64,000 nucleotides of DNA from Rodentibacter sp. JRC1 (lineage in GTDB: Bacteria; Pseudomonadota; Gammaproteobacteria; Enterobacterales; Pasteurellaceae). Of the stretch, positions 1 through 64,000 are shown piece by piece. The translations under genes and the position numbers were made by a program. The stretch covers positions 1,426,001 through 1,490,000 of the forward strand of contig NZ_BPWA01000001.1 in assembly GCF_020521555.1 (NCBI RefSeq), given 5' to 3'. The notes beneath the pieces are model-generated. The model was not told the origin of the DNA, ran no database searches, and saw nothing but the letters and a program-made list of their open reading frames with translations. The first letter of the stretch is position 1. Every line of letters begins with the position of its first letter.

Positions 1-1009
1 GACCGGTACGACCTATACGGTGAATATAAGATTCAGCGTCAAGCGTAATATCGTAGTTTACAACGAGGCTGATGCGTTCAATGTCAATACCGCGTGCTGC
101 AACATCGGTTGCCACAACAATATCAAGGCTGCCGTTACGCAAACGGTCAAGGGTTTGTTCACGTAATTGTTGCGTCATATCTCCATTAAGTGCGGCTGAA
201 CGAAAGCCGTTTTTTTCAAGCAGTTCGGTAATATCCAGTGTTGCGGTTTTGGTACGGGCGAAGATAATCGCCGCGTCAAAATCTTCTACTTCTAAAAAGC
301 GAAGAAGTGCTTCATTTTTACGCACTCCATGTACATACCAGCAACTTTGTTCAATATCCGGTGCGTTTTCGTTATTGACTTTGATCTTCACTTCTTTCGG
401 ATCGTTCATAAAGCGCTTGGTTATGCGGCGAATAGGTTCCGGCATCGTTGCAGAGAAAAGTGCGGTTTGATGATTTTCCGGCAATTCCGCCATCACGGTT
501 TCTACATCATCAATAAAGCCCATTCGTAACATTTCATCGGCCTCATCAAGCACGATAAAGCGAAGCTCGGATAGATCTAAAGTACCGCGGCGAATATGAT
601 CGAGAATACGCCCCGGTGTGCCGACAACCACTTGCGCTCCCTGTTTTAAAGCGCGAAGTTGAATGTCATAGCGTTGACCGCCGTAAAGCGTAACAATGCG
701 TGTACCATGCGCATATTTCACAAATTGTTCACAAGCATCCGCTACTTGGATGGCAAGTTCTCGGGTTGGTGCCATCACTAACATTTGCGGATGTTTTGCC
801 GCTGTATCGATTTGTGCTAGAAGCGGTAAAGCAAATGCAGCGGTTTTACCGCTACCGGTTTGTGCCATACCCAGCACATCATTGCCATTGAGCAAATGCG
901 GAATACAAGTTTGCTGAATTGGGGAAGGGGTTTCAAAACCTAAGTCTGAAACGGCTTTTAAGATGAACTCAGGTAAGCCCAAGTCATTAAAAGTGATTTT
1001 GTCTGTCAT
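1..1009 (-). CDS. deaD: DEAD-box ATP-dependent RNA helicase DeaD/CsdA, 3' part outside window
   Basis: Unwinds structured RNA with ATP during ribosome assembly and mRNA decay, especially in the cold. About 336 N-terminal residues are present; the reading frame is open at base 1, so the C-terminal part lies outside. Visible are the Q motif (SPIQQ), Walker [20 protein letters not shown], the DEAD motif in [12 protein letters not shown] (LFSATMP) and the helicase C-terminal motif ending HRIGRTGR at the window edge. ATG at 1009 gives the standard DeaD N-terminus ([12 protein letters not shown]). It is downstream of nlpI and pnp on the same strand, the conserved pnp-nlpI-deaD order of enterobacteria and Haemophilus, which fits a role with PNPase in RNA turnover. 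The identification is secure. Confidence 0.96.
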
Positions 1010-1053
1010 TAAAATTCTCGAATTATAAATAAGGAAAACTCAATAGAGTTTCA

Positions 1054-1182
1054 GGTAGGGTGTGTTAGGTTTACCGTAACGCACCGTTAAACAGCATTGA
1101 AATCACATTTTGGTGCGTTACGGCTTCGCCTAACGCACCCTACGATGGTTTTCAATTTGTGCAAGTGGTACATCATACTGCG
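1054..1182. mobile_element. MITE-like element, copy A (left end lost)
   Basis: Carries the family core, two facing GGTGCGTTA/TAACGCACC hairpins, and the right terminal repeat (TTTGTGCAAGTGG to about 1182). The left terminal repeat is absent, so this copy is truncated. It ends 4 bp from the nlpI stop codon. Confidence 0.7.
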
Positions 1183-1186
1183 ATTT

Positions 1187-2131
1187 TTATAAAACAACCG
1201 CTTTTGCGACCGCACTTTTCTCTTCTTTTTCGTTTTCTGTTTGAGCCGGTTTTAATTTCATTAGCTCAAACGAAGCAAAACGATACTCAACAAAGTTATA
1301 AACCTGATTTGCCATTGCCAGTTTAAATAAAGCCGCCGCTTCATCTACCAGCCCTACATTGAGTTTTTGTTTTGCTAGATAAAAATAGGTTTCTGTTAGA
1401 ATTTCTGCGTATTGCTGAGAATTTTTAGCAAATTCATCGGCGCGTTGTTGCAATTGTTCTAAAGAAATATGTCCTAAGTAGTATTGAACGATATTTGTAC
1501 CCCAGAAATCCTCTGATAGCCCTTTTGCTCGTTCAACAAGGTTTGCATGGGCTTCTTGTGGTTTTAATTTTTGTTCGTTCAAGTACAGCCATAAGACACG
1601 GTAAGGATCTTTTGTATCGGCTTGGTAGAACTGTAAGAAATCTTGTTCGGCAAGATTGTAACGTCCCACATAATAAAAATTTAAACCACGATTAAGGTGG
1701 GTATAGTCATAGCTTGCATCCAATTCAAACACCGCATTAAAGGTTTCTAATGCGCTGTCATAATCCTCTTCAAGCAATAAATAAAGCCCTAAATAGTTAT
1801 ACACAGAAGCCATTTTAGGCTGCAATGCAAGGGCTTGAGTAAAATCGTAACGTGCTAATCCCCATAAACCAAGGGAATCATATAAAACCCCGCGTTCAAA
1901 GTGCAGTGAAGCTCGTTCTTCATTACTCATTTTCCCAACTAATAACACTTGGCTGATTCGCACAATCATCACTTCCTGTTCAAAGTGTGAATTTGGGTTT
2001 TGTTCAGCAAGCATTACTTGATTTTTAGACACAAAAACGTTTCCTGACTGAATACAGCCTGTAAGAAACAACACCGCACATAAGCTAAATAAATAGATTA
2101 AAAAATGGTGAGGTAGTCGAAAACATCGCAT
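1187..2131 (-). CDS. nlpI: Lipoprotein NlpI, TPR adaptor
   Basis: Outer-membrane lipoprotein of 314 residues. In E. coli, NlpI is a tetratricopeptide adaptor that presents peptidoglycan endopeptidases such as MepS to the protease Prc. The sequence has a signal peptide with a lipobox LTGC (lipidated Cys26) and TPR-like helices across about residues 70-180 (for example FERGVLYDSLGLWGLARYDF and the following repeat). It lies between pnp and deaD, as in E. coli and H. influenzae. A Haemophilus-type uptake signal (1209-1217) is inside the last codons, and a MITE copy begins just after the stop. The C-terminus is rich in Glu, Lys and Ala and probably disordered. Confidence 0.93.
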   Translation of the reverse strand: MRCFRLPHHFLIYLFSLCAVLFLTGCIQSGNVFVSKNQVMLAEQNPNSHFEQEVMIVRISQVLLVGKMSNEERASLHFERGVLYDSLGLWGLARYDFTQALALQPKMASVYNYLGLYLLLEEDYDSALETFNAVFELDASYDYTHLNRGLNFYYVGRYNLAEQDFLQFYQADTKDPYRVLWLYLNEQKLKPQEAHANLVERAKGLSEDFWGTNIVQYYLGHISLEQLQQRADEFAKNSQQYAEILTETYFYLAKQKLNVGLVDEAAALFKLAMANQVYNFVEYRFASFELMKLKPAQTENEKEEKSAVAKAVVL

Positions 2132-2215
2132 TTGCTTTCTTTTGTGTCAATAAATTGTTGGAAAGAACAAAACTTGATGACACTTGCCATCAAGTTCTGA
2201 TTTCATCGACCAAGA

Positions 2216-4345
2216 TTATTCTTGTTCTTCCGTAGAATCTTCTTGGTTAATTTCGGTTTCTTGTTTTGGTGCCAAGTCTTTCATTGTTAAGCGGATACGG
2301 CCTTGACGATCGATTTCTACCACTTTCACATTGACTTCTTGACCCAATTGAAGGTAATCACTCACTTTTTCTACGCGTTCTTCTGCGATTTGTGAAATAT
2401 GAACTAAACCTTCTTTGTTGCCGACGATTGCAACAAATGCACCAAAGTCTGCTAAGCGGGTTACTTTACCTTTGTAGATTGCCCCCGCTTCTACTTCTGC
2501 AACGATTTCTTCAATGCGTACCATCACGTTTTTCGCCGCATTGCTATCTACCGCTGCAATTTTCACTGTGCCGTCATCATCAATATCGATAGAAGTGCCG
2601 GTTTCTTCCGTTAGTGCGCGAATTGTTGCGCCACCTTTACCGATAACATCTTTGATTTTCTTCGGATCAATCTTCATTGTGTGAATACGCGGTGCGTAGT
2701 CGGAAATATCGGCACGCGGCTCAGGAATCGCTTGTTCCATCACGCCGAGAATATGCATACGCGCGCTTTTCGCCTGATTTAAGGCGATTTGCATAATTTC
2801 AGGGGTAATCCCTTCAATTTTGATGTCCATTTGAAGTGCTGTTACCCCTTCACGTGTACCGGCAACTTTAAAGTCCATATCACCCAAATGGTCTTCATCT
2901 CCAAGAATATCGGAAAGCACCACGAATTTCTCTTCTTCTTTCACTAAGCCCATCGCGATACCGGCAACGGCAGCTTTAATCGGTACGCCGGCATCCATTA
3001 ATGCAAGGGATGCACCGCATACCGATGCCATTGAAGAAGAGCCGTTTGATTCGGTGATTTCAGAAACCACTCGCACCACATAAGGGAATTCGGTAAGACT
3101 TGGCATGACTGCTGCAACACCACGTTTGGCTAAACGACCGTGACCGATTTCACGGCGTTTTGGCGAGCCGATCATTCCGGTTTCACCCACAGAGTACGGC
3201 GGGAAGTTATAGTGGAATAAGAAGTGATCGGAGCGTTCACCGGTCAATTCATCGATAATTTGTGCATCACGCTCGGTCCCTAAAGTTGCCACCGCCAATG
3301 CTTGGGTTTCACCACGGGTGAAAATGGCAGAACCATGGGTGCGAGGCAATACACCGGTGCAAATATCTAATGCACGCACGGTGTCCACGGTACGTCCGTC
3401 AATGCGCGGTTCACCGGCGATGATACGACCACGCACGATTTGGCTTTCAAGTGCGGTGAAAATATCAACGATTTTACCTTCGCTGATTGCTTCATCTTCT
3501 GCGGTGATTTGAGCAATCACATCCGCTTTAATCGCATCAATTTGCTCATAACGGGTTTGTTTTTCGGTGATACGGTAGGCATCACCCAAGCGTGCTTCGG
3601 CAATGGCTTTCACTTTATTGATTAAATCGGTATTCGGTTCAGGTGCAACCCAGTTCCAACGGGGCTTACCGGCTTCCGCAACAAATTCTTTAATCGCTTC
3701 AATCACTACTTGTTGTTGTTGATGACCGAATACGACGGCAGATAACATTTGTTCTTCCGTTAAAATATCCGCCTCGGATTCAACCATTAATACGGCTTTA
3801 TCGGTACCGGCAACCACCAAATCCAAACGGCTTTGTTTTTGTTCAGCCATGGTTGGGTTTAATACAAATTGATTATTGATAAAACCGACACGTGCCGCAC
3901 CGATAGGGCCATTAAATGGTACGCCAGATAATGAAAGTGCCGCAGAAGCACCAATCATTGCAACTAAATCCGGGCTAATTTGCGGGTTAACGGAAACTAC
4001 CGTTGCGACCACTTGAATTTCGTTAAAGAAACCTTCCGGGAATAATGGACGGATTGGACGATCAATTAAACGTGCGATCAAAGTCTCACCTTCAGACGGA
4101 CGACCTTCACGTTTGAAGAAACCGCCCGGGATTCGACCGGCTGCGTAAGTACGCTCTTGATAATTAACCGTTAATGGGAAAAAATCTTGACCTTCTTTTA
4201 CATCTTTTTTAGCAACCACGGTAACGAACACGCTGGTATCATCCATGCTTGCCATCACCGCTGCCGTTGCTTGACGCGCAATCGCACCGGTTTCTAGGGT
4301 TACGGTGTGCTGACCGTATTTAAATTGTTTAACAATTGGATTCAC
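2216..4345 (-). CDS. pnp: Polynucleotide phosphorylase
   Basis: Phosphorolytic 3'-5' exoribonuclease of the RNA degradosome. At 709 residues it is close to E. coli PNPase (711). Two RNase PH-like domains are visible (about 1-235 and 320-550, the second with the FFPPYSVGE and [16 protein letters not shown] region), followed by a KH domain (about 555-615, [16 protein letters not shown]) and an S1 domain (about 620-690, [18 protein letters not shown]). The tail is acidic. It is the first gene of the minus-strand pnp-nlpI-deaD group. Unlike E. coli, rpsO is not immediately upstream; a divergent YhcH gene is there instead, as in H. influenzae. PNPase usually autoregulates through its leader, but no RNase III hairpin was verified here. 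An uptake signal sits inside the gene at 3449-3457. Confidence 0.98.
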
Positions 4346-4587
4346 AATGTTTTCCTTCTTATATCTTAAAACAATGCTTTATTTTCCAGATTGCGACTAA
4401 CAAAAGAAATCTTTGAAAAATCAACCGCACTTTATATAACAAAAATTTCTTTTGATAGCCGCACGCTAATACAGAAAACAAAGCGCACGTATTATACAGA
4501 TGTTTTAATGTGATTGGTAACTTTATTTCACCTCGCCGACTTGCTATTATGAGGCGATCTTTATTCATTATTCACATATTCGCATAA

Positions 4588-5067
<480 letters not shown>

Positions 5068-5086
5068 TTTTTATATACTTAGTAAG

Positions 5087-5128
5087 AAAAGAGCGGTCAA
5101 AAATCTTTTTGTTTTTTGACCGCTCTTT
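5087..5128. terminator. Bidirectional terminator between the YhcH and TusA-like genes
   Basis: A near-perfect inverted repeat of AAAGAGCGGTCAAAAA pairs with its complement, with A and T runs on both sides. The core AGAGCGGTC is one base from the Haemophilus uptake signal, so it may be a decayed inverted uptake-signal pair. It separates two convergent genes. Confidence 0.85.
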
Positions 5129-5132
5129 GCAT

Positions 5133-5354
5133 TTATTTCACCACTGTGATCGTCCATTTTGCATCACCGATTTGTTCAAAATTAGTGACATCATAGCCTT
5201 CTTCCGCAGCCCAAGAGGGGATCGCTTCCGTAGCTTGCGTACAATCAAATTCAATTTCTAAGCCGTCTCCTTTATTGAGTGTTGCCATCGCTTCTTTGGC
5301 TTCAACAAGGGGAAAAGGGCAAACTAAACCAAGAGTCGGTAATTTAACAATCAT
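5133..5354 (-). CDS. TusA-family sulfurtransferase
   Basis: Small cytoplasmic sulfur carrier of 73 residues. The family Cys-Pro-x-Pro motif is seen as CPFPLVEAKEAM (Cys12), which holds a persulfide. TusA proteins relay sulfur to thiouridine synthesis or other acceptors. Here the gene directly follows a YeeE/YedE transporter gene with a 14-bp gap, so its probable job is to accept sulfur from imported thiosulfate, as YeeD does with YeeE (TsuA/TsuB) in E. coli. It is therefore better seen as a TsuB/YeeD-type protein than as the tRNA-modifying TusA. Confidence 0.85.
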   Translation of the reverse strand: MIVKLPTLGLVCPFPLVEAKEAMATLNKGDGLEIEFDCTQATEAIPSWAAEEGYDVTNFEQIGDAKWTITVVK

Positions 5355-5368
5355 TTTTTCTCCTAATA

Positions 5369-6421
5369 TTAAGATACAGATTTTAATTGATGCGGGCGGA
5401 TAATCGTAAAATAAGCTGCAACCCTAGTGCCAAGTACCATCAAAGGAAGGGATACCCAACCTTGCCATGAAAAATAAGCGGTGGCGACTAAAGCGTTGCC
5501 TATTGAGCATCCTCCCGCAAGGCTTGCCCCAACGCCCATAAGTATGCCGCCGAATGCACTTCGTACTATGGTTTGAATATCCGGTAAGCGAAGACGAAAT
5601 TCGTTACTGCCTTTTGCGGCAATAAATGAACCAATGAAGATTCCCAATACCAAGAACACGCCCCAGTTGATAAATTTTGTATCATCGGTGATTAAGTACT
5701 GCATAATATTTGCTGACGGCGTGGTAATGCCTAGCCCCCCAATACGTCCGGTTGCGACACTCAATGGCCAAGCGACAAGAGCGATTAAACCGATTAACAA
5801 TGCAGAAACGAACGGATGCCAGCGTTTTTCAAATAATATGTGTGCAATACCGATTTTTTTCGGTTTGAGTGAAGCAACCTTAGCTTGCGGTTTAGAAAGA
5901 TGTTTATAGACATAATAGCCTGTAACAACGGTTAATAAAGCAACGAACCACCAAGCCGAAATACCAACCGTTTCATAAATATTACGCTCCTCCACTTTTA
6001 CACTGCGTACCGCACGGTTAATATCGCCAAGCGGACCGGTACGCATCATCGCACTCAACAGCATATACATAAATAATGCAACCCAGCTCCCGATAAGCCC
6101 TTCAGCCGCACGATACCAAGTTCCTGTGGCACAACCTCCGGCATAAATAATACCGATACCGAATAAGAAAGAACCGCTAATCACCGCAAGGTATTCAAAG
6201 TTTTTGGCAGGTTCAATATTCAACCAACCTATCTCTTTTAAAATGAAGAAACCGATAGATTGCACCGAGATTGCAATGAACAAGGCGACAAACATTTTGT
6301 TGTTTTTTGTTACATATAAATCCCGAAATGCACCCGTGATACAAAAACGTCCACGCTGCATAACAAACCCAAGCAAAATACCGCAAAGTAATCCTGTTAA
6401 AAGCATTGATCCTCCGGACAA
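5369..6421 (-). CDS. YeeE/YedE family (TsuA-like) thiosulfate transporter
   Basis: Integral membrane protein of 350 residues with about nine to ten hydrophobic segments. The two internally related halves carry the family's conserved cysteines: GRFCITG near residue 30, YAGGCATGTWYR near 95 and LAGGCSIGNAL near 305. In the TsuA structure such cysteines relay thiosulfate across the membrane. The downstream TusA-like gene supports sulfur uptake. The start is ATG at 6421; an upstream in-frame extension is not supported. A MITE copy lies upstream at 6540-6694, outside the gene. Confidence 0.87.
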   Translation of the reverse strand: MSGGSMLLTGLLCGILLGFVMQRGRFCITGAFRDLYVTKNNKMFVALFIAISVQSIGFFILKEIGWLNIEPAKNFEYLAVISGSFLFGIGIIYAGGCATGTWYRAAEGLIGSWVALFMYMLLSAMMRTGPLGDINRAVRSVKVEERNIYETVGISAWWFVALLTVVTGYYVYKHLSKPQAKVASLKPKKIGIAHILFEKRWHPFVSALLIGLIALVAWPLSVATGRIGGLGITTPSANIMQYLITDDTKFINWGVFLVLGIFIGSFIAAKGSNEFRLRLPDIQTIVRSAFGGILMGVGASLAGGCSIGNALVATAYFSWQGWVSLPLMVLGTRVAAYFTIIRPHQLKSVS

Positions 6422-6539
6422 AAATTAAGGAAAAGGTGGAGTTATTTTTAATTGGAGGAGGGAGAATATGCCAATAATTTTTGGTTAATTGATATGTGAT
6501 TTTGTAATAAAAAGTGCGGTTAGAAATACCGGAATTTTT

Positions 6540-6694
6540 CACCATTATGTAGTTGTTGCACAAAACAGAGTAGGGTGTGTTAACCAAAAAGGCGTAACGC
6601 ACCATTAAACCCAAATTTGGTGCGTTACGGCAAGCCTAACGCCCCCTACATTTGAATTAAAAACAGCCTTTTGTGCAAGTGATGCATAATACCG
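6540..6694. mobile_element. MITE-like element, copy B, with 8-bp target duplication
   Basis: A 155-bp element with terminal inverted repeats: the left end contains ATTATGTAGTTGTTGCACAAAA and the right end complements it. Perfect 8-bp direct repeats GAATTTTT flank it at 6532-6539 and 6695-6702. Inside are the GGTGCGTTA hairpins of the family. It fills most of the 303-bp gap between fklB and the tsuA-like gene; uptake signals lie on both sides (about 6512 and 6704). Confidence 0.85.
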
Positions 6695-6724
6695 GAATTT
6701 TTAACCGCACTTTTTATCTTTAAA

Positions 6725-7348
6725 TTAAAGAATATCGAGTAATTCTACTTCAAATACTAATGGAGAGAACGGTGGGATAGAGGCGCCGGCACCACGTTCT
6801 CCGTAGGCTAATTCGTGTGGAATGGTTAATTTCCATTTCGATCCTACAGGCATCATTTGTAGCGCTTCTACCCAGCCGCGAATAACGCCGTTTACCGGAA
6901 ATTCAGCAGGTTGGCCGCGTGCGACAGAGCTATCAAACACCGTTCCGTTTGGTAAAGTACCGATATAGTGAACACGAACTTTGTCGGTTGCGCTCGGTTT
7001 TGCGCCTTTGCCTTCGGTGATGATTTCATATTGAAGACCGCTATCCGTGATATTTACCCCATCTTTTTTGGCATTTTCAGCTAAGAATACTTTTCCTTCT
7101 TCTTCAATAACTTTAAATTGAGCTTGCTGCGCCTCTGCCGCTTGTTGTTGAAGTTGTTGTACGGAAGTCATTAAATCATTCATATCTAATGCCGGTTGAT
7201 TGTGATTTAAGGCATCAAAAATACCTTTCGCCACCGCTTCAACCATGATGTCCATTTGACTATCAAGTAATTGTTGGCCGATTTGTAAGCCGATCCCATA
7301 GCTGCCTTTTTCAGAGATACTCTCTAATTTCACGTTTTTAAAACTCAT
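6725..7348 (-). CDS. fklB: FKBP-type peptidyl-prolyl isomerase FklB (FKBP22)
   Basis: Prolyl cis-trans isomerase of 207 residues, matching E. coli FklB (206) almost throughout. An N-terminal helical dimerisation domain (about 1-85, SYGIGLQIGQQL) is followed by a linker with ENAKKDGV and a C-terminal FKBP domain (about 105-207: VRVHYIGTLPNGTVFDSS, GVIRGWVEAL, IPHELAYGERGAG, PPFSPLVFEVELL). No signal peptide, so it is cytoplasmic. It lies 23 bp downstream of psd on the same strand and may be co-transcribed with it. Confidence 0.94.
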   Translation of the reverse strand: MSFKNVKLESISEKGSYGIGLQIGQQLLDSQMDIMVEAVAKGIFDALNHNQPALDMNDLMTSVQQLQQQAAEAQQAQFKVIEEEGKVFLAENAKKDGVNITDSGLQYEIITEGKGAKPSATDKVRVHYIGTLPNGTVFDSSVARGQPAEFPVNGVIRGWVEALQMMPVGSKWKLTIPHELAYGERGAGASIPPFSPLVFEVELLDIL

Positions 7349-7371
7349 TGCTGTTTTCCTTTGTTAAAAAA

Positions 7372-8241
7372 TTAGTTTTTGTATGCCAAGATTTCGCCCA
7401 TACGCACCGGCTCGTCTACCGTTAAATGATCGGCTAAACGCACTTGGTTTTCTTGGAATAGGTTAATGACGGTTGAACCGAGTTGGAACCACCCCATTTC
7501 TTGGCCTTTCATTAATTTCACTGCATTTTCGCCCTCGTAAGTCCAAGTTTTCACGGTATCGTGACGTGGCGGATTAATCACACCGGCCCAAACCGTACCG
7601 ATGCTTGCTGTGATGGTTGCGCCGACTAGAATTTGTACCATTGTGCCAAATTCCGTATCAAACACACAAATAACACGTTCGTTACGAGCGAATAAGTTCG
7701 GGATATGTTGAGCTAAAAACGGATTGACGGAAAATAACTCCCCCGGCACATAAATCATTTTGCGTAATGTTCCGTCACAAGGCATATGAACGCGATGATA
7801 ATCACGCGGAGAGAGGTAAGTGGTGACAAACTCGCCGTTTTTAAAGGTTTCCACCAAGGTTTCATCTTCCGCCAATAACGCTTCTAAACGGAAAAAATGT
7901 CCTTTGGCTTGTAGTAATCGGTTGTCATCAATATGACCGCATTCGCTAATCCGACCGTCTGCCGGCAAGCACAGCGCGTTTGGATTTTGATTAATTGGAC
8001 GGGCATTTTCTTTTAAAGGACGAATAAAAAATTCGTTAAAACTGGCGTATTCGTTAAATTGTTCCTTTTGCGCAATACTCATATCAATGCGATATTTTTT
8101 CGCAAAGGCTTGAATGGCAAGATGAGTGATTTTCCCCCATTTTTGTTTGGCAAACCAACCAGCAAAACGGGTTAGATAAAGTTGCGGCATCACATATTGA
8201 AAGGCAACTTTTAGGCGTTGCCAATAAGAAATCCGGTTCAT
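7372..8241 (-). CDS. psd: Phosphatidylserine decarboxylase proenzyme
   Basis: Makes phosphatidylethanolamine from phosphatidylserine at the inner membrane, using a pyruvoyl group formed by self-cleavage. The cleavage motif LGST is at residues 254-257, with Ser256 the pyruvoyl precursor. Other family blocks are present: FIRPLK, PADGRI near residue 94, and [13 protein letters not shown] with the catalytic His. Length 289 compares with 322 in E. coli, because the N- and C-terminal extensions are shorter, as in Haemophilus. It is followed by fklB. Confidence 0.97.
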
Positions 8242-8313
8242 TATTCTTTTTCCTCAATAAAAATTAGGCGCTGATTATAGCAATTTTTGCCATTCTTCCA
8301 ACTTTTAAATTCT

Positions 8314-8485
8314 CGGTATTATGTAGCACTTGCACAAATCATCGTGGGTGTCGTTAGGCGAAGCCGTAATGCACCATATAGAGGGGGGTAATGATGAAAT
8401 GGTGCGTTACGCAAAGCTTAACGCCCCCTATTCCCGCTAAATATTGGATATAAAATTCACTTTGTGCGACTGCTACATAATACCG
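8314..8485. mobile_element. MITE-like element, copy C (intact type copy)
   Basis: A 172-bp element. The left end CGGTATTATGTAGCACTTGC matches the complement of the right end (GCTACATAATACCG) over a terminal repeat of about 25 bp. Perfect 8-bp direct repeats TAAATTCT lie at 8306-8313 and 8486-8493. The interior holds two GGTGCGTTA-type inverted repeats. There is no reading frame of note. It lies between psd and tatA. Confidence 0.9.
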
Positions 8486-8520
8486 TAAATTCTCAACGAA
8501 AGTTGACCGCACTTTTGTTG

Positions 8521-8621
8521 TAGTAAATTAAAATAGACACTAAAGTTGCAAACCGAAGACAGTACAAGTAGAACGGAAAAGTGCAGCAATACTCGTCAAC
8601 ATTTTTAAATTTAATTCATTA
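8521..8621. repeat. Short dispersed-repeat-like element upstream of tatA
   Basis: About 101 bp bounded by imperfect inverted ends (TAGTAAATTAAA and TTTAATTCATTA). The interior CCGAAGACAGTACAAGTAG is very like a dispersed repeat I recall from Neisseria genomes (CCGCAGACAGTACAAATAG). It has no coding potential. Only this copy is seen in the window, so its status as a repeat rests on memory, not on a second copy. The rest of the psd-tatA gap, 8622-8720, shows only the tatA leader. Confidence 0.45.
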
Positions 8622-8720
8622 TGAATGGGGCAAAATAATTCCCCTTAGCTATTGTTCAATGAGGGTAAAAAGAGTATATTCAGCCCGAATTTTTTATTTT
8701 TAGAAAACGGAGTTTTTATT

Positions 8721-8954
8721 ATGTTCGGTTTATCCCCTGCGCAAATGATCATCTTGCTAGTGGTGATTTTGTTGGTTTTTGGTACGAAGAAGTTAAGAAA
8801 TGCAGGTTCTGATCTTGGCGCGGCAGTGAAAGGATTTAAAAAAGCGATGCAAGATGATGAGCCGAAATCGAAAGATGCGGAATTTAAATCAATTCAAGAC
8901 GAATCGGCAAATACGACAAAATCTGAAAGCGTAAAAGAGAAAGAACAGGCATAA
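8721..8954 (+). CDS. tatA: Sec-independent translocase subunit TatA
   Basis: Pore-forming subunit of the twin-arginine translocase, 77 residues. It has an N-terminal membrane helix ([20 protein letters not shown]), the Gly-containing hinge, an amphipathic helix ([14 protein letters not shown]) and a charged tail. ATG at 8721 is preferred: the RBS ACGGAG lies upstream and the protein then begins MFGLSPAQM as in the family. An in-frame codon at 8652 would add 23 unrelated residues. It heads tatABC, with tatB starting 3 bp after its stop. Confidence 0.95.
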
Positions 8955-8957
8955 CCC

Positions 8958-9518
8958 GTGTTTGATATTGGTTTTTCCGAACTTGTTTTATTAATGATAG
9001 TGGGCTTGGTTGTGCTAGGCCCTAAACGTTTGCCTGTGGCAATTCGAACCGTGATGGGCTGGGTAAAAACCATTCGCGGATTAGCGGCGAATGTTCAAAA
9101 TGAATTAAAACAAGAACTGAAACTGCAAGAATTGCAGGATAGCATTAAGAAAGCGGAATCGTTGAATTTGCAAACACTCTCTCCGGAATTGGGTAAAACC
9201 GTTGAAGAATTGAAAATGCAAGCGAATAAAATGCGTGCGGAGTTAGAAGCGAAAGCCGCAGAAGCCGGTACGACGGTGGAAGAACAAATTAAAGAAATCA
9301 AAAGTGCGTCTGAAAATGCCGATAAATCTGTCGAAGCTTCGCTTTCCGAAGAAACTCTAACTTCAAATGAAAAGATAGAGGTTTCTGAAGAAGAAAAAAC
9401 AGCTTTGAATTTGACCGCACTTGAAGCCCACGAACAAGCGGAATTGACCGAACGCTTATCCGATTATTATCCGCCGGATGATATAGAAGTTACTCCGGCA
9501 CAAAAGTCCCAATCATAG
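8958..9518 (+). CDS. tatB: Sec-independent translocase subunit TatB
   Basis: Twin-arginine signal receptor subunit, 186 residues, starting at GTG. The N-terminus [26 protein letters not shown] is the TatB membrane helix with the Glu8 and GPKRLP signature. A long amphipathic, predicted coiled helix follows (about 25-105), then an acidic, poorly conserved tail. It is 3 bp after tatA and 10 bp before tatC. An uptake signal (about 9417) is embedded in the tail region. Confidence 0.95.
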
Positions 9519-9528
9519 CGAGCTTTTT

Positions 9529-10308
9529 ATGAGTAACGTGGATGAATCTCAACCTCTTATCACTCATCTTGTTGAACTAAGAAACCGACTACTGCGTTGT
9601 GTGATTTGCGTCTTGGTCGTTTTTATCGCCTTGGTATATTTTTCTAATGATATCTACCATTTCGTTGCTGCTCCACTAACGGCGGTTATGCCAAAAGGGG
9701 CAACGATGATTGCAACCAATATTCAAACCCCTTTTTTCACCCCTATTAAATTAACGGCGATTGTTGCGGTGTTTATTTCAGTCCCTTATTTGCTTTATCA
9801 AATTTGGGCGTTTGTTGCACCGGCATTGTATCAACATGAAAAGCGAATGATTTATCCGTTGTTGATTTCCAGTACTATTTTATTTTATTGCGGTGTTGCA
9901 TTTGCCTATTATGTAGTGTTCCCTTTTGTGTTTGGTTTTTTCACCCAGAGCGCGCCGGAAGGTGTTGCCATTGCAACGGATATTAGTAGTTATCTTGATT
10001 TTGCCTTAGCGTTGTTTCTTGCTTTTGGCGTATGTTTTGAAGTACCGATTGCAATTATTTTGCTTTGTTGGAGCGGCGTTACCACGGTGAAAGCCCTTTC
10101 AGAAAAACGCCCTTATATTATTGTTGCCGCATTTTTTATCGGTATGATCTTAACACCACCCGATGTGTTCTCTCAAACCTTGCTTGCCGTGCCTATGTGT
10201 CTGCTATTTGAAATCGGTTTGTTAATCGCACGTTTCTATCAACCGAAAGAAGAGCAACTAAAAGAAGATGAAAGTGCGGTTGAAAATTCGGAAGAATTAA
10301 AAAAATAG
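9529..10308 (+). CDS. tatC: Sec-independent translocase subunit TatC
   Basis: Polytopic receptor core of the twin-arginine translocase, 259 residues with six hydrophobic segments. The signature [11 protein letters not shown] is at residues 14-24 and the F-A-x-P-L region near 45. [22 protein letters not shown] marks the fifth segment and following loop. The tail is acidic and contains an uptake signal. It completes the tatABC operon; a GC-rich hairpin follows at 10322-10337. Confidence 0.97.
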
Positions 10309-10320
10309 TATTAAGCCAAA

Positions 10321-10340
10321 TGGGGGAAAATTCCCCCTTT
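10321..10340 (+). terminator. Hairpin after tatC
   Basis: GGGGG/CCCCC stem with an AAAATT loop and a short TTT tail. It is a weak intrinsic terminator or an mRNA 3' hairpin between tatC and hemB. Confidence 0.5.
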
Positions 10341-10361
10341 CTCGTAATAAGTAGTCAATAA

Positions 10362-11396
<1,035 letters not shown>

Positions 11397-11438
11397 CGGT
11401 TTGTCATTTTTACTGCCAAAATTAAATCCTATCTAATA

Positions 11439-11478
11439 AAATCGAGATTTTTTTATAAAAAATCTCGATTTTTCTTTT
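11439..11478 (+). terminator. Intrinsic terminator after hemB
   Basis: The AAAATCGAGATTTTT stem pairs with AAAAATCTCGATTTTT across an ATA-type loop, followed by T-rich sequence. The stem is AT-rich but long. Confidence 0.8.
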
Positions 11479-11610
11479 TTCTTCATTTTTTATGTAAAAA
11501 AATCGTTGCAATACTGATCGAGTCATTGCATATTGTTTTTGAACCGCTCCCAACGGTTATTAAAGAAAAAAACAAGCACACAACATCAATAATTAAGAAG
11601 GAAACATAAT

Positions 11611-12960
11611 ATGTCAACAGTTGCATCTTTAGACGCATTCTTAGCAAAAGTCGCTCAACGTGATGGTCACCAACCTGAATTTCTACAAGCAGTTCGAGAA
11701 GTTTTTACTTCTATTTGGCCATTTTTAGAAGCAAACCCTAAATATTGTTCAGAAGCGTTATTGGAACGTTTAGTTGAGCCTGAGCGTGCATTCCAGTTTC
11801 GTGTGGCATGGACTGATGACAAAGGACAAGTTCAAGTAAATCGCGCGTTCCGTGTTCAATACAATAGTGCGATTGGCCCGTATAAAGGCGGTATGCGTTT
11901 TCATCCGTCCGTCAACTTGTCTATCTTAAAATTTTTAGGATTCGAACAAATTTTCAAAAATGCGTTAACCACATTACCGATGGGCGGTGGTAAAGGCGGT
12001 TCGGATTTTGATCCTAAAGGTAAATCTGATGCCGAAGTGATGCGTTTTTGTCAGGCTCTCATGGCGGAATTATATCGTCATGTGGGGGCTGATACGGATG
12101 TTCCTGCGGGAGATATCGGTGTAGGTGGTCGTGAAGTAGGTTATCTTGCCGGTTATATGAAAAAATTATCCAACCAAGCCGCCTGCGTATTTACCGGTCG
12201 CGGTTTATCTTTCGGCGGGAGCTTGATTCGTCCGGAAGCAACCGGTTACGGTTTGGTTTATTTCGCACAAGCGATGTTGGCAGAAAAAGGCGATAGCTTT
12301 AAAGATAAAGTCGTTTCTGTTTCAGGTTCCGGTAATGTGGCACAATATGCTATTGAAAAAGCCTTGGCATTGGGGGCGAAAGTGGTTACTTGCTCGGATT
12401 CTTCAGGTTATGTCTATGATCCGGAAGGTTTTACTTCTGAAAAATTAGCCGCACTTTTAGAGATTAAAAATGTAAAACGTGGTCGAGTGAAAGATTATGC
12501 CGAACAATTCGGTTTACAATATGTTGAAGGCAAACGTCCTTGGGAAGTGAAAGTCGACATTGCACTACCTTGTGCGACTCAAAACGAACTTGAAATTGAG
12601 GACGCCAAAATCTTGATCGCAAATGGCGTGAAATTAGTTGCAGAAGGGGCGAATATGCCGACTTCCATTGAAGCAACCGATGCATTTTTAGAAGCTAATG
12701 TATTATTCGGTCCGGGTAAGGCCGCGAATGCCGGTGGCGTGGCAACGTCCGGTTTGGAAATGGCGCAAAGTTCGCAGCGGTTATACTGGACTTCCGAAGA
12801 AGTGGATGAAAAATTACACCGTATTATGTTGGATATTCACGCAAACTGTAAAAAATACGGTACTGTTGAAGGTCAGGAAAATATTAATTACGTAGTGGGT
12901 GCAAACGTAGCAGGCTTTGTGAAAGTCGCTGACGCAATGTTGGCACAAGGCGTGTATTAA
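11611..12960 (+). CDS. gdhA: NADP-specific glutamate dehydrogenase
   Basis: Reversible reductive amination of 2-oxoglutarate to glutamate, the main ammonium-assimilating step. Length 449 is typical of the hexameric bacterial enzyme (E. coli 447). The substrate domain shows GPYKGGMRFHPSVN and PMGGGKGGSDFDPKGKS with the catalytic lysine. PAGDIGVGGREVGY follows, and the Rossmann domain carries VSGSGNVAQYA (about 239-249). The start has a clear RBS (AAGGAAAC). It is a single gene with a 214-bp leader and its own terminator built from an inverted uptake-signal pair. Confidence 0.97.
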   Translation: MSTVASLDAFLAKVAQRDGHQPEFLQAVREVFTSIWPFLEANPKYCSEALLERLVEPERAFQFRVAWTDDKGQVQVNRAFRVQYNSAIGPYKGGMRFHPSVNLSILKFLGFEQIFKNALTTLPMGGGKGGSDFDPKGKSDAEVMRFCQALMAELYRHVGADTDVPAGDIGVGGREVGYLAGYMKKLSNQAACVFTGRGLSFGGSLIRPEATGYGLVYFAQAMLAEKGDSFKDKVVSVSGSGNVAQYAIEKALALGAKVVTCSDSSGYVYDPEGFTSEKLAALLEIKNVKRGRVKDYAEQFGLQYVEGKRPWEVKVDIALPCATQNELEIEDAKILIANGVKLVAEGANMPTSIEATDAFLEANVLFGPGKAANAGGVATSGLEMAQSSQRLYWTSEEVDEKLHRIMLDIHANCKKYGTVEGQENINYVVGANVAGFVKVADAMLAQGVY

Positions 12961-12980
12961 TCATAAAAAACACTTAGAAA

Positions 12981-13018
12981 CGACCGCACTTTGATGCCTA
13001 AAGTGCGGTCGTTTTTTT
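12981..13018 (+). terminator. Terminator made of an inverted uptake-signal pair (gdhA)
   Basis: CGACCGCACTTT and AAAGTGCGGTCG form a 12-bp perfect stem with a 7-base loop and a T7 tail. Both arms contain the complete Haemophilus-type uptake signal, so one site serves termination and DNA uptake. Confidence 0.93.
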
Positions 13019-13043
13019 ATGAAGTTTTCGTTTTATACGAGTC

Positions 13044-13071
13044 TTGCTTTTTTGTTCAAAAAGTGTAAAAT
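13044..13071 (+). promoter_or_regulatory. Candidate sigma-70 promoter for rpsP operon
   Basis: TTGCTT and TAAAAT hexamers are separated by 16 bp, about 105 bp upstream of rpsP. No other gene starts in between. The leader that follows is AT-rich. Confidence 0.45.
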
Positions 13072-13177
13072 TCCGAGGCTTTTTGTCTATATATACAGAG
13101 AAAAAAGTAAGCTATATTTTAAATGACTTTCGAATTTTAAAATATTCTTTTAGTAATCAAATAGTTAGAGGAAGGTT

Positions 13178-13426
13178 ATGGTAACCATTCGTTTATCTCG
13201 TGGCGGAGCTAAAAAACGCCCATTTTATCAAATCGTAGTAGCAGACAGTCGTTCACCACGTGATGGTCGTTTCATTGAGCGTATCGGTTTCTTCAATCCG
13301 ATCGCACAGGGTAAAGCAGAACGTGTGCGTATTGATTTAGACCGTGTAAATCACTGGGTCAGTCAAGGTGCATCATTATCTGATCGCGTTGCGAGTTTGG
13401 TAAAAGAAGTTCAAAAAGCCGCTTAA
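13178..13426 (+). CDS. rpsP: 30S ribosomal protein S16
   Basis: Small-subunit protein needed for 30S assembly; 82 residues as in E. coli. The start [20 protein letters not shown] and the [19 protein letters not shown] block are diagnostic. It is the first gene of the conserved rpsP-rimM-trmD-rplS operon. RBS GAGGAAGG sits before the ATG. Confidence 0.99.
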
Positions 13427-13462
13427 TTCTTGCTTTTTGAACAGAGATGATAGGTGAAGAAT

Positions 13463-13990
13463 ATGGAACAACAACGTATTGAAGTTGTGGGCAAATTAGG
13501 CTCGACTTACGGTATCCGTGGGTGGTTACGTATTTATTCATCAACCGAATATGCTGAAAGCATTTTTGACTATCAACCTTGGTTTTTAAAAATCAAGGGG
13601 CAATGGCAACTAACGGAAATTGAAAATTGGCGTCATCATAATCACGAGCTCATCGTGAAACTAAAAGGCATCGATGATCGTGAGGCTGCACAGGTTTTGG
13701 CAAACGTTGAAATCGGTGTGGATTTATCCGTATTTCCCGAGTTAGAAGAAGGCGATTATTACTGGCACGATTTAATAGGTTGTTCGGTAGTAAATCTGCA
13801 AGGCTATGCGATGGGGACGGTAACGGAAATGATGGAAACCGGTTCAAATGACGTACTGGTGGTTAAGTCTAGTGCCAAAGATGCTTTCGGAAAACAAGAA
13901 CGGTTAATTCCGTTTTTGTATGAACAAGTAGTTAAAAGAGTCGATCTCACCACGAAAACGATTGAAGTGGATTGGGACGCTGGTTTCTAA
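13463..13990 (+). CDS. rimM: Ribosome maturation factor RimM
   Basis: Binds S19 and helps late 30S maturation. At 175 residues it has the N-terminal RimM beta-barrel ([21 protein letters not shown]) and the PRC-barrel domain ([44 protein letters not shown]). The start at ATG 13463 is chosen because AGGTGAAG lies correctly upstream and the N-terminus [11 protein letters not shown] matches Haemophilus; an in-frame GTG at 13454 would add three residues. It is the second gene of the ribosomal operon. Confidence 0.97.
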
Positions 13991-14045
13991 TCTCAAGTAT
14001 GCACGAACGTAATGTAGTACGTTTTAAGCAAAGTAGGAATAAATC

Positions 14046-14795
14046 ATGTGGATTGGAATAATTACGTTATTCCCCGAAATGTTTAAGGCAATTACGGAAT
14101 TTGGGGTAACAGGCAGAGCGGTAAAACAGAAACTTCTGCATGTGCAATGTTGGAATCCGCGTGATTTCACGCATGATAAGCATAAAACTGTGGATGACCG
14201 TCCTTATGGCGGTGGTCCGGGAATGCTGATGATGGTGCAGCCTTTACGGGATGCTATTCGGGCAGCGAAGACAGTAGCAGGAGAAGGTGTAAAGGTAATT
14301 TATCTTTCACCACAAGGACGTAAACTTGAACAATCAGGTGTGACGGAGCTGGCTCAAAATCAAAAATTGATTTTAGTTTGTGGACGTTACGAGGGAATTG
14401 ATGAGCGATTGATTCAAACTGAAATTGATGAAGAATGGTCAATCGGGGATTACGTTCTAACCGGTGGGGAATTGCCGGCAATGACATTAATTGATGCCGT
14501 TGCCAGATTTATTCCCGGTGTATTGGGAAAACAAGCTTCCGCAGAAGAGGATTCTTTCGCAGAAGGGTTGTTAGATTGCCCGCATTACACAAGGCCGGAG
14601 GTGTTGGAAGGCTTGACTGTGCCGCCGGTGCTGATGTCGGGGCATCACGAAGAAATTCGTAAATGGCGATTAAAAAAATCGCTGGAAAGAACGTGGCTCC
14701 GTCGCCCTGAGCTCTTAGAAGGCCTAGCTCTGACTGACGAACAATCTAAGCTGTTAAAAGAAGTAAAAGCGGAAAATAACGGCATAATCAGTTAA
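14046..14795 (+). CDS. trmD: tRNA (guanine-N1-)-methyltransferase
   Basis: Methylates G37 of tRNAs reading CNN and similar codons, preventing +1 frameshifting. At 249 residues this is a SPOUT (trefoil-knot) enzyme. The knot is visible at [24 protein letters not shown] and [14 protein letters not shown], followed by the C-terminal domain with [11 protein letters not shown] and [11 protein letters not shown]. It is third in the rpsP operon, 55 bp after rimM, 23 bp before rplS. Confidence 0.99.
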
Positions 14796-14818
14796 ATCTA
14801 GGATCAAAGGATCAAAAA

Positions 14819-15169
14819 ATGTCTAACATTATTAAACAACTTGAACAAGAACAATTAAAACAAAACCTACCGAGTTTTCGTCCGGGTGATACTTTAGAAG
14901 TTAAAGTATGGGTAGTGGAAGGTAGTAAACGTCGTTTGCAAGCGTTTGAAGGCGTGGTTATTGCAATTCGTAACCGAGGCTTGCACTCTGCATTTACTTT
15001 ACGTAAAGTTTCAAACGGTGTTGGTGTTGAACGTGTATTCCAAACTCATTCTCCGGTTGTTGAGTCAATTGCCGTGAAACGTAAAGGTGCGGTACGTAAA
15101 GCTAAACTTTACTACTTACGTGAACGTTCAGGTAAATCAGCTCGTATTAAAGAACGTTTAGGCGAATAA
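14819..15169 (+). CDS. rplS: 50S ribosomal protein L19
   Basis: Large-subunit protein at the 30S-50S interface; 116 residues (E. coli 115). Diagnostic blocks are [34 protein letters not shown], and the C-terminal [19 protein letters not shown]. It is the last gene of the operon and is followed by an intrinsic terminator. Confidence 0.99.
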
Positions 15170-15180
15170 TTTCGCGATAA

Positions 15181-15210
15181 AAAAGGCTTGGTTTTCCAAG
15201 CCTTTTTTGT
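15181..15210 (+). terminator. Intrinsic terminator of the rpsP operon
   Basis: AAAAGGCTTGG and CCAAGCCTTTT stem with a TTTT loop and a T-rich tail, starting 11 bp after the rplS stop codon. Confidence 0.95.
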
Positions 15211-15238
15211 TGTAAAAATCATTAAAATTTAACAAAAC

Positions 15239-15252
15239 TTGCAAAATATCAA
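15239..15252 (+). promoter_or_regulatory. Candidate FNR box upstream of focA
   Basis: TTGCAAAATATCAA matches the FNR palindrome TTGAT-N4-ATCAA, with a perfect right half and two changes in the left half, about 100 bp before focA. The focA-pfl genes are classic anaerobic FNR targets, so the position is sensible. A chance match in AT-rich DNA is possible. Confidence 0.4.
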
Positions 15253-15350
15253 ATTTTTTTGAAATAAAATTTGTCGTTTATTGCAATGTATAGATAAGAG
15301 AGTAAAATAGCGCCAATTATAATTAATAAAAAGAGTCATCATTGAGGTTT

Positions 15351-16202
15351 ATGTCAGATATAAAAACTTCTTCAATAGTTGCATTAAGTCCGGTTGAAGC
15401 GACTGACTTTGCGGAAAATGCGGCGACTTATAAAGCCAAAAAACGTCCATTTCTTTCTTTTATGTCAGGCATTAGTGCGGGAGCATGCATTGCGTTGGCA
15501 TTTATTTTTTATACCACAACACAAACCGCCTCAGCAGGCGCACCATGGGGCTTAACCAAATTAGTCGGTGGTTTAGTTTTCTCTATTGGGGTGATTATGG
15601 TTGTGTTGTTAGGATCAGAACTTTTTACTTCATCTACTCTTACACTTATTGCCCGTGTTGGAAGACAAATCACAACGTGGCAAATGATTCGTAATTGGAT
15701 CGCAGTCTATTTCGGCAACTTTGCCGGCAGCTTAATTATTGCCGCATTTGTTTGGTTCGGTGGGCAAACGATGGCTGCAAACGGGCAGTGGGGATTGACT
15801 ATTTTAACTACCGCTCAACATAAGATTCATCATAGTTGGTTTGAAGCCTTTAACTTAGGCATTCTGTGTAACATTATGGTGTGTTTGGCCGTTTGGTTGT
15901 CCTATTCGGGGAGAACCGTTATTGATAAAGCATTCATTATGATTATGCCGATCGGTTTATTTGTCGCATCCGGTTTTGAACACTGTGTGGCAAATATGTT
16001 TATGATTCCAATGGGAATTATTACTGCACATTATAGTACCCCTGAATTTTGGCAACAATTGGGCATTGAGGCGGGTAAATACGCAGATTTAGATGTTTAT
16101 CATTTTATTATTAAGAATTTAATCCCGGTGACGTTGGGAAATATTGTGGGTGGCGCAATTTGTGTCGGTTTATTTCAACGTTACCTAACAAAATCCCACT
16201 AA
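15351..16202 (+). CDS. focA: Formate/nitrite channel FocA
   Basis: Pentameric inner-membrane formate channel, 283 residues, with six membrane helices separated by the family's FNT loops. Examples are FLSFMSGISAGACIALAFIFY and the GSELFTSSTLTL motif near residue 90, part of the pore gate region. AWLSYSGRT-like and FGHC-like blocks appear as VWLSYSGRTVI and GFEHCVANMFMIP. ATG 15351 is preferred over the TTG at 15342. It is directly upstream of pflB (49 bp), the usual formate operon. Confidence 0.94.
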   Translation: MSDIKTSSIVALSPVEATDFAENAATYKAKKRPFLSFMSGISAGACIALAFIFYTTTQTASAGAPWGLTKLVGGLVFSIGVIMVVLLGSELFTSSTLTLIARVGRQITTWQMIRNWIAVYFGNFAGSLIIAAFVWFGGQTMAANGQWGLTILTTAQHKIHHSWFEAFNLGILCNIMVCLAVWLSYSGRTVIDKAFIMIMPIGLFVASGFEHCVANMFMIPMGIITAHYSTPEFWQQLGIEAGKYADLDVYHFIIKNLIPVTLGNIVGGAICVGLFQRYLTKSH

Positions 16203-16251
16203 TTGACAAATTGAAACAATTTATTTTTATTAATTAACAAAGGAAATGACT

Positions 16252-18564
16252 ATGTCAGAACTTAATGAAGCGCAAAAAGTTGCTTGGGCCGGTTTTAGCG
16301 GTGGCGATTGGCAGGAAAATGTCAATGTACGTGACTTTATTCAAAAAAACTATACCCCATATGAAGGTGACGACTCTTTCTTAGCAGGACCGACAGAGGC
16401 GACAACGAAGCTTTGGGAATCTGTAATGGAAGGCATCAAAATTGAAAACCGTACACACGCGCCATTAGATTTTGATGAACATACGCCATCAACGATCACT
16501 TCACATGCTCCGGGTTATATCAATAAAGATTTAGAAAAAATCGTTGGTCTTCAAACAGATGAACCTTTAAAACGTGCCATTATGCCATTTGGTGGTATCA
16601 AAATGGTGGAAGGTTCATGTAAAGTTTATGGGCGTGAACTTGATCCTGAAGTAAAAAAAATCTTTACCGAATATCGTAAAACCCACAACCAAGGTGTATT
16701 CGATGTTTATACTCCGGACATTTTACGCTGCCGCAAATCAGGTGTATTAACCGGTTTACCCGATGCATACGGTCGTGGTCGTATTATCGGTGACTATCGT
16801 CGTGTTGCACTTTATGGTGTGGATTTCTTAATGAAAGATAAATACGCTCAATTTACTTCATTGCAAGAAAATCTTGAAAATGGCGTTGATCTTGAGGGTA
16901 CGATTCGTTTACGTGAAGAAATTGCAGAACAACACCGTGCATTAGGTCAAATGAAACAAATGGCGGCAAGCTATGGTTTTGATATTTCTAATCCGGCAAC
17001 GAATGCTCAAGAAGCTATTCAGTGGATGTATTTTGCGTATTTAGCGGCAATCAAATCACAAAATGGTGCGGCGATGTCATTTGGTCGTACGGCAACTTTT
17101 ATCGATATCTATATCGAACGTGATTTAAAAGCAGGTAAAATCACAGAAACCGAGGCGCAAGAGTTAGTGGATCACTTAGTAATGAAATTGCGTATGGTTC
17201 GCTTCTTACGTACACCTGAGTACGATCAATTATTCTCCGGTGACCCGATGTGGGCGACTGAAACTATCGCAGGTATGGGATTAGACGGTCGTACATTAGT
17301 AACCAAAAATACCTTCCGTATTTTACATACCCTCTATAATATGGGTACTTCGCCGGAGCCGAACTTAACGATTCTTTGGTCTGAGCAATTACCGGAAAAC
17401 TTCAAACGTTTCTGTGCGAAAGTTTCTATTGATACTTCATCCGTTCAGTATGAAAACGATGATTTAATGCGTCCGGATTTCAACAATGACGATTATGCAA
17501 TTGCGTGTTGTGTATCACCAATGGTGGTTGGTAAACAAATGCAATTCTTCGGTGCTCGTGCGAACTTGGCAAAAACCCTATTATATGCAATCAATGGCGG
17601 TATCGATGAAAAATTAGGTATGCAAGTAGGGCCGAAAACAGCACCGATTACAGATGAGGTATTAGACTTTGATTCTGTGATGACGCGTATGGATAGCTTT
17701 ATGGATTGGTTAGCGAAACAGTATGTCACCGCACTGAACATCATCCACTATATGCATGATAAATATTCATACGAAGCGGCATTAATGGCATTACATGATC
17801 GTGATGTTTATCGCACTATGGCTTGTGGTATTGCCGGTCTTTCTGTTGCTGCCGACTCACTTTCTGCAATTAAATATGCGAAAGTTAAGCCTGTTCGTGG
17901 TGATATTAAAGACAAAGATGGCAATATCGTTGCTTCTAATGTGGCGATTGATTTTGAAATTGAAGGGGAATACCCGCAATACGGTAATAATGATAACCGT
18001 GTAGATGACATTGCTTGTGATCTCGTTGAACGTTTTATGAAGAAAATTCAAAAACTCAAAACTTATCGTAATGCAGTGCCTACCCAATCTGTACTCACTA
18101 TCACTTCTAACGTGGTATATGGTAAGAAAACAGGTAATACGCCTGATGGTCGTCGTGCAGGTGCGCCGTTCGGACCGGGTGCAAACCCAATGCACGGTCG
18201 TGACCAAAAAGGTGCGGTGGCGTCATTAACTTCTGTAGCTAAACTTCCGTTTGCTTATGCGAAAGACGGTATTTCTTACACCTTCTCTATCGTACCGAAT
18301 GCTTTAGGTAAAGATGCCGAAGCACAACGCCGCAATCTTGCAGGGTTAATGGATGGCTACTTCCACCACGAAGCAACAGTTGAAGGCGGTCAACACTTAA
18401 ACGTAAACGTGTTAAACCGTGAAATGTTGTTAGACGCAATGGAGCATCCTGAGAAATATCCTCAATTAACTATTCGTGTATCAGGTTACGCAGTACGTTT
18501 TAACTCTTTAACGAAAGAGCAACAACAAGACGTTATCACCCGTACCTTTACACAAACAATGTAA
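16252..18564 (+). CDS. pflB: Formate C-acetyltransferase (pyruvate formate-lyase)
   Basis: Glycyl-radical enzyme converting pyruvate and CoA to acetyl-CoA and formate without oxygen. At 770 residues it has the catalytic cysteine pair in IACCVSPM (about residues 418-425) and the radical-site glycine in RVSGYAVRF near the C-terminus. A second in-frame ATG 6 bp upstream (16246) is possible; 16252 gives the conserved MSELNEAQK start. Codon use is strongly biased, as for a highly expressed gene. It sits between focA and its activase gene pflA. Confidence 0.98.
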
Positions 18565-18606
18565 AATATTGTGAAATTTGACCGCACTTTAGCGGGAACA
18601 TAAATT

Positions 18607-18640
18607 ATGAGCCTGATTTTAAGTCGGGCTCATTTTTTAT
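18607..18640 (+). terminator. Intrinsic terminator after pflB
   Basis: ATGAGCCTGA pairs with TCGGGCTCAT across a short loop, followed by T6. It separates pflB from pflA, which therefore probably has some independent transcription. Confidence 0.88.
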
Positions 18641-18691
18641 TATCGGGTATTCTGATAAAATTTAGCTATATCTTTTGATTGTGAGTTTATT

Positions 18692-19432
18692 ATGTCTGTT
18701 TTAGGAAGAATCCATTCATTTGAGTCCTGTGGTACTGTTGATGGTCCGGGTATTCGTTTTATTTTATTTATGCAAGGCTGTTTGATGCGTTGTAAATATT
18801 GCCATAACCGGGATACTTGGGATTTAGATGGTGGGAGAGAAATCAGTGTAGAAGAATTGATGAAAGAAGTGGTGAGTTATCGCCATTTTATGAATGCCAC
18901 AGGAGGCGGTGTTACGGCATCCGGCGGAGAGGCGGTTCTTCAAGCCGAATTTGTGCGTGATTGGTTCCGTGCATGTAAAAAAGAAGGAATTAGCACCTGC
19001 TTGGATACAAACGGTTTTGTTCGCCATTATGATCACATTATTGATGAATTATTAGATGTGACGGATCTGGTTTTACTTGATCTAAAAGAACTCAATGATA
19101 AGGTTCATCAAAACTTGATTGGCGTACCAAATAAGCGTACGCTTGAATTTGCCAAATACCTGCAAAAACGTCATCAACGAACTTGGATTCGCTATGTCGT
19201 TGTACCGGGTTATACGGATAATGATCATGACGTACATTTACTTGGGCAGTTTATCGAAGGTATGGAAAATATCGAAAAAGTCGAACTATTGCCATATCAC
19301 CGCCTAGGTGCGCACAAATGGAAAACCCTAGGATTTGATTATGAACTTGAAGATGTTATGCCGCCAACGCGTGAATCTTTAGAACATATCAAATCTATTT
19401 TGGAAGGCTACGGACACACCGTTAAATTTTAA
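18692..19432 (+). CDS. pflA: Pyruvate formate-lyase 1-activating enzyme
   Basis: Radical S-adenosylmethionine enzyme that installs the glycyl radical on PflB. At 246 residues it has the CxxxCxxC iron-sulfur motif as CLMRCKYC (about residues 30-37), the [15 protein letters not shown]-binding block and the [11 protein letters not shown]-terminal block. Located 127 bp after pflB, beyond its terminator. Confidence 0.97.
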
Positions 19433-19465
19433 TCTAACGTCAGCAGCACTGGCTAAGGAGTAAAT

Positions 19466-19933
19466 ATGAAAAAAATACTTTTAACTTTCCCTATTATGCT
19501 ACTTGCCGCTTGTTCTGTGCAGACACAACAAAATGTAGAACCGCAAGAGGTTAAATTGACATCCCCCACTCAAGATCGTAGAGGGTTCATTAGATTAGTC
19601 AAAGATGTTAATTATTACATTGACACGGACTCCATTTGGGTTGATAACGAGGAGCCTGAAGAGGTACATTTTGATGCTGTGGTGAATTTAGATAAAGGAT
19701 TATACGTTTATCCGAAAGAGTCTAAACGCTATGCCCGCTCTGTTCGACAATATAAGATTTTGAATTGTAAAAATTATCGTTTAACTCAGGTTAGAACTGA
19801 CTTTTATGATGAGTTTTGGGGAGAGGGTTTAAGGGCTGCACCAAAAAAACAAAGGAAACATAGCATTCGTTTAACGCCAAATACGACTCTTTATAATGCT
19901 GCGCAGATTATTTGCGTAAATTACAGTAAATAA
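19466..19933 (+). CDS. pe: Surface lipoprotein related to Haemophilus adhesin protein E
   Basis: Lipoprotein of 155 residues with signal peptide and lipobox LAAC (Cys16). From residue 35 to the end it closely follows H. influenzae protein E: RLVKDVNYYIDTDSIWVDN, VHFDAVVNLDKGLYVYP, YARSVRQYKILNC, RTDFYDEFWGEGLRAAPKK. Protein E binds vitronectin, laminin and plasminogen and is on the outer surface. Two cysteines (about 102 and 151) match the disulfide of that protein. It follows pflA by 33 bp, the same order as in H. influenzae, so the assignment is firm by sequence and synteny; binding activity is inferred. Confidence 0.9.
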   Translation: MKKILLTFPIMLLAACSVQTQQNVEPQEVKLTSPTQDRRGFIRLVKDVNYYIDTDSIWVDNEEPEEVHFDAVVNLDKGLYVYPKESKRYARSVRQYKILNCKNYRLTQVRTDFYDEFWGEGLRAAPKKQRKHSIRLTPNTTLYNAAQIICVNYSK

Positions 19934-19945
19934 TTTTTTGAGAAT

Positions 19946-19973
19946 AAAGGTCGCAATAATAAGCGACCTTTTT
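19946..19973. terminator. Bidirectional terminator between protein E gene and comEA
   Basis: AAAGGTCGC and GCGACCTTT stem with a seven- or eight-base loop; T and A runs on either side serve both convergent genes. Confidence 0.88.
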
Positions 19974-19985
19974 CCTGTGAGTATT

Positions 19986-20321
19986 TTAAAAGGCCAAACG
20001 ATCACGATTCTTCTCAAGTGTCGCTTTACCGATACCTTGAACTTCAAGTAATTGTTCCGCTGAGGTGAAATTACCGTGTTTCTCACGATATTGCACGATT
20101 GCCTCCGCTTTCTTTGCACCGATACCGATTAAGGATTTTTGGATTTCACTTGCTGTCGCCGTGTTGATATTTAGCTTATTGCTCATATTAGTTGAAGGTA
20201 CTTTTTCAGTGACAGTTTGTGTGGTTGGTGTTTCTACTGCTTTTTCCTCTGCCAAAACTGATGAACCGATTAGTGCGCTTCCTAGAACAAGTGAGCTGAT
20301 TAAGGTTTTTATTAATTTCAT
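19986..20321 (-). CDS. comE1: ComEA-family competence DNA-binding protein
   Basis: Periplasmic DNA-binding protein that pulls incoming DNA through the outer membrane during natural transformation. It has 111 residues: a signal peptide ending SSVLA, a short linker, and a helix-hairpin-helix pair at about 49-111 (LNINTATASEIQKSLIGIGAKK, then FTSAEQLLEVQGIGKATLEK). This is the short ComEA form without a membrane anchor, as in Haemophilus and Pasteurella. Its presence fits the many uptake signals in the window. A CRP-S competence promoter site could not be confirmed upstream. Confidence 0.9.
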   Translation of the reverse strand: MKLIKTLISSLVLGSALIGSSVLAEEKAVETPTTQTVTEKVPSTNMSNKLNINTATASEIQKSLIGIGAKKAEAIVQYREKHGNFTSAEQLLEVQGIGKATLEKNRDRLAF

Positions 20322-20482
20322 AGGATTTCCTTGTGAGTGATTAAAATGTTGATAGAATCAACGGCATCATTTTTCTTTTTTTACAAAAACAAACAAGAAA
20401 TCGACCGCACTTTTGCGATCCTGATCGAGAAATTAATGTTAAATAAAATAAAAAACTTAGGTTTATGGGTAAGGGATAGCTG

Positions 20483-21280
20483 ATGTTATATCCAAAGTTC
20501 AATATTTCTGTTTTTTTCACCGTACTTTTTCTTTCTTTTTCAGCTTACGCCGAACAATTCGTCTCGCTCACCCTTTGTAGTGACCGATTGTTGATCGAAC
20601 TCGCCCGCCCCGACCAAATTGCGGCAATGTCGCCCTACTCCCAAAAGCCGTTGATGATGCTGGATAAAATCAATCAAGATAAGCCCGTTTTAGAGCCGAC
20701 TTTAATCGCACTTTTACCCTATTTGGATAAAACCATTCTGATTAACGAAACCTTTTATCCACAACTGGTCGAACGCCTCAAAAAGCTCGGGGTGAAAATT
20801 ATCCCGATTAACGACAGCCCCCAAACGCCCGATGAACTCTTTGAATTTATCCTGCAATTAGGGGAAATCACCCAAAATTCAGCCCACGCCGAGCAGCTTG
20901 TTTCACGGCTTAAATCACAACGTTTCCCTCTCAATCAAAGGCTGACCGATACCCTAATTTTAGCGGATACGGGCGTGGCGGAAAGCCATCTCCCTTCCTA
21001 TCAAACCTTGCTTAACCTGCTTGGTTTAACGCCTCTAAGAAATCCAATCTCTCCCCAACATTTCTCGCTGGAAAATGTGCTGCGCAGCCAACCGCATTTT
21101 TTCATTCGCCAAACAGATCAACAAGGCTATAATTTACAGTCCGAATGGCTCGCTCACCCCGCCTTGCAAAACCACTTTAAAAACCGACCGCTTGTAACGC
21201 TACCTTTAAAATACACTTACTGCTTTGATCACGGCGTCTGGCAAGGGGCGGAGAAGATTTATCGGCAGGTGAAACAATGA
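20483..21280 (+). CDS. Periplasmic binding protein of a FecCD-type ABC importer
   Basis: A 265-residue class III (BtuF/FhuD-like) binding protein with signal peptide (cleaved after FSAYA). SLTLCSDRLLIELARPDQIAAMSPYS is the usual N-lobe start of COG0614 proteins. The three genes from here overlap or are close: the permease starts 4 bp before this stop (ATGA). The family carries ferric siderophores, heme, cobalamin or molybdate; the substrate cannot be told from sequence. The sizes (265, 322 and 245 residues) resemble BtuF, BtuC and BtuD, and a cobalamin-dependent metH lies 20 kb away, but the sequences are not specifically BtuFCD-like by eye. An Actinobacillus-type uptake signal lies near the 3' end (21187-21195). 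Confidence 0.83.
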   Translation: MLYPKFNISVFFTVLFLSFSAYAEQFVSLTLCSDRLLIELARPDQIAAMSPYSQKPLMMLDKINQDKPVLEPTLIALLPYLDKTILINETFYPQLVERLKKLGVKIIPINDSPQTPDELFEFILQLGEITQNSAHAEQLVSRLKSQRFPLNQRLTDTLILADTGVAESHLPSYQTLLNLLGLTPLRNPISPQHFSLENVLRSQPHFFIRQTDQQGYNLQSEWLAHPALQNHFKNRPLVTLPLKYTYCFDHGVWQGAEKIYRQVKQ

Positions 21281-22245
21281 AAAAACTCAATCTCTTTTTG
21301 ACCGCACTTTTACTGTTGATGATCAACGGAGCGGTTTTCTATCAACTTGGCGATTTTGCTTTATTGAAAAATGCGGAAGGCGTGCCGTCCGATTTGCGTG
21401 GACTGGTATTGTTGGATATTCGTCTACCTCGTATTGGCTTGGCACTGCTCACAGGAGCCGGTTTGGCGTTAGCGGGCAATGCGATGCAAGGGATTTTTCA
21501 AAACCCCCTTGCTAGCCCGGGTTTGCTCGGCAGCAGTTCGGGAGCAACCGCCGCCAGTGTGTTTCTGCTCTACTATTTCGCTTTACCAACTAGCTTGTTG
21601 CTATTAGGTGGTGTATCTGGGGCATTAGCAAGTTTTTTGTTGGTGTACGCCATTGCCAAAAATCACGGTACAACAATGATGATTTTGGCGGGGGTGGCAG
21701 TCAATATGTTGCTTGCTTCGGCTATCGCTTTGTTACTTTCTAATGCACAAAGCCCGTGGGCGTTAGCGGAGCTTTACCGCTGGCTACAAGGTTCGTTGAT
21801 GTGGGCAAGGCTCGACACGCTGCTGATTTCCTTGCCGATTGTGCTCCTCGGTATTCTCTGTCTATATACACAACGCCGTTATCTTGATTTACTGACTTTT
21901 GGTACAGAGACCGCCAGTACAATGGGTATCAATCCGAAAAAGAGTTTTTTTATCACCACTTTCGGCGTGGCATTATTGGTGGGAGCAACTATTCCACAAA
22001 CAGGGACAATCGGTTTTATCGGCTTAATCGCCCCTCATTTCGCTCGTATTTTAGTCAAAAAACGTCCCTCTCAACTTTATCTCACCAGTGCATTAATCGG
22101 GGCGTTGTTATTACTGATAGCGGATCTCGCCATTCTCTATGTTCCGTTTTTTAACCGTATTTATATCGGTACATTGATTGCGATAATTGGAGCACCGTGC
22201 TTAATTTGGATTTTATTAACTCAGCAACGAAAAATATCCGGTTAA
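21277..22245 (+). CDS. FecCD-family ABC importer permease
   Basis: Integral membrane permease of 322 residues with about ten helices. Family hallmarks are RLPRIGLALLTGAGLALAGN-type sequence (about 48-68), MQGIFQNPLASPGLLGSSSG (71-90) and the cytoplasmic coupling region FIGLIAPHFARILV near 245-260. Translation is coupled to the binding protein by the ATGA overlap. An uptake signal (Haemophilus type) lies within the first codons. The ATPase gene follows after 66 bp. Confidence 0.9.
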   Translation: MKKLNLFLTALLLLMINGAVFYQLGDFALLKNAEGVPSDLRGLVLLDIRLPRIGLALLTGAGLALAGNAMQGIFQNPLASPGLLGSSSGATAASVFLLYYFALPTSLLLLGGVSGALASFLLVYAIAKNHGTTMMILAGVAVNMLLASAIALLLSNAQSPWALAELYRWLQGSLMWARLDTLLISLPIVLLGILCLYTQRRYLDLLTFGTETASTMGINPKKSFFITTFGVALLVGATIPQTGTIGFIGLIAPHFARILVKKRPSQLYLTSALIGALLLLIADLAILYVPFFNRIYIGTLIAIIGAPCLIWILLTQQRKISG

Positions 22246-22311
22246 AAATCATTTAAATAAAATTTAGGCTATCCAAATAATCTCATAAATTATAAAAACG
22301 GATCGTAAATA

Positions 22312-23049
22312 ATGATAGAAATTAATAATCTCACATTGCCTTATGCCTTAAAGAACCTATCCTGTCATATTCCACAAGGTAAATTAGTTGGTGTGATGGG
22401 GGCAAATGGCTCAGGAAAATCCACTTTATTAAAAGCAATAGCAGGGATTATTCACCCAATAAGCGGGCAAATTTTGTTTGGAAATCGTAATTTAGCGGAA
22501 ATGTCAGCTAAAGAAAAAAGCGAACAACTTGCCTATTTTGCTCAACAGACCGATATTCATTGGAACTTAACTGTACGAGAGGTGATCGCCCTCGGGCTAC
22601 TCTCGCCTTTATCGGAAGTCAAAGAACAAGAAAAAGTGCGGTCGATTTCCGAGCGGTTTTCAATCACTCATTTGCTTGATAAACCTTTCTTACAGCTTTC
22701 CGGGGGAGAAAAAGCACGTGTTCAGCTGGCACGTTGCTGTATCAAAAATGCTCCTTTATTGTTAGCTGACGAACCCATCGCTCCCCTCGATCCGTATTAT
22801 CAAATTGATATGATGGAGCAGTTAAAAGCCCTTACCCCTGAAAAAACTTGCTTAATCGCCATTCATCATCTCTCGCTGGCGTACCGTTTCTGTGATGAAA
22901 TTGTGTTGTTGGAACAAGGAAAATTGATTGCCGCAGGGCAAACTCAAGAGATTATTACTTCGGCGAATCTTGTAACAGCTTTTAGTGTGCAAGCAGAGAT
23001 TGATCGGACGCAAGGTCGAATTAGAAATGTTGATAAATGGCAAAAGTGA
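22312..23049 (+). CDS. ABC importer ATP-binding protein (FepC/BtuD type)
   Basis: ATPase of 245 residues driving the importer encoded just upstream. Walker A is GANGSGKST (about residues 34-42), the signature is LSGGEKARVQLAR (about 133-145), Walker B is LLLADEPIAPLD, and the switch histidine lies in AIHHLS. The Q-loop is AYFAQQTD. The 66-bp gap from the permease has no terminator, so one transcription unit is likely. Confidence 0.9.
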   Translation: MIEINNLTLPYALKNLSCHIPQGKLVGVMGANGSGKSTLLKAIAGIIHPISGQILFGNRNLAEMSAKEKSEQLAYFAQQTDIHWNLTVREVIALGLLSPLSEVKEQEKVRSISERFSITHLLDKPFLQLSGGEKARVQLARCCIKNAPLLLADEPIAPLDPYYQIDMMEQLKALTPEKTCLIAIHHLSLAYRFCDEIVLLEQGKLIAAGQTQEIITSANLVTAFSVQAEIDRTQGRIRNVDKWQK

Positions 23050-23225
23050 TGGGGAATGGTTGACGAATGCGATAACAAAATTTTACATTTTTCGGTTCTA
23101 TATCAATAGAATAAACCAACTGTATCAATCACTTTTATCCTACATAATAGCCGTGTAGAATGCGCGACATTTTAGTCCGATCTAAATCGGTTTTCTCATT
23201 TATTTTCCAAAAAGGAGACATCAAT

Positions 23226-26200
23226 ATGGCACACTTACTTCAAATAACAACAGCACATAAAGTGGAGAGGATAACCCTTCCCTCAAACCAGACCACGAGG
23301 ATTCCGGCTGAAGCTGACACGCAATATCAATTAGTTAATGAAAATGATCAGCCTATTCAGGGAGTAAAATCTACCATGATGGGGGATGATCTTACGGTGT
23401 TCGTTGATAGTGAAGGAACCACCTTAGTACTAGAGAATTACAAAACTTTTTATCCCATAGAAAGCCGGCTTTATCTCTCCGAGCAAAATGCGACATTATT
23501 TGGTGTAACCGAAACAGTGCAAACTGCACCAATGCAAGCTAGCGAGGTGCTGACGTTAAAACATCTTACGATTTTTGGTTTGGGTAGTTTAGCGCTTGGA
23601 GGAATACTATTAGCTTCAAAAACAAGTAAGTCTCGAGGTTCTTCTAATGATGCGGAACAAGCACAAACTGAACAACCGATACCGGAACAACCGAAGGTAG
23701 AACAACCACAAGCTGAACAACCGATACCGGAACAACCGAAGGTAGAACAACCACAAGCTGAAAAACCGATACCGGAACAACCGAAGGTAGAACAACCACA
23801 AGCTGAAAAACCGATACCGGAACAACCGAAGGTAGAACAACCACAAGCTGAAAAACCGATACCGGAACAACCGAAGGTAGAACAACCACAAGCTGAAAAA
23901 CCGATACCGGAACAGCCGAAGGTAGAACAACCACAAGCTGAACAACCGATATCGCAACAGCCTAAAAAAGAACAACCTCTCGTTCATCCAACGATCACAT
24001 TTGATACTATTACGGATGATAACGTCATCAACATCAAAGAAAGTCAAGCAGACATTGAGATAACAGGTAACACTACTGATGTTCCAAACGGTAGTGAATT
24101 AGCTATTAAATTGGGTGATGAAATTTTTAAAGTAACGGTTAATGACAACCGCTTTTCAACTTTTATTCGTGGTGAGAAATTGGCCCGACAAAGCAAAATA
24201 ACTGCAGAAGTCACAGTTAGTGACAATGTCGGTCATATGGTATACGGTAATGCCGAGAAAGCCTACGAAGTTAATACTACGCTACCTGAAGTTGCAGTAA
24301 CAATTAACCCTATCAATGATGGAAAAATCCTTAATCAAGCCAACCAAGAGCAAGGGATAGTGCTTAGTGGAACGGTTAACGTGGCGGATGATGTTAATGT
24401 ACTCGCTGTGTTGTTGAGCGTGGGGGAACGCCAAGATGAACCGGCTCAACTAAACGGCAAAACTTGGTCGCTCAATATGTTTGGAGCACATTTGACTGCG
24501 GCGGATACCCCTACGGTGGTTGTTAAAGCGATTGTCAGCAATGCAATCGGTAATACTGTCGAGGGAACGGCACAGCAGACCTACACAGTGGATGTTACTC
24601 CGCCAGTGGCACAATTAATGCTGAATGACATTACAGCAGACAACGTTATCAATATTGAGGAAGCGAAAGGCACAATCTTACTTTCAGGCAAAGCGACGGG
24701 TGAATTTCGTACCGGTGATATTGTAAGGCTTACTGTAGATGAGCAAACGATCGGAAATGTTGCGCTTTCTGCAAATGGTGAATTTAGTCTTGATGTAATG
24801 GCAGAAAAACTGATAGGACACCGTGAGCTAAAAGCAAGCTTGGGTGCAACGGATAGTGCAGAGAACCAAACCATTGTTACCCAAATCAAGGTTTACGATG
24901 TGGATTTACATATTAATCAGCCTGAAATAATTACCATTAAAGTCGCCAACGATAACTTTATCAATGTGAACGAGGGTAAAACCGATGTGGTGGTTAGTGG
25001 GATAGTGAAAAATGTCGCTGACGGAGTAAAAGTGCGGTTAGAAATTGGTGAGTTTTCTAAAGAAGTTGAAGTGCAAAATGGACAATTTAGTACGATGGTT
25101 TCGCCTGAAGTGATGTTGGCAAATCGTGTAGTTTCAGCGACAGTAACTAATACTGATGCAGCAGGTAACCGTGCAGAAGATAGCCAAACACAAGACTATG
25201 AAGTTGATGCAAACTTGGTTGCCGCTGTGGATATTACAAGCATAGGACAATATTTTGGTGCGGATTTGGCAAAAACAACTCGTATTAGCGGCACGGTAGA
25301 ATTTGATGGCGTTTATGCTCAAGGTCAAAACCCAAGAATGTTACGGGCAGTGAATGTGGTGATTGGGGATAAAACCTATACGACAGGTTTTGATGGAAAA
25401 ACGAAATCGTTCTATTTAGATATTCCTAATGCAGAGTTAGCTCAATTAAATGGCGAAACGGTGAGTATTAACTTCTTAAACCGTAAGACTATTTCTTATA
25501 TGCCTGTTTCAGAGACTGCTCCTGTCAATTTATTCGAAAATGTCCATACTTTAGATAAACAACGTGATGGTAGTTATCAATTACAAAGCCTAGGAGGTAG
25601 TTTTAATCCTCAAAAGGGGCTACATTGGAATCCCGTTGAAGTTCAAGTAAAATCATTTAAATTAGATAGTACCGCCCTAAATGATGATAACCAAGTTGAT
25701 ATGCCGCCAAGCCAGATCCAAATTTTCGGTAATGTATGGGGCGATGCTAAAGAAGGTGATCAAGTTCTGCTAAAAGTGGGAGAGCAAACCTTTGAAACAA
25801 AGGTAAAGTCTGATTATACTTTCTCGCTAGAAGTCAGTTCAGCGGATCTCGCTAAGCATAAAGAGGTGCAAGCGGTCTTAAAAACGCAAGATATTGCAGG
25901 AAATGCGATTAGTGTGCAGACAGTAGAAAATTATATAGCACCAAATACAGTGTCATCTGAGTTTGTTTCTCAACGAGAAGTACCAAAGGCGGCTCGTAAA
26001 ACGGATCATACAAAAGAGGATTACAATTTCCCATACTTCGTGAATGGCTTATTATTTGAGCCCGATCTGGGCATTAATGTTGGCTTGCCTGTGGGTGGTA
26101 AAAAAGAGCCTTTAGAGATTAAATACCATTTTATGACTGCTGAAGAGGCAGCAAAATATCCGGTTAAAAATAATGATCCATTGTTCAAAAAAGATCTTTA

Positions 26201-27755
26201 TTTTGATTATACGGAGAATCATAAGCAGAGTATTCGAGATGCTTATCAAGTCTATGAAAAATACCTGAACGTGAAATTCATAGAAACAAATAATATTGAC
26301 GAGGCTCAAGCACGACATTATCTTGGAGAAGCAGAAGTCGATGCAAAAACAGGAGCAGTATTAACTGCCATCGGTAACTTTGGACATATATACAATACGG
26401 GATTAGTTTGGAATAGACTAGAATATATTACAAAGGAGACGTTCTTCAAAAACCAAATTGCATTTGCCAATATTCACGAAATTGGACATAACTTCCATTT
26501 AGTTCATACAGAGCATGGCGATAAAACGCCAATTGCCGGCTTTGAAAATGAGGCAAATAGCGAATTTAGTGTGATGTCATATAACACCTTTATGGCAACT
26601 CATCCTATAACGGGCGTAATGCTATCAGGATACAGCCCAATGCGTTTATTTGATTTAGCCGCATTACACTACCGCTATGGTGTAAATCCAAATAGCCGAG
26701 CAGGAAATGATACTTATGGATTCCGTGATTATAATGGCTTAGAAACAGATGGGGCGTTATATATCTGGGATGGTGATGGCATAGATACCTTCGATGCTTC
26801 TAATGAAAAAGTTGGTGTCAATGTTGATTTAACACCGGGTTCTTGGATTTATCGTGGCACAGAAAGAAAAAAATATTTTTTATCTGAAGGCCGAGAGACT
26901 TTAACCGCACATGAGTATTTTGATGTAGATAGCCAAACCGCTATTAAAGGTCAATTCACCCCAGAACTGAGTTTTAGTATCATTGGCCAGCCAACGGATA
27001 CAAAAACGTTCCAGAAATATGTTAAAGATCAAGCCTTTATCGGTTTTGGTACACAAATCGAGAATCTGATTGGCTCTGACTATGATGATGTACTGACAGG
27101 CAACAATGCCGATAACAACATTGAAGGCGGGGCAGGTGATGATCTGATAAAAGGCGGAGCAGGTAACGACTACCTCAACGGTGGCAAAGGTGCTGATGAA
27201 ATGCACGGTGGTACAGGCGATGATACTTTCGTTGTCGATAATGAGAAAGATAAAGTGGTTGAAAACGCCGATGAAGGTACAGACACCATTATCAGCCATA
27301 TTGATTATGTTTTACCTGATAATGTTGAAAACCTCACCTTAGTCGGCATAGCTGCTGAAAAAGCGACAGGTAACGCATTGGATAATATCCTGACAGCAAA
27401 CAACATTGGCAATACCTTAATCGGTGGAGCAGGAAACGACCGTTTGATCGGCGGCTCAGGGGCGGACACTCTTACAGGTGGAGATGGCAGCGATACTTTT
27501 GTTTTCCAAACGGAATTGAACGGCGAAATTGATACCATTACTGATTTTGGCAGTGAGGATAAAATTGCCCTCTCAAGTGTGATTTTTACTGCTGTTAGCG
27601 AAGGAATGGCGAATTTTAACGACTATATCCAATATGACAGCGAAAGCGGTCAACTTTCCTACGATGCTGACGCTCAAGGTGGACGAGATGGGGTGCATTT
27701 TGCGACTTTGAGTACAGGGCTAAACCTCAACCAAAATCAGTTTGAGATTGTGTAA
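23226..27755 (+). CDS. Large RTX serralysin-like metalloprotease with adhesin-type N-terminal module
   Basis: A 1509-residue predicted type I-secreted surface or extracellular protein. Residues 1-110 resemble the BapA-type prefix of large adhesins, followed by a hydrophobic stretch (115-131, IFGLGSLALGGILLAS). Residues 149-238 are six 15-residue Pro/Gln/Glu repeats. From about 251 to 905 there are Ig-like modules (for example TPPVAQLMLNDITADNVINI). A zinc protease domain has HEIGHNFHLVH (1084-1094) and the Met-turn SVMSYN (1115-1120), the M10B serralysin pattern, though the usual Gly after the second His pair is His. RTX nonapeptides follow (about 1290-1345 and 1405-1435, GGAGNDYLNGG) with a C-terminal secretion-signal-like end. 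ATG 23226 is chosen for its RBS AAAGGAGA; an upstream ATG at 23160 lacks one. No hlyB/hlyD/tolC-type genes are nearby. Confidence 0.85.
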   Translation: MAHLLQITTAHKVERITLPSNQTTRIPAEADTQYQLVNENDQPIQGVKSTMMGDDLTVFVDSEGTTLVLENYKTFYPIESRLYLSEQNATLFGVTETVQTAPMQASEVLTLKHLTIFGLGSLALGGILLASKTSKSRGSSNDAEQAQTEQPIPEQPKVEQPQAEQPIPEQPKVEQPQAEKPIPEQPKVEQPQAEKPIPEQPKVEQPQAEKPIPEQPKVEQPQAEKPIPEQPKVEQPQAEQPISQQPKKEQPLVHPTITFDTITDDNVINIKESQADIEITGNTTDVPNGSELAIKLGDEIFKVTVNDNRFSTFIRGEKLARQSKITAEVTVSDNVGHMVYGNAEKAYEVNTTLPEVAVTINPINDGKILNQANQEQGIVLSGTVNVADDVNVLAVLLSVGERQDEPAQLNGKTWSLNMFGAHLTAADTPTVVVKAIVSNAIGNTVEGTAQQTYTVDVTPPVAQLMLNDITADNVINIEEAKGTILLSGKATGEFRTGDIVRLTVDEQTIGNVALSANGEFSLDVMAEKLIGHRELKASLGATDSAENQTIVTQIKVYDVDLHINQPEIITIKVANDNFINVNEGKTDVVVSGIVKNVADGVKVRLEIGEFSKEVEVQNGQFSTMVSPEVMLANRVVSATVTNTDAAGNRAEDSQTQDYEVDANLVAAVDITSIGQYFGADLAKTTRISGTVEFDGVYAQGQNPRMLRAVNVVIGDKTYTTGFDGKTKSFYLDIPNAELAQLNGETVSINFLNRKTISYMPVSETAPVNLFENVHTLDKQRDGSYQLQSLGGSFNPQKGLHWNPVEVQVKSFKLDSTALNDDNQVDMPPSQIQIFGNVWGDAKEGDQVLLKVGEQTFETKVKSDYTFSLEVSSADLAKHKEVQAVLKTQDIAGNAISVQTVENYIAPNTVSSEFVSQREVPKAARKTDHTKEDYNFPYFVNGLLFEPDLGINVGLPVGGKKEPLEIKYHFMTAEEAAKYPVKNNDPLFKKDLYFDYTENHKQSIRDAYQVYEKYLNVKFIETNNIDEAQARHYLGEAEVDAKTGAVLTAIGNFGHIYNTGLVWNRLEYITKETFFKNQIAFANIHEIGHNFHLVHTEHGDKTPIAGFENEANSEFSVMSYNTFMATHPITGVMLSGYSPMRLFDLAALHYRYGVNPNSRAGNDTYGFRDYNGLETDGALYIWDGDGIDTFDASNEKVGVNVDLTPGSWIYRGTERKKYFLSEGRETLTAHEYFDVDSQTAIKGQFTPELSFSIIGQPTDTKTFQKYVKDQAFIGFGTQIENLIGSDYDDVLTGNNADNNIEGGAGDDLIKGGAGNDYLNGGKGADEMHGGTGDDTFVVDNEKDKVVENADEGTDTIISHIDYVLPDNVENLTLVGIAAEKATGNALDNILTANNIGNTLIGGAGNDRLIGGSGADTLTGGDGSDTFVFQTELNGEIDTITDFGSEDKIALSSVIFTAVSEGMANFNDYIQYDSESGQLSYDADAQGGRDGVHFATLSTGLNLNQNQFEIV
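23670..23984 (+). repeat. 45-bp tandem repeats encoding a Pro/Gln/Glu spacer
   Basis: Six full units of 45 bp (23670-23939) plus one degenerate unit, each coding for E(Q/K)PIPEQPKVEQPQA. Units are nearly identical in DNA. Because 45 is a multiple of three, copy-number change would alter spacer length without frameshift. Confidence 0.97.
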
Positions 27756-27762
27756 AGAAGAG

Positions 27763-27785
27763 AAGGGGCATTCTGCCCCTTAATC
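27763..27785 (+). terminator. Hairpin after the RTX protease gene
   Basis: AAGGGGCA and TGCCCCTT stem with a TTC loop; only a short T tail. Probable terminator 8 bp after the stop codon. Confidence 0.65.
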
Positions 27786-28122
27786 TAATAATACGAATAA
27801 ATCCGGTCTATTATGGGACTCTTTTGCAAAGGCAAGGAGAAGCAGGTAACGTATGCCCCCTATCATTAAAATTCCTACTTGAAATCACTATTCACAACAA
27901 TCCGACCATTGCATGCGTACGCCTTGGCTATTTTTGCAGTAAATAGATTTATAGTTATGAGCAACCAAATCAATGAGCATTCCTTGAATAGGGTGGTGAG
28001 CGATATATCACTTCAAATCGAGTACCTTGGGTATTAAACTGTTATCTATTCATAAAATTTTGAATATGCTATGCGAATTTAAGAGCCGAATCATAGTAGA
28101 AATAGTCAATAGAATTATTAAG
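27786..28122. other. Gene-free stretch with possible gene or IS debris
   Basis: There is no complete gene in this gap. On the minus strand, 28007-27888 has a 40-codon open stretch (ending VRMQWSDCCE) that may be a decayed gene end. Near 27812, GGGACTCTTTTGCAAAG resembles an insertion-sequence terminus, from memory of IS5-type ends. No matching second terminus or transposase was found. Confidence 0.3.
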
Positions 28123-28962
28123 TTAAAATAAACTTTGCTGCCCGAGTAAAAATTCAGGCATAGCTTTTATCCTAAAACCGTATTCAGCTAAAAAATCTTT
28201 TAACGTGGCAATATTATAAAATGAGTGGCTTTTGGTCGTATTTTGAAAATAGAGATAGAGTCGGTCAAACTCTGATTTTCGTTGATGGAGTAGCTTTGCT
28301 AAATTTTGTAATTCCACTTCGTTATAACGGTAATCGTGGCGTTCTTGGGCAGATTGGGCTTTCCACCAATTTGGGTTACGACCATGCAGACGTAAATAAG
28401 CGGTGCGTTGGTTGGGATAAAACTGGAAAGCAGGCAAACCAATATTGGGCGGATAATCCACGTTACACCAAATTAGATTTTGCTTACCGTGAAAATAATC
28501 CAACACCGATTGTGTATGCCAACTTGAGTGGCGAAACTCCACCGCCAACGGATAGCCCTCAAACCAGGTTACCAGTTCGGCAAGATAATAACGGTTGGCG
28601 TGATTTCGTTCAAAACTGATTGGGAATTGGATAAACAAATTTGCTAAGCAACCTTGCTCTGCCAAAGGTTGCAAAGCCTGCAAAAAAGCGACCGCTTGTT
28701 CCCGTGTCGCCATACGTTTATGGCTAAAATCCTGATGTAATTTCACCGAAAATTGCAACCGCCCCTGTGCTTTCTCCACCATTCCCTGCAACGTCTTCGC
28801 CCCGATGGGAGCGTGAAAAGTGCTGTTAATTTCAACGGTATCGTAATGCTGGCTATACACAGCTAGAAAATCATCTTTCTTCGTACCGTACGGATATAGC
28901 GTACCAAGTAGGTCTGTATCACTGTAACCACCGGTGCCGATGTAGATGTAGGGATTTTGCAT
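28123..28962 (-). CDS. DUF72 (YecE-like) family protein
   Basis: A 279-residue TIM-barrel-like protein of unknown function, related to E. coli YecE. Diagnostic are the N-terminal IGTGGYSDTDLLGTLYP, VEINSTFHAPIG, and the block PLAVEFRHSSWH with the later AYLRLHGRN. It contains an exact Actinobacillus-type uptake signal (28691-28699). Located beside the inverting hsdS locus, with its 5' end 26 bp from the start of the silent hsdS reading frame, which is divergent from it. No pathway link is visible. Confidence 0.88.
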   Translation of the reverse strand: MQNPYIYIGTGGYSDTDLLGTLYPYGTKKDDFLAVYSQHYDTVEINSTFHAPIGAKTLQGMVEKAQGRLQFSVKLHQDFSHKRMATREQAVAFLQALQPLAEQGCLANLFIQFPISFERNHANRYYLAELVTWFEGYPLAVEFRHSSWHTQSVLDYFHGKQNLIWCNVDYPPNIGLPAFQFYPNQRTAYLRLHGRNPNWWKAQSAQERHDYRYNEVELQNLAKLLHQRKSEFDRLYLYFQNTTKSHSFYNIATLKDFLAEYGFRIKAMPEFLLGQQSLF

Positions 28963-28987
28963 AGGGTTTTGTGTTTGGAGCTAAAGG

Positions 28988-30385
28988 TTGGGTAGTTTAA
29001 GGGGAATTGGGGAAAAGGCAAGAGGAGAATATCGGTATAAACTTCCTTTTACGAAGGACGATAAATTCCCCTTTGAAATTCCTGACAATTGGGTGTGGGT
29101 GAGGTTGGGGGATATATCATCAAAAATTACAGATGGTTCTCATAACCCACCACCAAATAATTTATCGGGGATTCCCATTTTAAGTGCTGCAAATATATTT
29201 GGAGGAACAATTCAATTTTCTTCTGCATCTCGTTGGATCTCTGAAGAACAATGGGAAATAGAAAATAAAAGAACAGAAATCCAAATTAATGATATTTTAT
29301 TAACTATTGTTGGAACTATAGGTAGAACGGCAATTGTTAAATCAAATAACAAATTTGCATTACAAAGAAGTGTTGGGGTAATTAAGTCAATACTCGTTTT
29401 TCCTGAATATATTAGTTATGCTTTGCAATCTACATTTTTATTAGATTTAATGGTATCAAATAGTAAAGGAACTGCTCAAAAAGGAATTTATTTAAACGCA
29501 ATAAAGGAATTGATTATTCCCCTCCCTCCACTAAGCGAACAACACCGCATTGTCGCTAAAATTGAAGAACTTCTCCCTTTTATCGACCAATATGCCAAAA
29601 AAGAACAGGAACTGACCGCTTTACATCAAGCCTTTCCCGATAAACTGAAAAAGTCTATTTTACAAGCGGCGATCCAAGGCAAATTAACGGAGCAAAACCC
29701 GAATGATGAGCCCGCAATTGAATTGGTTAAACACATTCAGCAAGAAAAAGAGCGGTTAATTTCTGAGAAGAAATTAAAAAAAACAAAACGGCAATCGGAG
29801 ATTATAATGCGGGATAACATTCCTTATGAGATTATTGATGGGGTAGAGCATTGTATTGCTGATGAAGTCCCGTTCGAAATCCCTGAAAATTGGTGTTGGG
29901 TGAGGTTGGGGAACATAGGAGAAACAAACATTGGATTAACTTATTCTCCTTCAAATCTATCTAATTCGGGCACTATTGTTCTTCGCTCTGGAAACATAAA
30001 AAATGGATTATTAGATCTAAATGAAGTTGTAAAAGTAAATTTAGATATTCCTGAAACAAAAAAATGTAATAAAGGAGATATTTTAATTTGTGCTAGAAAC
30101 GGAAGTAAAAAATTAGTTGGGAAATGTGTAATTATTGACCAAAATGGTTTTTCTTTTGGTGCATTTATGGCAATATTTAGAAGTAAGTTTAATCCATATA
30201 TACATCATTTTTTATCTTCTCCTTTATTTAGAAATGATTTTGATGGACTTAATACTACAACTATAAATCAAATCACACAAGATAATTTAAATAATAGACT
30301 TATTCCACTACCACCATTAAATGAACAAAAACGCATTGTAGATAAAATTGAAAAATTATTTTTAGAATTAGATAAATTAAAATAA
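28988..30385 (+). pseudogene. Silent 5'-truncated hsdS cassette (alternative specificity half)
   Basis: Open frame of 465 codons opening at TTG, lacking the first about 56 residues of a normal HsdS. Bases 29037-29904 are an inverted copy of the expressed hsdS, encoding target-recognition domain 1 and the central conserved helix (PLPPLSEQHRIVAKIEELLPFIDQYAKKE). From 29905 it encodes a different second recognition domain (starting GNIGETNIGLTYSPSNL) and ends IEKLFLELDKLK. No start signal or promoter like that of the hsdRMS operon precedes it, so it is probably not translated as an HsdS. Inversion would place its second half behind the expressed 5' part. It ends at a bidirectional terminator facing the recombinase gene. 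Confidence 0.88.
29037..29904 (+). repeat. Inverted repeat IR1 of the hsdS switch (868 bp)
   Basis: Aligned base by base with the complement of 31814-32681 at both ends and in several internal blocks. Both arms are exactly 868 bp, with no indel and one synonymous difference noticed (Val GTG here, GTA in the other arm). Outside the arms the sequences diverge at once. Confidence 0.92.
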
Positions 30386-30388
30386 TAG

Positions 30389-30413
30389 TATGGGCGTATT
30401 TATTACGCCCATA
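30389..30413. terminator. Bidirectional hairpin between silent hsdS and recombinase
   Basis: TATGGGCGTA and TACGCCCATA stem with a small loop, between two convergent reading frames. Confidence 0.75.
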
Positions 30414-30422
30414 GAATAAAAA

Positions 30423-31226
30423 TTACCAATCAATGACTTTATTCACAATCGCTTGTTGTTCTGTGCTTGTTCGGCGTAGATATATTCTTGTGGTTTCTAT
30501 GGTTTCGTGTCCCATTAGATCGGCTAGAAAGGCAAGATCATTAAATCTTTCTAAAAAACTTTTAGCAAAACGATGCCTAAAAGAATGGGGATAAACTAAT
30601 TTAGGATTTATTTGATAGCGTTTAGCTAAAATTTTTAATTGACTGGCAATACCACGAGTAGTAATTCTCTTATTATAACGATTAAGAAAAATAAATCCGT
30701 GTTGTCGATTGATACTTTCTAACCATTTTAAACATTCTTTTTGTAATAACTCAGGAATATAAATTCGGCGTAACTTCCCACCTTTTGAATAAAGATCAAT
30801 ATAGCCGATTTTAATATGCTCACATTTGATCTGAATTAGCTCACTCACCCTTGCCCCAGTCGCTGCCATAAAACGAATAACAAAATACCAATAAAGATTA
30901 TTATCCGATTTTAATCGTTCTTTAAAATAACGATAATCTGCTTCACTAATCACATTTTCTAAAAATGTTTTCTGTTGTACTTTTACAAAAGTTAATTTCC
31001 ATTTTTCTTTTTTAATAAATTCTAAATAATAATTAACTGCTCTAATCCTTAAATTAACCGTTCGAGGTTTATAATGTTCAATTAAAAATATTTTATATTG
31101 TTTAAGATTAGATTTTGTTATTTCTGGAAAGAAATTGTAATACTGTTTTATCGCAAACAAATAAATAGAAACTGTATTATTAGCTAAGTTTTGATTTGAA
31201 AGATAACCTTGAAATGAATTAATCAT
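30423..31226 (-). CDS. Tyrosine recombinase inside the invertible segment (probable hsdS invertase)
   Basis: A 267-residue phage-integrase/XerD-family recombinase. Catalytic residues are present: Arg126 (GARVSEL), Lys148/151, HxxR at His214-Arg217 (HSFRHRF), His240 (MGHETIE) and the nucleophile Tyr249 (RIYLRR). The N-terminal SAM-like domain covers about 1-85. It lies between the two opposed hsdS frames and inside the inverted repeats, the arrangement of shufflon-type type I restriction loci (for example the pneumococcal SpnIII locus). It most likely catalyses the inversion. AT content is higher than in core genes. It is neither XerC nor XerD of the host by context, and no attachment site or phage gene is near. 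Confidence 0.88.
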   Translation of the reverse strand: MINSFQGYLSNQNLANNTVSIYLFAIKQYYNFFPEITKSNLKQYKIFLIEHYKPRTVNLRIRAVNYYLEFIKKEKWKLTFVKVQQKTFLENVISEADYRYFKERLKSDNNLYWYFVIRFMAATGARVSELIQIKCEHIKIGYIDLYSKGGKLRRIYIPELLQKECLKWLESINRQHGFIFLNRYNKRITTRGIASQLKILAKRYQINPKLVYPHSFRHRFAKSFLERFNDLAFLADLMGHETIETTRIYLRRTSTEQQAIVNKVIDW

Positions 31227-31301
31227 ACTTATTTTCCTTATTTTAGGTTGAAAAGAAGTATGATAATATAGGTAAAATATATTATCTGATAATTGTTGTC
31301 A

Positions 31302-31321
31302 GGGCATGATGCTTCATGCCC
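31302..31321. terminator. Hairpin after expressed hsdS
   Basis: GGGCATGA and TCATGCCC stem with a TGCT loop, just beyond the hsdS stop codon. The T-rich side lies on the plus strand, so it is a weak terminator for the minus-strand operon. Confidence 0.5.
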
Positions 31322-31329
31322 TTTTCTAT

Positions 31330-32850
31330 TCACTTTAATTTATCTAATGATGAAAATAGTATTTCTATTTTATTTACAATTTGTTTTTGCTCTGAAAGAG
31401 GAGGGAGTGGAAAGATCAAATTTCCAATTAAATTTAGATCTACTGTTGGTAGTGCTGTACCTTTATAATGTTTTTTAAAATCTATAGTATTAAATATCAT
31501 AAATATATAATTGAAATAATTTATTTCAAAAGGAATAAATATACCTGTATTGAGATCTACCAAAGATGCTGATTTTAATATTCTTTTTTTATTAGTAAAT
31601 ACAGCACCACCATTTTTAGGAAAAACTATACTATTTTCTGGATAAGTTTTACCTGAATAATTTTTGCTTAAAAATTTATTTGTATGTATTAGATATTTTT
31701 CATTTCCATCAGTGTTCATATCTGAAACCTTAAAATAAGGTATCTCTCCTGTATGGGCTAATTGTTTAGCTTTTGGTGTATGCCCTGATACTAATATTCC
31801 CAATTGATTTAATCTCACCCAACACCAATTTTCAGGGATTTCGAACGGGACTTCATCAGCAATACAATGCTCTACCCCATCAATAATCTCATAAGGAATG
31901 TTATCCCGCATTATAATCTCCGATTGCCGTTTTGTTTTTTTTAATTTCTTCTCAGAAATTAACCGCTCTTTTTCTTGCTGAATGTGTTTAACCAATTCAA
32001 TTGCGGGCTCATCATTCGGGTTTTGCTCCGTTAATTTGCCTTGGATCGCCGCTTGTAAAATAGACTTTTTCAGTTTATCGGGAAAGGCTTGATGTAAAGC
32101 GGTCAGTTCCTGTTCTTTTTTGGCATATTGGTCGATAAAAGGGAGAAGTTCTTCAATTTTAGCGACAATGCGGTGTTGTTCGCTTAGTGGAGGGAGGGGA
32201 ATAATCAATTCCTTTATTGCGTTTAAATAAATTCCTTTTTGAGCAGTTCCTTTACTATTTGATACCATTAAATCTAATAAAAATGTAGATTGCAAAGCAT
32301 AACTAATATATTCAGGAAAAACGAGTATTGACTTAATTACCCCAACACTTCTTTGTAATGCAAATTTGTTATTTGATTTAACAATTGCCGTTCTACCTAT
32401 AGTTCCAACAATAGTTAATAAAATATCATTAATTTGGATTTCTGTTCTTTTATTTTCTATTTCCCATTGTTCTTCAGAGATCCAACGAGATGCAGAAGAA
32501 AATTGAATTGTTCCTCCAAATATATTTGCAGCACTTAAAATGGGAATCCCCGATAAATTATTTGGTGGTGGGTTATGAGAACCATCTGTAATTTTTGATG
32601 ATATATCCCCCAACCTCACCCATACCCAATTGTCAGGAATTTCAAAGGGGAATTTATCGTCCTTCGTAAAAGGAAGTTTATCGGCAGATTTTTTGCTTTT
32701 TTTAATTTTTCCCTCTGCGATCAATTTTTCTTTTTCTTGCTGGATTTTTTCTAATAGCACTGAGGCTGGTTCATCATTGGGATCTTGAGGGACAAGTTTT
32801 CCTTGAATAGCTAGTTGTAAAATGGCGTTTTTTAATTGTTGAGCTTTCAT
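31330..32850 (-). CDS. hsdS: Type I restriction enzyme specificity subunit HsdS (expressed copy)
   Basis: DNA-recognition subunit of the type I restriction-modification complex; 506 residues. N-terminal helix region 1-56 is unique to this copy. Residues about 57-346 are encoded by the 868-bp inverted repeat: recognition domain 1 (FEIPDNWVWVRLGDISSKIT) and the central conserved helices. Residues 346-506 form recognition domain 2 (NQLGILVSGHTPKAKQ) and the C-terminal helix. Its start overlaps the rhuM-like stop by 4 bp (ATGA), so translation is coupled to the hsdRM operon. The second half can be exchanged with the silent cassette by inversion. Target sequence cannot be predicted. Confidence 0.93.
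   Translation of the reverse strand: MKAQQLKNAILQLAIQGKLVPQDPNDEPASVLLEKIQQEKEKLIAEGKIKKSKKSADKLPFTKDDKFPFEIPDNWVWVRLGDISSKITDGSHNPPPNNLSGIPILSAANIFGGTIQFSSASRWISEEQWEIENKRTEIQINDILLTIVGTIGRTAIVKSNNKFALQRSVGVIKSILVFPEYISYALQSTFLLDLMVSNSKGTAQKGIYLNAIKELIIPLPPLSEQHRIVAKIEELLPFIDQYAKKEQELTALHQAFPDKLKKSILQAAIQGKLTEQNPNDEPAIELVKHIQQEKERLISEKKLKKTKRQSEIIMRDNIPYEIIDGVEHCIADEVPFEIPENWCWVRLNQLGILVSGHTPKAKQLAHTGEIPYFKVSDMNTDGNEKYLIHTNKFLSKNYSGKTYPENSIVFPKNGGAVFTNKKRILKSASLVDLNTGIFIPFEINYFNYIFMIFNTIDFKKHYKGTALPTVDLNLIGNLIFPLPPLSEQKQIVNKIEILFSSLDKLK
31814..32681 (-). repeat. Inverted repeat IR2 of the hsdS switch (868 bp)
   Basis: Arm within the expressed hsdS, complementary to 29037-29904. The segment between the inner ends (29905-31813, 1909 bp) holds both alternative second recognition domains and the recombinase gene and would invert as a unit. 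Confidence 0.92.
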
Positions 32851-33842
32851 CTTTTATTTTTAACCTGTTTTCCTAAAGCTTCGAGCATTGATAAATCTTC
32901 TTGGTCTGCCTGTAATTTAAGGGCTTCTCGGCGTTTTTGGCTGAAGATTGCATATTGTTCTGAGGTAAAATCTTTCATTTGCTGACGGCTTTTGCTTCCT
33001 TTTGTAGATAAAACTTCAAAGCCGTTATCCTCAATAATGCTATCAATACGGTGTTGCCAAAATTTAAGAGTAAGATCTTGTCTGTTTTTGGCTCGTAGTT
33101 CCGCACTTTCTAAAAAGATCACAGTAAGCCTATTTAAGGTGTCAATTTCATCAGCATTGAGGTAATTTTTAGAGATAATAATATCGGCTTTTAATATTTG
33201 CTCACCACTCCAAGCAGTTAGCCCCATATTGGGTAATTCAGCGTTTGCTCGATTGCAAATCAATTCCGCAACAGTCTGTTTGGTAACCGCATAAATCAAT
33301 TTATTTTGTGCTTGAGCAAAGAACATTTCGGTAGCTTTGTCGCTTTTATCATAATCACTGGAAAGTTTAAAAAGCTCTCGCACTTTTTGGTAAAACCGCA
33401 TTTCACTGGCTCGAATATCACGGATACGTTCCAGTAATTCATCAAAGTGATCGACTCTCCCTTGAGGATTTTTCAGACGTTCATCATCTAATAAAAAGCC
33501 TTTTTCGAGGTAGGTTTTTAAATGGCTATTTGCCCAACGGCGAAACTGTACGCCACGGGGGCTACGCACACGAAAACCTACGGCTAAAATCATCTCAAGA
33601 GAATAGTGTTTTACTTTATAATTTTTTCCATCAGATGCAGTTATGAAATAATCCTTCATAACTGAAACTTCATCTAACTCATTATCTTTTAAGATATTTT
33701 TAATATGTTCGGATATATTTCGTACAGAGGTGTCAAAAAGTTCTGCTAGCTGATTTTGGTTTAGCCACACTTCATTGCCTTGCACAAAAAGCGATACTCG
33801 ACTTTTTCCGTCTTCGGTATTGTAGATAATCAAATCCGACAT
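32847..33842 (-). CDS. RhuM-family protein embedded in the hsd operon
   Basis: A 331-residue protein of the RhuM virulence-protein family, whose biochemical role is not established. Family features are the N-terminal EVWLNQNQLAELFDTSVRNISEHIKNIL (a HTH-like segment), LEMILAVGFRVRSPRGVQFRRWA (about 80-105) and the C-terminal helical half. RhuM-like genes often sit inside type I restriction loci between hsdM and hsdS. Here it is 8 bp after hsdM and overlaps hsdS by 4 bp, so all are translated from one mRNA. Confidence 0.88.
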   Translation of the reverse strand: MSDLIIYNTEDGKSRVSLFVQGNEVWLNQNQLAELFDTSVRNISEHIKNILKDNELDEVSVMKDYFITASDGKNYKVKHYSLEMILAVGFRVRSPRGVQFRRWANSHLKTYLEKGFLLDDERLKNPQGRVDHFDELLERIRDIRASEMRFYQKVRELFKLSSDYDKSDKATEMFFAQAQNKLIYAVTKQTVAELICNRANAELPNMGLTAWSGEQILKADIIISKNYLNADEIDTLNRLTVIFLESAELRAKNRQDLTLKFWQHRIDSIIEDNGFEVLSTKGSKSRQQMKDFTSEQYAIFSQKRREALKLQADQEDLSMLEALGKQVKNKR

Positions 33843-33850
33843 TTTTCCCC

Positions 33851-35320
33851 CTATAATTTAATCCCCAAAATCCCTGTGATTTCCGCTAAAATTTGGTCAA
33901 TATCGGCATTTAAAGCGGTGCGTTTTTGTTGATAATTTGCAATCAATTCATCAGGGGGTAGAATTTCCTCTTCTTCGTGGGGAAAACCGCATAAGTCGAT
34001 ATTAAATTGACGGTCTGCAATTTCTTGGTAGCTGTAACTTTTCGCTTTATCAAAGCCATCGATTTCAATTGGTTGGCGGTTGTGCCACCAGTTGATGACT
34101 TCATTGAAATGCTCCAATTTCATCGGTTTGGTTTTAGAGAAATTTTTGTAGCCTTCAGGCATATCAAGACGATAAAACCACGTTTCTTTGGTCGGTTGGC
34201 TGTTATCAAAAAAGAGAATATTGGTCGTGATTGAGGTATAAGGGGCAAAAACACTATGGGGGAGGCGAATCACGGTGTGTAAATTCATTTCGCTCATTAG
34301 TTTTTGCTTAATCGCTATTTTGGCGTTATCCGTGCCGAATAAAAAACCGTCAGGAAGAACAATTGCCACTCGTCCATTTTTCTTTAAGCGGTACATAATC
34401 ACTGACATAAATAGATCCGCCGTTTCACTACTGCGTAATGAGGAAGGGAAATTCATTTTAATTTGCTCAATTTCACTGCCTCCATAAGGAGGATTCATCA
34501 AAATCACATCGAATTTTTCCGTTTCGGTGTAGTCTTTAACGTTTTTTTCTAACGCATTGTCGTGATGAACATTGGGGTTATCAATATCGTGCAGTAGTAA
34601 ATTGGTTACACAAAGCAAATGTGGTAAGGCTTTTTTCTCAATGCCATAGACGGAATTATTAAACAAAGTGCGGTCAGAAATGGACTGAATTTGTTTTTCT
34701 AGCACTTTTAATGCAGAAGTCAAAAATCCGCCTGTACCGCAGGCAAAATCGGCAATTTTCTCGCCTAGTTTGGGGGCGATCATCTGCACCATAAAATCGG
34801 TAACCGCTCGTGGTGTATAAAATTCGCCAGCATTGCCCGCACTTTGTAGGCTTTTTAAAATATTTTCATAAATATCACCAAAGGCGTGGCGTTCTTGATA
34901 CTGCTCAAAGTTGATTTCATCAATAATATTGATCACTTGGCGTAATAAAACGCCATTTTTCATATAGTTATTATTATCTTCAAACGCCGCACGGATGATT
35001 TTTTGATTCATTGGTGTGCTGGTAGAAATCGGCAGGTTTTTTAATGTAGGAAACAAATCATTATTGACGAAATTCAGCAGTTCCTCGCCTGTCATTGCTT
35101 TGCCGTCTTTGTTGTCTTTTGCCCAGTTCGACCAACGCAAGAAAGGGGGCAAAATGGATTGGTAATTATCGTTAATCAGCTCCCATTCCTGCTCTTTGGC
35201 ATCGTAAATTTTAAGAAATAAAATCCAGACGATCTGCTCAATACGTTGTGCATCACCGTTAATCCCCGCATCATTTCGCATTACATCTTGCAGGCGTTTT
35301 ACTAAGTTATTTAGGCTCAT
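33851..35320 (-). CDS. hsdM: Type I restriction enzyme methyltransferase subunit HsdM
   Basis: N6-adenine methyltransferase subunit, 489 residues. It has the N-terminal helical HsdM_N domain (MSLNNLVKRLQDVMRNDAGI), GEFYTPRAVTDFMVQM, SAM motif I FACGTGGF (about 190-197) and catalytic motif IV NPPYGG. With HsdS it methylates the target; with HsdR it forms the restriction complex. It is 76 bp after hsdR and 8 bp before the rhuM-like gene. A Haemophilus uptake signal lies inside it (about 34665), one of only two in the 28-40 kb accessory block. Confidence 0.96.
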   Translation of the reverse strand: MSLNNLVKRLQDVMRNDAGINGDAQRIEQIVWILFLKIYDAKEQEWELINDNYQSILPPFLRWSNWAKDNKDGKAMTGEELLNFVNNDLFPTLKNLPISTSTPMNQKIIRAAFEDNNNYMKNGVLLRQVINIIDEINFEQYQERHAFGDIYENILKSLQSAGNAGEFYTPRAVTDFMVQMIAPKLGEKIADFACGTGGFLTSALKVLEKQIQSISDRTLFNNSVYGIEKKALPHLLCVTNLLLHDIDNPNVHHDNALEKNVKDYTETEKFDVILMNPPYGGSEIEQIKMNFPSSLRSSETADLFMSVIMYRLKKNGRVAIVLPDGFLFGTDNAKIAIKQKLMSEMNLHTVIRLPHSVFAPYTSITTNILFFDNSQPTKETWFYRLDMPEGYKNFSKTKPMKLEHFNEVINWWHNRQPIEIDGFDKAKSYSYQEIADRQFNIDLCGFPHEEEEILPPDELIANYQQKRTALNADIDQILAEITGILGIKL

Positions 35321-35396
35321 TGCTGTTTTATCCTATTTATTATGGCTAATTATTATTCATTGGAATACTGGAAATAGCGATTTGTTGCTAGGTTAC

Positions 35397-37751
35397 CTAA
35401 TCGCTGTAAAGTAGGTTTTCCAGCCCTTTCACCGCTTTTTGATAAAGCTCTTTGCCACCAAATTTTTTCACAATGGAAATTAAGCCGCCAAAGGGTTCAA
35501 ATTGACTATTTTTCAACAGTTCAGGTTTGCTGAGATCTTTCGCTCCCGATTTGGTGTATTCCTCCAAAATCAAGCCTAATACTTGCTGATTTTCTGCGTT
35601 ATATTGCTTCACATAACCGCTTTGTTGCACTTTGGCGACACGTTCGCTTTTGGTCATTACAGGCTTATCAAAGGCAAGGTTACGCAGAATGTCTAAATCG
35701 TCCACATTGTTGCCCCATTTGTGTTTTGTGCGGAGTGAGTGAAGCCATTTTTCGTGGGTATAAAATTTGGAGAAAATCTCACCGCTTGTCAGCCAGCTTT
35801 GTTGGAGTTGTTTGTAAGATGAGAAATCTTGGCGGATATGGCGTTTGGAGTAGAGATCAATATCCTCCGAAACCAATTCTCCCTGTTCATTCAGATATTG
35901 TACTTTTTCATCGAGAATGCGTAACAATAGCTTTCCGGCTTCAATTACGATTGTAGGTTTATAGGTTGCTTCCGGCTCTCTCACTTCATCGTCGTTATGC
36001 GAACCTGTGGTGTCTTTTTCTTTTCTGGTTTTAGTTGTGTCATCATCGGGATCTAAAATGACGATAGGATCACCATCAAAATCAGGATCGGCAAATAAAT
36101 CCGTTACGCCACGAAAATCCATTATGGTAAAAAAGGCTTTGTCGGCATCAAGACGTAGGCGTGTGCCTCGACCAATAATCTGTTTAAATTCGGTCATTGA
36201 TTGAATATTAGCGTCCAGTACAATCAATTTGCAGGTTTTGCTATCCACACCTGTTGTCATCAGTTTGGAAGTTACCGCAATCACAGGGTAGCTACTGCCC
36301 TCATTGTGGACATCACAAAACTCCTCTAAATCGGCATTTTTACCCATTTGGTCGCCTGTGATTTGGCGGATATATTTTGGATTTTGTGCCAATATATCGG
36401 CATTCAGCTCCGACAACGCCGCAACCATTCGCTGGGCGTGGTTGATATTGGCACAAAACACAATAGTTTTCTGCAAGCGGTCAGTTTTCTTCAAAAATTC
36501 GTTAATGCGTTCGGCAACAAGGCGAGTGCGGTCGTCTAAGACAATGTTGTAATCAAAATCTTTGGCGGTATAAAGTCTGTCTTCCACTAATTCGCCATTT
36601 TTATCTTTCAAGCCTTTGCTTGGTCGCCAGCCCTTTAAGTCGCAATCCAAATCCACCCGTACCACACGATAAGGGGCGAGAAAACCGTCATCAATCCCTT
36701 GCTTTAAGCTGTAAGTGTAAATTGGATCGCCAAAATAGCTGATATTGCTCGCCTCTGCGGTTTCCTTCGGCGTGGCGGTCATTCCAATATGGGTTGCTTC
36801 ACTGAAATAATCCAAAATCGCTCGCCAGTTTGAATTTTCTTTCGCACTGCCACGATGACATTCATCAATAATGATCAAATCAAAAAAAGAGGGCTGAAAT
36901 TGTTTAAATAGAGCTTTATCCGCTTCACCGTCAAGCTGTTGATAAAGGGCGAGATAAACTTCATAGGCACTATCAAGGGTTTTATGGCTAACTTTTACCA
37001 TTTTGTCTTTAAATGGCTTGAAGTCTTGGGTCATCGGTTGATCGATAAGCACATTTCGGTCAGCTAAAAACAGCACCTTGCGTTTTGCACCGCTAGTGCG
37101 TAACCGATGAATAATCTGAAAGGCGGTATAGGTTTTGCCAGTTCCCGTTGCCATCACCAATAAAATCCGATTTTGCCCTTTTGCTACCGCTTCTACCGTG
37201 CGGTTAATCGCAATTTCTTGATAGTATCGGGGCTCTTTAAATTGGCTGGCGGCACTGGTGTAATAAGGTTGTTGGATAATCTTGAGTTCTTCGGCGGAAT
37301 ATTGCTGTTTCCAACGCTGTTCCAATTCTTGCGGTGTTGGGAATTGTGCCATCGGCAAGGTGCGTTGTTTACCCGTAATAAAATCGTGTTCGACAAATTC
37401 ATCGCCGTTGGAACTATACGCAAATGGAACATCAAGCAACAAAGCGTAGTCCATCGCTTGCTGTAAACCGTCCCTTGCGGTGTGTTTATTATCTTTTGCC
37501 TCCACGACTGCAATAGTGCGATTAGGGGCTTGATAAAGCAAATAATCCACCCGCTTGCCCTCTTTACGGCTGGCTTTCTTCGTTTTCGGATCAATTAACA
37601 TCCGCCCATCGGTAAATTGCTTATCTGCCTTGAACGAGTATTCTTCACGAATTTGCCTATCATCCCAACCCGCATTTCTAATCGCAGGGGTAATAAATTT
37701 GGAACGAATATCCGTTTCTGACATCACACGTTTTTCCGCTAGACTAAACAT
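35397..37751 (-). CDS. hsdR: Type I restriction enzyme endonuclease/translocase subunit HsdR
   Basis: Motor and nuclease subunit of 784 residues, on the short side of the family. The N-terminal nuclease domain has the D...ExK pattern (KRVDYLLYQAPNRTIAVVEAKDN, about 67-89). The SF2 motor shows Walker A TGTGKTYT, DECH in IIDECHRGS, the SAT-type motif MTATPKE and motif VI IIGRGTRLR. C-terminal helical domains bind HsdM. It is the first hsd gene, 125 bp downstream of the broken fic gene on the same strand. An uptake signal lies just upstream of its start (about 37797). Confidence 0.95.
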   Translation of the reverse strand: MFSLAEKRVMSETDIRSKFITPAIRNAGWDDRQIREEYSFKADKQFTDGRMLIDPKTKKASRKEGKRVDYLLYQAPNRTIAVVEAKDNKHTARDGLQQAMDYALLLDVPFAYSSNGDEFVEHDFITGKQRTLPMAQFPTPQELEQRWKQQYSAEELKIIQQPYYTSAASQFKEPRYYQEIAINRTVEAVAKGQNRILLVMATGTGKTYTAFQIIHRLRTSGAKRKVLFLADRNVLIDQPMTQDFKPFKDKMVKVSHKTLDSAYEVYLALYQQLDGEADKALFKQFQPSFFDLIIIDECHRGSAKENSNWRAILDYFSEATHIGMTATPKETAEASNISYFGDPIYTYSLKQGIDDGFLAPYRVVRVDLDCDLKGWRPSKGLKDKNGELVEDRLYTAKDFDYNIVLDDRTRLVAERINEFLKKTDRLQKTIVFCANINHAQRMVAALSELNADILAQNPKYIRQITGDQMGKNADLEEFCDVHNEGSSYPVIAVTSKLMTTGVDSKTCKLIVLDANIQSMTEFKQIIGRGTRLRLDADKAFFTIMDFRGVTDLFADPDFDGDPIVILDPDDDTTKTRKEKDTTGSHNDDEVREPEATYKPTIVIEAGKLLLRILDEKVQYLNEQGELVSEDIDLYSKRHIRQDFSSYKQLQQSWLTSGEIFSKFYTHEKWLHSLRTKHKWGNNVDDLDILRNLAFDKPVMTKSERVAKVQQSGYVKQYNAENQQVLGLILEEYTKSGAKDLSKPELLKNSQFEPFGGLISIVKKFGGKELYQKAVKGLENLLYSD

Positions 37752-37875
37752 AAAACTTCCTTCCGATAAGTGTTTTTTACCGGAAGATTATAGCAAAAGT
37801 GCGGTTGGATTTTAGGGAATTTTTATCGTAGATAAATTCTAAATAGACCCCATACATCAATCAGTATGGCATTTA

Positions 37876-38973
37876 TTAATTGAATTGATATTTTCCTTTT
37901 CCTAATCCACTGATTTTTGAAATTATTGCACTTTCAAGCATTTTTTTGAGCAGTTCAGAAGCAGCAGAAGGAGAAATGTTAAGCCATTTAACCACATCAC
38001 TACGGGAGAAAATCTTGTCTTGTATTGTTTGACGTAAGGTTTCAATATGCTGTTGTGTTTTATTTGAAAGTCTTGTTTTTTTAGGCGGAAAATAAACAAT
38101 ATCTTGTTTTGCTTGCCTAATGTCTTGTTTTTTGGCTTGAATGTCCTGTTTTAAAAATTGCTCGCTATGAATATGTAGCTGACGATTGCTTAACAGGTGA
38201 TTTTCATTTAGCAATAAATTACGCAGAAATTTCACTAAATATTCTGTCGTTTCATAAATACCTTGGGTTAAATTATTATAATTTGCACGCACGAGAGTAT
38301 TTCTAAAATACCAAGAATGTTTAGCAAAAATATTATTTTCAGCATTAAAACCGAGCGTTCTTAAATATTTAATAAAAAAGACCGCAGTTGTGCGTGTATC
38401 GCCTTCAGAAAAGGGATGAATTTGCCATAAACGTGCAATAAATATCGCTAGATGTTCAATAATTTCATCAATAGATAAACCTTTATAGCTAAATTTTTTC
38501 TCTGGGTGAGATCATATTCTAATCTTGCTTGTAGTTCAGATGCTGTATCATAAGTTATCGTATCACCATTTAATATCCATTTTTTTAGTGATATTATAAT
38601 TTCGTATTTTTCCTGCGTGTGAATAGATATTTTTAAAAAGTGATTGGCGAATAGATAAATATTGATGAATATTAAATGAAAAAGCAGGTTCAGCTAATAG
38701 TTTAGCAGTGCGTACAGAAACTTTATCCGCTTCTTCTGTGCGAGAATTTTTATCGGAGCTTGGTTTTTCTTGATAATATTGACTAATCCATTGTTCTGCC
38801 GTTTCAATGGAAATTTCTCCCTCAATATTTTTCATTGCTGTTTCAATTAAATAGAGGGAAGGTTGCAAGTGATCAACCTCTTGTAACCCAATTGCTGTTT
38901 GCCACAAATAACCTTTCTCTTTTTTATTTGCCTCAATGTGGAGAAGGTATTCTTTAAATAGATCGGTTGTCAT
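37876..38973 (-). pseudogene. Fic-domain protein gene broken by two homopolymer frameshifts
   Basis: Fic proteins attach AMP or another nucleotide part to target proteins. The reading frame runs from 38973 (MTTDLFKEYLLHIEANKKEK) to an early stop at 38563, then must shift at a seven-A tract (38580-38586) to continue WILNGDTITYDTASELQARL. It must shift back at a six-A tract (38494-38499), after which the original frame runs to 37876. The restored frame contains the active-site motif HPFSEGDTRT (around 38390-38418) and ends in a winged-helix domain (SRSDVVKWLNISPSAASELLKKML). The full product would be about 365 residues. Either a pseudogene, a slippage-switched gene, or homopolymer sequencing error. 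It abuts the NYN gene upstream without a gap. Confidence 0.85.
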
Positions 38974-39654
38974 TTATTTTTCTTTTATTGAAAATGTAGT
39001 TTTATCTTTATGAGTATATAATTCATATCCTTTTAAACTTTTGCAAAATTTTGTAAAAGAATTATACCCATAAGAACGGTAATCAAATTCAGGATCTATT
39101 TTTCTTAGTGCTTCAGCAAAGCGAGATAATAAAGCTAAGTCATTCTCTACACTTTTTACCATATTAAACGCTTTTTGAATTAAACGATAATTATTAAATT
39201 GTGATGTTTCTTTTCCACTATTTGTTTTATCTTTTAAATTTTCTTCTCGAATAAATTGTTCACAAGCTTTTTTAAAGGCTTCTGGGGTATGCTCTTTTCC
39301 AATACCAATAATTCCTATTCCTTCTTCTCTTATACGATGAGCTAATCCTGTATAATCACTATCACTTGAAACAATACAAAAATGATCTACTATTTTAGAA
39401 TGTAATAAATCCATTGCATTGATAATAAGCGAGGTATCCGTAGAGTTTTTACCTTTTGTATAAGCAAATTTTTGTATTGGTGTAATAGCGTGTGAATTAA
39501 GGACTTCTTTCCATTTTTTATTTCTCTCTGAAGTCCAATCTCCATAGATACGTTTAACTGTAACTCTGCCAAATCTACCTGCTTCATTTAAGATTTCAGA
39601 TATCAATGAACTATCAGCATTATCAGCGTCAATTAATACCGCAACTTTTTCCAT
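38974..39654 (-). CDS. NYN-domain (LabA/DUF88-like) protein with LOTUS-like tail
   Basis: A 226-residue protein with an N-terminal NYN/PIN-like RNase domain (about 1-145): VAVLIDADNADSSL with acidic active-site residues, NSTDTSLIINAMDLL and IVSSDSDYTGLAHRIRE supply the other conserved acids. The C-terminal third (about 155-226: YRLIQKAFNMVKS, FDYRSYGYNSFTKFCKSL) looks like an OST-HTH/LOTUS RNA-binding domain. The combination is typical of LabA-like proteins, thought to cut or bind RNA. Located directly before the fic gene (adjacent stop and start) in the restriction island, so a defence-related role is plausible but unproven. Confidence 0.86.
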   Translation of the reverse strand: MEKVAVLIDADNADSSLISEILNEAGRFGRVTVKRIYGDWTSERNKKWKEVLNSHAITPIQKFAYTKGKNSTDTSLIINAMDLLHSKIVDHFCIVSSDSDYTGLAHRIREEGIGIIGIGKEHTPEAFKKACEQFIREENLKDKTNSGKETSQFNNYRLIQKAFNMVKSVENDLALLSRFAEALRKIDPEFDYRSYGYNSFTKFCKSLKGYELYTHKDKTTFSIKEK

Positions 39655-39903
39655 TGTTTTTCCTTATTGTTAAATTAAAGATAGCCTAAGCGGTTAGAAT
39701 ATCCAACGGCTTAGGCTTTTACCCACCCCTTTCCCTTTAATTTTATAAGCATTTTTCGGTTACTTGATTTTTTTTCACCTAACTTTTTTACAAGTAATGA
39801 TTATAAATCCATAAATTTCAACTTATATCGCATTGTGTATGCAAACTGGCATTACACAAGGCTATCTATAAAAATAGAAAATAAGTCTATCAGGCTTTTA
39901 AGC

Positions 39904-40602
39904 CTATTTTTGAGCGTTAGGGTGCTCAGGACCACTTGGGTTTTCATTTGGAATATTAATAATATTATCTATTAAAATTCCATTATTTATTAAAGCTTGT
40001 CTAACAAGGAATGGTAAAGCAAATCTATTTATAAAAGAAATATCTCTTATATATCCCTCATCTGAAATACAATCAACCCAATTTAGCAATGTTTGTTTAG
40101 TTAATACTTTAATATCTACAACTAACCAAGATGCGTCATCAATTGAATGTAAATGTATATGGTATATACCATCTTTTTTAGTTCGTATTCTATTAAAAAT
40201 AATTAAAATAAGATTATTATTTTCTAATTTATGAATAACAATTTTTAGATTAGGCTTAGTCCATTTAATTTTACAGTTTGGCTGATAATCAGTAAATGCT
40301 AGAGAAAAGATTATTTGACCTTCAACTTTATAAAACTTTTTCTCTTGTGTTTCATTATCTAGCCCATAGTACATTTTATAGCTTTTTCTTTTTAACGTAT
40401 TGCCATAAATTTCAATTAATGCTTTAAGTTGCTCTTCTGTACCTTGTTTTGTACCAGATTTCTATTCACTGACTACTGATTGCTGTGTGCGACATTTGTC
40501 TGCAATTTGTTTTTGTGTCCATCCATCATTTAATGCTAAAAGCACAAGTTCTTTAGTCTGTTTAAATCGTTTTTTCTTTGGTTTAGATGTATTAGTTTCC
40601 AT
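39904..40602 (-). pseudogene. HTH-containing gene of unknown function interrupted by an in-frame TAG
   Basis: A frame of 233 codons begins at ATG 40602 with a DNA-binding helix-turn-helix ([25 protein letters not shown], residues 22-46 in two parts). It hits TAG at codon 47 (40462-40464) and stays open in the same frame to 39904. The residue after SVVSE in such HTH proteins is commonly Trp (TGG to TAG is one change). The 156 residues after position 76 (MYYGLDNETQEKKFYKV onward) could be translated separately from an internal ATG at 40374. I do not recognise the C-terminal domain. AT content is high, unlike neighbouring metH, which suggests acquired DNA. Confidence 0.6.
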
Positions 40603-40744
40603 TTCATATACCAACTACGAATTAAGTTACACATAGTTTAACGGATAGTTTTCAGATTACAATTGATATATTTTTGATAAAAGAATGATATTCAGTGATA
40701 ATTGAGTGAGCTGATACAACCAGCTCTTGTATTAAAATCTCAAT

Positions 40745-43700
40745 CTACTTCATAGCCACACTCAACCATTTCAACATAGTCTTTTCATCCCACCCTTTTC
40801 TTTTCGCATAATCCTTCGCTTGATCTTCATCAATCCGTCCTAGGGTAAAATACTCACTTGCTGGGTGGGTGAAGTACCAGCCACATACACTCGCAGCTGG
40901 CCACATCGCAAAACTTTCGGTGAGTTTCATACCAACTCGTTGTTCGACTTCAAGGAGATCCCAAATAATCGCTTTTTCCGTGTGTTCGGGGCAGCTTGGG
41001 TAGCCGGGGGCGGGGCGGATGCCGATGTAGTCTTCTTTGATCAAGCGGTCGTTTTCTAAGGTTTCTTTGCTATATCCCCACACTTTAGTGCGCAGTTCAA
41101 AATGCAGGTATTCCGCCATTGCTTCGGCGAGGCGGTCGCCTACGGCTTGCAGTAATATGGCGTTGTAGTCGTCCCCTTTAGCTTTAAAGCCTTCGACTAA
41201 GTCGTGTTCTTCAATACCGGCACAGACGGCAAACATTCCGAGCCAATCTTTTTGACCGCTTGCACGGTCAGCGATAAAGTCACTCAAACAGAAATTGTAC
41301 GGGCTTTTGCTGTTTTTGCCTCGTTCCGTTTGTTGGCGGAGGTGATAGCTTTTGCCTGCCACTAAAGTGCGGTCAGAATCTCGGTAGATTTCAATATCAT
41401 CACCCACACGGTAGGCAGGAAAAATTCCCATTACGCCACTTGGGTTAAGCGTGCCATTTTTCTCCAGTTCATCGAGCATTATTTGAGCGTCATTCCACAC
41501 TTTGCGGGCTTCCTCACCGCCTTCTGGGTAATCGAAAGCGTCAGGGTAGCCACCCATTAAGCCCCACACTCGGAAGAATGGCGACCAGTCGATAAATTGG
41601 CGGAGTAGGGAAATCGGCACGTTTTTATATTCCACAATGCCTGTTTGGTTTGGTTGCGGCACTTGGTAATCCGCCCACTCACCGCTAAAGCCGTCAAAAC
41701 GGTTTGCCCGAGCTTCTTCAAGGGGAAGCTGCTTGCGTAGCGGTTTGCGGTTGGCGAAGGATTTTTGAATTTGCTCGTACTCTTTTTTCATTCGCTCCCA
41801 CAATTCCGCCTTGCTTTCAGGGTTCATCAGGGCGGCACAGACGGTTACGGCACGAGAGGCATTGGTGGTGTAAATCACTTCATAATCATATTTCGGATAA
41901 AGTTTAATCGCTGTGTGTTCTTTGGAGGTGGTCGCTCCGCCAATGAGTACGGGGATATTGAGTTTCAAGCGATTCATTTCCCCTAAAAAATACTCCATTT
42001 CGTCCAAACTTGGGGTAATCAAACCGCTCAAGCCGATAATATCCGCTTTTTCTTGAATGGCGGTGTCGATAATTTTATCCGCTGGTACCATCACGCCAAG
42101 GTCGATCACCTCAAAGTTATTACATTGCAAGACCACGCTGACGATATTTTTGCCGATGTCGTGTACATCGCCTTTGACGGTCGCAATCACCACCTTGCCG
42201 TTGTTTGAGCCTTTTTGCTTGGTAGCGTTGATAAAGGGTTCAAGGTAAGCGACTGATTGCTTCATCACTCGAGCGGATTTCACCACCTGCGGTAGGAACA
42301 TTTTACCCTCGCCAAACAGGTCGCCGACTACGTCCATTCCCGCCATTAACGGACCTTCGATCACTTCTAACGGCGAGGCAAACTGCTGACGAGCTTCTTC
42401 CGTATCTTCCACAATATGCGTGGTAATGCCTTTCACGAGGGCGTGTTTGAGACGTTCTTCCACTCTCCACGTTCGCCATTCGGCAAGGCTGTTATCACTG
42501 GTGGAAGCGGTCGAATTTCGGTATTTTTCAGCAATATCGATCAACCGTTCGGTCGCTTCTGCGTTGCGATTGAGCACCGCATCTTCCACAATTTCTCGCA
42601 ATTCAGGATCGAGATCGTCATAAATCGCCAACTGCCCTGCATTGACGATCCCCATATCCATTCCTGCCTTAATGGCGTGGTAGAGGAACACGGCGTGAAT
42701 GGCTTCTCGCATCACATTATTGCCACGGAAAGAGAAGGACACATTGGACACGCCCCCCGAAATTTTGGTGTAAGGGAGGGTTTGCTTAATGCGTTGGCAA
42801 GCGTTGATGAAATCCACGCCGTAGTTATTATGTTCTTCAATCCCTGTGCCGATGGCGAAAATATTGGGGTCAAAAATAATGTCTTCGGGTGGGAAATCGA
42901 GCTGATCCACTAAAATTCGGTAAGCTCGGGTACAGATTTCGACTTTACGTTCTTCCGTATCCGCTTGCCCCACTTCATCAAATGCCATCACGACCACCGC
43001 CGCCCCATAACGGCGAATTAGCTTGGCCTGCTGAATAAATTTTTCCTCACCCTCTTTAAGAGAAATGGAGTTCACAATCCCCTTGCCTTGAATGGATTGT
43101 AGCCCAGCTTCAATCACTTCCCATTTACTTGAGTCGATCATCACCGGCACTTTTGCTGCATCGGGTTCGGTTGCCATAATATTAAGGAAACGGGTCATAC
43201 ATTTTTGTGAATCGAGCAATGCCTCATCCATATTCACATCAATCACTTGAGCCCCGTTTTCTACTTGCTCAATGGCAATCTCAATCGCTTCGGCAAATCG
43301 GTCTTCTTTGATCAATTTTTTGAATTTTGCCGAACCTGTAACGTTGTTGCGTTCGCCCACATTCACAAACAGGCTTTCGTCATCAATGGTCAGCGGTTCA
43401 AGCCCCGACAGTCGCATTGCTGTTTTAATTTCAGGCAAGGGGCGAGGCTTCACGCCTTGCATTGCATCGGCAAAGGCTTTGATATGCTCTGGCGTTGTGC
43501 CACAGCAGCCACCGACAATATTTAAAAAGCCACTTTCCGCCCATTCTTTAATATGGGCTGCCATATCAACCGCACTTAAATCGTAACCCCCAAAGGCATT
43601 CGGCAAGCCTGCATTGGGGTGAGCGGACACATAACATTCGCTGATTTTAGCCAGTTGCTCCATATATTGGCGGAGTTCTTTCGGCCCTAAGGCACAGTTC

Positions 43701-44449
43701 AACCCAAAGCTAATCGGCTTGGCGTGGCGGAGGGAATTGTAAAAGGCTTCGGTTGTCTGCCCCGAAAGGGTTCTCCCTGAAGCATCGGTGATCGTGCCAG
43801 AGATCATAATCGGCAATTTCACCCCTAATTCTTCAAACACTTCATCAATGGCAAATACCGCAGCTTTTGCGTTGAGGGTATCAAAAATGGTTTCCACCAA
43901 AATAATATCCGCTCCCCCTGTAATCAAGCCACGGGTGGCTTCACCATAGGCTTCGACTAATTGCATAAAGGTAATATTGCGGAAACTTGGGTCATTCACG
44001 TCGGGGGAAATGGAGGCGGTGCGGTTAGTTGGCCCTAGCACGCCAGCGACAAATCTTGGTTTTTCAGGGGTGGAATATTTATCGCATAGATCACGGGCAA
44101 GTTTTGCTCCTGCAAAATTCAGCTCATAAGCGACCGCTTGCAAATCATAATCTGCTTGGGCAATGGTGGTGGCACTGAAGGTGTTGGTTTCAATAATATC
44201 CGCCCCTGCCTGTAAATATTGCTCGTGAATTTCACCAATCACATCAGGACGAGTGAGGGTGAGCAGATCATTATTGCCACGCAAATCAATCGGACTATCG
44301 GCAAATCGGCTCCCCCGAAAGTCTGCTTCAGTCAGTTTATATTTTTGAATCATCGTCCCCATCGCCCCGTCTAAAATTAAGATGCGTTGGGCGAGAGCGG
44401 CTTCTAATAGGATGGTGCGTTCTGGCGTAGTCATTGCGATTTGAGACAT
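40745..44449 (-). CDS. metH: Cobalamin-dependent methionine synthase
   Basis: Transfers a methyl group from methyltetrahydrofolate to homocysteine through cobalamin. Length 1234 matches E. coli (1227). Modules in order: homocysteine-binding (about 10-340, zinc Cys in GLNCALGP and [10 protein letters not shown]), folate-binding (about 365-650, [14 protein letters not shown]), cobalamin-binding with DxHxxG in GDVHDIGKN (about residue 765), and the AdoMet activation domain with [12 protein letters not shown] near 1150. No cobalamin riboswitch was seen upstream. H. influenzae, from memory, uses only MetE. The gene carries both Haemophilus-type and Actinobacillus-type uptake signals. It is higher in GC than the adjacent restriction island. 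Confidence 0.98.
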
Positions 44450-44570
44450 AAAAGTTCCTGCTAATTAAACATTCGAAAATAAGTGAAAGTTTACTCTGCT
44501 TGAAGGGATTGAGCAATGAGAGTAAGGAGAAAGAAGGGAAAAGAGGAGTTAAAATTTCTCATATTTTGCA

Positions 44571-44786
44571 GTTATTATGTAACATTTGCACAAAGCAAAG
44601 TAGGGTGCGTTAGCCAAAGGCGTAACGCACCATTAAACCCAAATTGGGTGCGTTACGGCAAGCCTAACGCACCCTACCCCTTGTGCCCATCATTAAAAAC
44701 TCCCTTTTTAAATCGGTGGGCAAAAATGCGCCCCCTACGGGATCAATGGTATCTACGATGTGTTGTGTTACTGCTGCACAATACCG
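44571..44786. mobile_element. MITE-like element, copy D (long form)
   Basis: About 216 bp between metH and the cyuA-like gene. Left end GTTATTATGTAACATTTGC and right end CTGCTGCACAATACCG follow the family ends; the TAGGGTGCGTTAGC/GCGTAACGCACC core is intact. About 60 extra bp lie before the right end. No clear target duplication remains. The rest of the 380-bp gap holds only an uptake signal (about 44804) and the metH leader. Confidence 0.72.
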
Positions 44787-44829
44787 AAAAATTTCGTGTT
44801 TTTTGACCGCACTTTTTAAAGATGATGAT

Positions 44830-46140
44830 TTACGGGCAGGGTTTACTTACCATAATTTCAATTACTTGACGATCGATATGTTGCATACTTTTGGAAGCGA
44901 TTGCGCATAGATTATCAATGCTACGATCGAGATCGTGTTCAACAATGCCTTCGTTACCTGTTACACAGGTTTCGTCCATTGCCATTAGGACGGATTTATA
45001 ACCTGAAGCGACACTGGTGGAAACTTTCATTGCGCAACTATTTGCCGCGCCATCACAGATGATGCCGCTAATGTCACCGATCATACTGCAAATACCCATA
45101 CTGGCGGTTTTAAATTTACCCGTGAGCAAATAAGAAATGCCTGCACAACTTCCCATTGAGGCGGTGGTGACGGCACAAAGTGCGGATAATTTGGGTAATT
45201 TACTGTGAATATAAATCGCCATTAAATGGGATAAAAATAAAGCACGAAGGCGTTTTTCTTCATCGACTTTTAAATAATCCGATACCACCACAACCGGCAT
45301 TGTTGCGGCAATTCCTTGATTTCCGGATCCGGAATTACTCATCGCGGGCAATGTTGCGCCTCCCATTCTGGCATCTGATGCTGCGGTAGTTTCGATCATA
45401 ATTTTGCTGAGTAAATCGTCAGAGATTAAGCCGCTGCCGACTTGTTTGCGCAAGGTTCTGCCGATGTGTAAACCATAATTTTCGCGTAAACCTTCGTTAG
45501 AAAGGGCACGATTAAGTTCGGCTGCTTGTCTGATAAAGCGAATTTTCTCTAACGCCACTTGGCAGGAAAAATCAAAAATTTCGCGTGCAGTAACCTGTTT
45601 GAAAATATCGTAAGGATCGCAATCGGTGCATTCATTTACCGTTTTTTCAAATAACACTTCACCATTTTTTTCAATCAAAATGATATTAGTGTGCTGATCT
45701 TGAATGGCGACTTTTACCCAATCATTACCGGCAAATAATACCGCTTCGGAATACAAAATATGCTCGGTCGGATAAATATCCACAGAAATGCATTTTTGCT
45801 CCAGCATTGCTTTGGCATTTGAGACTTGTTCCGCAGTGATATGTTTTAATACTTGTAAACCGCCATCGGGATCGCCACCTAATGCCCCAATCGCCGCAGC
45901 AATCGGCAAGCCGACCATACCCGTTCCCGGTACGGCGACGCCTAAACCGTTTTTCATTAAATTGGGTGAAACTTTCGCTTCAATTTTGGTCGGTGTTTTA
46001 CCCAAATATTTCGCTGCCGTAGCAGAAGCCAATGCAAGGGAGATAGGTTCGGTACAACCTAATGCCGGCACAACATCACGCTCGACAATGTGAAGTAACG
46101 GTTCTTCGATTTCTTTTAGTCTTTCTTGGTTCATTATCAT
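44830..46140 (-). CDS. cyuA: UPF0597/CyuA-type L-cysteine desulfidase family protein
   Basis: A 436-residue protein of the YhaM family; E. coli CyuA breaks cysteine into pyruvate, ammonia and sulfide using an iron-sulfur cluster. Candidate cluster cysteines are in LGCTEPISLAL (about residue 29) and the C-terminal CSMIGDISGIICDGAANSCA region. Glycine-rich blocks PGTGMVGLPIAAAIGALGG and SGSGNQGIAAT are conserved. It follows polA by 21 bp on the same strand, as in H. influenzae (HI0855 beside HI0856), so co-transcription is likely. The enzyme activity is inferred from family members. Confidence 0.85.
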   Translation of the reverse strand: MIMNQERLKEIEEPLLHIVERDVVPALGCTEPISLALASATAAKYLGKTPTKIEAKVSPNLMKNGLGVAVPGTGMVGLPIAAAIGALGGDPDGGLQVLKHITAEQVSNAKAMLEQKCISVDIYPTEHILYSEAVLFAGNDWVKVAIQDQHTNIILIEKNGEVLFEKTVNECTDCDPYDIFKQVTAREIFDFSCQVALEKIRFIRQAAELNRALSNEGLRENYGLHIGRTLRKQVGSGLISDDLLSKIMIETTAASDARMGGATLPAMSNSGSGNQGIAATMPVVVVSDYLKVDEEKRLRALFLSHLMAIYIHSKLPKLSALCAVTTASMGSCAGISYLLTGKFKTASMGICSMIGDISGIICDGAANSCAMKVSTSVASGYKSVLMAMDETCVTGNEGIVEHDLDRSIDNLCAIASKSMQHIDRQVIEIMVSKPCP

Positions 46141-46161
46141 CTTTTTTCGTTTGTTAACCGA

Positions 46162-48954
46162 TTAATGGGCTTCATCCCAATTTTTGCCCACGCCCACTTC
46201 TACAATTAATGGAACGACAAGATTGGCGGCAGTTTCCATATATTGCTTAATTAGCGGACGGAAAAACTCGACTTTTTCCGACCGCACTTCAAATACTAAT
46301 TCATCATGTACCTGCATAATCATTTCAATATCGGGATCATTGCGTACAAATTCGTCTAATTTAATCATCGCCCGTTTGATAATATCCGCAGCGGTTCCCT
46401 GCATTGGCGCATTAATTGCCACACGTTCCGCGCCTTTACGGCGCATACTGTTATTGGAATTAATCTCCGGTAAGTACAAACGGCGACCGAATAAGGTTTC
46501 CACATATCCCTGTGCTTTGGCTTTTTCGCGGATGTCATTCATAAAGTGTTGCACGCCCGGGTAGCGTTGGAAATATAAATCCATATATTTTTGTGCATCC
46601 GAACGTGGAATTCCAAGCTGGCGAGAAAGTCCGAATGCGGACATACCGTAAATCAAACCGAAGTTAATAGCTTTTGCGTTACGGCGTTGTTCACTCGTTA
46701 CTTCATCTTGAGGTATTCCGAAGATTTCTGCGGCAGTCGCTCGGTGAATATCTTTGCCTTGGGCAAAGGCTTGAATGAGACCTTGGTCGTTCGACAAATG
46801 CGCCATAATGCGTAATTCGATTTGGGAGTAATCTGCCGCCATAACGGAATATCCCTCACGGGCAATAAAGGCTTGGCGAATGCGGCGACCTTCCTCATTA
46901 CGAATCGGAATGTTCTGCAAGTTCGGATCACTGGAAGACAAACGTCCTGTTGCGGTTACCGCCTGATGATACGAAGTATGCACACGCCCGGTTTGTGCAT
47001 TTACCATTTGCGGAAGTTTATCGGTGTAGGTGGATTTTAACTTGCTCAAGCCTCGATGCTCTACCAGCATTTTTGGTAATTCATGGCTGTAAGCGAGTTC
47101 TTCTAATACTTCTTCATTGGTTGAGGGCGCACCTTTAGGGGTTTTTTGCAGTATCGGTAAGCCGAGAGTATCAAATAGAATTTCTTGTAACTGTTTGGGG
47201 GAAGCAAGATTAAATTTTTGTCCCGCCAGTTCGTAGGCTTGTTCTTCAAGTGCGGTCAATCTGGCGGCAATTTCTTTAGATTGCATAAAGAGTGCATCAC
47301 TGTCAATCAACACGCCGGTGCGTTCCATACGGGAAAGCACGCTTAATAATGGTAATTCCATTTCTTCAAAGAGAGTTACAAGGCTTGGTTCTTCTTGTAA
47401 TTTTGTCCATAAAGCCTGTTGTAATTTCATTGTGACATCCGCATCTTCAGCTGCATATTCGGCGGATTGTTCTAATGGAATTTGATTGAACGTAAGCTGA
47501 TTTTTACCTTTGCCGGCGATGTCTTCAAACCGAATAGTTTGATGCCCTAAATAGCGTTTGGCAAGATCATCCATATTGTGGCGACCTGTGCTATTTAGCA
47601 CGTAAGATTCAAGCATCGTATCAAATGCTACACCTTGTACTTCAATACCGTTACGCGCCAAAATAGTGAGATCGTATTTGATATTTTGCCCCACTTTTTT
47701 GATGTCGGTATTTTCCAAAATCGGTTTTAAGGCTGAAAGTGCGGTTGTTTTTTCTAACGTTTTCGGTGCGCCGAGATAATCTAATTGTAGCGGTAAATAA
47801 GCGGCTTCGCCATTTTCTAAGGCAAAAGAAAGCCCGACTAAGTTTGCCGACATATAATCCAGACTATCGGTTTCCGTATCCAAAGCAATAAGGTTGGCTT
47901 GTGAAAGTTTTTCAACCCAGCGGTGAAGATCCGCTTCGGTGAGTAAGGTTTCGTATCGGCTGCGATCAATTTGAATTTCAGGTAAATTTTCAACCGCACT
48001 TGTCGTTGCCGAGGTAGCTTGATAGGCATTAATTTTTACCGGTTGCTCCGAGCTTTTCGTGATAGAATCTTTCCCGTTCATCACTTCGTTTAACCAACGC
48101 TTAAATTCATAGCGGGCGAAATATTCGGTGAGTTGATCATTTTGGCTTTCACCGAGCAACAATTCTTCCGGTGTAATATCGAGTTCCACATCGGTTTTAA
48201 TGGTGGCAAGGGTGTAAGACAAGTCCGCCATCGTTTTTTGGGCAAATAATTTTTCGCCTAATTTTTTCGCTCCGCGGATGGGTAAATCCGCCACTTTTTC
48301 AAGATTGGCATAAATTTCCGCCATATTGCCGATACCCTGTAAAAGTCCCAATGCGGTTTTTTCACCTACGCCTGCAACCCCCGGAATGTTATCAACGCTA
48401 TCGCCCATCAGCGCAAGGTAATCAATAATGAGTTCCGGTGGAATGCCGTATTTTTCGATTACGGCTTCACGATCAAGTAAGCTGTTATTCATCGTGTTGA
48501 TAAGCATAATGTTATCATCGACTAACTGAGCCATATCTTTATCACCGGTGCTAATCAGCACTTTTTTGCCGACTTGTGAGGCTTGCACGGCAAGCGTGCC
48601 GATAACATCGTCCGCTTCCACGCCTTCTACGACTAAAAGCGGAATGCCGAGTGCGCGGATAATATCGTGTAAAGGTTGTATTTGTTTACGCAGATCATCG
48701 GGCATCGGTGGACGGTGAGATTTATATTGTTCAAATATTTCATCACGAAACGTTTTCCCTTTGGCATCAAATACGACGGCAATATGGCTGGGTTGTACCT
48801 GTGAGATCAGGCTTTTGAGCATATTTAACACACCGTACATCGCACCGGTAGGTTCTCCCACCGAATTGGTTAACGGAGGAAATGCGTGAAATGCGCGGTA
48901 TAAATAAGAAGAGCCATCCACTAATACCAGCGGGTTTGCTGCGATTTGTGCCAT
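46162..48954 (-). CDS. polA: DNA polymerase I
   Basis: Repair and Okazaki-fragment-processing polymerase, 930 residues (E. coli 928). N-terminal 5'-3' exonuclease (about 1-290: [40 protein letters not shown]). The 3'-5' proofreading domain is active-looking ([12 protein letters not shown], about 358). Polymerase motifs are [41 protein letters not shown]. Three Haemophilus-type uptake signals lie inside. Divergent from zapA across 160 bp. Confidence 0.99.
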
Positions 48955-49114
48955 ATAAATCCCGTTTGAAAGTCAGAAAATGCAAGTATTATAACGTAAA
49001 TTCGGATGGGGTGCGAATGGATAAAAGCTCGCCGATTGTTTGTAAAGTATATGACGAAAAACGCTGGCTATGGCATAATGCCACCCATTCAAAATGGAAG
49101 TAAAGGGAAGTACA

Positions 49115-49411
49115 ATGTCATTAAAATCGGTTGAAATTGTCGTGTTAGGGCAAGTATTACGTTTAAATGTGCCTCATGAGCAAGAGGAAGCTTTGCGTCA
49201 AGCCGCATACAATTTAGACGCCTTGGTTTCCGAAATGAAGGAAAAAACAGGATTGATTCAACTTGATCGCGTGCTTTCTATTGTGGCATTGAATTTAAGT
49301 TTTGAATTGACCCAAGAAAAAAATAAAAATGCACAGATTGAAGATGTGTTGAAAACGCGAATTCAGCAGTTGGATCATTCATTGGAGAGTGTTCGTTCAA
49401 CAAGAGAATAA
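49115..49411 (+). CDS. zapA: Cell division protein ZapA
   Basis: FtsZ-bundling protein, 98 residues. N-terminal globular part has EIVVLGQVLRLNVPHEQEEALRQAA, and the C-terminal half is a coiled coil (LTQEKNKNAQIEDVLKTRIQQLDHSL). ATG 49115 is preferred, with RBS AAAGGGA; an ATG at 49094 would add seven atypical residues. The zapA-6S RNA-fau order is the standard gammaproteobacterial arrangement. Confidence 0.94.
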   Translation: MSLKSVEIVVLGQVLRLNVPHEQEEALRQAAYNLDALVSEMKEKTGLIQLDRVLSIVALNLSFELTQEKNKNAQIEDVLKTRIQQLDHSLESVRSTRE

Positions 49412-49490
49412 TTTGTGCGCAAGATCACAAATTTTAGAAATTACTACTGGTAAAAAAACAGCGTTTCGGCTAGTATAAAGCCCATAAAAG

Positions 49491-49697
49491 ATTTCCTGGA
49501 GTGCTCGTCAGTGGGCTATGTCCCTGAGCCGATACTTAAAATCTTATAAATCGGTTTCCCGTCATTGGTGTGTAGGCTTTGCCTTTATTTTTCTCCTGAA
49601 AAATAAAGGAATTAAGAAACCTGAAGATGACCTTATCGATTTCCTTGAACCGTCGGGTTCAAGGACTACCGCCCGCAACGGCACTCTGGGTCCTTCC
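49491..49697 (+). ncRNA. ssrS: 6S RNA
   Basis: Small RNA that binds sigma-70 RNA polymerase in stationary phase. Recognised by position between zapA and fau and by hallmark segments: GTCCCTGAGCCGATACTT on the 5' side, CCTTGAACCGTCGGGTTCAAGG-type hairpin (about 49647-49668) and the closing stem GAGTGC/GCACTC near both ends. The first base is placed at ATTTCC (49491) by comparison with E. coli; the 3' end is approximate. A likely -10 (TATAAA, about 49474) precedes it. An open frame running through it from 49518 is spurious. Confidence 0.92.
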
Positions 49698-49709
49698 CCT
49701 TTCATTTCT

Positions 49710-50273
49710 ATGAGTATTCAACAACGTAGTCAAATTCGTCGTCAAGTTCGTAAAACTCGTGCAAATTTAACCGCACTTCAGCAGCAACGGGCGGAACAAA
49801 CCGTTACACTTCAAGCTCTTGATTTAATTCAACAGCGTCAAGCACAGAACATCGCCCTATATCTTTCTTTTGATGGTGAAATTTCCACCCACGCCTTAAT
49901 AAAAAAACTTTGGGAACAAAATAAGAGTGTGTTCTTGCCGGTATTACACCCTTTTGCCGAACATCATTTATTATTTTTACGTTATTTACCGGATACGCCT
50001 TTGGTGCAAAATCAATTTGGGATTTGGGAACCGAAACTCAATGTACAAAATGTGTTGCCGTTAAATGAGTTAGATATTTTATTCACCCCCTTGGTGGCTT
50101 TTGATAAACATGGCAATCGTCTTGGAATGGGCGGTGGCTTTTATGATCGTACGTTGCAACATTGGCAAAAAAAATCTTTTATTCCCGTGGGATTGGCGCA
50201 TAGCTGTCAGCAATTTGAATCCTTACCTGTTGAATCTTGGGATGTGCCGCTTTTTGCTATTTTGGTTGGGTAA
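49710..50273 (+). CDS. fau: 5-formyltetrahydrofolate cyclo-ligase
   Basis: Converts 5-formyl-THF to 5,10-methenyl-THF with ATP; 187 residues (E. coli YgfA/Fau 182). Family features are RRQVRKTRANL at the N-terminus and the ATP/folate block LFTPLVAFDKHGNRLGMGGGFYDR (about 121-144). Start ATG 49710 follows the end of the 6S RNA directly; a longer frame from 49518 would overlap that RNA and adds unrelated residues. It is probably transcribed together with 6S RNA. Confidence 0.93.
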   Translation: MSIQQRSQIRRQVRKTRANLTALQQQRAEQTVTLQALDLIQQRQAQNIALYLSFDGEISTHALIKKLWEQNKSVFLPVLHPFAEHHLLFLRYLPDTPLVQNQFGIWEPKLNVQNVLPLNELDILFTPLVAFDKHGNRLGMGGGFYDRTLQHWQKKSFIPVGLAHSCQQFESLPVESWDVPLFAILVG

Positions 50274-50329
50274 AATCTATCATCTTAATCAAATTGATAG
50301 GTAAAACTAAAAAATATTTCGCGTTTTCT

Positions 50330-50364
50330 CTTGAAATCCCCTCAAATGCTCTTACTTATTTTGT
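50330..50364 (+). promoter_or_regulatory. Possible heat-shock (sigma-32) promoter of clpB
   Basis: CTTGAAA matches the sigma-32 -35 element about 75 bp upstream of clpB. The -10 region (CTTACTTATT, about 14 bp on) fits CCCCATNT poorly, so this is tentative. Confidence 0.3.
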
Positions 50365-50408
50365 GTGAAAGGCGAAAGCCATTATGAGTCTCAAAATAAG
50401 GAAAAGGT

Positions 50409-52979
50409 ATGAATATTGAAAAATTTACCACAAAATTTCAACAAGCCTTGAGTGAAGCCCAGTCTCTCGCGCTCGGCAAAGATAATCAGTTTATTGAACC
50501 GGTGCATTTATTGACCGCACTTTTAAATCAACAAGACGGCTCTATTGCGCCGATTTTAACGGCAAGTGGTGTAAATGTCGCCTTATTGCGCAATGAATTA
50601 AGCAACGAGCTTAATAAGTTACCGCAAGTTTCTGGCAATGGAGGCGATGTACAACTTTCTCGTCAATTACTTAATTTATTAAATTTATGCGATAAGCTCG
50701 CACAACAAAACCAAGATAAATTTATTTCAAGTGAATTATTTCTGCTTGCCGCATTAGAGGAGCGTGGTTCGTTAAAGGATATTTTAACGAAGTGCGGTGC
50801 GAAAAAAGAGCAAATTTCACAGGCGATTCAACATATTCGTGGAGGACAAAAAGTGAACGATCAAAATGCAGAAGAAAGCAGACAAGCTCTTGAGAAATAT
50901 ACGATTGATTTAACCGCACGTGCAGAAAGCGGAAAACTTGATCCGGTAATCGGGCGTGACGAAGAAATCCGCCGTGCGATTCAGGTTTTACAACGCCGTA
51001 CAAAAAATAACCCTGTCTTAATCGGCGAGCCGGGCGTGGGAAAAACCGCCATCGTGGAAGGATTGGCGCAACGCATTGTCAATGGTGAAGTACCGGAAGG
51101 ATTGAAAAATAAACGAGTTCTTTCCTTGGATATGGGCGCATTGATTGCGGGAGCAAAATATCGCGGTGAATTTGAAGAGCGTTTGAAAGCCGTGTTGAAC
51201 GAGCTTGCAAAAGAAGAAGGGCGTGTGATTTTATTTATTGATGAAATTCACACAATGGTCGGAGCCGGCAAAACCGATGGCGCAATGGATGCCGGTAACC
51301 TATTAAAACCGAGTTTAGCGCGCGGCGAATTACATTGTGTGGGTGCAACAACCCTTGATGAATACCGTCAATATATTGAAAAAGATGCGGCACTTGAACG
51401 CCGTTTCCAAAAAGTGTTTGTAGATGAACCAAGCGTAGAAGATACCATTGCGATTTTGCGCGGTTTGAAAGAACGTTATGAAATCCACCATCACGTAGAT
51501 ATTACCGATCCGGCAATTGTGGCGGCGGCAACGCTCTCTCATCGTTATATCTCGGATCGTCAGTTACCGGATAAAGCGATTGATTTGATTGATGAAGCCG
51601 CTTCCAGTATTCGGATGGAAATTGATTCCAAACCGGAACCGCTCGATCGTCTGGAACGCCGTATTATTCAATTAAAATTGGAGCAACAGGCACTCAAAAA
51701 AGAAGAAGACGAGGCAAGCCGTAAACGTTTGGAAATGTTAGAAAAAGAACTTTCTGATAAAGAACGTGAGTACGCAGAATTAGAAGAAGTATGGAAATCC
51801 GAAAAAGCCGCACTTTCCGGTTCACAACACATTAAACAAGAGTTAGATGCAGCGAAAACCGAAATGGAACAAGCACGCCGTGCCGGTGATTTAAGCAAAA
51901 TGTCCGAATTACAATACGGTCGAATTCCGGAGTTGGAAAAACAACTTGCCCAAGCCGAAACCGGCGAAGGGAAAGAAATGACTTTGTTACGCTACCGTGT
52001 GACCGATGAAGAGATTGCCGAAGTGCTTTCTAAAGCGACCGGTATTCCGGTCTCTAAAATGATGGAAGGTGAGAAAGAAAAACTCTTACGTATGGAAGAA
52101 GAATTGCATAAACGGGTCATCGGTCAAAATGAAGCTGTAGATGCGGTGGCGAATGCGATTCGCCGTAGCCGTGCGGGGCTTTCTGATCCGAATCGTCCGA
52201 TTGGTTCTTTCTTATTCTTAGGACCAACCGGCGTGGGTAAAACGGAATTATGCAAAACCTTGGCGAAATTCTTATTCGACAGTGAAGATGCGATGGTTCG
52301 TATTGATATGTCGGAGTTTATGGAAAAACACAGCGTTTCCCGCCTTGTCGGTGCGCCTCCGGGGTATGTGGGTTATGAAGAAGGCGGTTATTTAACCGAA
52401 GCGGTTCGCCGCCGTCCGTATTCCGTCATTTTGCTTGATGAAGTAGAAAAAGCACATGCCGATGTGTTCAATATTCTGTTACAAGTATTGGATGACGGTC
52501 GTTTGACGGATGGTCAAGGAAGAACCGTAGATTTCCGCAATACCGTTGTAATTATGACGTCTAACTTGGGCTCACATTTAATTCAAGAGCATCAAGGCGG
52601 AAGTTATGATGAAATGAAAGACATGGTGATGTCGGTGGTGAGCGGACACTTCCGTCCGGAATTTATCAATCGTATTGATGAAACCGTGGTGTTCCACCCG
52701 CTTGCGAAAGAAAACATTCGAGCGATTGCAGGCATTCAGTTGGAACGTTTGGCAAAACGTATGGAAACGCGTGGTTATGAAATTGTGTTCAGCGAAGCCT
52801 TGATTAATTTTATTGGCGAAGTGGGATACGACCCGATTTACGGTGCTCGTCCGTTAAAACGTGCCATTCAACAAGAAATCGAAAACCCGTTGGCACAACA
52901 AATTCTTTCAGGGAAATTACTCCCAAGCCGCATTGTGACGGTGGATTATGCTGATGGAAAAGTTGTGGCAAGACAATAG
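50409..52979 (+). CDS. clpB: Disaggregating chaperone ClpB
   Basis: Hexameric AAA+ ATPase that, with DnaK, rescues aggregated proteins. 856 residues (E. coli 857). It has the Clp N-domain (1-145), first AAA+ domain with [15 protein letters not shown] (about 205), a coiled-coil M-domain (about 410-520, rich in Glu and Lys), second AAA+ domain with [15 protein letters not shown] (about 605), and the C-terminal small domain. ATG 50409 has RBS AAGGAAAAGG. A possible internal start near codon 149, used for the short ClpB form in E. coli, was not checked. It ends at a terminator built from paired uptake signals. Confidence 0.98.
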
Positions 52980-52993
52980 GTTTTCTTAATACG

Positions 52994-53025
52994 AAAGTGC
53001 GGTCAATTTCGACCGCACTTTTTTG
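52994..53025 (+). terminator. Terminator made of an inverted uptake-signal pair (clpB)
   Basis: AAAGTGCGGTC and GACCGCACTTT form an 11-bp stem with a short loop, then T6. Both arms carry the uptake signal. Confidence 0.92.
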
Positions 53026-53031
53026 TTAATA

Positions 53032-53184
53032 CGGCATTATACATCACTTGCACAAAACAGAGTAGGGTGTGTTAGCCAAAGGCGTAACGCACCGTTCAAT
53101 CCGAGTTTGGTGCGTTACGGCAAGCCTAACGCCCCCTACATTTGAATTAAAAACAGCCTTTTGTGCAAGTGATGTATAATACCG
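53032..53184. mobile_element. MITE-like element, copy E, with near-perfect target duplication
   Basis: A 153-bp copy with left end CGGCATTATACATCACTTGC and right end GTGATGTATAATACCG. Flanking direct repeats are TGTTAATA (53024-53031) and TGTTAATG (53185-53192), seven of eight. The right duplication contains the lgtF stop codon. Its core is almost the same as copy B. Confidence 0.87.
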
Positions 53185-53186
53185 TG

Positions 53187-53945
53187 TTAATGTTGATCCC
53201 GTTCCCACAAATCTGCATATTTTACGAATGTGGAATGGGCGGAAAGCACGGCAAGTAAAAAGCCTTGTTTGCCATCTAAAAAACCCGCTTTAAGAATATA
53301 CATTTTTACAAAACAGCTAATAGCGTGGGTGATTCCCTGAAGTAGATTGGCTTTTTTACCTTTTGCTTGGCGTTGATCCGCCCAGGCTTTCGCATAACCT
53401 GCCGATTTCACCAAATAATGGTGAATGCTTTTATAAGTGAAATGTTCTAAATCGCCTTTTAATCGCTCGACTTTCGTACCGTTCGGATAACAAACTTTTT
53501 CATGAACTAAGGCATCATTATAGCCGGCATAATCCGTGCGATATAAACGCACGACATAATCGGGATACCAACCGGAGTGGCGAATTTCCCGCCCGAATAC
53601 TTCGCTAACGCGTGGTAGTTCATATACGGTATTTTCGGTATTTTTTTGTACGGCTTGCTGAATGGATTCTCGCAATTCTGGAGTGATTCGTTCATCGGCA
53701 TCAAGCCAAAGTACATAATCACTTGTTACGTATTGTTGGGCAAGTTGGCGTTGTTTACCAAAGCCCTGCCAATCTGTATTTTCGTAAAATTTTGCACCAT
53801 AGTTTAAGGTGATTTCTTTCGTGTTATCTGTGCTACCGGAGTCTAAAATCACGATTTCATCCACCCAACCTTTTACGGTATCAAGGCATTTTGATAAATC
53901 CTTTCCTTCATTTTTTACAATCATCGCAACGCTAATTGTTGGCAT
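53187..53945 (-). CDS. lgtF: Lipooligosaccharide core glucosyltransferase (LgtF/WaaE-type, GT2)
   Basis: Cytoplasmic-face glycosyltransferase of 252 residues; H. influenzae LgtF adds beta-glucose to heptose I of the lipooligosaccharide core. The GT-A fold shows [26 protein letters not shown] and the metal-binding DxD in LWLDADERI. The gene is divergent from waaA, as in H. influenzae and other Pasteurellaceae (kdtX next to kdtA). Its stop codon lies within the target duplication of MITE copy E, so the native 3' untranslated region has been replaced by the element. Confidence 0.88.
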
Positions 53946-54006
53946 CTTTTTATCCCTTTTTTGATATACTAACCGGAATTTTTCAGAGTATAACCGAATT
54001 TTATTT

Positions 54007-55290
54007 ATGTGGCGTTTTTTTTATACCGGCGTAATGTACCTAATCCAGCCATTTGTGCTGTTTTTTATGTGGATGCGTGGATTTAAAGCCCCGAATTACC
54101 GTAAAAGATTGTGTGAGCGTTATGGCTACTACGAGAATTTGTCTCGCCCTTCAGCTTGTGGGATTGTGATTCACGCCGCTTCAGTGGGCGAGGTGATCGC
54201 CGCCACACCGTTAGTACGCCGTATTCAACAACATTATCCTAATTTATCGATAACCTTCACTACAGTAACACCAACCGGCTCGGATCGTGTGAAAGCCGCT
54301 TTCGGTGATAGCGTGACCCATTGTTATTTACCTTACGATCTCCCTGATGCGATTAATCGTTTTATTGATTTTATTCAGCCCAAACTTTGCATTGTGATTG
54401 AAACGGAACTTTGGCCGAATTTGATTCATCAACTTCATCGCCGTAATGTGCCGTTTATCGTAGCAAATGCGCGTTTGTCGGCTCGTTCGTCAAAACGATA
54501 TGGAAAAGTACGATCTGGTTTACAGACAATGTGGTCGCAAATCAGTTTGATTGCGCCACAAGACCAAATTAGTGGAAAACGTTTTTTAGCACTGGGTTAT
54601 CCTGAAGCGAATCTTAAACTTACCGGTAATATTAAATATGATTTGACCGTCAATTCTGTACTGCTTAATCAAATTCTGTTTTTGCGTGAACAATGGGTTC
54701 AACAACGTCAAATCTGGATCGCCGCCAGCACGCACGAAGGTGAAGAAGGAATTATTTTGCAGGCGCATCGGCAGCTTTTAAAAAAATATCCCGATTTGCT
54801 TTTATTGCTCGTGCCACGCCATCCGGAGCGTTTTAATTCCGTTGCCGATTTAATTGAAAAAGAAAAATTCCAATTTATCCGCCGTTCTTCCGGTGAATCG
54901 CCAAATTCCGGTACGCAAGTGATTTTGGGGGATACTATGGGAGAGATGATGTTGCTATATGGGATTTCCGATATTGCTTTTGTGGGAGGAAGTCTTGTAA
55001 AACAAGGCGGGCATAATCCGCTTGAGCCCTTAGCCTTTAAAATCCCTGTGATCACCGGCAAGCACACCTTTAATTTTCCCGAGGTGTTTAGAATGTTACT
55101 AGAAGTGCAGGGTGTGCTTGAAGTTAATTCCACAGCAAATGCTTTGGAACGCGCGGTCGAAGCCTTGCTTAATTCACCGGAAGCGCGTAAACGTCTCGGT
55201 AATGCCGGTTATGAAGTCTTAATTGAAAATCGTGGGGCGTTGCAACGTTTGTTAGATTTATTAAAACCTTATTTGGAGCGTAATGTATGA
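54007..55290 (+). CDS. waaA: 3-deoxy-D-manno-octulosonic acid transferase
   Basis: Transfers Kdo to lipid A precursor; 427 residues, GT30 family. An N-terminal membrane anchor ([25 protein letters not shown]) is followed by [28 protein letters not shown], and the C-terminal CMP-Kdo site [18 protein letters not shown]. Haemophilus-type enzymes are monofunctional, adding one Kdo, but this cannot be read from sequence. Its stop overlaps the coaD start by 4 bp (ATGA), giving coupled translation. Confidence 0.96.
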
Positions 55291-55757
55291 CAACAGTGAT
55301 CTACCCCGGCACATTTGATCCTATAACTAACGGACATTTAGACATTATCAAACGAAGTGCGGTCATTTTTCCAAGCGTTTTGGTTGCCGTGGCAAATAGC
55401 CCAAGTAAGAGCCCATTATTTTCTTTAGAAGAACGTGTAGAGCTTGTACGTCAATCCGTTTATTCGTTGCCTAATGTGGAAGTATTCGGTTTTTCTGATT
55501 TATTGGCAAAAGTGATTACGGAACGTCAGGTTTCCGCCATTATTCGTGGTGTACGGACGACAACTGATTTTGAATATGAACTTCAATTGGCCGCACTCAA
55601 TCGTTTATTAACAAATGGTGTAGAAAGCTTATTTTTTCCTCCAAGTGAAAAGTGGGCGTTTGTTTCATCCACGATTGTGCGTGAAATCTATTTGCATGGC
55701 GGTGATGTCTCAGAGCTTGTGCCCGCCCCCGTATTTCAGGCACTGCAAGCGAAATGA
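55287..55757 (+). CDS. coaD: Phosphopantetheine adenylyltransferase
   Basis: Penultimate step of coenzyme A synthesis; 156 residues. It has the nucleotidyltransferase TxGH motif as TNGHLDII (about 15-22), [14 protein letters not shown] (about 88-101) and SSTIVREI (about 128-135). Overlaps waaA upstream and the YceK-like lipoprotein gene downstream by 4 bp each, so the three form a tight operon. An uptake signal is in the 5' part. Confidence 0.97.
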
Positions 55758-55963
55758 AAAAGTTAATTTTTCTGACCGCACTTTTTACCTTATCCGGCTG
55801 TGGTACGGTAGTGAAGTTGATTACTCCTTCAGAAAAATACTCCGCTTATGCCGGTGTGGCTTACGATTTAGAAATGGCGCAACAATGGGGCTTTCCGATT
55901 TTGGATTTGCCGTTATCTTTTTTGTTAGATACGGTTTTATTGCCCTATGTGTGGGCACAGTAA
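55754..55963 (+). CDS. YceK/YidQ-family small lipoprotein
   Basis: A 69-residue lipoprotein with signal peptide and lipobox LSGC (Cys16), then the DUF1375-like sequence [18 protein letters not shown] and [16 protein letters not shown]. Function unknown; the family lies in the cell envelope. It starts 4 bp inside coaD, the same arrangement as HI0650 in H. influenzae. An uptake signal covers the signal-peptide codons. Confidence 0.85.
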
Positions 55964-56069
55964 TGTGTTATTTCGATAGCGGAATAATTTATCACTCGCC
56001 GTTCTTGCGCTCTATTGTGTAAAGCGGCGTGTCATATCCTATGCTTTAACAGTTATTACAATAAAAAAA

Positions 56070-56187
56070 CGGTATTATGTATCAGTTGCACAAAGAGAAT
56101 TTTATCTCCGATATTTCTTGGAGTAGGGTGTCGTTAAGCGAAGCCTTAACGCACCGTTTTATATTTGCCTAACGGCAACAAATACCG
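56070..56187. mobile_element. MITE-like element, copy F (internally deleted), with 8-bp target duplication
   Basis: 118 bp. Left end CGGTATTATGTATCAGTTGC is complete; the right half is shortened, ending CAAATACCG. Perfect direct repeats TAAAAAAA lie at 56062-56069 and 56188-56195, although an A-rich repeat is weaker proof than the others. It ends 23 bp before the rep start codon, so it probably forms part of the rep leader. Confidence 0.8.
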
Positions 56188-56210
56188 TAAAAAAAACTTC
56201 ACTTATCACT

Positions 56211-58223
56211 ATGAAACTCAATCCCCAACAACAACAAGCCGTGGAATGTGTTACCGGCCCTTGCCTTGTGCTGGCAGGGGCCGGCTCCGGCAAAACACGT
56301 GTAATTATTAATAAAATCGCACATTTGATTGCAAAGTGCGGTTATTCTCCACGACAAATTGCAGCAGTCACTTTCACGAACAAAGCCGCCCGAGAAATGA
56401 AAGAACGTGTGGCGCATTCTATCGGTAAAGCCCGGTCTAAAGGACTGACGGTATCCACTTTCCACACACTTGGTTTTGATATTATCAAGCGGGAATATAA
56501 AGCCCTTGGCTTTAAAGCGAATATGACCTTGTTTGATGAACATGATCAGTTTGCTTTATTGAAAGAACTCACTGCTGATGTGCTGAAAGAGGACAAAGAT
56601 TTACTGCGTGAATTAATTGCTGCGATCTCTAACTGGAAAAATGATTTAATCTCGCCACAACAAGCTTTTGTTTTAGCCCATGATGCGAAGTATCAAATTT
56701 TCGCTCGGTGTTATGAACGTTATGCCGCACAAATACGTGCTTATAATGCGTTGGATTTTGACGATTTAATTATGCTGCCGACCTTATTGTTTAAACAAAA
56801 CGAAGAAGTGCGGTCAAAATGGCAAGGGAAAATTCGTTATTTATTGGTGGACGAATATCAAGATACCAACACCAGCCAATATGAATTGATTAAATTGTTA
56901 GTAGGGGAACGTGCCTGTTTTACCGTAGTCGGTGATGACGATCAATCTATCTATTCGTGGCGTGGCGCACGTCCGGAAAATATGGTGCGATTACGTGATG
57001 ATTTTCCTCGTTTGCAAGTCATAAAATTGGAACAAAATTACCGCTCCACGCAACGAATTTTGCATTGTGCGAATATTCTTATCGACAATAATGAACACGT
57101 GTTCGACAAAAAACTTTTCTCCAATATCGGTGAGGGTGAAAAACTACTCGTAATTGAAGCGAAGAATGAAGAACACGAAGCGGAACGCATTGTTGCAGAA
57201 CTTATCTCACACCGTTTTAGCCGAAAAACCAAATATAAAGACTACGCCGTTTTATATCGTGGAAATCACCAATCCCGCTTGTTGGAAAAAGTGTTAATGC
57301 AAAATCGTATTCCCTATAAAATTTCAGGCGGTACCTCTTTTTTCTCCCGTGCTGAAATCAAGGATATGATGGCATATTTGCGTTTAGTGGTAAATCAAGA
57401 TGATGATGCGGCATTTTTGCGCATTGTGAATACGCCAAAACGTGAAATTGGAACGGCAACTTTGCAAAAACTTGGCGAACTGGCTCAAGAAAAACAGATG
57501 AGTTTGTTTGATGCAATTTTTGAATTTGAACTCATTCAGCATATCACCCCGAAAGCCTATGATGCATTGCAAAAATTCGGACGCTGGATTGTGGAATTGA
57601 ATGATGAGGTGCAACGCTCTGCACCGGAACGCGCCGTGCGTGCTATGTTGGCAGCAATTCACTATGAAGAATATTTATATGAATATGCCACCAGTCCGAA
57701 AGCGGCTGAAATGCAAAGTAAAAATGTTGCCACTCTATTTGACTGGGTGGCGGATATGTTAAGAGGGAATGAGGCGGACGAGCCGATGACCTTAAGCCAA
57801 GTGGTGGCAAGATTGACACTACGGGATATGCTTGAGCGAGGCGAAGATGAAGAAAATGCGGATCAGGTTCAATTGATGACCTTACACGCTTCTAAAGGGT
57901 TAGAATTTCCCTATGTGTATCTTATCGGTATGGAAGAAGGAATTTTGCCGCATCAAACCAATATTGATGAAGATAATGTAGAAGAGGAGCGGCGTTTGGC
58001 TTATGTAGGTATCACTCGCGCACAAAAAGAACTGACTTTTTCATTGTGTCGTGAACGCCGTCAATATGGCGAATTGACTCGCCCGGAACCGAGCCGTTTT
58101 TTGGAGGAATTACCAAATGATGACGTGCTATGGGAACGTGATCAACCGAAACTTACTGCGGAGCAAAAACAGCAACAAACCCAAAATCAGTTGGATCGTT
58201 TACGTGATATTTTGAAGGGCTAA
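56211..58223 (+). CDS. rep: ATP-dependent DNA helicase Rep
   Basis: Superfamily 1 3'-5' helicase that clears proteins ahead of replication forks; 670 residues (E. coli 673). Motifs are the Q motif at [10 protein letters not shown], Walker [11 protein letters not shown], Ia [62 protein letters not shown], and [19 protein letters not shown]. It lacks the longer C-terminal tail of UvrD, which favours Rep. Two uptake signals lie within and an inverted pair ends it. Confidence 0.95.
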
Positions 58224-58253
58224 AAGTGCGGTCAAAAATGACCGCACTTTTTC
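58222..58253 (+). terminator. Terminator made of an inverted uptake-signal pair (rep)
   Basis: AAAAGTGCGGTCA and TGACCGCACTTTTT with a short AAAA loop; it begins at the rep stop codon. Confidence 0.92.
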
Positions 58254-58260
58254 ATTATTA

Positions 58261-58435
58261 CAGTATTATGTAGCTGTTGCACAAAGAGAATTTTATATCC
58301 AATATTTAATTTGGGTAGGGTGCGTTAAGCTTTGCGTAACGCACCATCTTATCGTTACACTTGGTTAATTGGCGCGTTACGGCTTCGCTTAACGGCACCC
58401 TATGTTTCAAATTGTGTGACTGCTACATAGTACCG
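58261..58435. mobile_element. MITE-like element, copy G
   Basis: 175 bp. Left end CAGTATTATGTAGCTGTTGC and right end GACTGCTACATAGTACCG pair as terminal repeats, and both core hairpins are present. No convincing target duplication (CATTATTA versus CTTATTTA). The right end lies 1 bp from the stop codon of the M24 peptidase gene. Confidence 0.8.
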
Positions 58436-58436
58436 C

Positions 58437-60230
58437 TTATTTATAGATTGCCTCCGTACGGAGTAATAACCATGCTTGTGCCGTCCCTTTTGTGAGTGGA
58501 AGAAGGGCGGTTCTTACTTTATGATGATAAGTATTTAGCCACTGAATTTCATTTTCAGTCATCAGCGATAAATCAATTAACCTTGTATCAATCGGGCAAA
58601 GGGTGAGATTTTCAAAATAAAGGAAATTGCCGAATGCCGTTTCCTGTGGATTTTGCACGGCACGATTGACGACAAGATTTTCGATTCTAATGCCCCATTT
58701 CCCCGGGCGATAAAGCCCCGGTTCATTAGAAGTAATCATTCCCTCTTTCATCTCTTGATGTGGGGTTTGCGGTGCAAGGTAAGAAATGACTTGTGGCCCT
58801 TCGTGTACGTTAAGGAAATAGCCCACACCGTGACCGGTGCCGTGCCCATAATTACATTGTGCCAGCCATAATGGCTTACGGCAGATGGCATCAATTAAAG
58901 TGGAATTAATATTTTCAGGAAACACAGTTTCCGCTAAAGCAATGTGGGATTTTAATACGAGCGTATAATCTCGTTTTTGCTCTGAGGAAATTTCGCCCAC
59001 AGGGACAACTCGGGTAAGGTCTGTCGTACCGCCTAAATATTGGGCACCGGAATCAATTAATAATAAACCGTTACCTTTAATTTCACTATAAGCCTCCGGT
59101 GTCGCGGAATAATGTGGCAGTGCTGCATTGGCATTAAATCCGGCAATGGTGTTAAAACTTAACGAAATAAAACCGGGACGTTGACTGCGATATTTATATA
59201 ACATTGAATCAATATCCAGTTCATTCATCGGAATATTGTTGGTTAAGTTTGCCTCAAATTCGGCAAAAAACTCACATAATGCTACGCCATCTTGGCGCAT
59301 AGCCTCTCGGATATGTTCAAGATCCGCCGATGATTTAATAGACTTAAACAACGTTGTCGGATTGATATTTTCAACTAAATGTGTGTTGCAAGGCAAATGT
59401 TGTAGAACACTCATTGCCGTTTTATCCGGGTTAATTAAGATTGTACCTGTAATTTGTGCAATGGCGTTTCCTATATTTTCATAAGGTGCAAGTAAAATAT
59501 CGGCTTGTGAGAGAATAACACGGGCTTGCTCGGTGAGTTTCTTTTCATCAACAAATAAGACCGCACTTTCCGAACCGATGAGGAGATAAGATAAAAATAC
59601 AGGATTATAAGGCACATCATTACCACGCAAATTTGTAAGCCACGCAATGTCATCAAGTGATGAAATTAAATGCCAGTTTGCGTATCGTTCATTCATGGTT
59701 TTACGTATGCGGGTCAGTTTTGCGCTGGTGGTTTCTGAAACAAATGCAGGATTATGCGGATAAATCGGTTCAAGAGGTAGTGATGGGCGATTACTCCATA
59801 CCCTATCTGTAATATCCGTTGCGATGTTTAGTTGAATATTTTTAGGGGCAAAAACTTGTTGTAGCTGTCGTTTTGCGGTAAGCGAAAGCATATCTGCCGC
59901 ACATCCTACAATGGCGTTTTGGGGTAAGGTTTGTGCTAGCCACTCGGGGTAATTTATCACTTCCCCGAGTTTTTGTAATGCAATGCCACTTCCTTTCAGT
60001 TGATGCTCTGCCTGTTCCCAATAGCGACTATCCACCCAAAGCCCTGCTTGATCCGCTGTGATGATAAGCGTTCCTACCGAACCGGTAAAACCTGAAAAAT
60101 AACGTCTAACCTGCCAATGCTCCGGTAAATATTCGGATAAATGCGGATCGGCTGAAGGAATAATCCACGCATTAAAACCTTGTTGTTGCATGGCTTGGCG
60201 TAAATACGCAAGCCGTTTTGTAATATCCAT
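58437..60230 (-). CDS. M24B (Xaa-Pro aminopeptidase-type) metallopeptidase
   Basis: Cytoplasmic proline-specific aminopeptidase of the large three-domain type (597 residues). Two creatinase-like N-terminal domains precede the pita-bread catalytic domain. Metal ligands can be followed in order: two Asp in LLIDSGAQYLGGTTDLTRV, His in GHGTGHGVGYFLNVHEGP, Glu in TSNEPGLY and Glu in IRIENLVV. Start ATG 60230 is preferred: RBS AAAGGAGA precedes it, whereas 60254 would overlap the transporter gene. Located 16 bp after a POT peptide transporter gene, so uptake and breakdown of proline-containing peptides are probably linked. Confidence 0.92.
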   Translation of the reverse strand: MDITKRLAYLRQAMQQQGFNAWIIPSADPHLSEYLPEHWQVRRYFSGFTGSVGTLIITADQAGLWVDSRYWEQAEHQLKGSGIALQKLGEVINYPEWLAQTLPQNAIVGCAADMLSLTAKRQLQQVFAPKNIQLNIATDITDRVWSNRPSLPLEPIYPHNPAFVSETTSAKLTRIRKTMNERYANWHLISSLDDIAWLTNLRGNDVPYNPVFLSYLLIGSESAVLFVDEKKLTEQARVILSQADILLAPYENIGNAIAQITGTILINPDKTAMSVLQHLPCNTHLVENINPTTLFKSIKSSADLEHIREAMRQDGVALCEFFAEFEANLTNNIPMNELDIDSMLYKYRSQRPGFISLSFNTIAGFNANAALPHYSATPEAYSEIKGNGLLLIDSGAQYLGGTTDLTRVVPVGEISSEQKRDYTLVLKSHIALAETVFPENINSTLIDAICRKPLWLAQCNYGHGTGHGVGYFLNVHEGPQVISYLAPQTPHQEMKEGMITSNEPGLYRPGKWGIRIENLVVNRAVQNPQETAFGNFLYFENLTLCPIDTRLIDLSLMTENEIQWLNTYHHKVRTALLPLTKGTAQAWLLLRTEAIYK

Positions 60231-60246
60231 TGTATTCTCCTTTATA

Positions 60247-61704
60247 TTAATCAATGCCTTTTAGCATACGATTGAGCTTTGGTGTTAACAATAATAGTAC
60301 CACGCCTCCGACTACACCGATTATGCACAATAATAAATAAAAATCAGCCGCCATTTCTGCATTAAAATAATCTTTGAATAAGACGCCACCGAGTGTAAAT
60401 CCTAGGGAAAGCGCAAGAAAATTGAGCGCAACCATTTGGGTTTTAAACATTTTTGGTGCAATTTTAGTGATAAAGGAAAGGGAAATCGGTGAGATAAATA
60501 ATTCCCCTAAACTAATACCTAACAAAACTAATATGAAGACGAGCATAGGCATTGGGGTATTGGTCGTAATAAAAGGAACGAAACTAAGATAGGAAAGCCC
60601 CACTAATAACATCGAAAGGGCAAATTTTAACGGTGTTTTCGGTTGTTTTTCATTCATCTTTGTCCAAAGTGCCGCCATTACACCGGAAAATAAGATAATC
60701 CACATACTTTGAATAGAATCTTTCCAAGAAACCGGCACGGTAAAGTTGCCAATCGTGCGCTCCACCGTTTCATCAAAATAGATAGTTGCGGCGGTATAAA
60801 TTTGAAACCATATCGCCCAAAACAGACAGATGATAATAAATAAAGGGATATACGCGGTAATATATTGTTTTTGCGCCATACTGATTTGTTTATTGGTTAA
60901 TAAACGAGAAAAGTAGAGAATGACAACCGCAATAATGGTAATGAGTAAGGCATTAGAAAAATTACTTAATGTGAGCAAACCCGTTGCAATGAAGAGGAGC
61001 AAAGCAGTAATAATCATCGCTGCAATCAGTATAACCTTTTTGATTTCACCTTGTGTAAGAGGATGGGGCACTGCCGTTTTTGGCAAATTTTTGCGACCTA
61101 GTGCATAACGCCAAAGACCTAATGCCATACCTATCGCTGCCGCACCAAATCCATAATGAAAGCCGAGGTGTATTTGGAGTAATCCCGTTAATAATGGGCC
61201 AAGAAAACCGCCAATGTTAATGGAAATATAGAAGATGGAAAAGCCGGCATCGCGTAATGGTTTCAATTTATCCGTTTCGTATAATGACCCAACCATCGCA
61301 CTTGCGGAAGATTTTACCCCACCGCTTCCTAATGCGATAAAAATAATGCCGAGTGATAAACCGAATAACCCGGGAATTAACGCCAAGATCGTATGTCCTA
61401 GCATCACTACAATACCGGAAATAAAGAGCGTTTTTTCTGCACCTAGAATACGATCCGCAAGCCAAGCACCCAAAATGGTAGAGAGATAGACACTTCCGCC
61501 GTAAGTCCCGACAATACCGCCGGCAATGGACTTGTCGATACCTAATCCGCCATATTCAATAGAATAATAAAGATAGATAAGTAAAATTCCTTGCATACCA
61601 TAGAAAGAAAAACGTTCCCATAATTCAATATGGAACAAGGTTGATAGTTGAAAAGGGTGTCCAAAGAATGTTTTTTGAGTTGTTGGTGGGGTGTGGTTAG
61701 GCAT
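60247..61704 (-). CDS. Proton-dependent oligopeptide transporter (POT/PTR2 family)
   Basis: Inner-membrane di/tripeptide-proton symporter, 485 residues with about 14 hydrophobic helices. The ExxERF proton-coupling motif is seen as ELWERFSFYG (about residues 27-36), followed by GTYGGSVYLSTILGAWLADR and the PTR2 signature GSGGVKSSASAMVG region. The N-terminus begins MPNHTPPTT. First gene of a two-gene operon with the M24 peptidase. Which of DtpA, B, C or D it matches cannot be decided by eye. Confidence 0.93.
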   Translation of the reverse strand: MPNHTPPTTQKTFFGHPFQLSTLFHIELWERFSFYGMQGILLIYLYYSIEYGGLGIDKSIAGGIVGTYGGSVYLSTILGAWLADRILGAEKTLFISGIVVMLGHTILALIPGLFGLSLGIIFIALGSGGVKSSASAMVGSLYETDKLKPLRDAGFSIFYISINIGGFLGPLLTGLLQIHLGFHYGFGAAAIGMALGLWRYALGRKNLPKTAVPHPLTQGEIKKVILIAAMIITALLLFIATGLLTLSNFSNALLITIIAVVILYFSRLLTNKQISMAQKQYITAYIPLFIIICLFWAIWFQIYTAATIYFDETVERTIGNFTVPVSWKDSIQSMWIILFSGVMAALWTKMNEKQPKTPLKFALSMLLVGLSYLSFVPFITTNTPMPMLVFILVLLGISLGELFISPISLSFITKIAPKMFKTQMVALNFLALSLGFTLGGVLFKDYFNAEMAADFYLLLCIIGVVGGVVLLLLTPKLNRMLKGID

Positions 61705-62357
61705 AATGGCCTCCTAGTATAATGTGATCTGCGACGTATTAGGGATATTTGTCAAATAATGATCGCAAAACGGTATAAAATATCGCCATTAGTTATCTAA
61801 CAATTATTTAACAAAAAGTCAACAAGCAAAAGGGTTAAGAGTTAAAAGTGCGGTTAAATTTAGCAGAATTTTGGAGAACTTATACAAATTTAAATAACAA
61901 GATTATTATCTTCACTGATTTTATTATTCCTTAAATTTCAATGATCATCTCTTAATTTACGATGCTTGAAGAAAATAGCCTTTTTACTTGGTTTATTCAC
62001 ATGCTCTTCTAAAAATGTATTTATTTTCTACATACTAAAATAAGATAAATTTCTATAAACGTTATTTCTACGGGTTTATTGATATTTTAATTCTCTTTCA
62101 GCCTCTGATTTGGGTTTTCTTGTTAATTTTTAAATAATGTTAGCTACTCGGTAAGCTAGGCAAAGGTGAGCAGGTATCACCAGAAGATTTTGTCTACTGT
62201 GCCAATTTTGTTTGGCTTGTAAATATTCAAAATAATTTTGAGAGATCTATCACAAAATTAAAACTTCATTATTGTTTTTATTTTGGAGTATTGCTACATT
62301 CAATCGGTAATAATTTTGGTTTACTTTTAACCATTTTACACGCCTAGGAGCAACTCT
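61705..62357. other. 653-bp intergenic region between POT gene and sialidase
   Basis: AT-rich and without a supported gene. It holds the divergent leaders of the transporter (minus) and sialidase (plus), one uptake signal (about 61848) and an RBS (TAGGAG) before 62358. A short open stretch at about 62144-62346 (plus) lacks a start codon. No tRNA or riboswitch was recognised. Confidence 0.6.
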
Positions 62358-64000
62358 ATGAAAAAGACAACATTCTTCAAAAAAACCGCATTATCTCTTC
62401 TAATTTCTTCTGCAATTTTTACCACAAATCCTGTGGAGGCAGTTTATTCCAACGCTATTTTAGATTTTTCCAGTTTGGAAAATTTTGATAGGCCTATTGA
62501 TGTAACTCAGCAATTTAGAGACAAAGGGGTGTTTAGCTTAGGATCCGGTACGGTGACATTTCGTGTAAAACCTAATGGCGGTTTTAATAATTTATTAGGG
62601 GTCAGTGATCCGGCGTCTAATGTGCGTTATGCCTCTTTTTACGTAAATACCAGAGGTAATAAAGTGCAATATGGGGTGGAATTACGAACAGATACTAATA
62701 CTCGTTTAATTCCAAATAGTGAATTAGTTACGCCGGAATTGCCGATTACCAATGAATTTAGAACGGTTACCTATGCTTTTGATAAAGCCAATCAAACCAT
62801 TAAAATTTATGTTGATGGGCAGTTACAAAAAAGCACTAATCAATCCAAATTTTTTGAAGATATTTCAGGTTTAACGACTGCAACATTAGGTTCATTGACA
62901 CGTGCAAGCTACCCCGCCAATAATTTCTCAGGCTCAATTTATCACGCGGGTGCCATCGATGATGTGTTGTCTGATGAAGCAATAGCACGCTTACATTCGG
63001 ATATTGTTGAGCGACAAAGAGTTGATATCCAAAAAAATGCAGAAAAACTTGCTTTTTTACATGAAAAACGAACCAATATGGGAGCGTTTATGAGTGAAAA
63101 AGAGGAATTATTTAAACCGGGACAAGGCGGAGCAAGAAGTTATCGCATTCCCGGTTTATTTACCACTAAAGATGGTGTTGTAATTGCAGCCATTGATAAG
63201 CGGAATCAACACGCCTCTGACTGGGGGAATATTGATTTAGCTGTCCGTCGTAGTTTGGACGGCGGGTTAACTTGGCAAGAAGATCAAGTCGTTGTCGATT
63301 TAGCCACGCAGCCCTATCAAAATTTGGGACCGGCAGAATCCGCATTGGTGATTGACGGAGTAATGACGCAGGACAAAAAGAGCGGTCGAATTTTTATGAT
63401 GTTTGATATGTTCCCTGAATCTCAAGCATTATTTGGTATGTTTAATGATTCCAAAACAAGCTATGAAGCGGAGGGAAATGGACATATTAAGGTTAATGAT
63501 AAATGGTATCGATTGATAACAGATGGTAATGGTCAAAGATACACCGTTCGTGAAGGCGGAATTGTTTACAACTCTGCCGGTGAAGCACAGGATTATCGCA
63601 TTGTCGTAGAAGGTGATCCAAACCGTTCATTTAAAGATCTCGGGGATATTATAAGAATTAGCGACAATGAGCGTATAGGTAATATTTTCTTGCGTTCAAA
63701 ACGAGCCGGTCATGATAGTGGGTCGTTCAATGCTCATTACACGAGTTATTTATGGATGACTTATAGTGATGATAACGGTAAAACTTGGGCAAGCCCTGTA
63801 GATATAACAACGCAAGTTAAAGCGGATTGGATGCGTTTTCTTGGAACAGGACCGGGGACAGGGATTCAGTTAAAAAATGGCAACCTTATGATCCCTGTTT
63901 ATTATACCAATCGTGATAATAAACAATCTGCCGCTGTTATTGTGAGTTCGGACGGCGGTAAAACGTGGAAACGGGGGGAATCGCCTAATGATGCTTACCA
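62358..64000 (+). CDS. Secreted sialidase (GH33), 3' part outside window
   Basis: Exo-alpha-sialidase that frees sialic acid from host glycans; 547 codons are visible and the frame is open at the window end. A signal peptide (about 1-28, ending PVEA) is followed by a lectin-like jelly-roll domain (about 29-215) with FSLGSGTVTFRVKPNGGF and IYVDGQL. The propeller begins with the RIP arginine motif YRIPGL, then DKRNQHASDWGNIDLAVRRS and Asp-boxes SLDGGLTW, SDDNGKTW and SSDGGKTW. Pasteurella multocida has cell-bound sialidases with such an architecture, one an autotransporter; whether this protein has a C-terminal beta-barrel lies outside the window. H. influenzae lacks it, from memory. Confidence 0.92.
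   Translation, partial: MKKTTFFKKTALSLLISSAIFTTNPVEAVYSNAILDFSSLENFDRPIDVTQQFRDKGVFSLGSGTVTFRVKPNGGFNNLLGVSDPASNVRYASFYVNTRGNKVQYGVELRTDTNTRLIPNSELVTPELPITNEFRTVTYAFDKANQTIKIYVDGQLQKSTNQSKFFEDISGLTTATLGSLTRASYPANNFSGSIYHAGAIDDVLSDEAIARLHSDIVERQRVDIQKNAEKLAFLHEKRTNMGAFMSEKEELFKPGQGGARSYRIPGLFTTKDGVVIAAIDKRNQHASDWGNIDLAVRRSLDGGLTWQEDQVVVDLATQPYQNLGPAESALVIDGVMTQDKKSGRIFMMFDMFPESQALFGMFNDSKTSYEAEGNGHIKVNDKWYRLITDGNGQRYTVREGGIVYNSAGEAQDYRIVVEGDPNRSFKDLGDIIRISDNERIGNIFLRSKRAGHDSGSFNAHYTSYLWMTYSDDNGKTWASPVDITTQVKADWMRFLGTGPGTGIQLKNGNLMIPVYYTNRDNKQSAAVIVSSDGGKTWKRGESPNDAY

Follow-up and report, generated by a model that had tools for sequence, protein, structure and literature searches.

The 64,000-nucleotide stretch of Rodentibacter sp. 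JRC1 DNA analyzed here (the window) contains a complete EcoAI-like type I restriction-modification system in the order hsdR-hsdM-rhuM-hsdS on the minus strand. The product of hsdR (35397–37751) is a restriction subunit of the EcoAI/FtnUII family (NCBIfam NF046051, 1001.8 bits against a cut-off of 550; Pfam ResIII, EcoEI_R_C, and HSDR_N), and hsdM (33851–35320) encodes an N6-adenine methyltransferase subunit (Pfam N6_Mtase and HsdM_N; PADLOC MTase_I). A RhuM-family gene (32847–33842; Pfam Virulence_RhuM, 2e-100) lies between hsdM and the first specificity gene, hsdS-A, whose start it overlaps by 4 bases; it matches PDC-S05, a PADLOC candidate defence family (1.8e-141). hsdS-A (31330–32850, minus strand) is located downstream of hsdM and encodes a full-length protein of 506 amino acids with two Pfam Methylase_S stretches, a PADLOC Specificity_I match over residues 1–505, and the solved relatives 3okg, 5ybb, 2y7c (EcoKI S), and 1yf2. 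The system is predicted to methylate bipartite motifs and to carry out restriction. Facing hsdS-A is a second gene, hsdS-B (28988–30385, plus strand), also with two Methylase_S stretches. Frame comparison revealed that hsdS-B is N-truncated and lacks an equivalent of residues 1–56 of hsdS-A; the TTG start listed for its frame is a mechanical call. We presume that hsdS-A is the expressed copy and that hsdS-B is a silent TRD cassette. The two genes enclose a tyrosine recombinase gene (30423–31226, minus strand), which is flanked by two terminator-like hairpins. One, just 3' of the recombinase stop and before hsdS-B (30389–30413), was scored on the minus strand and the other, between hsdS-A and the recombinase (31301–31322), on the plus strand only; these come from a pattern scan and are not evidence of function.

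The original prediction, made from the letters of the window, described facing hsdS frames around a recombinase gene, an exactly 868-bp inverted repeat, and different second domains past its inner ends. Our comparison confirms this layout with one correction to the repeat, which is real but not exact. Aligned base by base, its arms (29037–29907, plus strand; 31811–32681, minus strand) extend for 871 nt with two mismatches at 29095/32623 and 29905/31813, so that the earlier 868-bp match holds at 867 of 868 positions. The longest perfect run spans 809 nt (29096–29904). Such a near-perfect repeat is far beyond chance, and its codon phase at the start is the same in both arms. When the 4-kb locus was searched against its own genome, it matched only itself: the whole locus, arm against arm, and two 82% matches of 66–67 bases between the 3' ends of the two hsdS genes. 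For the second contig of the assembly (38,858 bases), 19,000 bases were compared with plasmid and phage collections; about 1% matched plasmids of Pasteurellaceae, and there were no phage matches. TRD1 lies within the repeat in both genes (29090–29560, plus strand, in hsdS-B; 32158–32628, minus strand, in hsdS-A), and its protein sequence is invariant between the two copies. The second domains, which in the present orientation are TRD2b in hsdS-B (29909–30325, plus strand) and TRD2a in hsdS-A (31393–31809, minus strand), have no match to one another. Because all of TRD1 is contained in the repeat, TRD2 alone differs and two specificities are on offer. The locus thus has the anatomy of inverting hsdS systems, which have at least two hsdS genes and inverted repeats, a full-length hsdS gene following hsdM, and different TRDs past the repeats.

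The recombinase is a 267-amino acid protein (Pfam Phage_integrase) that is 55.3% identical over residues 2–267 to an annotated PsrA from S. dysgalactiae; identity to a homologue from Mycoplasmopsis iners is 58%. Alignment of 7 homologues revealed that R126, H214, R217, H240, and Y249, which we take to be the catalytic residues, are invariant. Its homology to PsrA and its location at an hsdS locus place the protein among PsrA-type invertases, and we predict that it inverts hsdS.

A dyad search combined with arm comparison identified candidate crossover sites. Each arm contains two dif-like dyads that approximate ATAA-N6-TTAT, designated site a (before TRD1) and site b (before TRD2). Site a reads ATAA acttcc TTTT in the left arm (29037–29050, plus strand) and recurs in the right arm at 32668–32681 (minus strand); its first base coincides exactly with the outer edge of the repeat. 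Site b reads ATAA cattcc TTAT at 29814–29827 (plus strand) and recurs at 31891–31904 (minus strand). Chance matches to the dyad at 29478 and 29501, within the identical arms of the window, and at 7674 in locus L116 were not counted as sites. Similar dyads are present at matching positions in 20 of 29 recombinase-linked hsdS loci, drawn from other Pasteurellaceae, Clostridia, Bacteroidales, and Streptococcus; the remaining nine of the 29 have no cognate dyad pair. The six central bases are shared by the two members of each pair but are different in a and b. Immediately outward of site a, nine of 13 a-pairs share zero identical bases. Across 27 cognate pairs, a count that leaves out the chance matches in L116 and one row that paired a with b, mismatches affect 2 of 378 site positions versus 475 of 8012 positions outside; with all of these rows kept, the figures are 7/448 and 689/10208. 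For the Glu residue encoded at the site, GAG is used in 41 of 43 cases, compared with 32% in the open frames of those stretches. Protein constraint may account for part of the conservation of the dyad, and the related loci do not count as independent observations.

We considered and rejected rarity of the dyad as an argument. The window contains four copies of ATAA-N6-TTAT where 3.76 are expected, and ATAA-N6-TTATGAG occurs seven times genome-wide against four for a reversed control. Because the dyad occurs at close to its chance frequency, the case for these sites rests on position, arm-to-arm identity, the repeat edge, and codon choice. A Trp-rich motif, PFEIPxxWxWVRL, that precedes each TRD was dropped as a crossover candidate: in 14 b-pairs it accumulated 52 arm mismatches in 546 positions compared with 0 in 196 for the dyad. 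Among 30 Pasteurellaceae control hsdS loci the motif appeared only in L093, and since L093 is itself a recombinase locus, the motif is left without a control. Genomes in which hsdS sits beside the same hsdM without a recombinase number 2 of 140 in the family (G043 and G172), a control too small to count; in this pair, the TTATGA core is absent from the hsdS of L112, and L113 is cut by a contig end.

The evidence is evenly balanced on a broader proposal, namely that a single crossover dyad resembling ATAA-N6-TTAT, lying in hsdS coding sequence and maintained at the DNA level, is common to the PsrA-type hsdS invertases of Pasteurellaceae, Clostridia, Bacteroidales, and streptococci. In such a scheme, the six central bases would act as a register code in which a pairs only with a (TRD1) and b only with b (TRD2), leaving TRD positions unmixed. 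The available text of PMC6620402 describes for pneumococcal CreX/PsrA a 10-bp core that contains TTAT and assigns a role to the 5 bases immediately preceding it; this core overlaps the candidate site identified here. The TTAT half and the variable upstream bases were thus seen earlier in pneumococcus; as far as our literature searches reach, the position code and the complete dyad, with its breadth, would be new.

A natural comparison is provided by a congener (G011; locus L037), which contains the same system at the same chromosomal site near metH. The flanks of the two loci are collinear (window 28123–29115 corresponds to 8499–9493 of L037, and 31811–33044 to 11209–12440). Window positions 29037–31404, however, align in reverse with L037 12079–9692 at 86.5% identity, so that TRD1, TRD2b, and the recombinase are inverted. 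The hsdS that adjoins hsdM in L037 is an open frame of 505 amino acids carrying TRD2b, the counterpart being 90.6% identical; the inverted product therefore occurs naturally, and both orientations occur between species. Elsewhere in the family, TRD1 of the expressed copy in A. indolicus and TRD1 of the silent copy in A. porcinus share 465 of 471 bases. The R. myodis assembly breaks at site a on either side of its hsdS unit, and an exact 33-base repeat lies at the breaks; as a sign of mixed orientation this is suggestive only, given its dependence on the word length of the assembler. An hsdS-only contig (L049) was set aside as uninformative on this point because identical stretches of at least 53 bases form its ends.

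These observations suggest a model, to which we assign a probability of roughly 0.87, in which paired dif-like sites in the two facing hsdS genes bound a segment that the PsrA-type recombinase inverts. Inversion would swap TRD2a for TRD2b in the hsdM-adjacent hsdS, whereas TRD1, essentially identical in both copies, would stay unchanged; the enzyme would switch back and forth between two bipartite motifs with one half in common. In other words, the segment probably flips and swaps one half of the recognized DNA word. Gene content, the opposite orientation of the congener, PsrA homology, and candidate sites at the repeat edges all support the original reading of a type I specificity locus that can invert and encodes its own recombinase, with two refinements. 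One is that the repeat is inexact; the other concerns the segment itself, which the original prediction put at 29905–31813. The proposed swap of the TRD2 domain stands, but exchange most likely takes place at the short sites inside the arms, with the same protein outcome. That inversion has occurred is supported by the comparison between species. The switch may well be active in the present strain, with both forms methylating, and the ancestral locus may have had four states before TRD1 was homogenized.

Arms that contain 809 nt of perfect identity could recombine by themselves, leaving the recombinase accessory or spent. As PMC6620402 describes in its available text, pneumococcal inversions across 333-bp and 85-bp repeats continue when CreX is absent and are unaffected by loss of RecA, and a strict requirement for CreX applies to the 15-bp repeat only. 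We nevertheless regard a mainly recombinase-independent inversion as unlikely: the recombinase frame is open with its invariant family residues kept, the outer limit of homology coincides with the dyad at single-base precision in nine of 13 a-pairs, and the 14-bp sites stay identical while other arm sequence drifts. Still less probable is that the locus is a relic that no longer switches in this lineage. TRD1 has collapsed to one type, the silent copy of L037 lacks the central repeat while its HsdR and RhuM match as fragments only, and the recombinase of G034 carries a stop. All of these genes are open in the window, however, and its arms show 2 mismatches in 871 positions compared with a divergence of about 13% from the congener, which indicates that the arms exchanged sequence recently.

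What inversion by the recombinase would achieve is a separate matter. The switch could equally well serve to diversify restriction against phage and foreign DNA as to operate a gene-regulating phasevarion. An open HsdR is retained, the RhuM-family neighbor is a PADLOC candidate defence protein, and the system is accessory, being found in 3 of 15 genomes of the genus. On the other hand, related Streptococcus switches are reported, in the portions of PMC10790761 and PMC4190663 consulted, to alter the transcriptome or virulence traits, and the two roles are compatible. Inversion may perhaps change the expression of many genes.

The original prediction noted that this architecture is known from other bacteria; indeed, inverting hsdS loci with recombinases have been described in the same bacterial family. 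Judged from their descriptions in the available text of Atack et al. 2020 (PMC7394358), the inverting type I systems of Actinobacillus pleuropneumoniae and Mannheimia haemolytica have two separate repeats, whereas here one repeat spans TRD1 and TRD2 alone varies. The same text describes a Streptococcus suis switch that likewise has two hsdS genes with repeats before and between the TRDs, but with four predicted states rather than two; S. suis alleles with a common 5'-TRD have a common half-site. The SpnIII (cod) locus of S. pneumoniae, as described, also uses a PsrA-type recombinase (PsrA, also called CreX or IvrR) to swap TRDs between expressed and silent hsdS, with three hsdS genes and three repeats in place of two genes and one long repeat; strain G54 has a duplicated TRD 1.1, resembling the duplication of TRD1 here (PMC6620402, available text). 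Mycoplasma pulmonis, a rodent respiratory pathogen, is likewise described as inverting hsdS at its hsd loci through a tyrosine recombinase, HvsR (PMC4948785, in part).

Rodentibacter is a rodent-associated genus; assignment of the window to it is based on G009, a genome of the same genus with a contig identical to a Rodentibacter myodis record. A literature search combining Rodentibacter with restriction-modification returned a single paper, which concerned Vibrio, and the switch therefore seems undescribed in this genus. If active, it would allow one strain to hold two methylation states, which would affect how sensitive it is to phage, its uptake of DNA, and perhaps gene expression. What the locus adds to the known switches of animal pathogens is good clues to where the recombinase cuts. 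With a single recombinase, two site pairs that differ in their centers, and an oppositely oriented locus in a congener, it offers a compact, testable model for crossover-site choice by PsrA-type recombinases. Direction of the recombinase gene varies among these systems: across the 21 loci in which it could be placed relative to hsdS-A, the orientation is the same in 12 and opposite in nine.

The minus strand of the window carries a complete type I restriction-modification operon that contains hsdR (35397–37751), hsdM (33851–35320), a RhuM-family gene (32847–33842), and the full-length specificity gene hsdS-A (31330–32850), which adjoins the operon beyond the RhuM-family gene. Against the EcoAI/FtnUII model (cut-off 550), HsdR reaches 1001.8 bits. 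A second specificity gene, hsdS-B (28988–30385, plus strand), is oriented toward hsdS-A; between the two lies a tyrosine recombinase gene (30423–31226, minus strand) flanked by terminator-like hairpins on either side. Judging from its sequence, hsdS-B is probably a silent cassette because it lacks a counterpart of the first 56 residues of hsdS-A and lies directly next to a DUF72 gene. Just upstream of hsdR, two small frames on the minus strand (37876–38292 and 38563–38973) match ends 230–374 and 1–131 of the PADLOC candidate defence model PDC-S72; they represent a split gene that is probably broken.

The original prediction described two facing hsdS genes that enclose a recombinase and share an inverted repeat of exactly 868 bp. 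The arrangement is as described, but the repeat is not exact: 867 of those 868 positions match, and the arms (29037–29907 and 31811–32681) measure 871 nt with two mismatches (29095/32623 and 29905/31813) and a longest perfect run of 809 nt. All of the first target recognition domain (TRD1) and the central conserved region lie inside the arms, which end where the second domain (TRD2) starts. Inversion would therefore alter TRD2 only and yield two states, in agreement with the predicted swap of the second recognition domain. Two separate imperfect repeats, 55–125 nt long before TRD1 and 127–424 nt long before TRD2, were found in 13 of the 28 other recombinase loci compared (L041, L043, L044, L046–L049, L051, L053, L058, L059, L061, and L065); in these loci, the start of TRD1 differs between the hsdS copies wherever it is readable in both. 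Long repeats spanning TRD1 also occur in L045 (859 nt, 99.8%) and L057 (726 nt, 100%), and TRD 1.1 is reportedly duplicated in pneumococcal strain G54 (PMC6620402). We infer that the lineage of the window lost a four-state switch upon homogenization of TRD1.

Comparison with the congener G011 (locus L037) supports the reading of the locus as invertible, here as a difference between species. The flanks are collinear with those of the window, and window positions 29037–31404 align in reverse to L037 positions 12079–9692 with 86.5% identity. TRD2b, the second domain of hsdS-B, and the recombinase moved together; in the window, TRD2b belongs to the silent copy, and in L037 to an open 505-amino acid hsdS adjoining hsdM. 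The L037 locus may be locked, because the central part of its silent hsdS copy is lost and only fragments of RhuM and HsdR are matched (12275–15868), while HsdM and HsdS are whole. These fragments possibly reflect decay of restriction or assembly errors. TRD1 also moves between expressed and silent copies: that of the expressed copy in A. indolicus (L048) and that of the silent copy in A. porcinus (L047) are identical at 465 of 471 bases. The recombinase has the same orientation as hsdS-A in 12 loci and the opposite orientation in 9 (21 loci with both placeable), a count that includes broken copies in L041 (same) and L115 (opposite) as well as the uninformative L060 (same), whose recombinase lies outside the hsdS pair.

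A dyad scan revealed two candidate crossover sites in each arm, each of which fits ATAA-N6-TTAT with at most one differing base: site a before TRD1 (29037–29050; mirror 32668–32681) and site b before TRD2 (29814–29827; mirror 31891–31904). We take the ATAA and TTAT elements to resemble E. coli dif. The dyads also resemble dif in architecture, with half-sites that flank a 6-base centre; in dif, two half-sites enclose a 6-bp centre at which strand exchange takes place (PMC5357621). Such a dyad is not rare in itself, which counts against the sites, and no cognate pair was found in 9 of 29 loci (L055, L059, L060, L063, L066, L069, L106, L117, and L118), for some of which only one arm lay within the fetched stretch.

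Four comparisons bear on these sites. In 9 of the 13 placeable a-pairs, there are zero identical bases outward of the first A of site a; in the remaining four, identity continues outward for 1, 3, 6, and 33 bases, and the 33-base stretch runs into contig ends. Pairing site a of R. myodis across contigs would bring the number of a-pairs to 14, this one having 3 identical outward bases. Site a is also where three R. myodis contigs break off, to either side of the hsdS unit, and the exact repeat at these breaks is only 33 bases; this hints at mixed orientations, a reading that may depend on the assembler used. Mismatches between cognate pairs occurred at 2 of 378 positions within the site versus 475 of 8012 outside (27 pairs; Fisher p = 8e-8), and at 7 of 448 versus 689 of 10208 when all 32 rows were kept (p = 7e-7), both p values being optimistic owing to relatedness of the loci. 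Left out of the 27 pairs are three rows from L116, of which two are chance matches (2 mismatches and 1 mismatch) and one is an identical pair, and one row from L061, an a-by-b pairing with 2 mismatches; the window's two rows are merged. When sites were located by protein motif with codons disregarded, Tyr was encoded by TAT in 44 of 44 cases and Glu by GAG in 41 of 43, versus 80% and 32% across the long open frames in those stretches. Sites a and b have different six-base centres in each of the ten loci with both pairs read (window, L043, L046–L049, L051, L053, L061, and L065); identity of centres within pairs comes from a pairing that did not demand it, whereas another scan did. In the clostridial loci L053, L061, and L066, a- and b-type dyads with differing centres lie beside a PsrA-like recombinase, those of L066 being from one arm only.

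Recombination by pneumococcal PsrA (CreX), the tyrosine recombinase of streptococcal hsdS inversion loci, has been linked to a conserved 10-bp core, given as ATTATGGGAA, and the five bases that immediately precede it also play a part; these are CTCTT in two repeats, and the third repeat, which carries GAAAC, responds differently (PMC6620402). In the S. dysgalactiae PsrA locus, GAAACCTTATGAGAAGTT forms an exact 18-nt inverted pair and ATAACTCTCCTTAT a further identical pair. We interpret the pneumococcal bases upstream of the core as the probable crossover centre. Long-repeat inversion also occurs without CreX and without RecA in pneumococcus (PMC6620402); therefore, the recombinase of the window need not be the sole route. 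The annotated PsrA of an S. dysgalactiae plasmid, whose gene sits near an hsdS, is 55.3% identical to the window recombinase over residues 2–267.

Among 140 family genomes, 14 matched the recombinase (E <= 1e-40), two of them with internal stops, and 13 matched HsdM (E <= 1e-150); 11 genomes are common to both lists. Stop-interrupted recombinase copies lie beside hsdS genes in L041 (9830–10632; G034) and L115 (2631–3331; G121). Within the genus, HsdM is present in 3 of 15 genomes, in all of which it lies 3.7–7 kb from metH. The genus is Rodentibacter, as the contig of its member genome G009 is identical to R. myodis NZ_MLHQ01000054.1. The scan of named genomes yielded 28 recombinase loci. Those outside Pasteurellaceae come from records assigned to Clostridia, Bacteroidales, Mycoplasmopsis, and other groups; many of these records are metagenome bins and may be mislabelled. 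Recombinase identity there is mostly 58–69%; one bin reaches 75%, and one partial match has 48%.

Type I systems that invert, carry a recombinase, and have one repeat ahead of the TRDs and another between them are reported in 18 of 23 A. pleuropneumoniae and 19 of 23 M. haemolytica genomes (PMC7394358); for type I systems more broadly, 13 species are reported to show signs of inversion (PMC5903667). Inverting hsdS systems are already described in Pasteurellaceae, and the window locus is a newly added case. In open-licence texts, we found no account of this locus in the Rodentibacter restriction-modification literature, where the match was a paper on Vibrio, or, by title among the matches listed, in that on phase variation. 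We also found no paper with TTATGAGAAG together with hsdS (site sequences are often in figures) and, among papers matching at least three of hsdS, dif-like, invertase, and recombination site, none with hsdS together with dif-like, an absence that is weak evidence.

Beside the restriction operon, a gene at 38974–39654 (minus strand) encodes a protein with an NYN nuclease and an OST-HTH/LOTUS domain. A gene at 23160–27755 (plus strand) encodes a 1531-amino acid repetitive protein that appears RTX-like by eye; it contains a 15/45-nt tandem repeat (~23610–24014) and has a divergent counterpart at the same place in L037.
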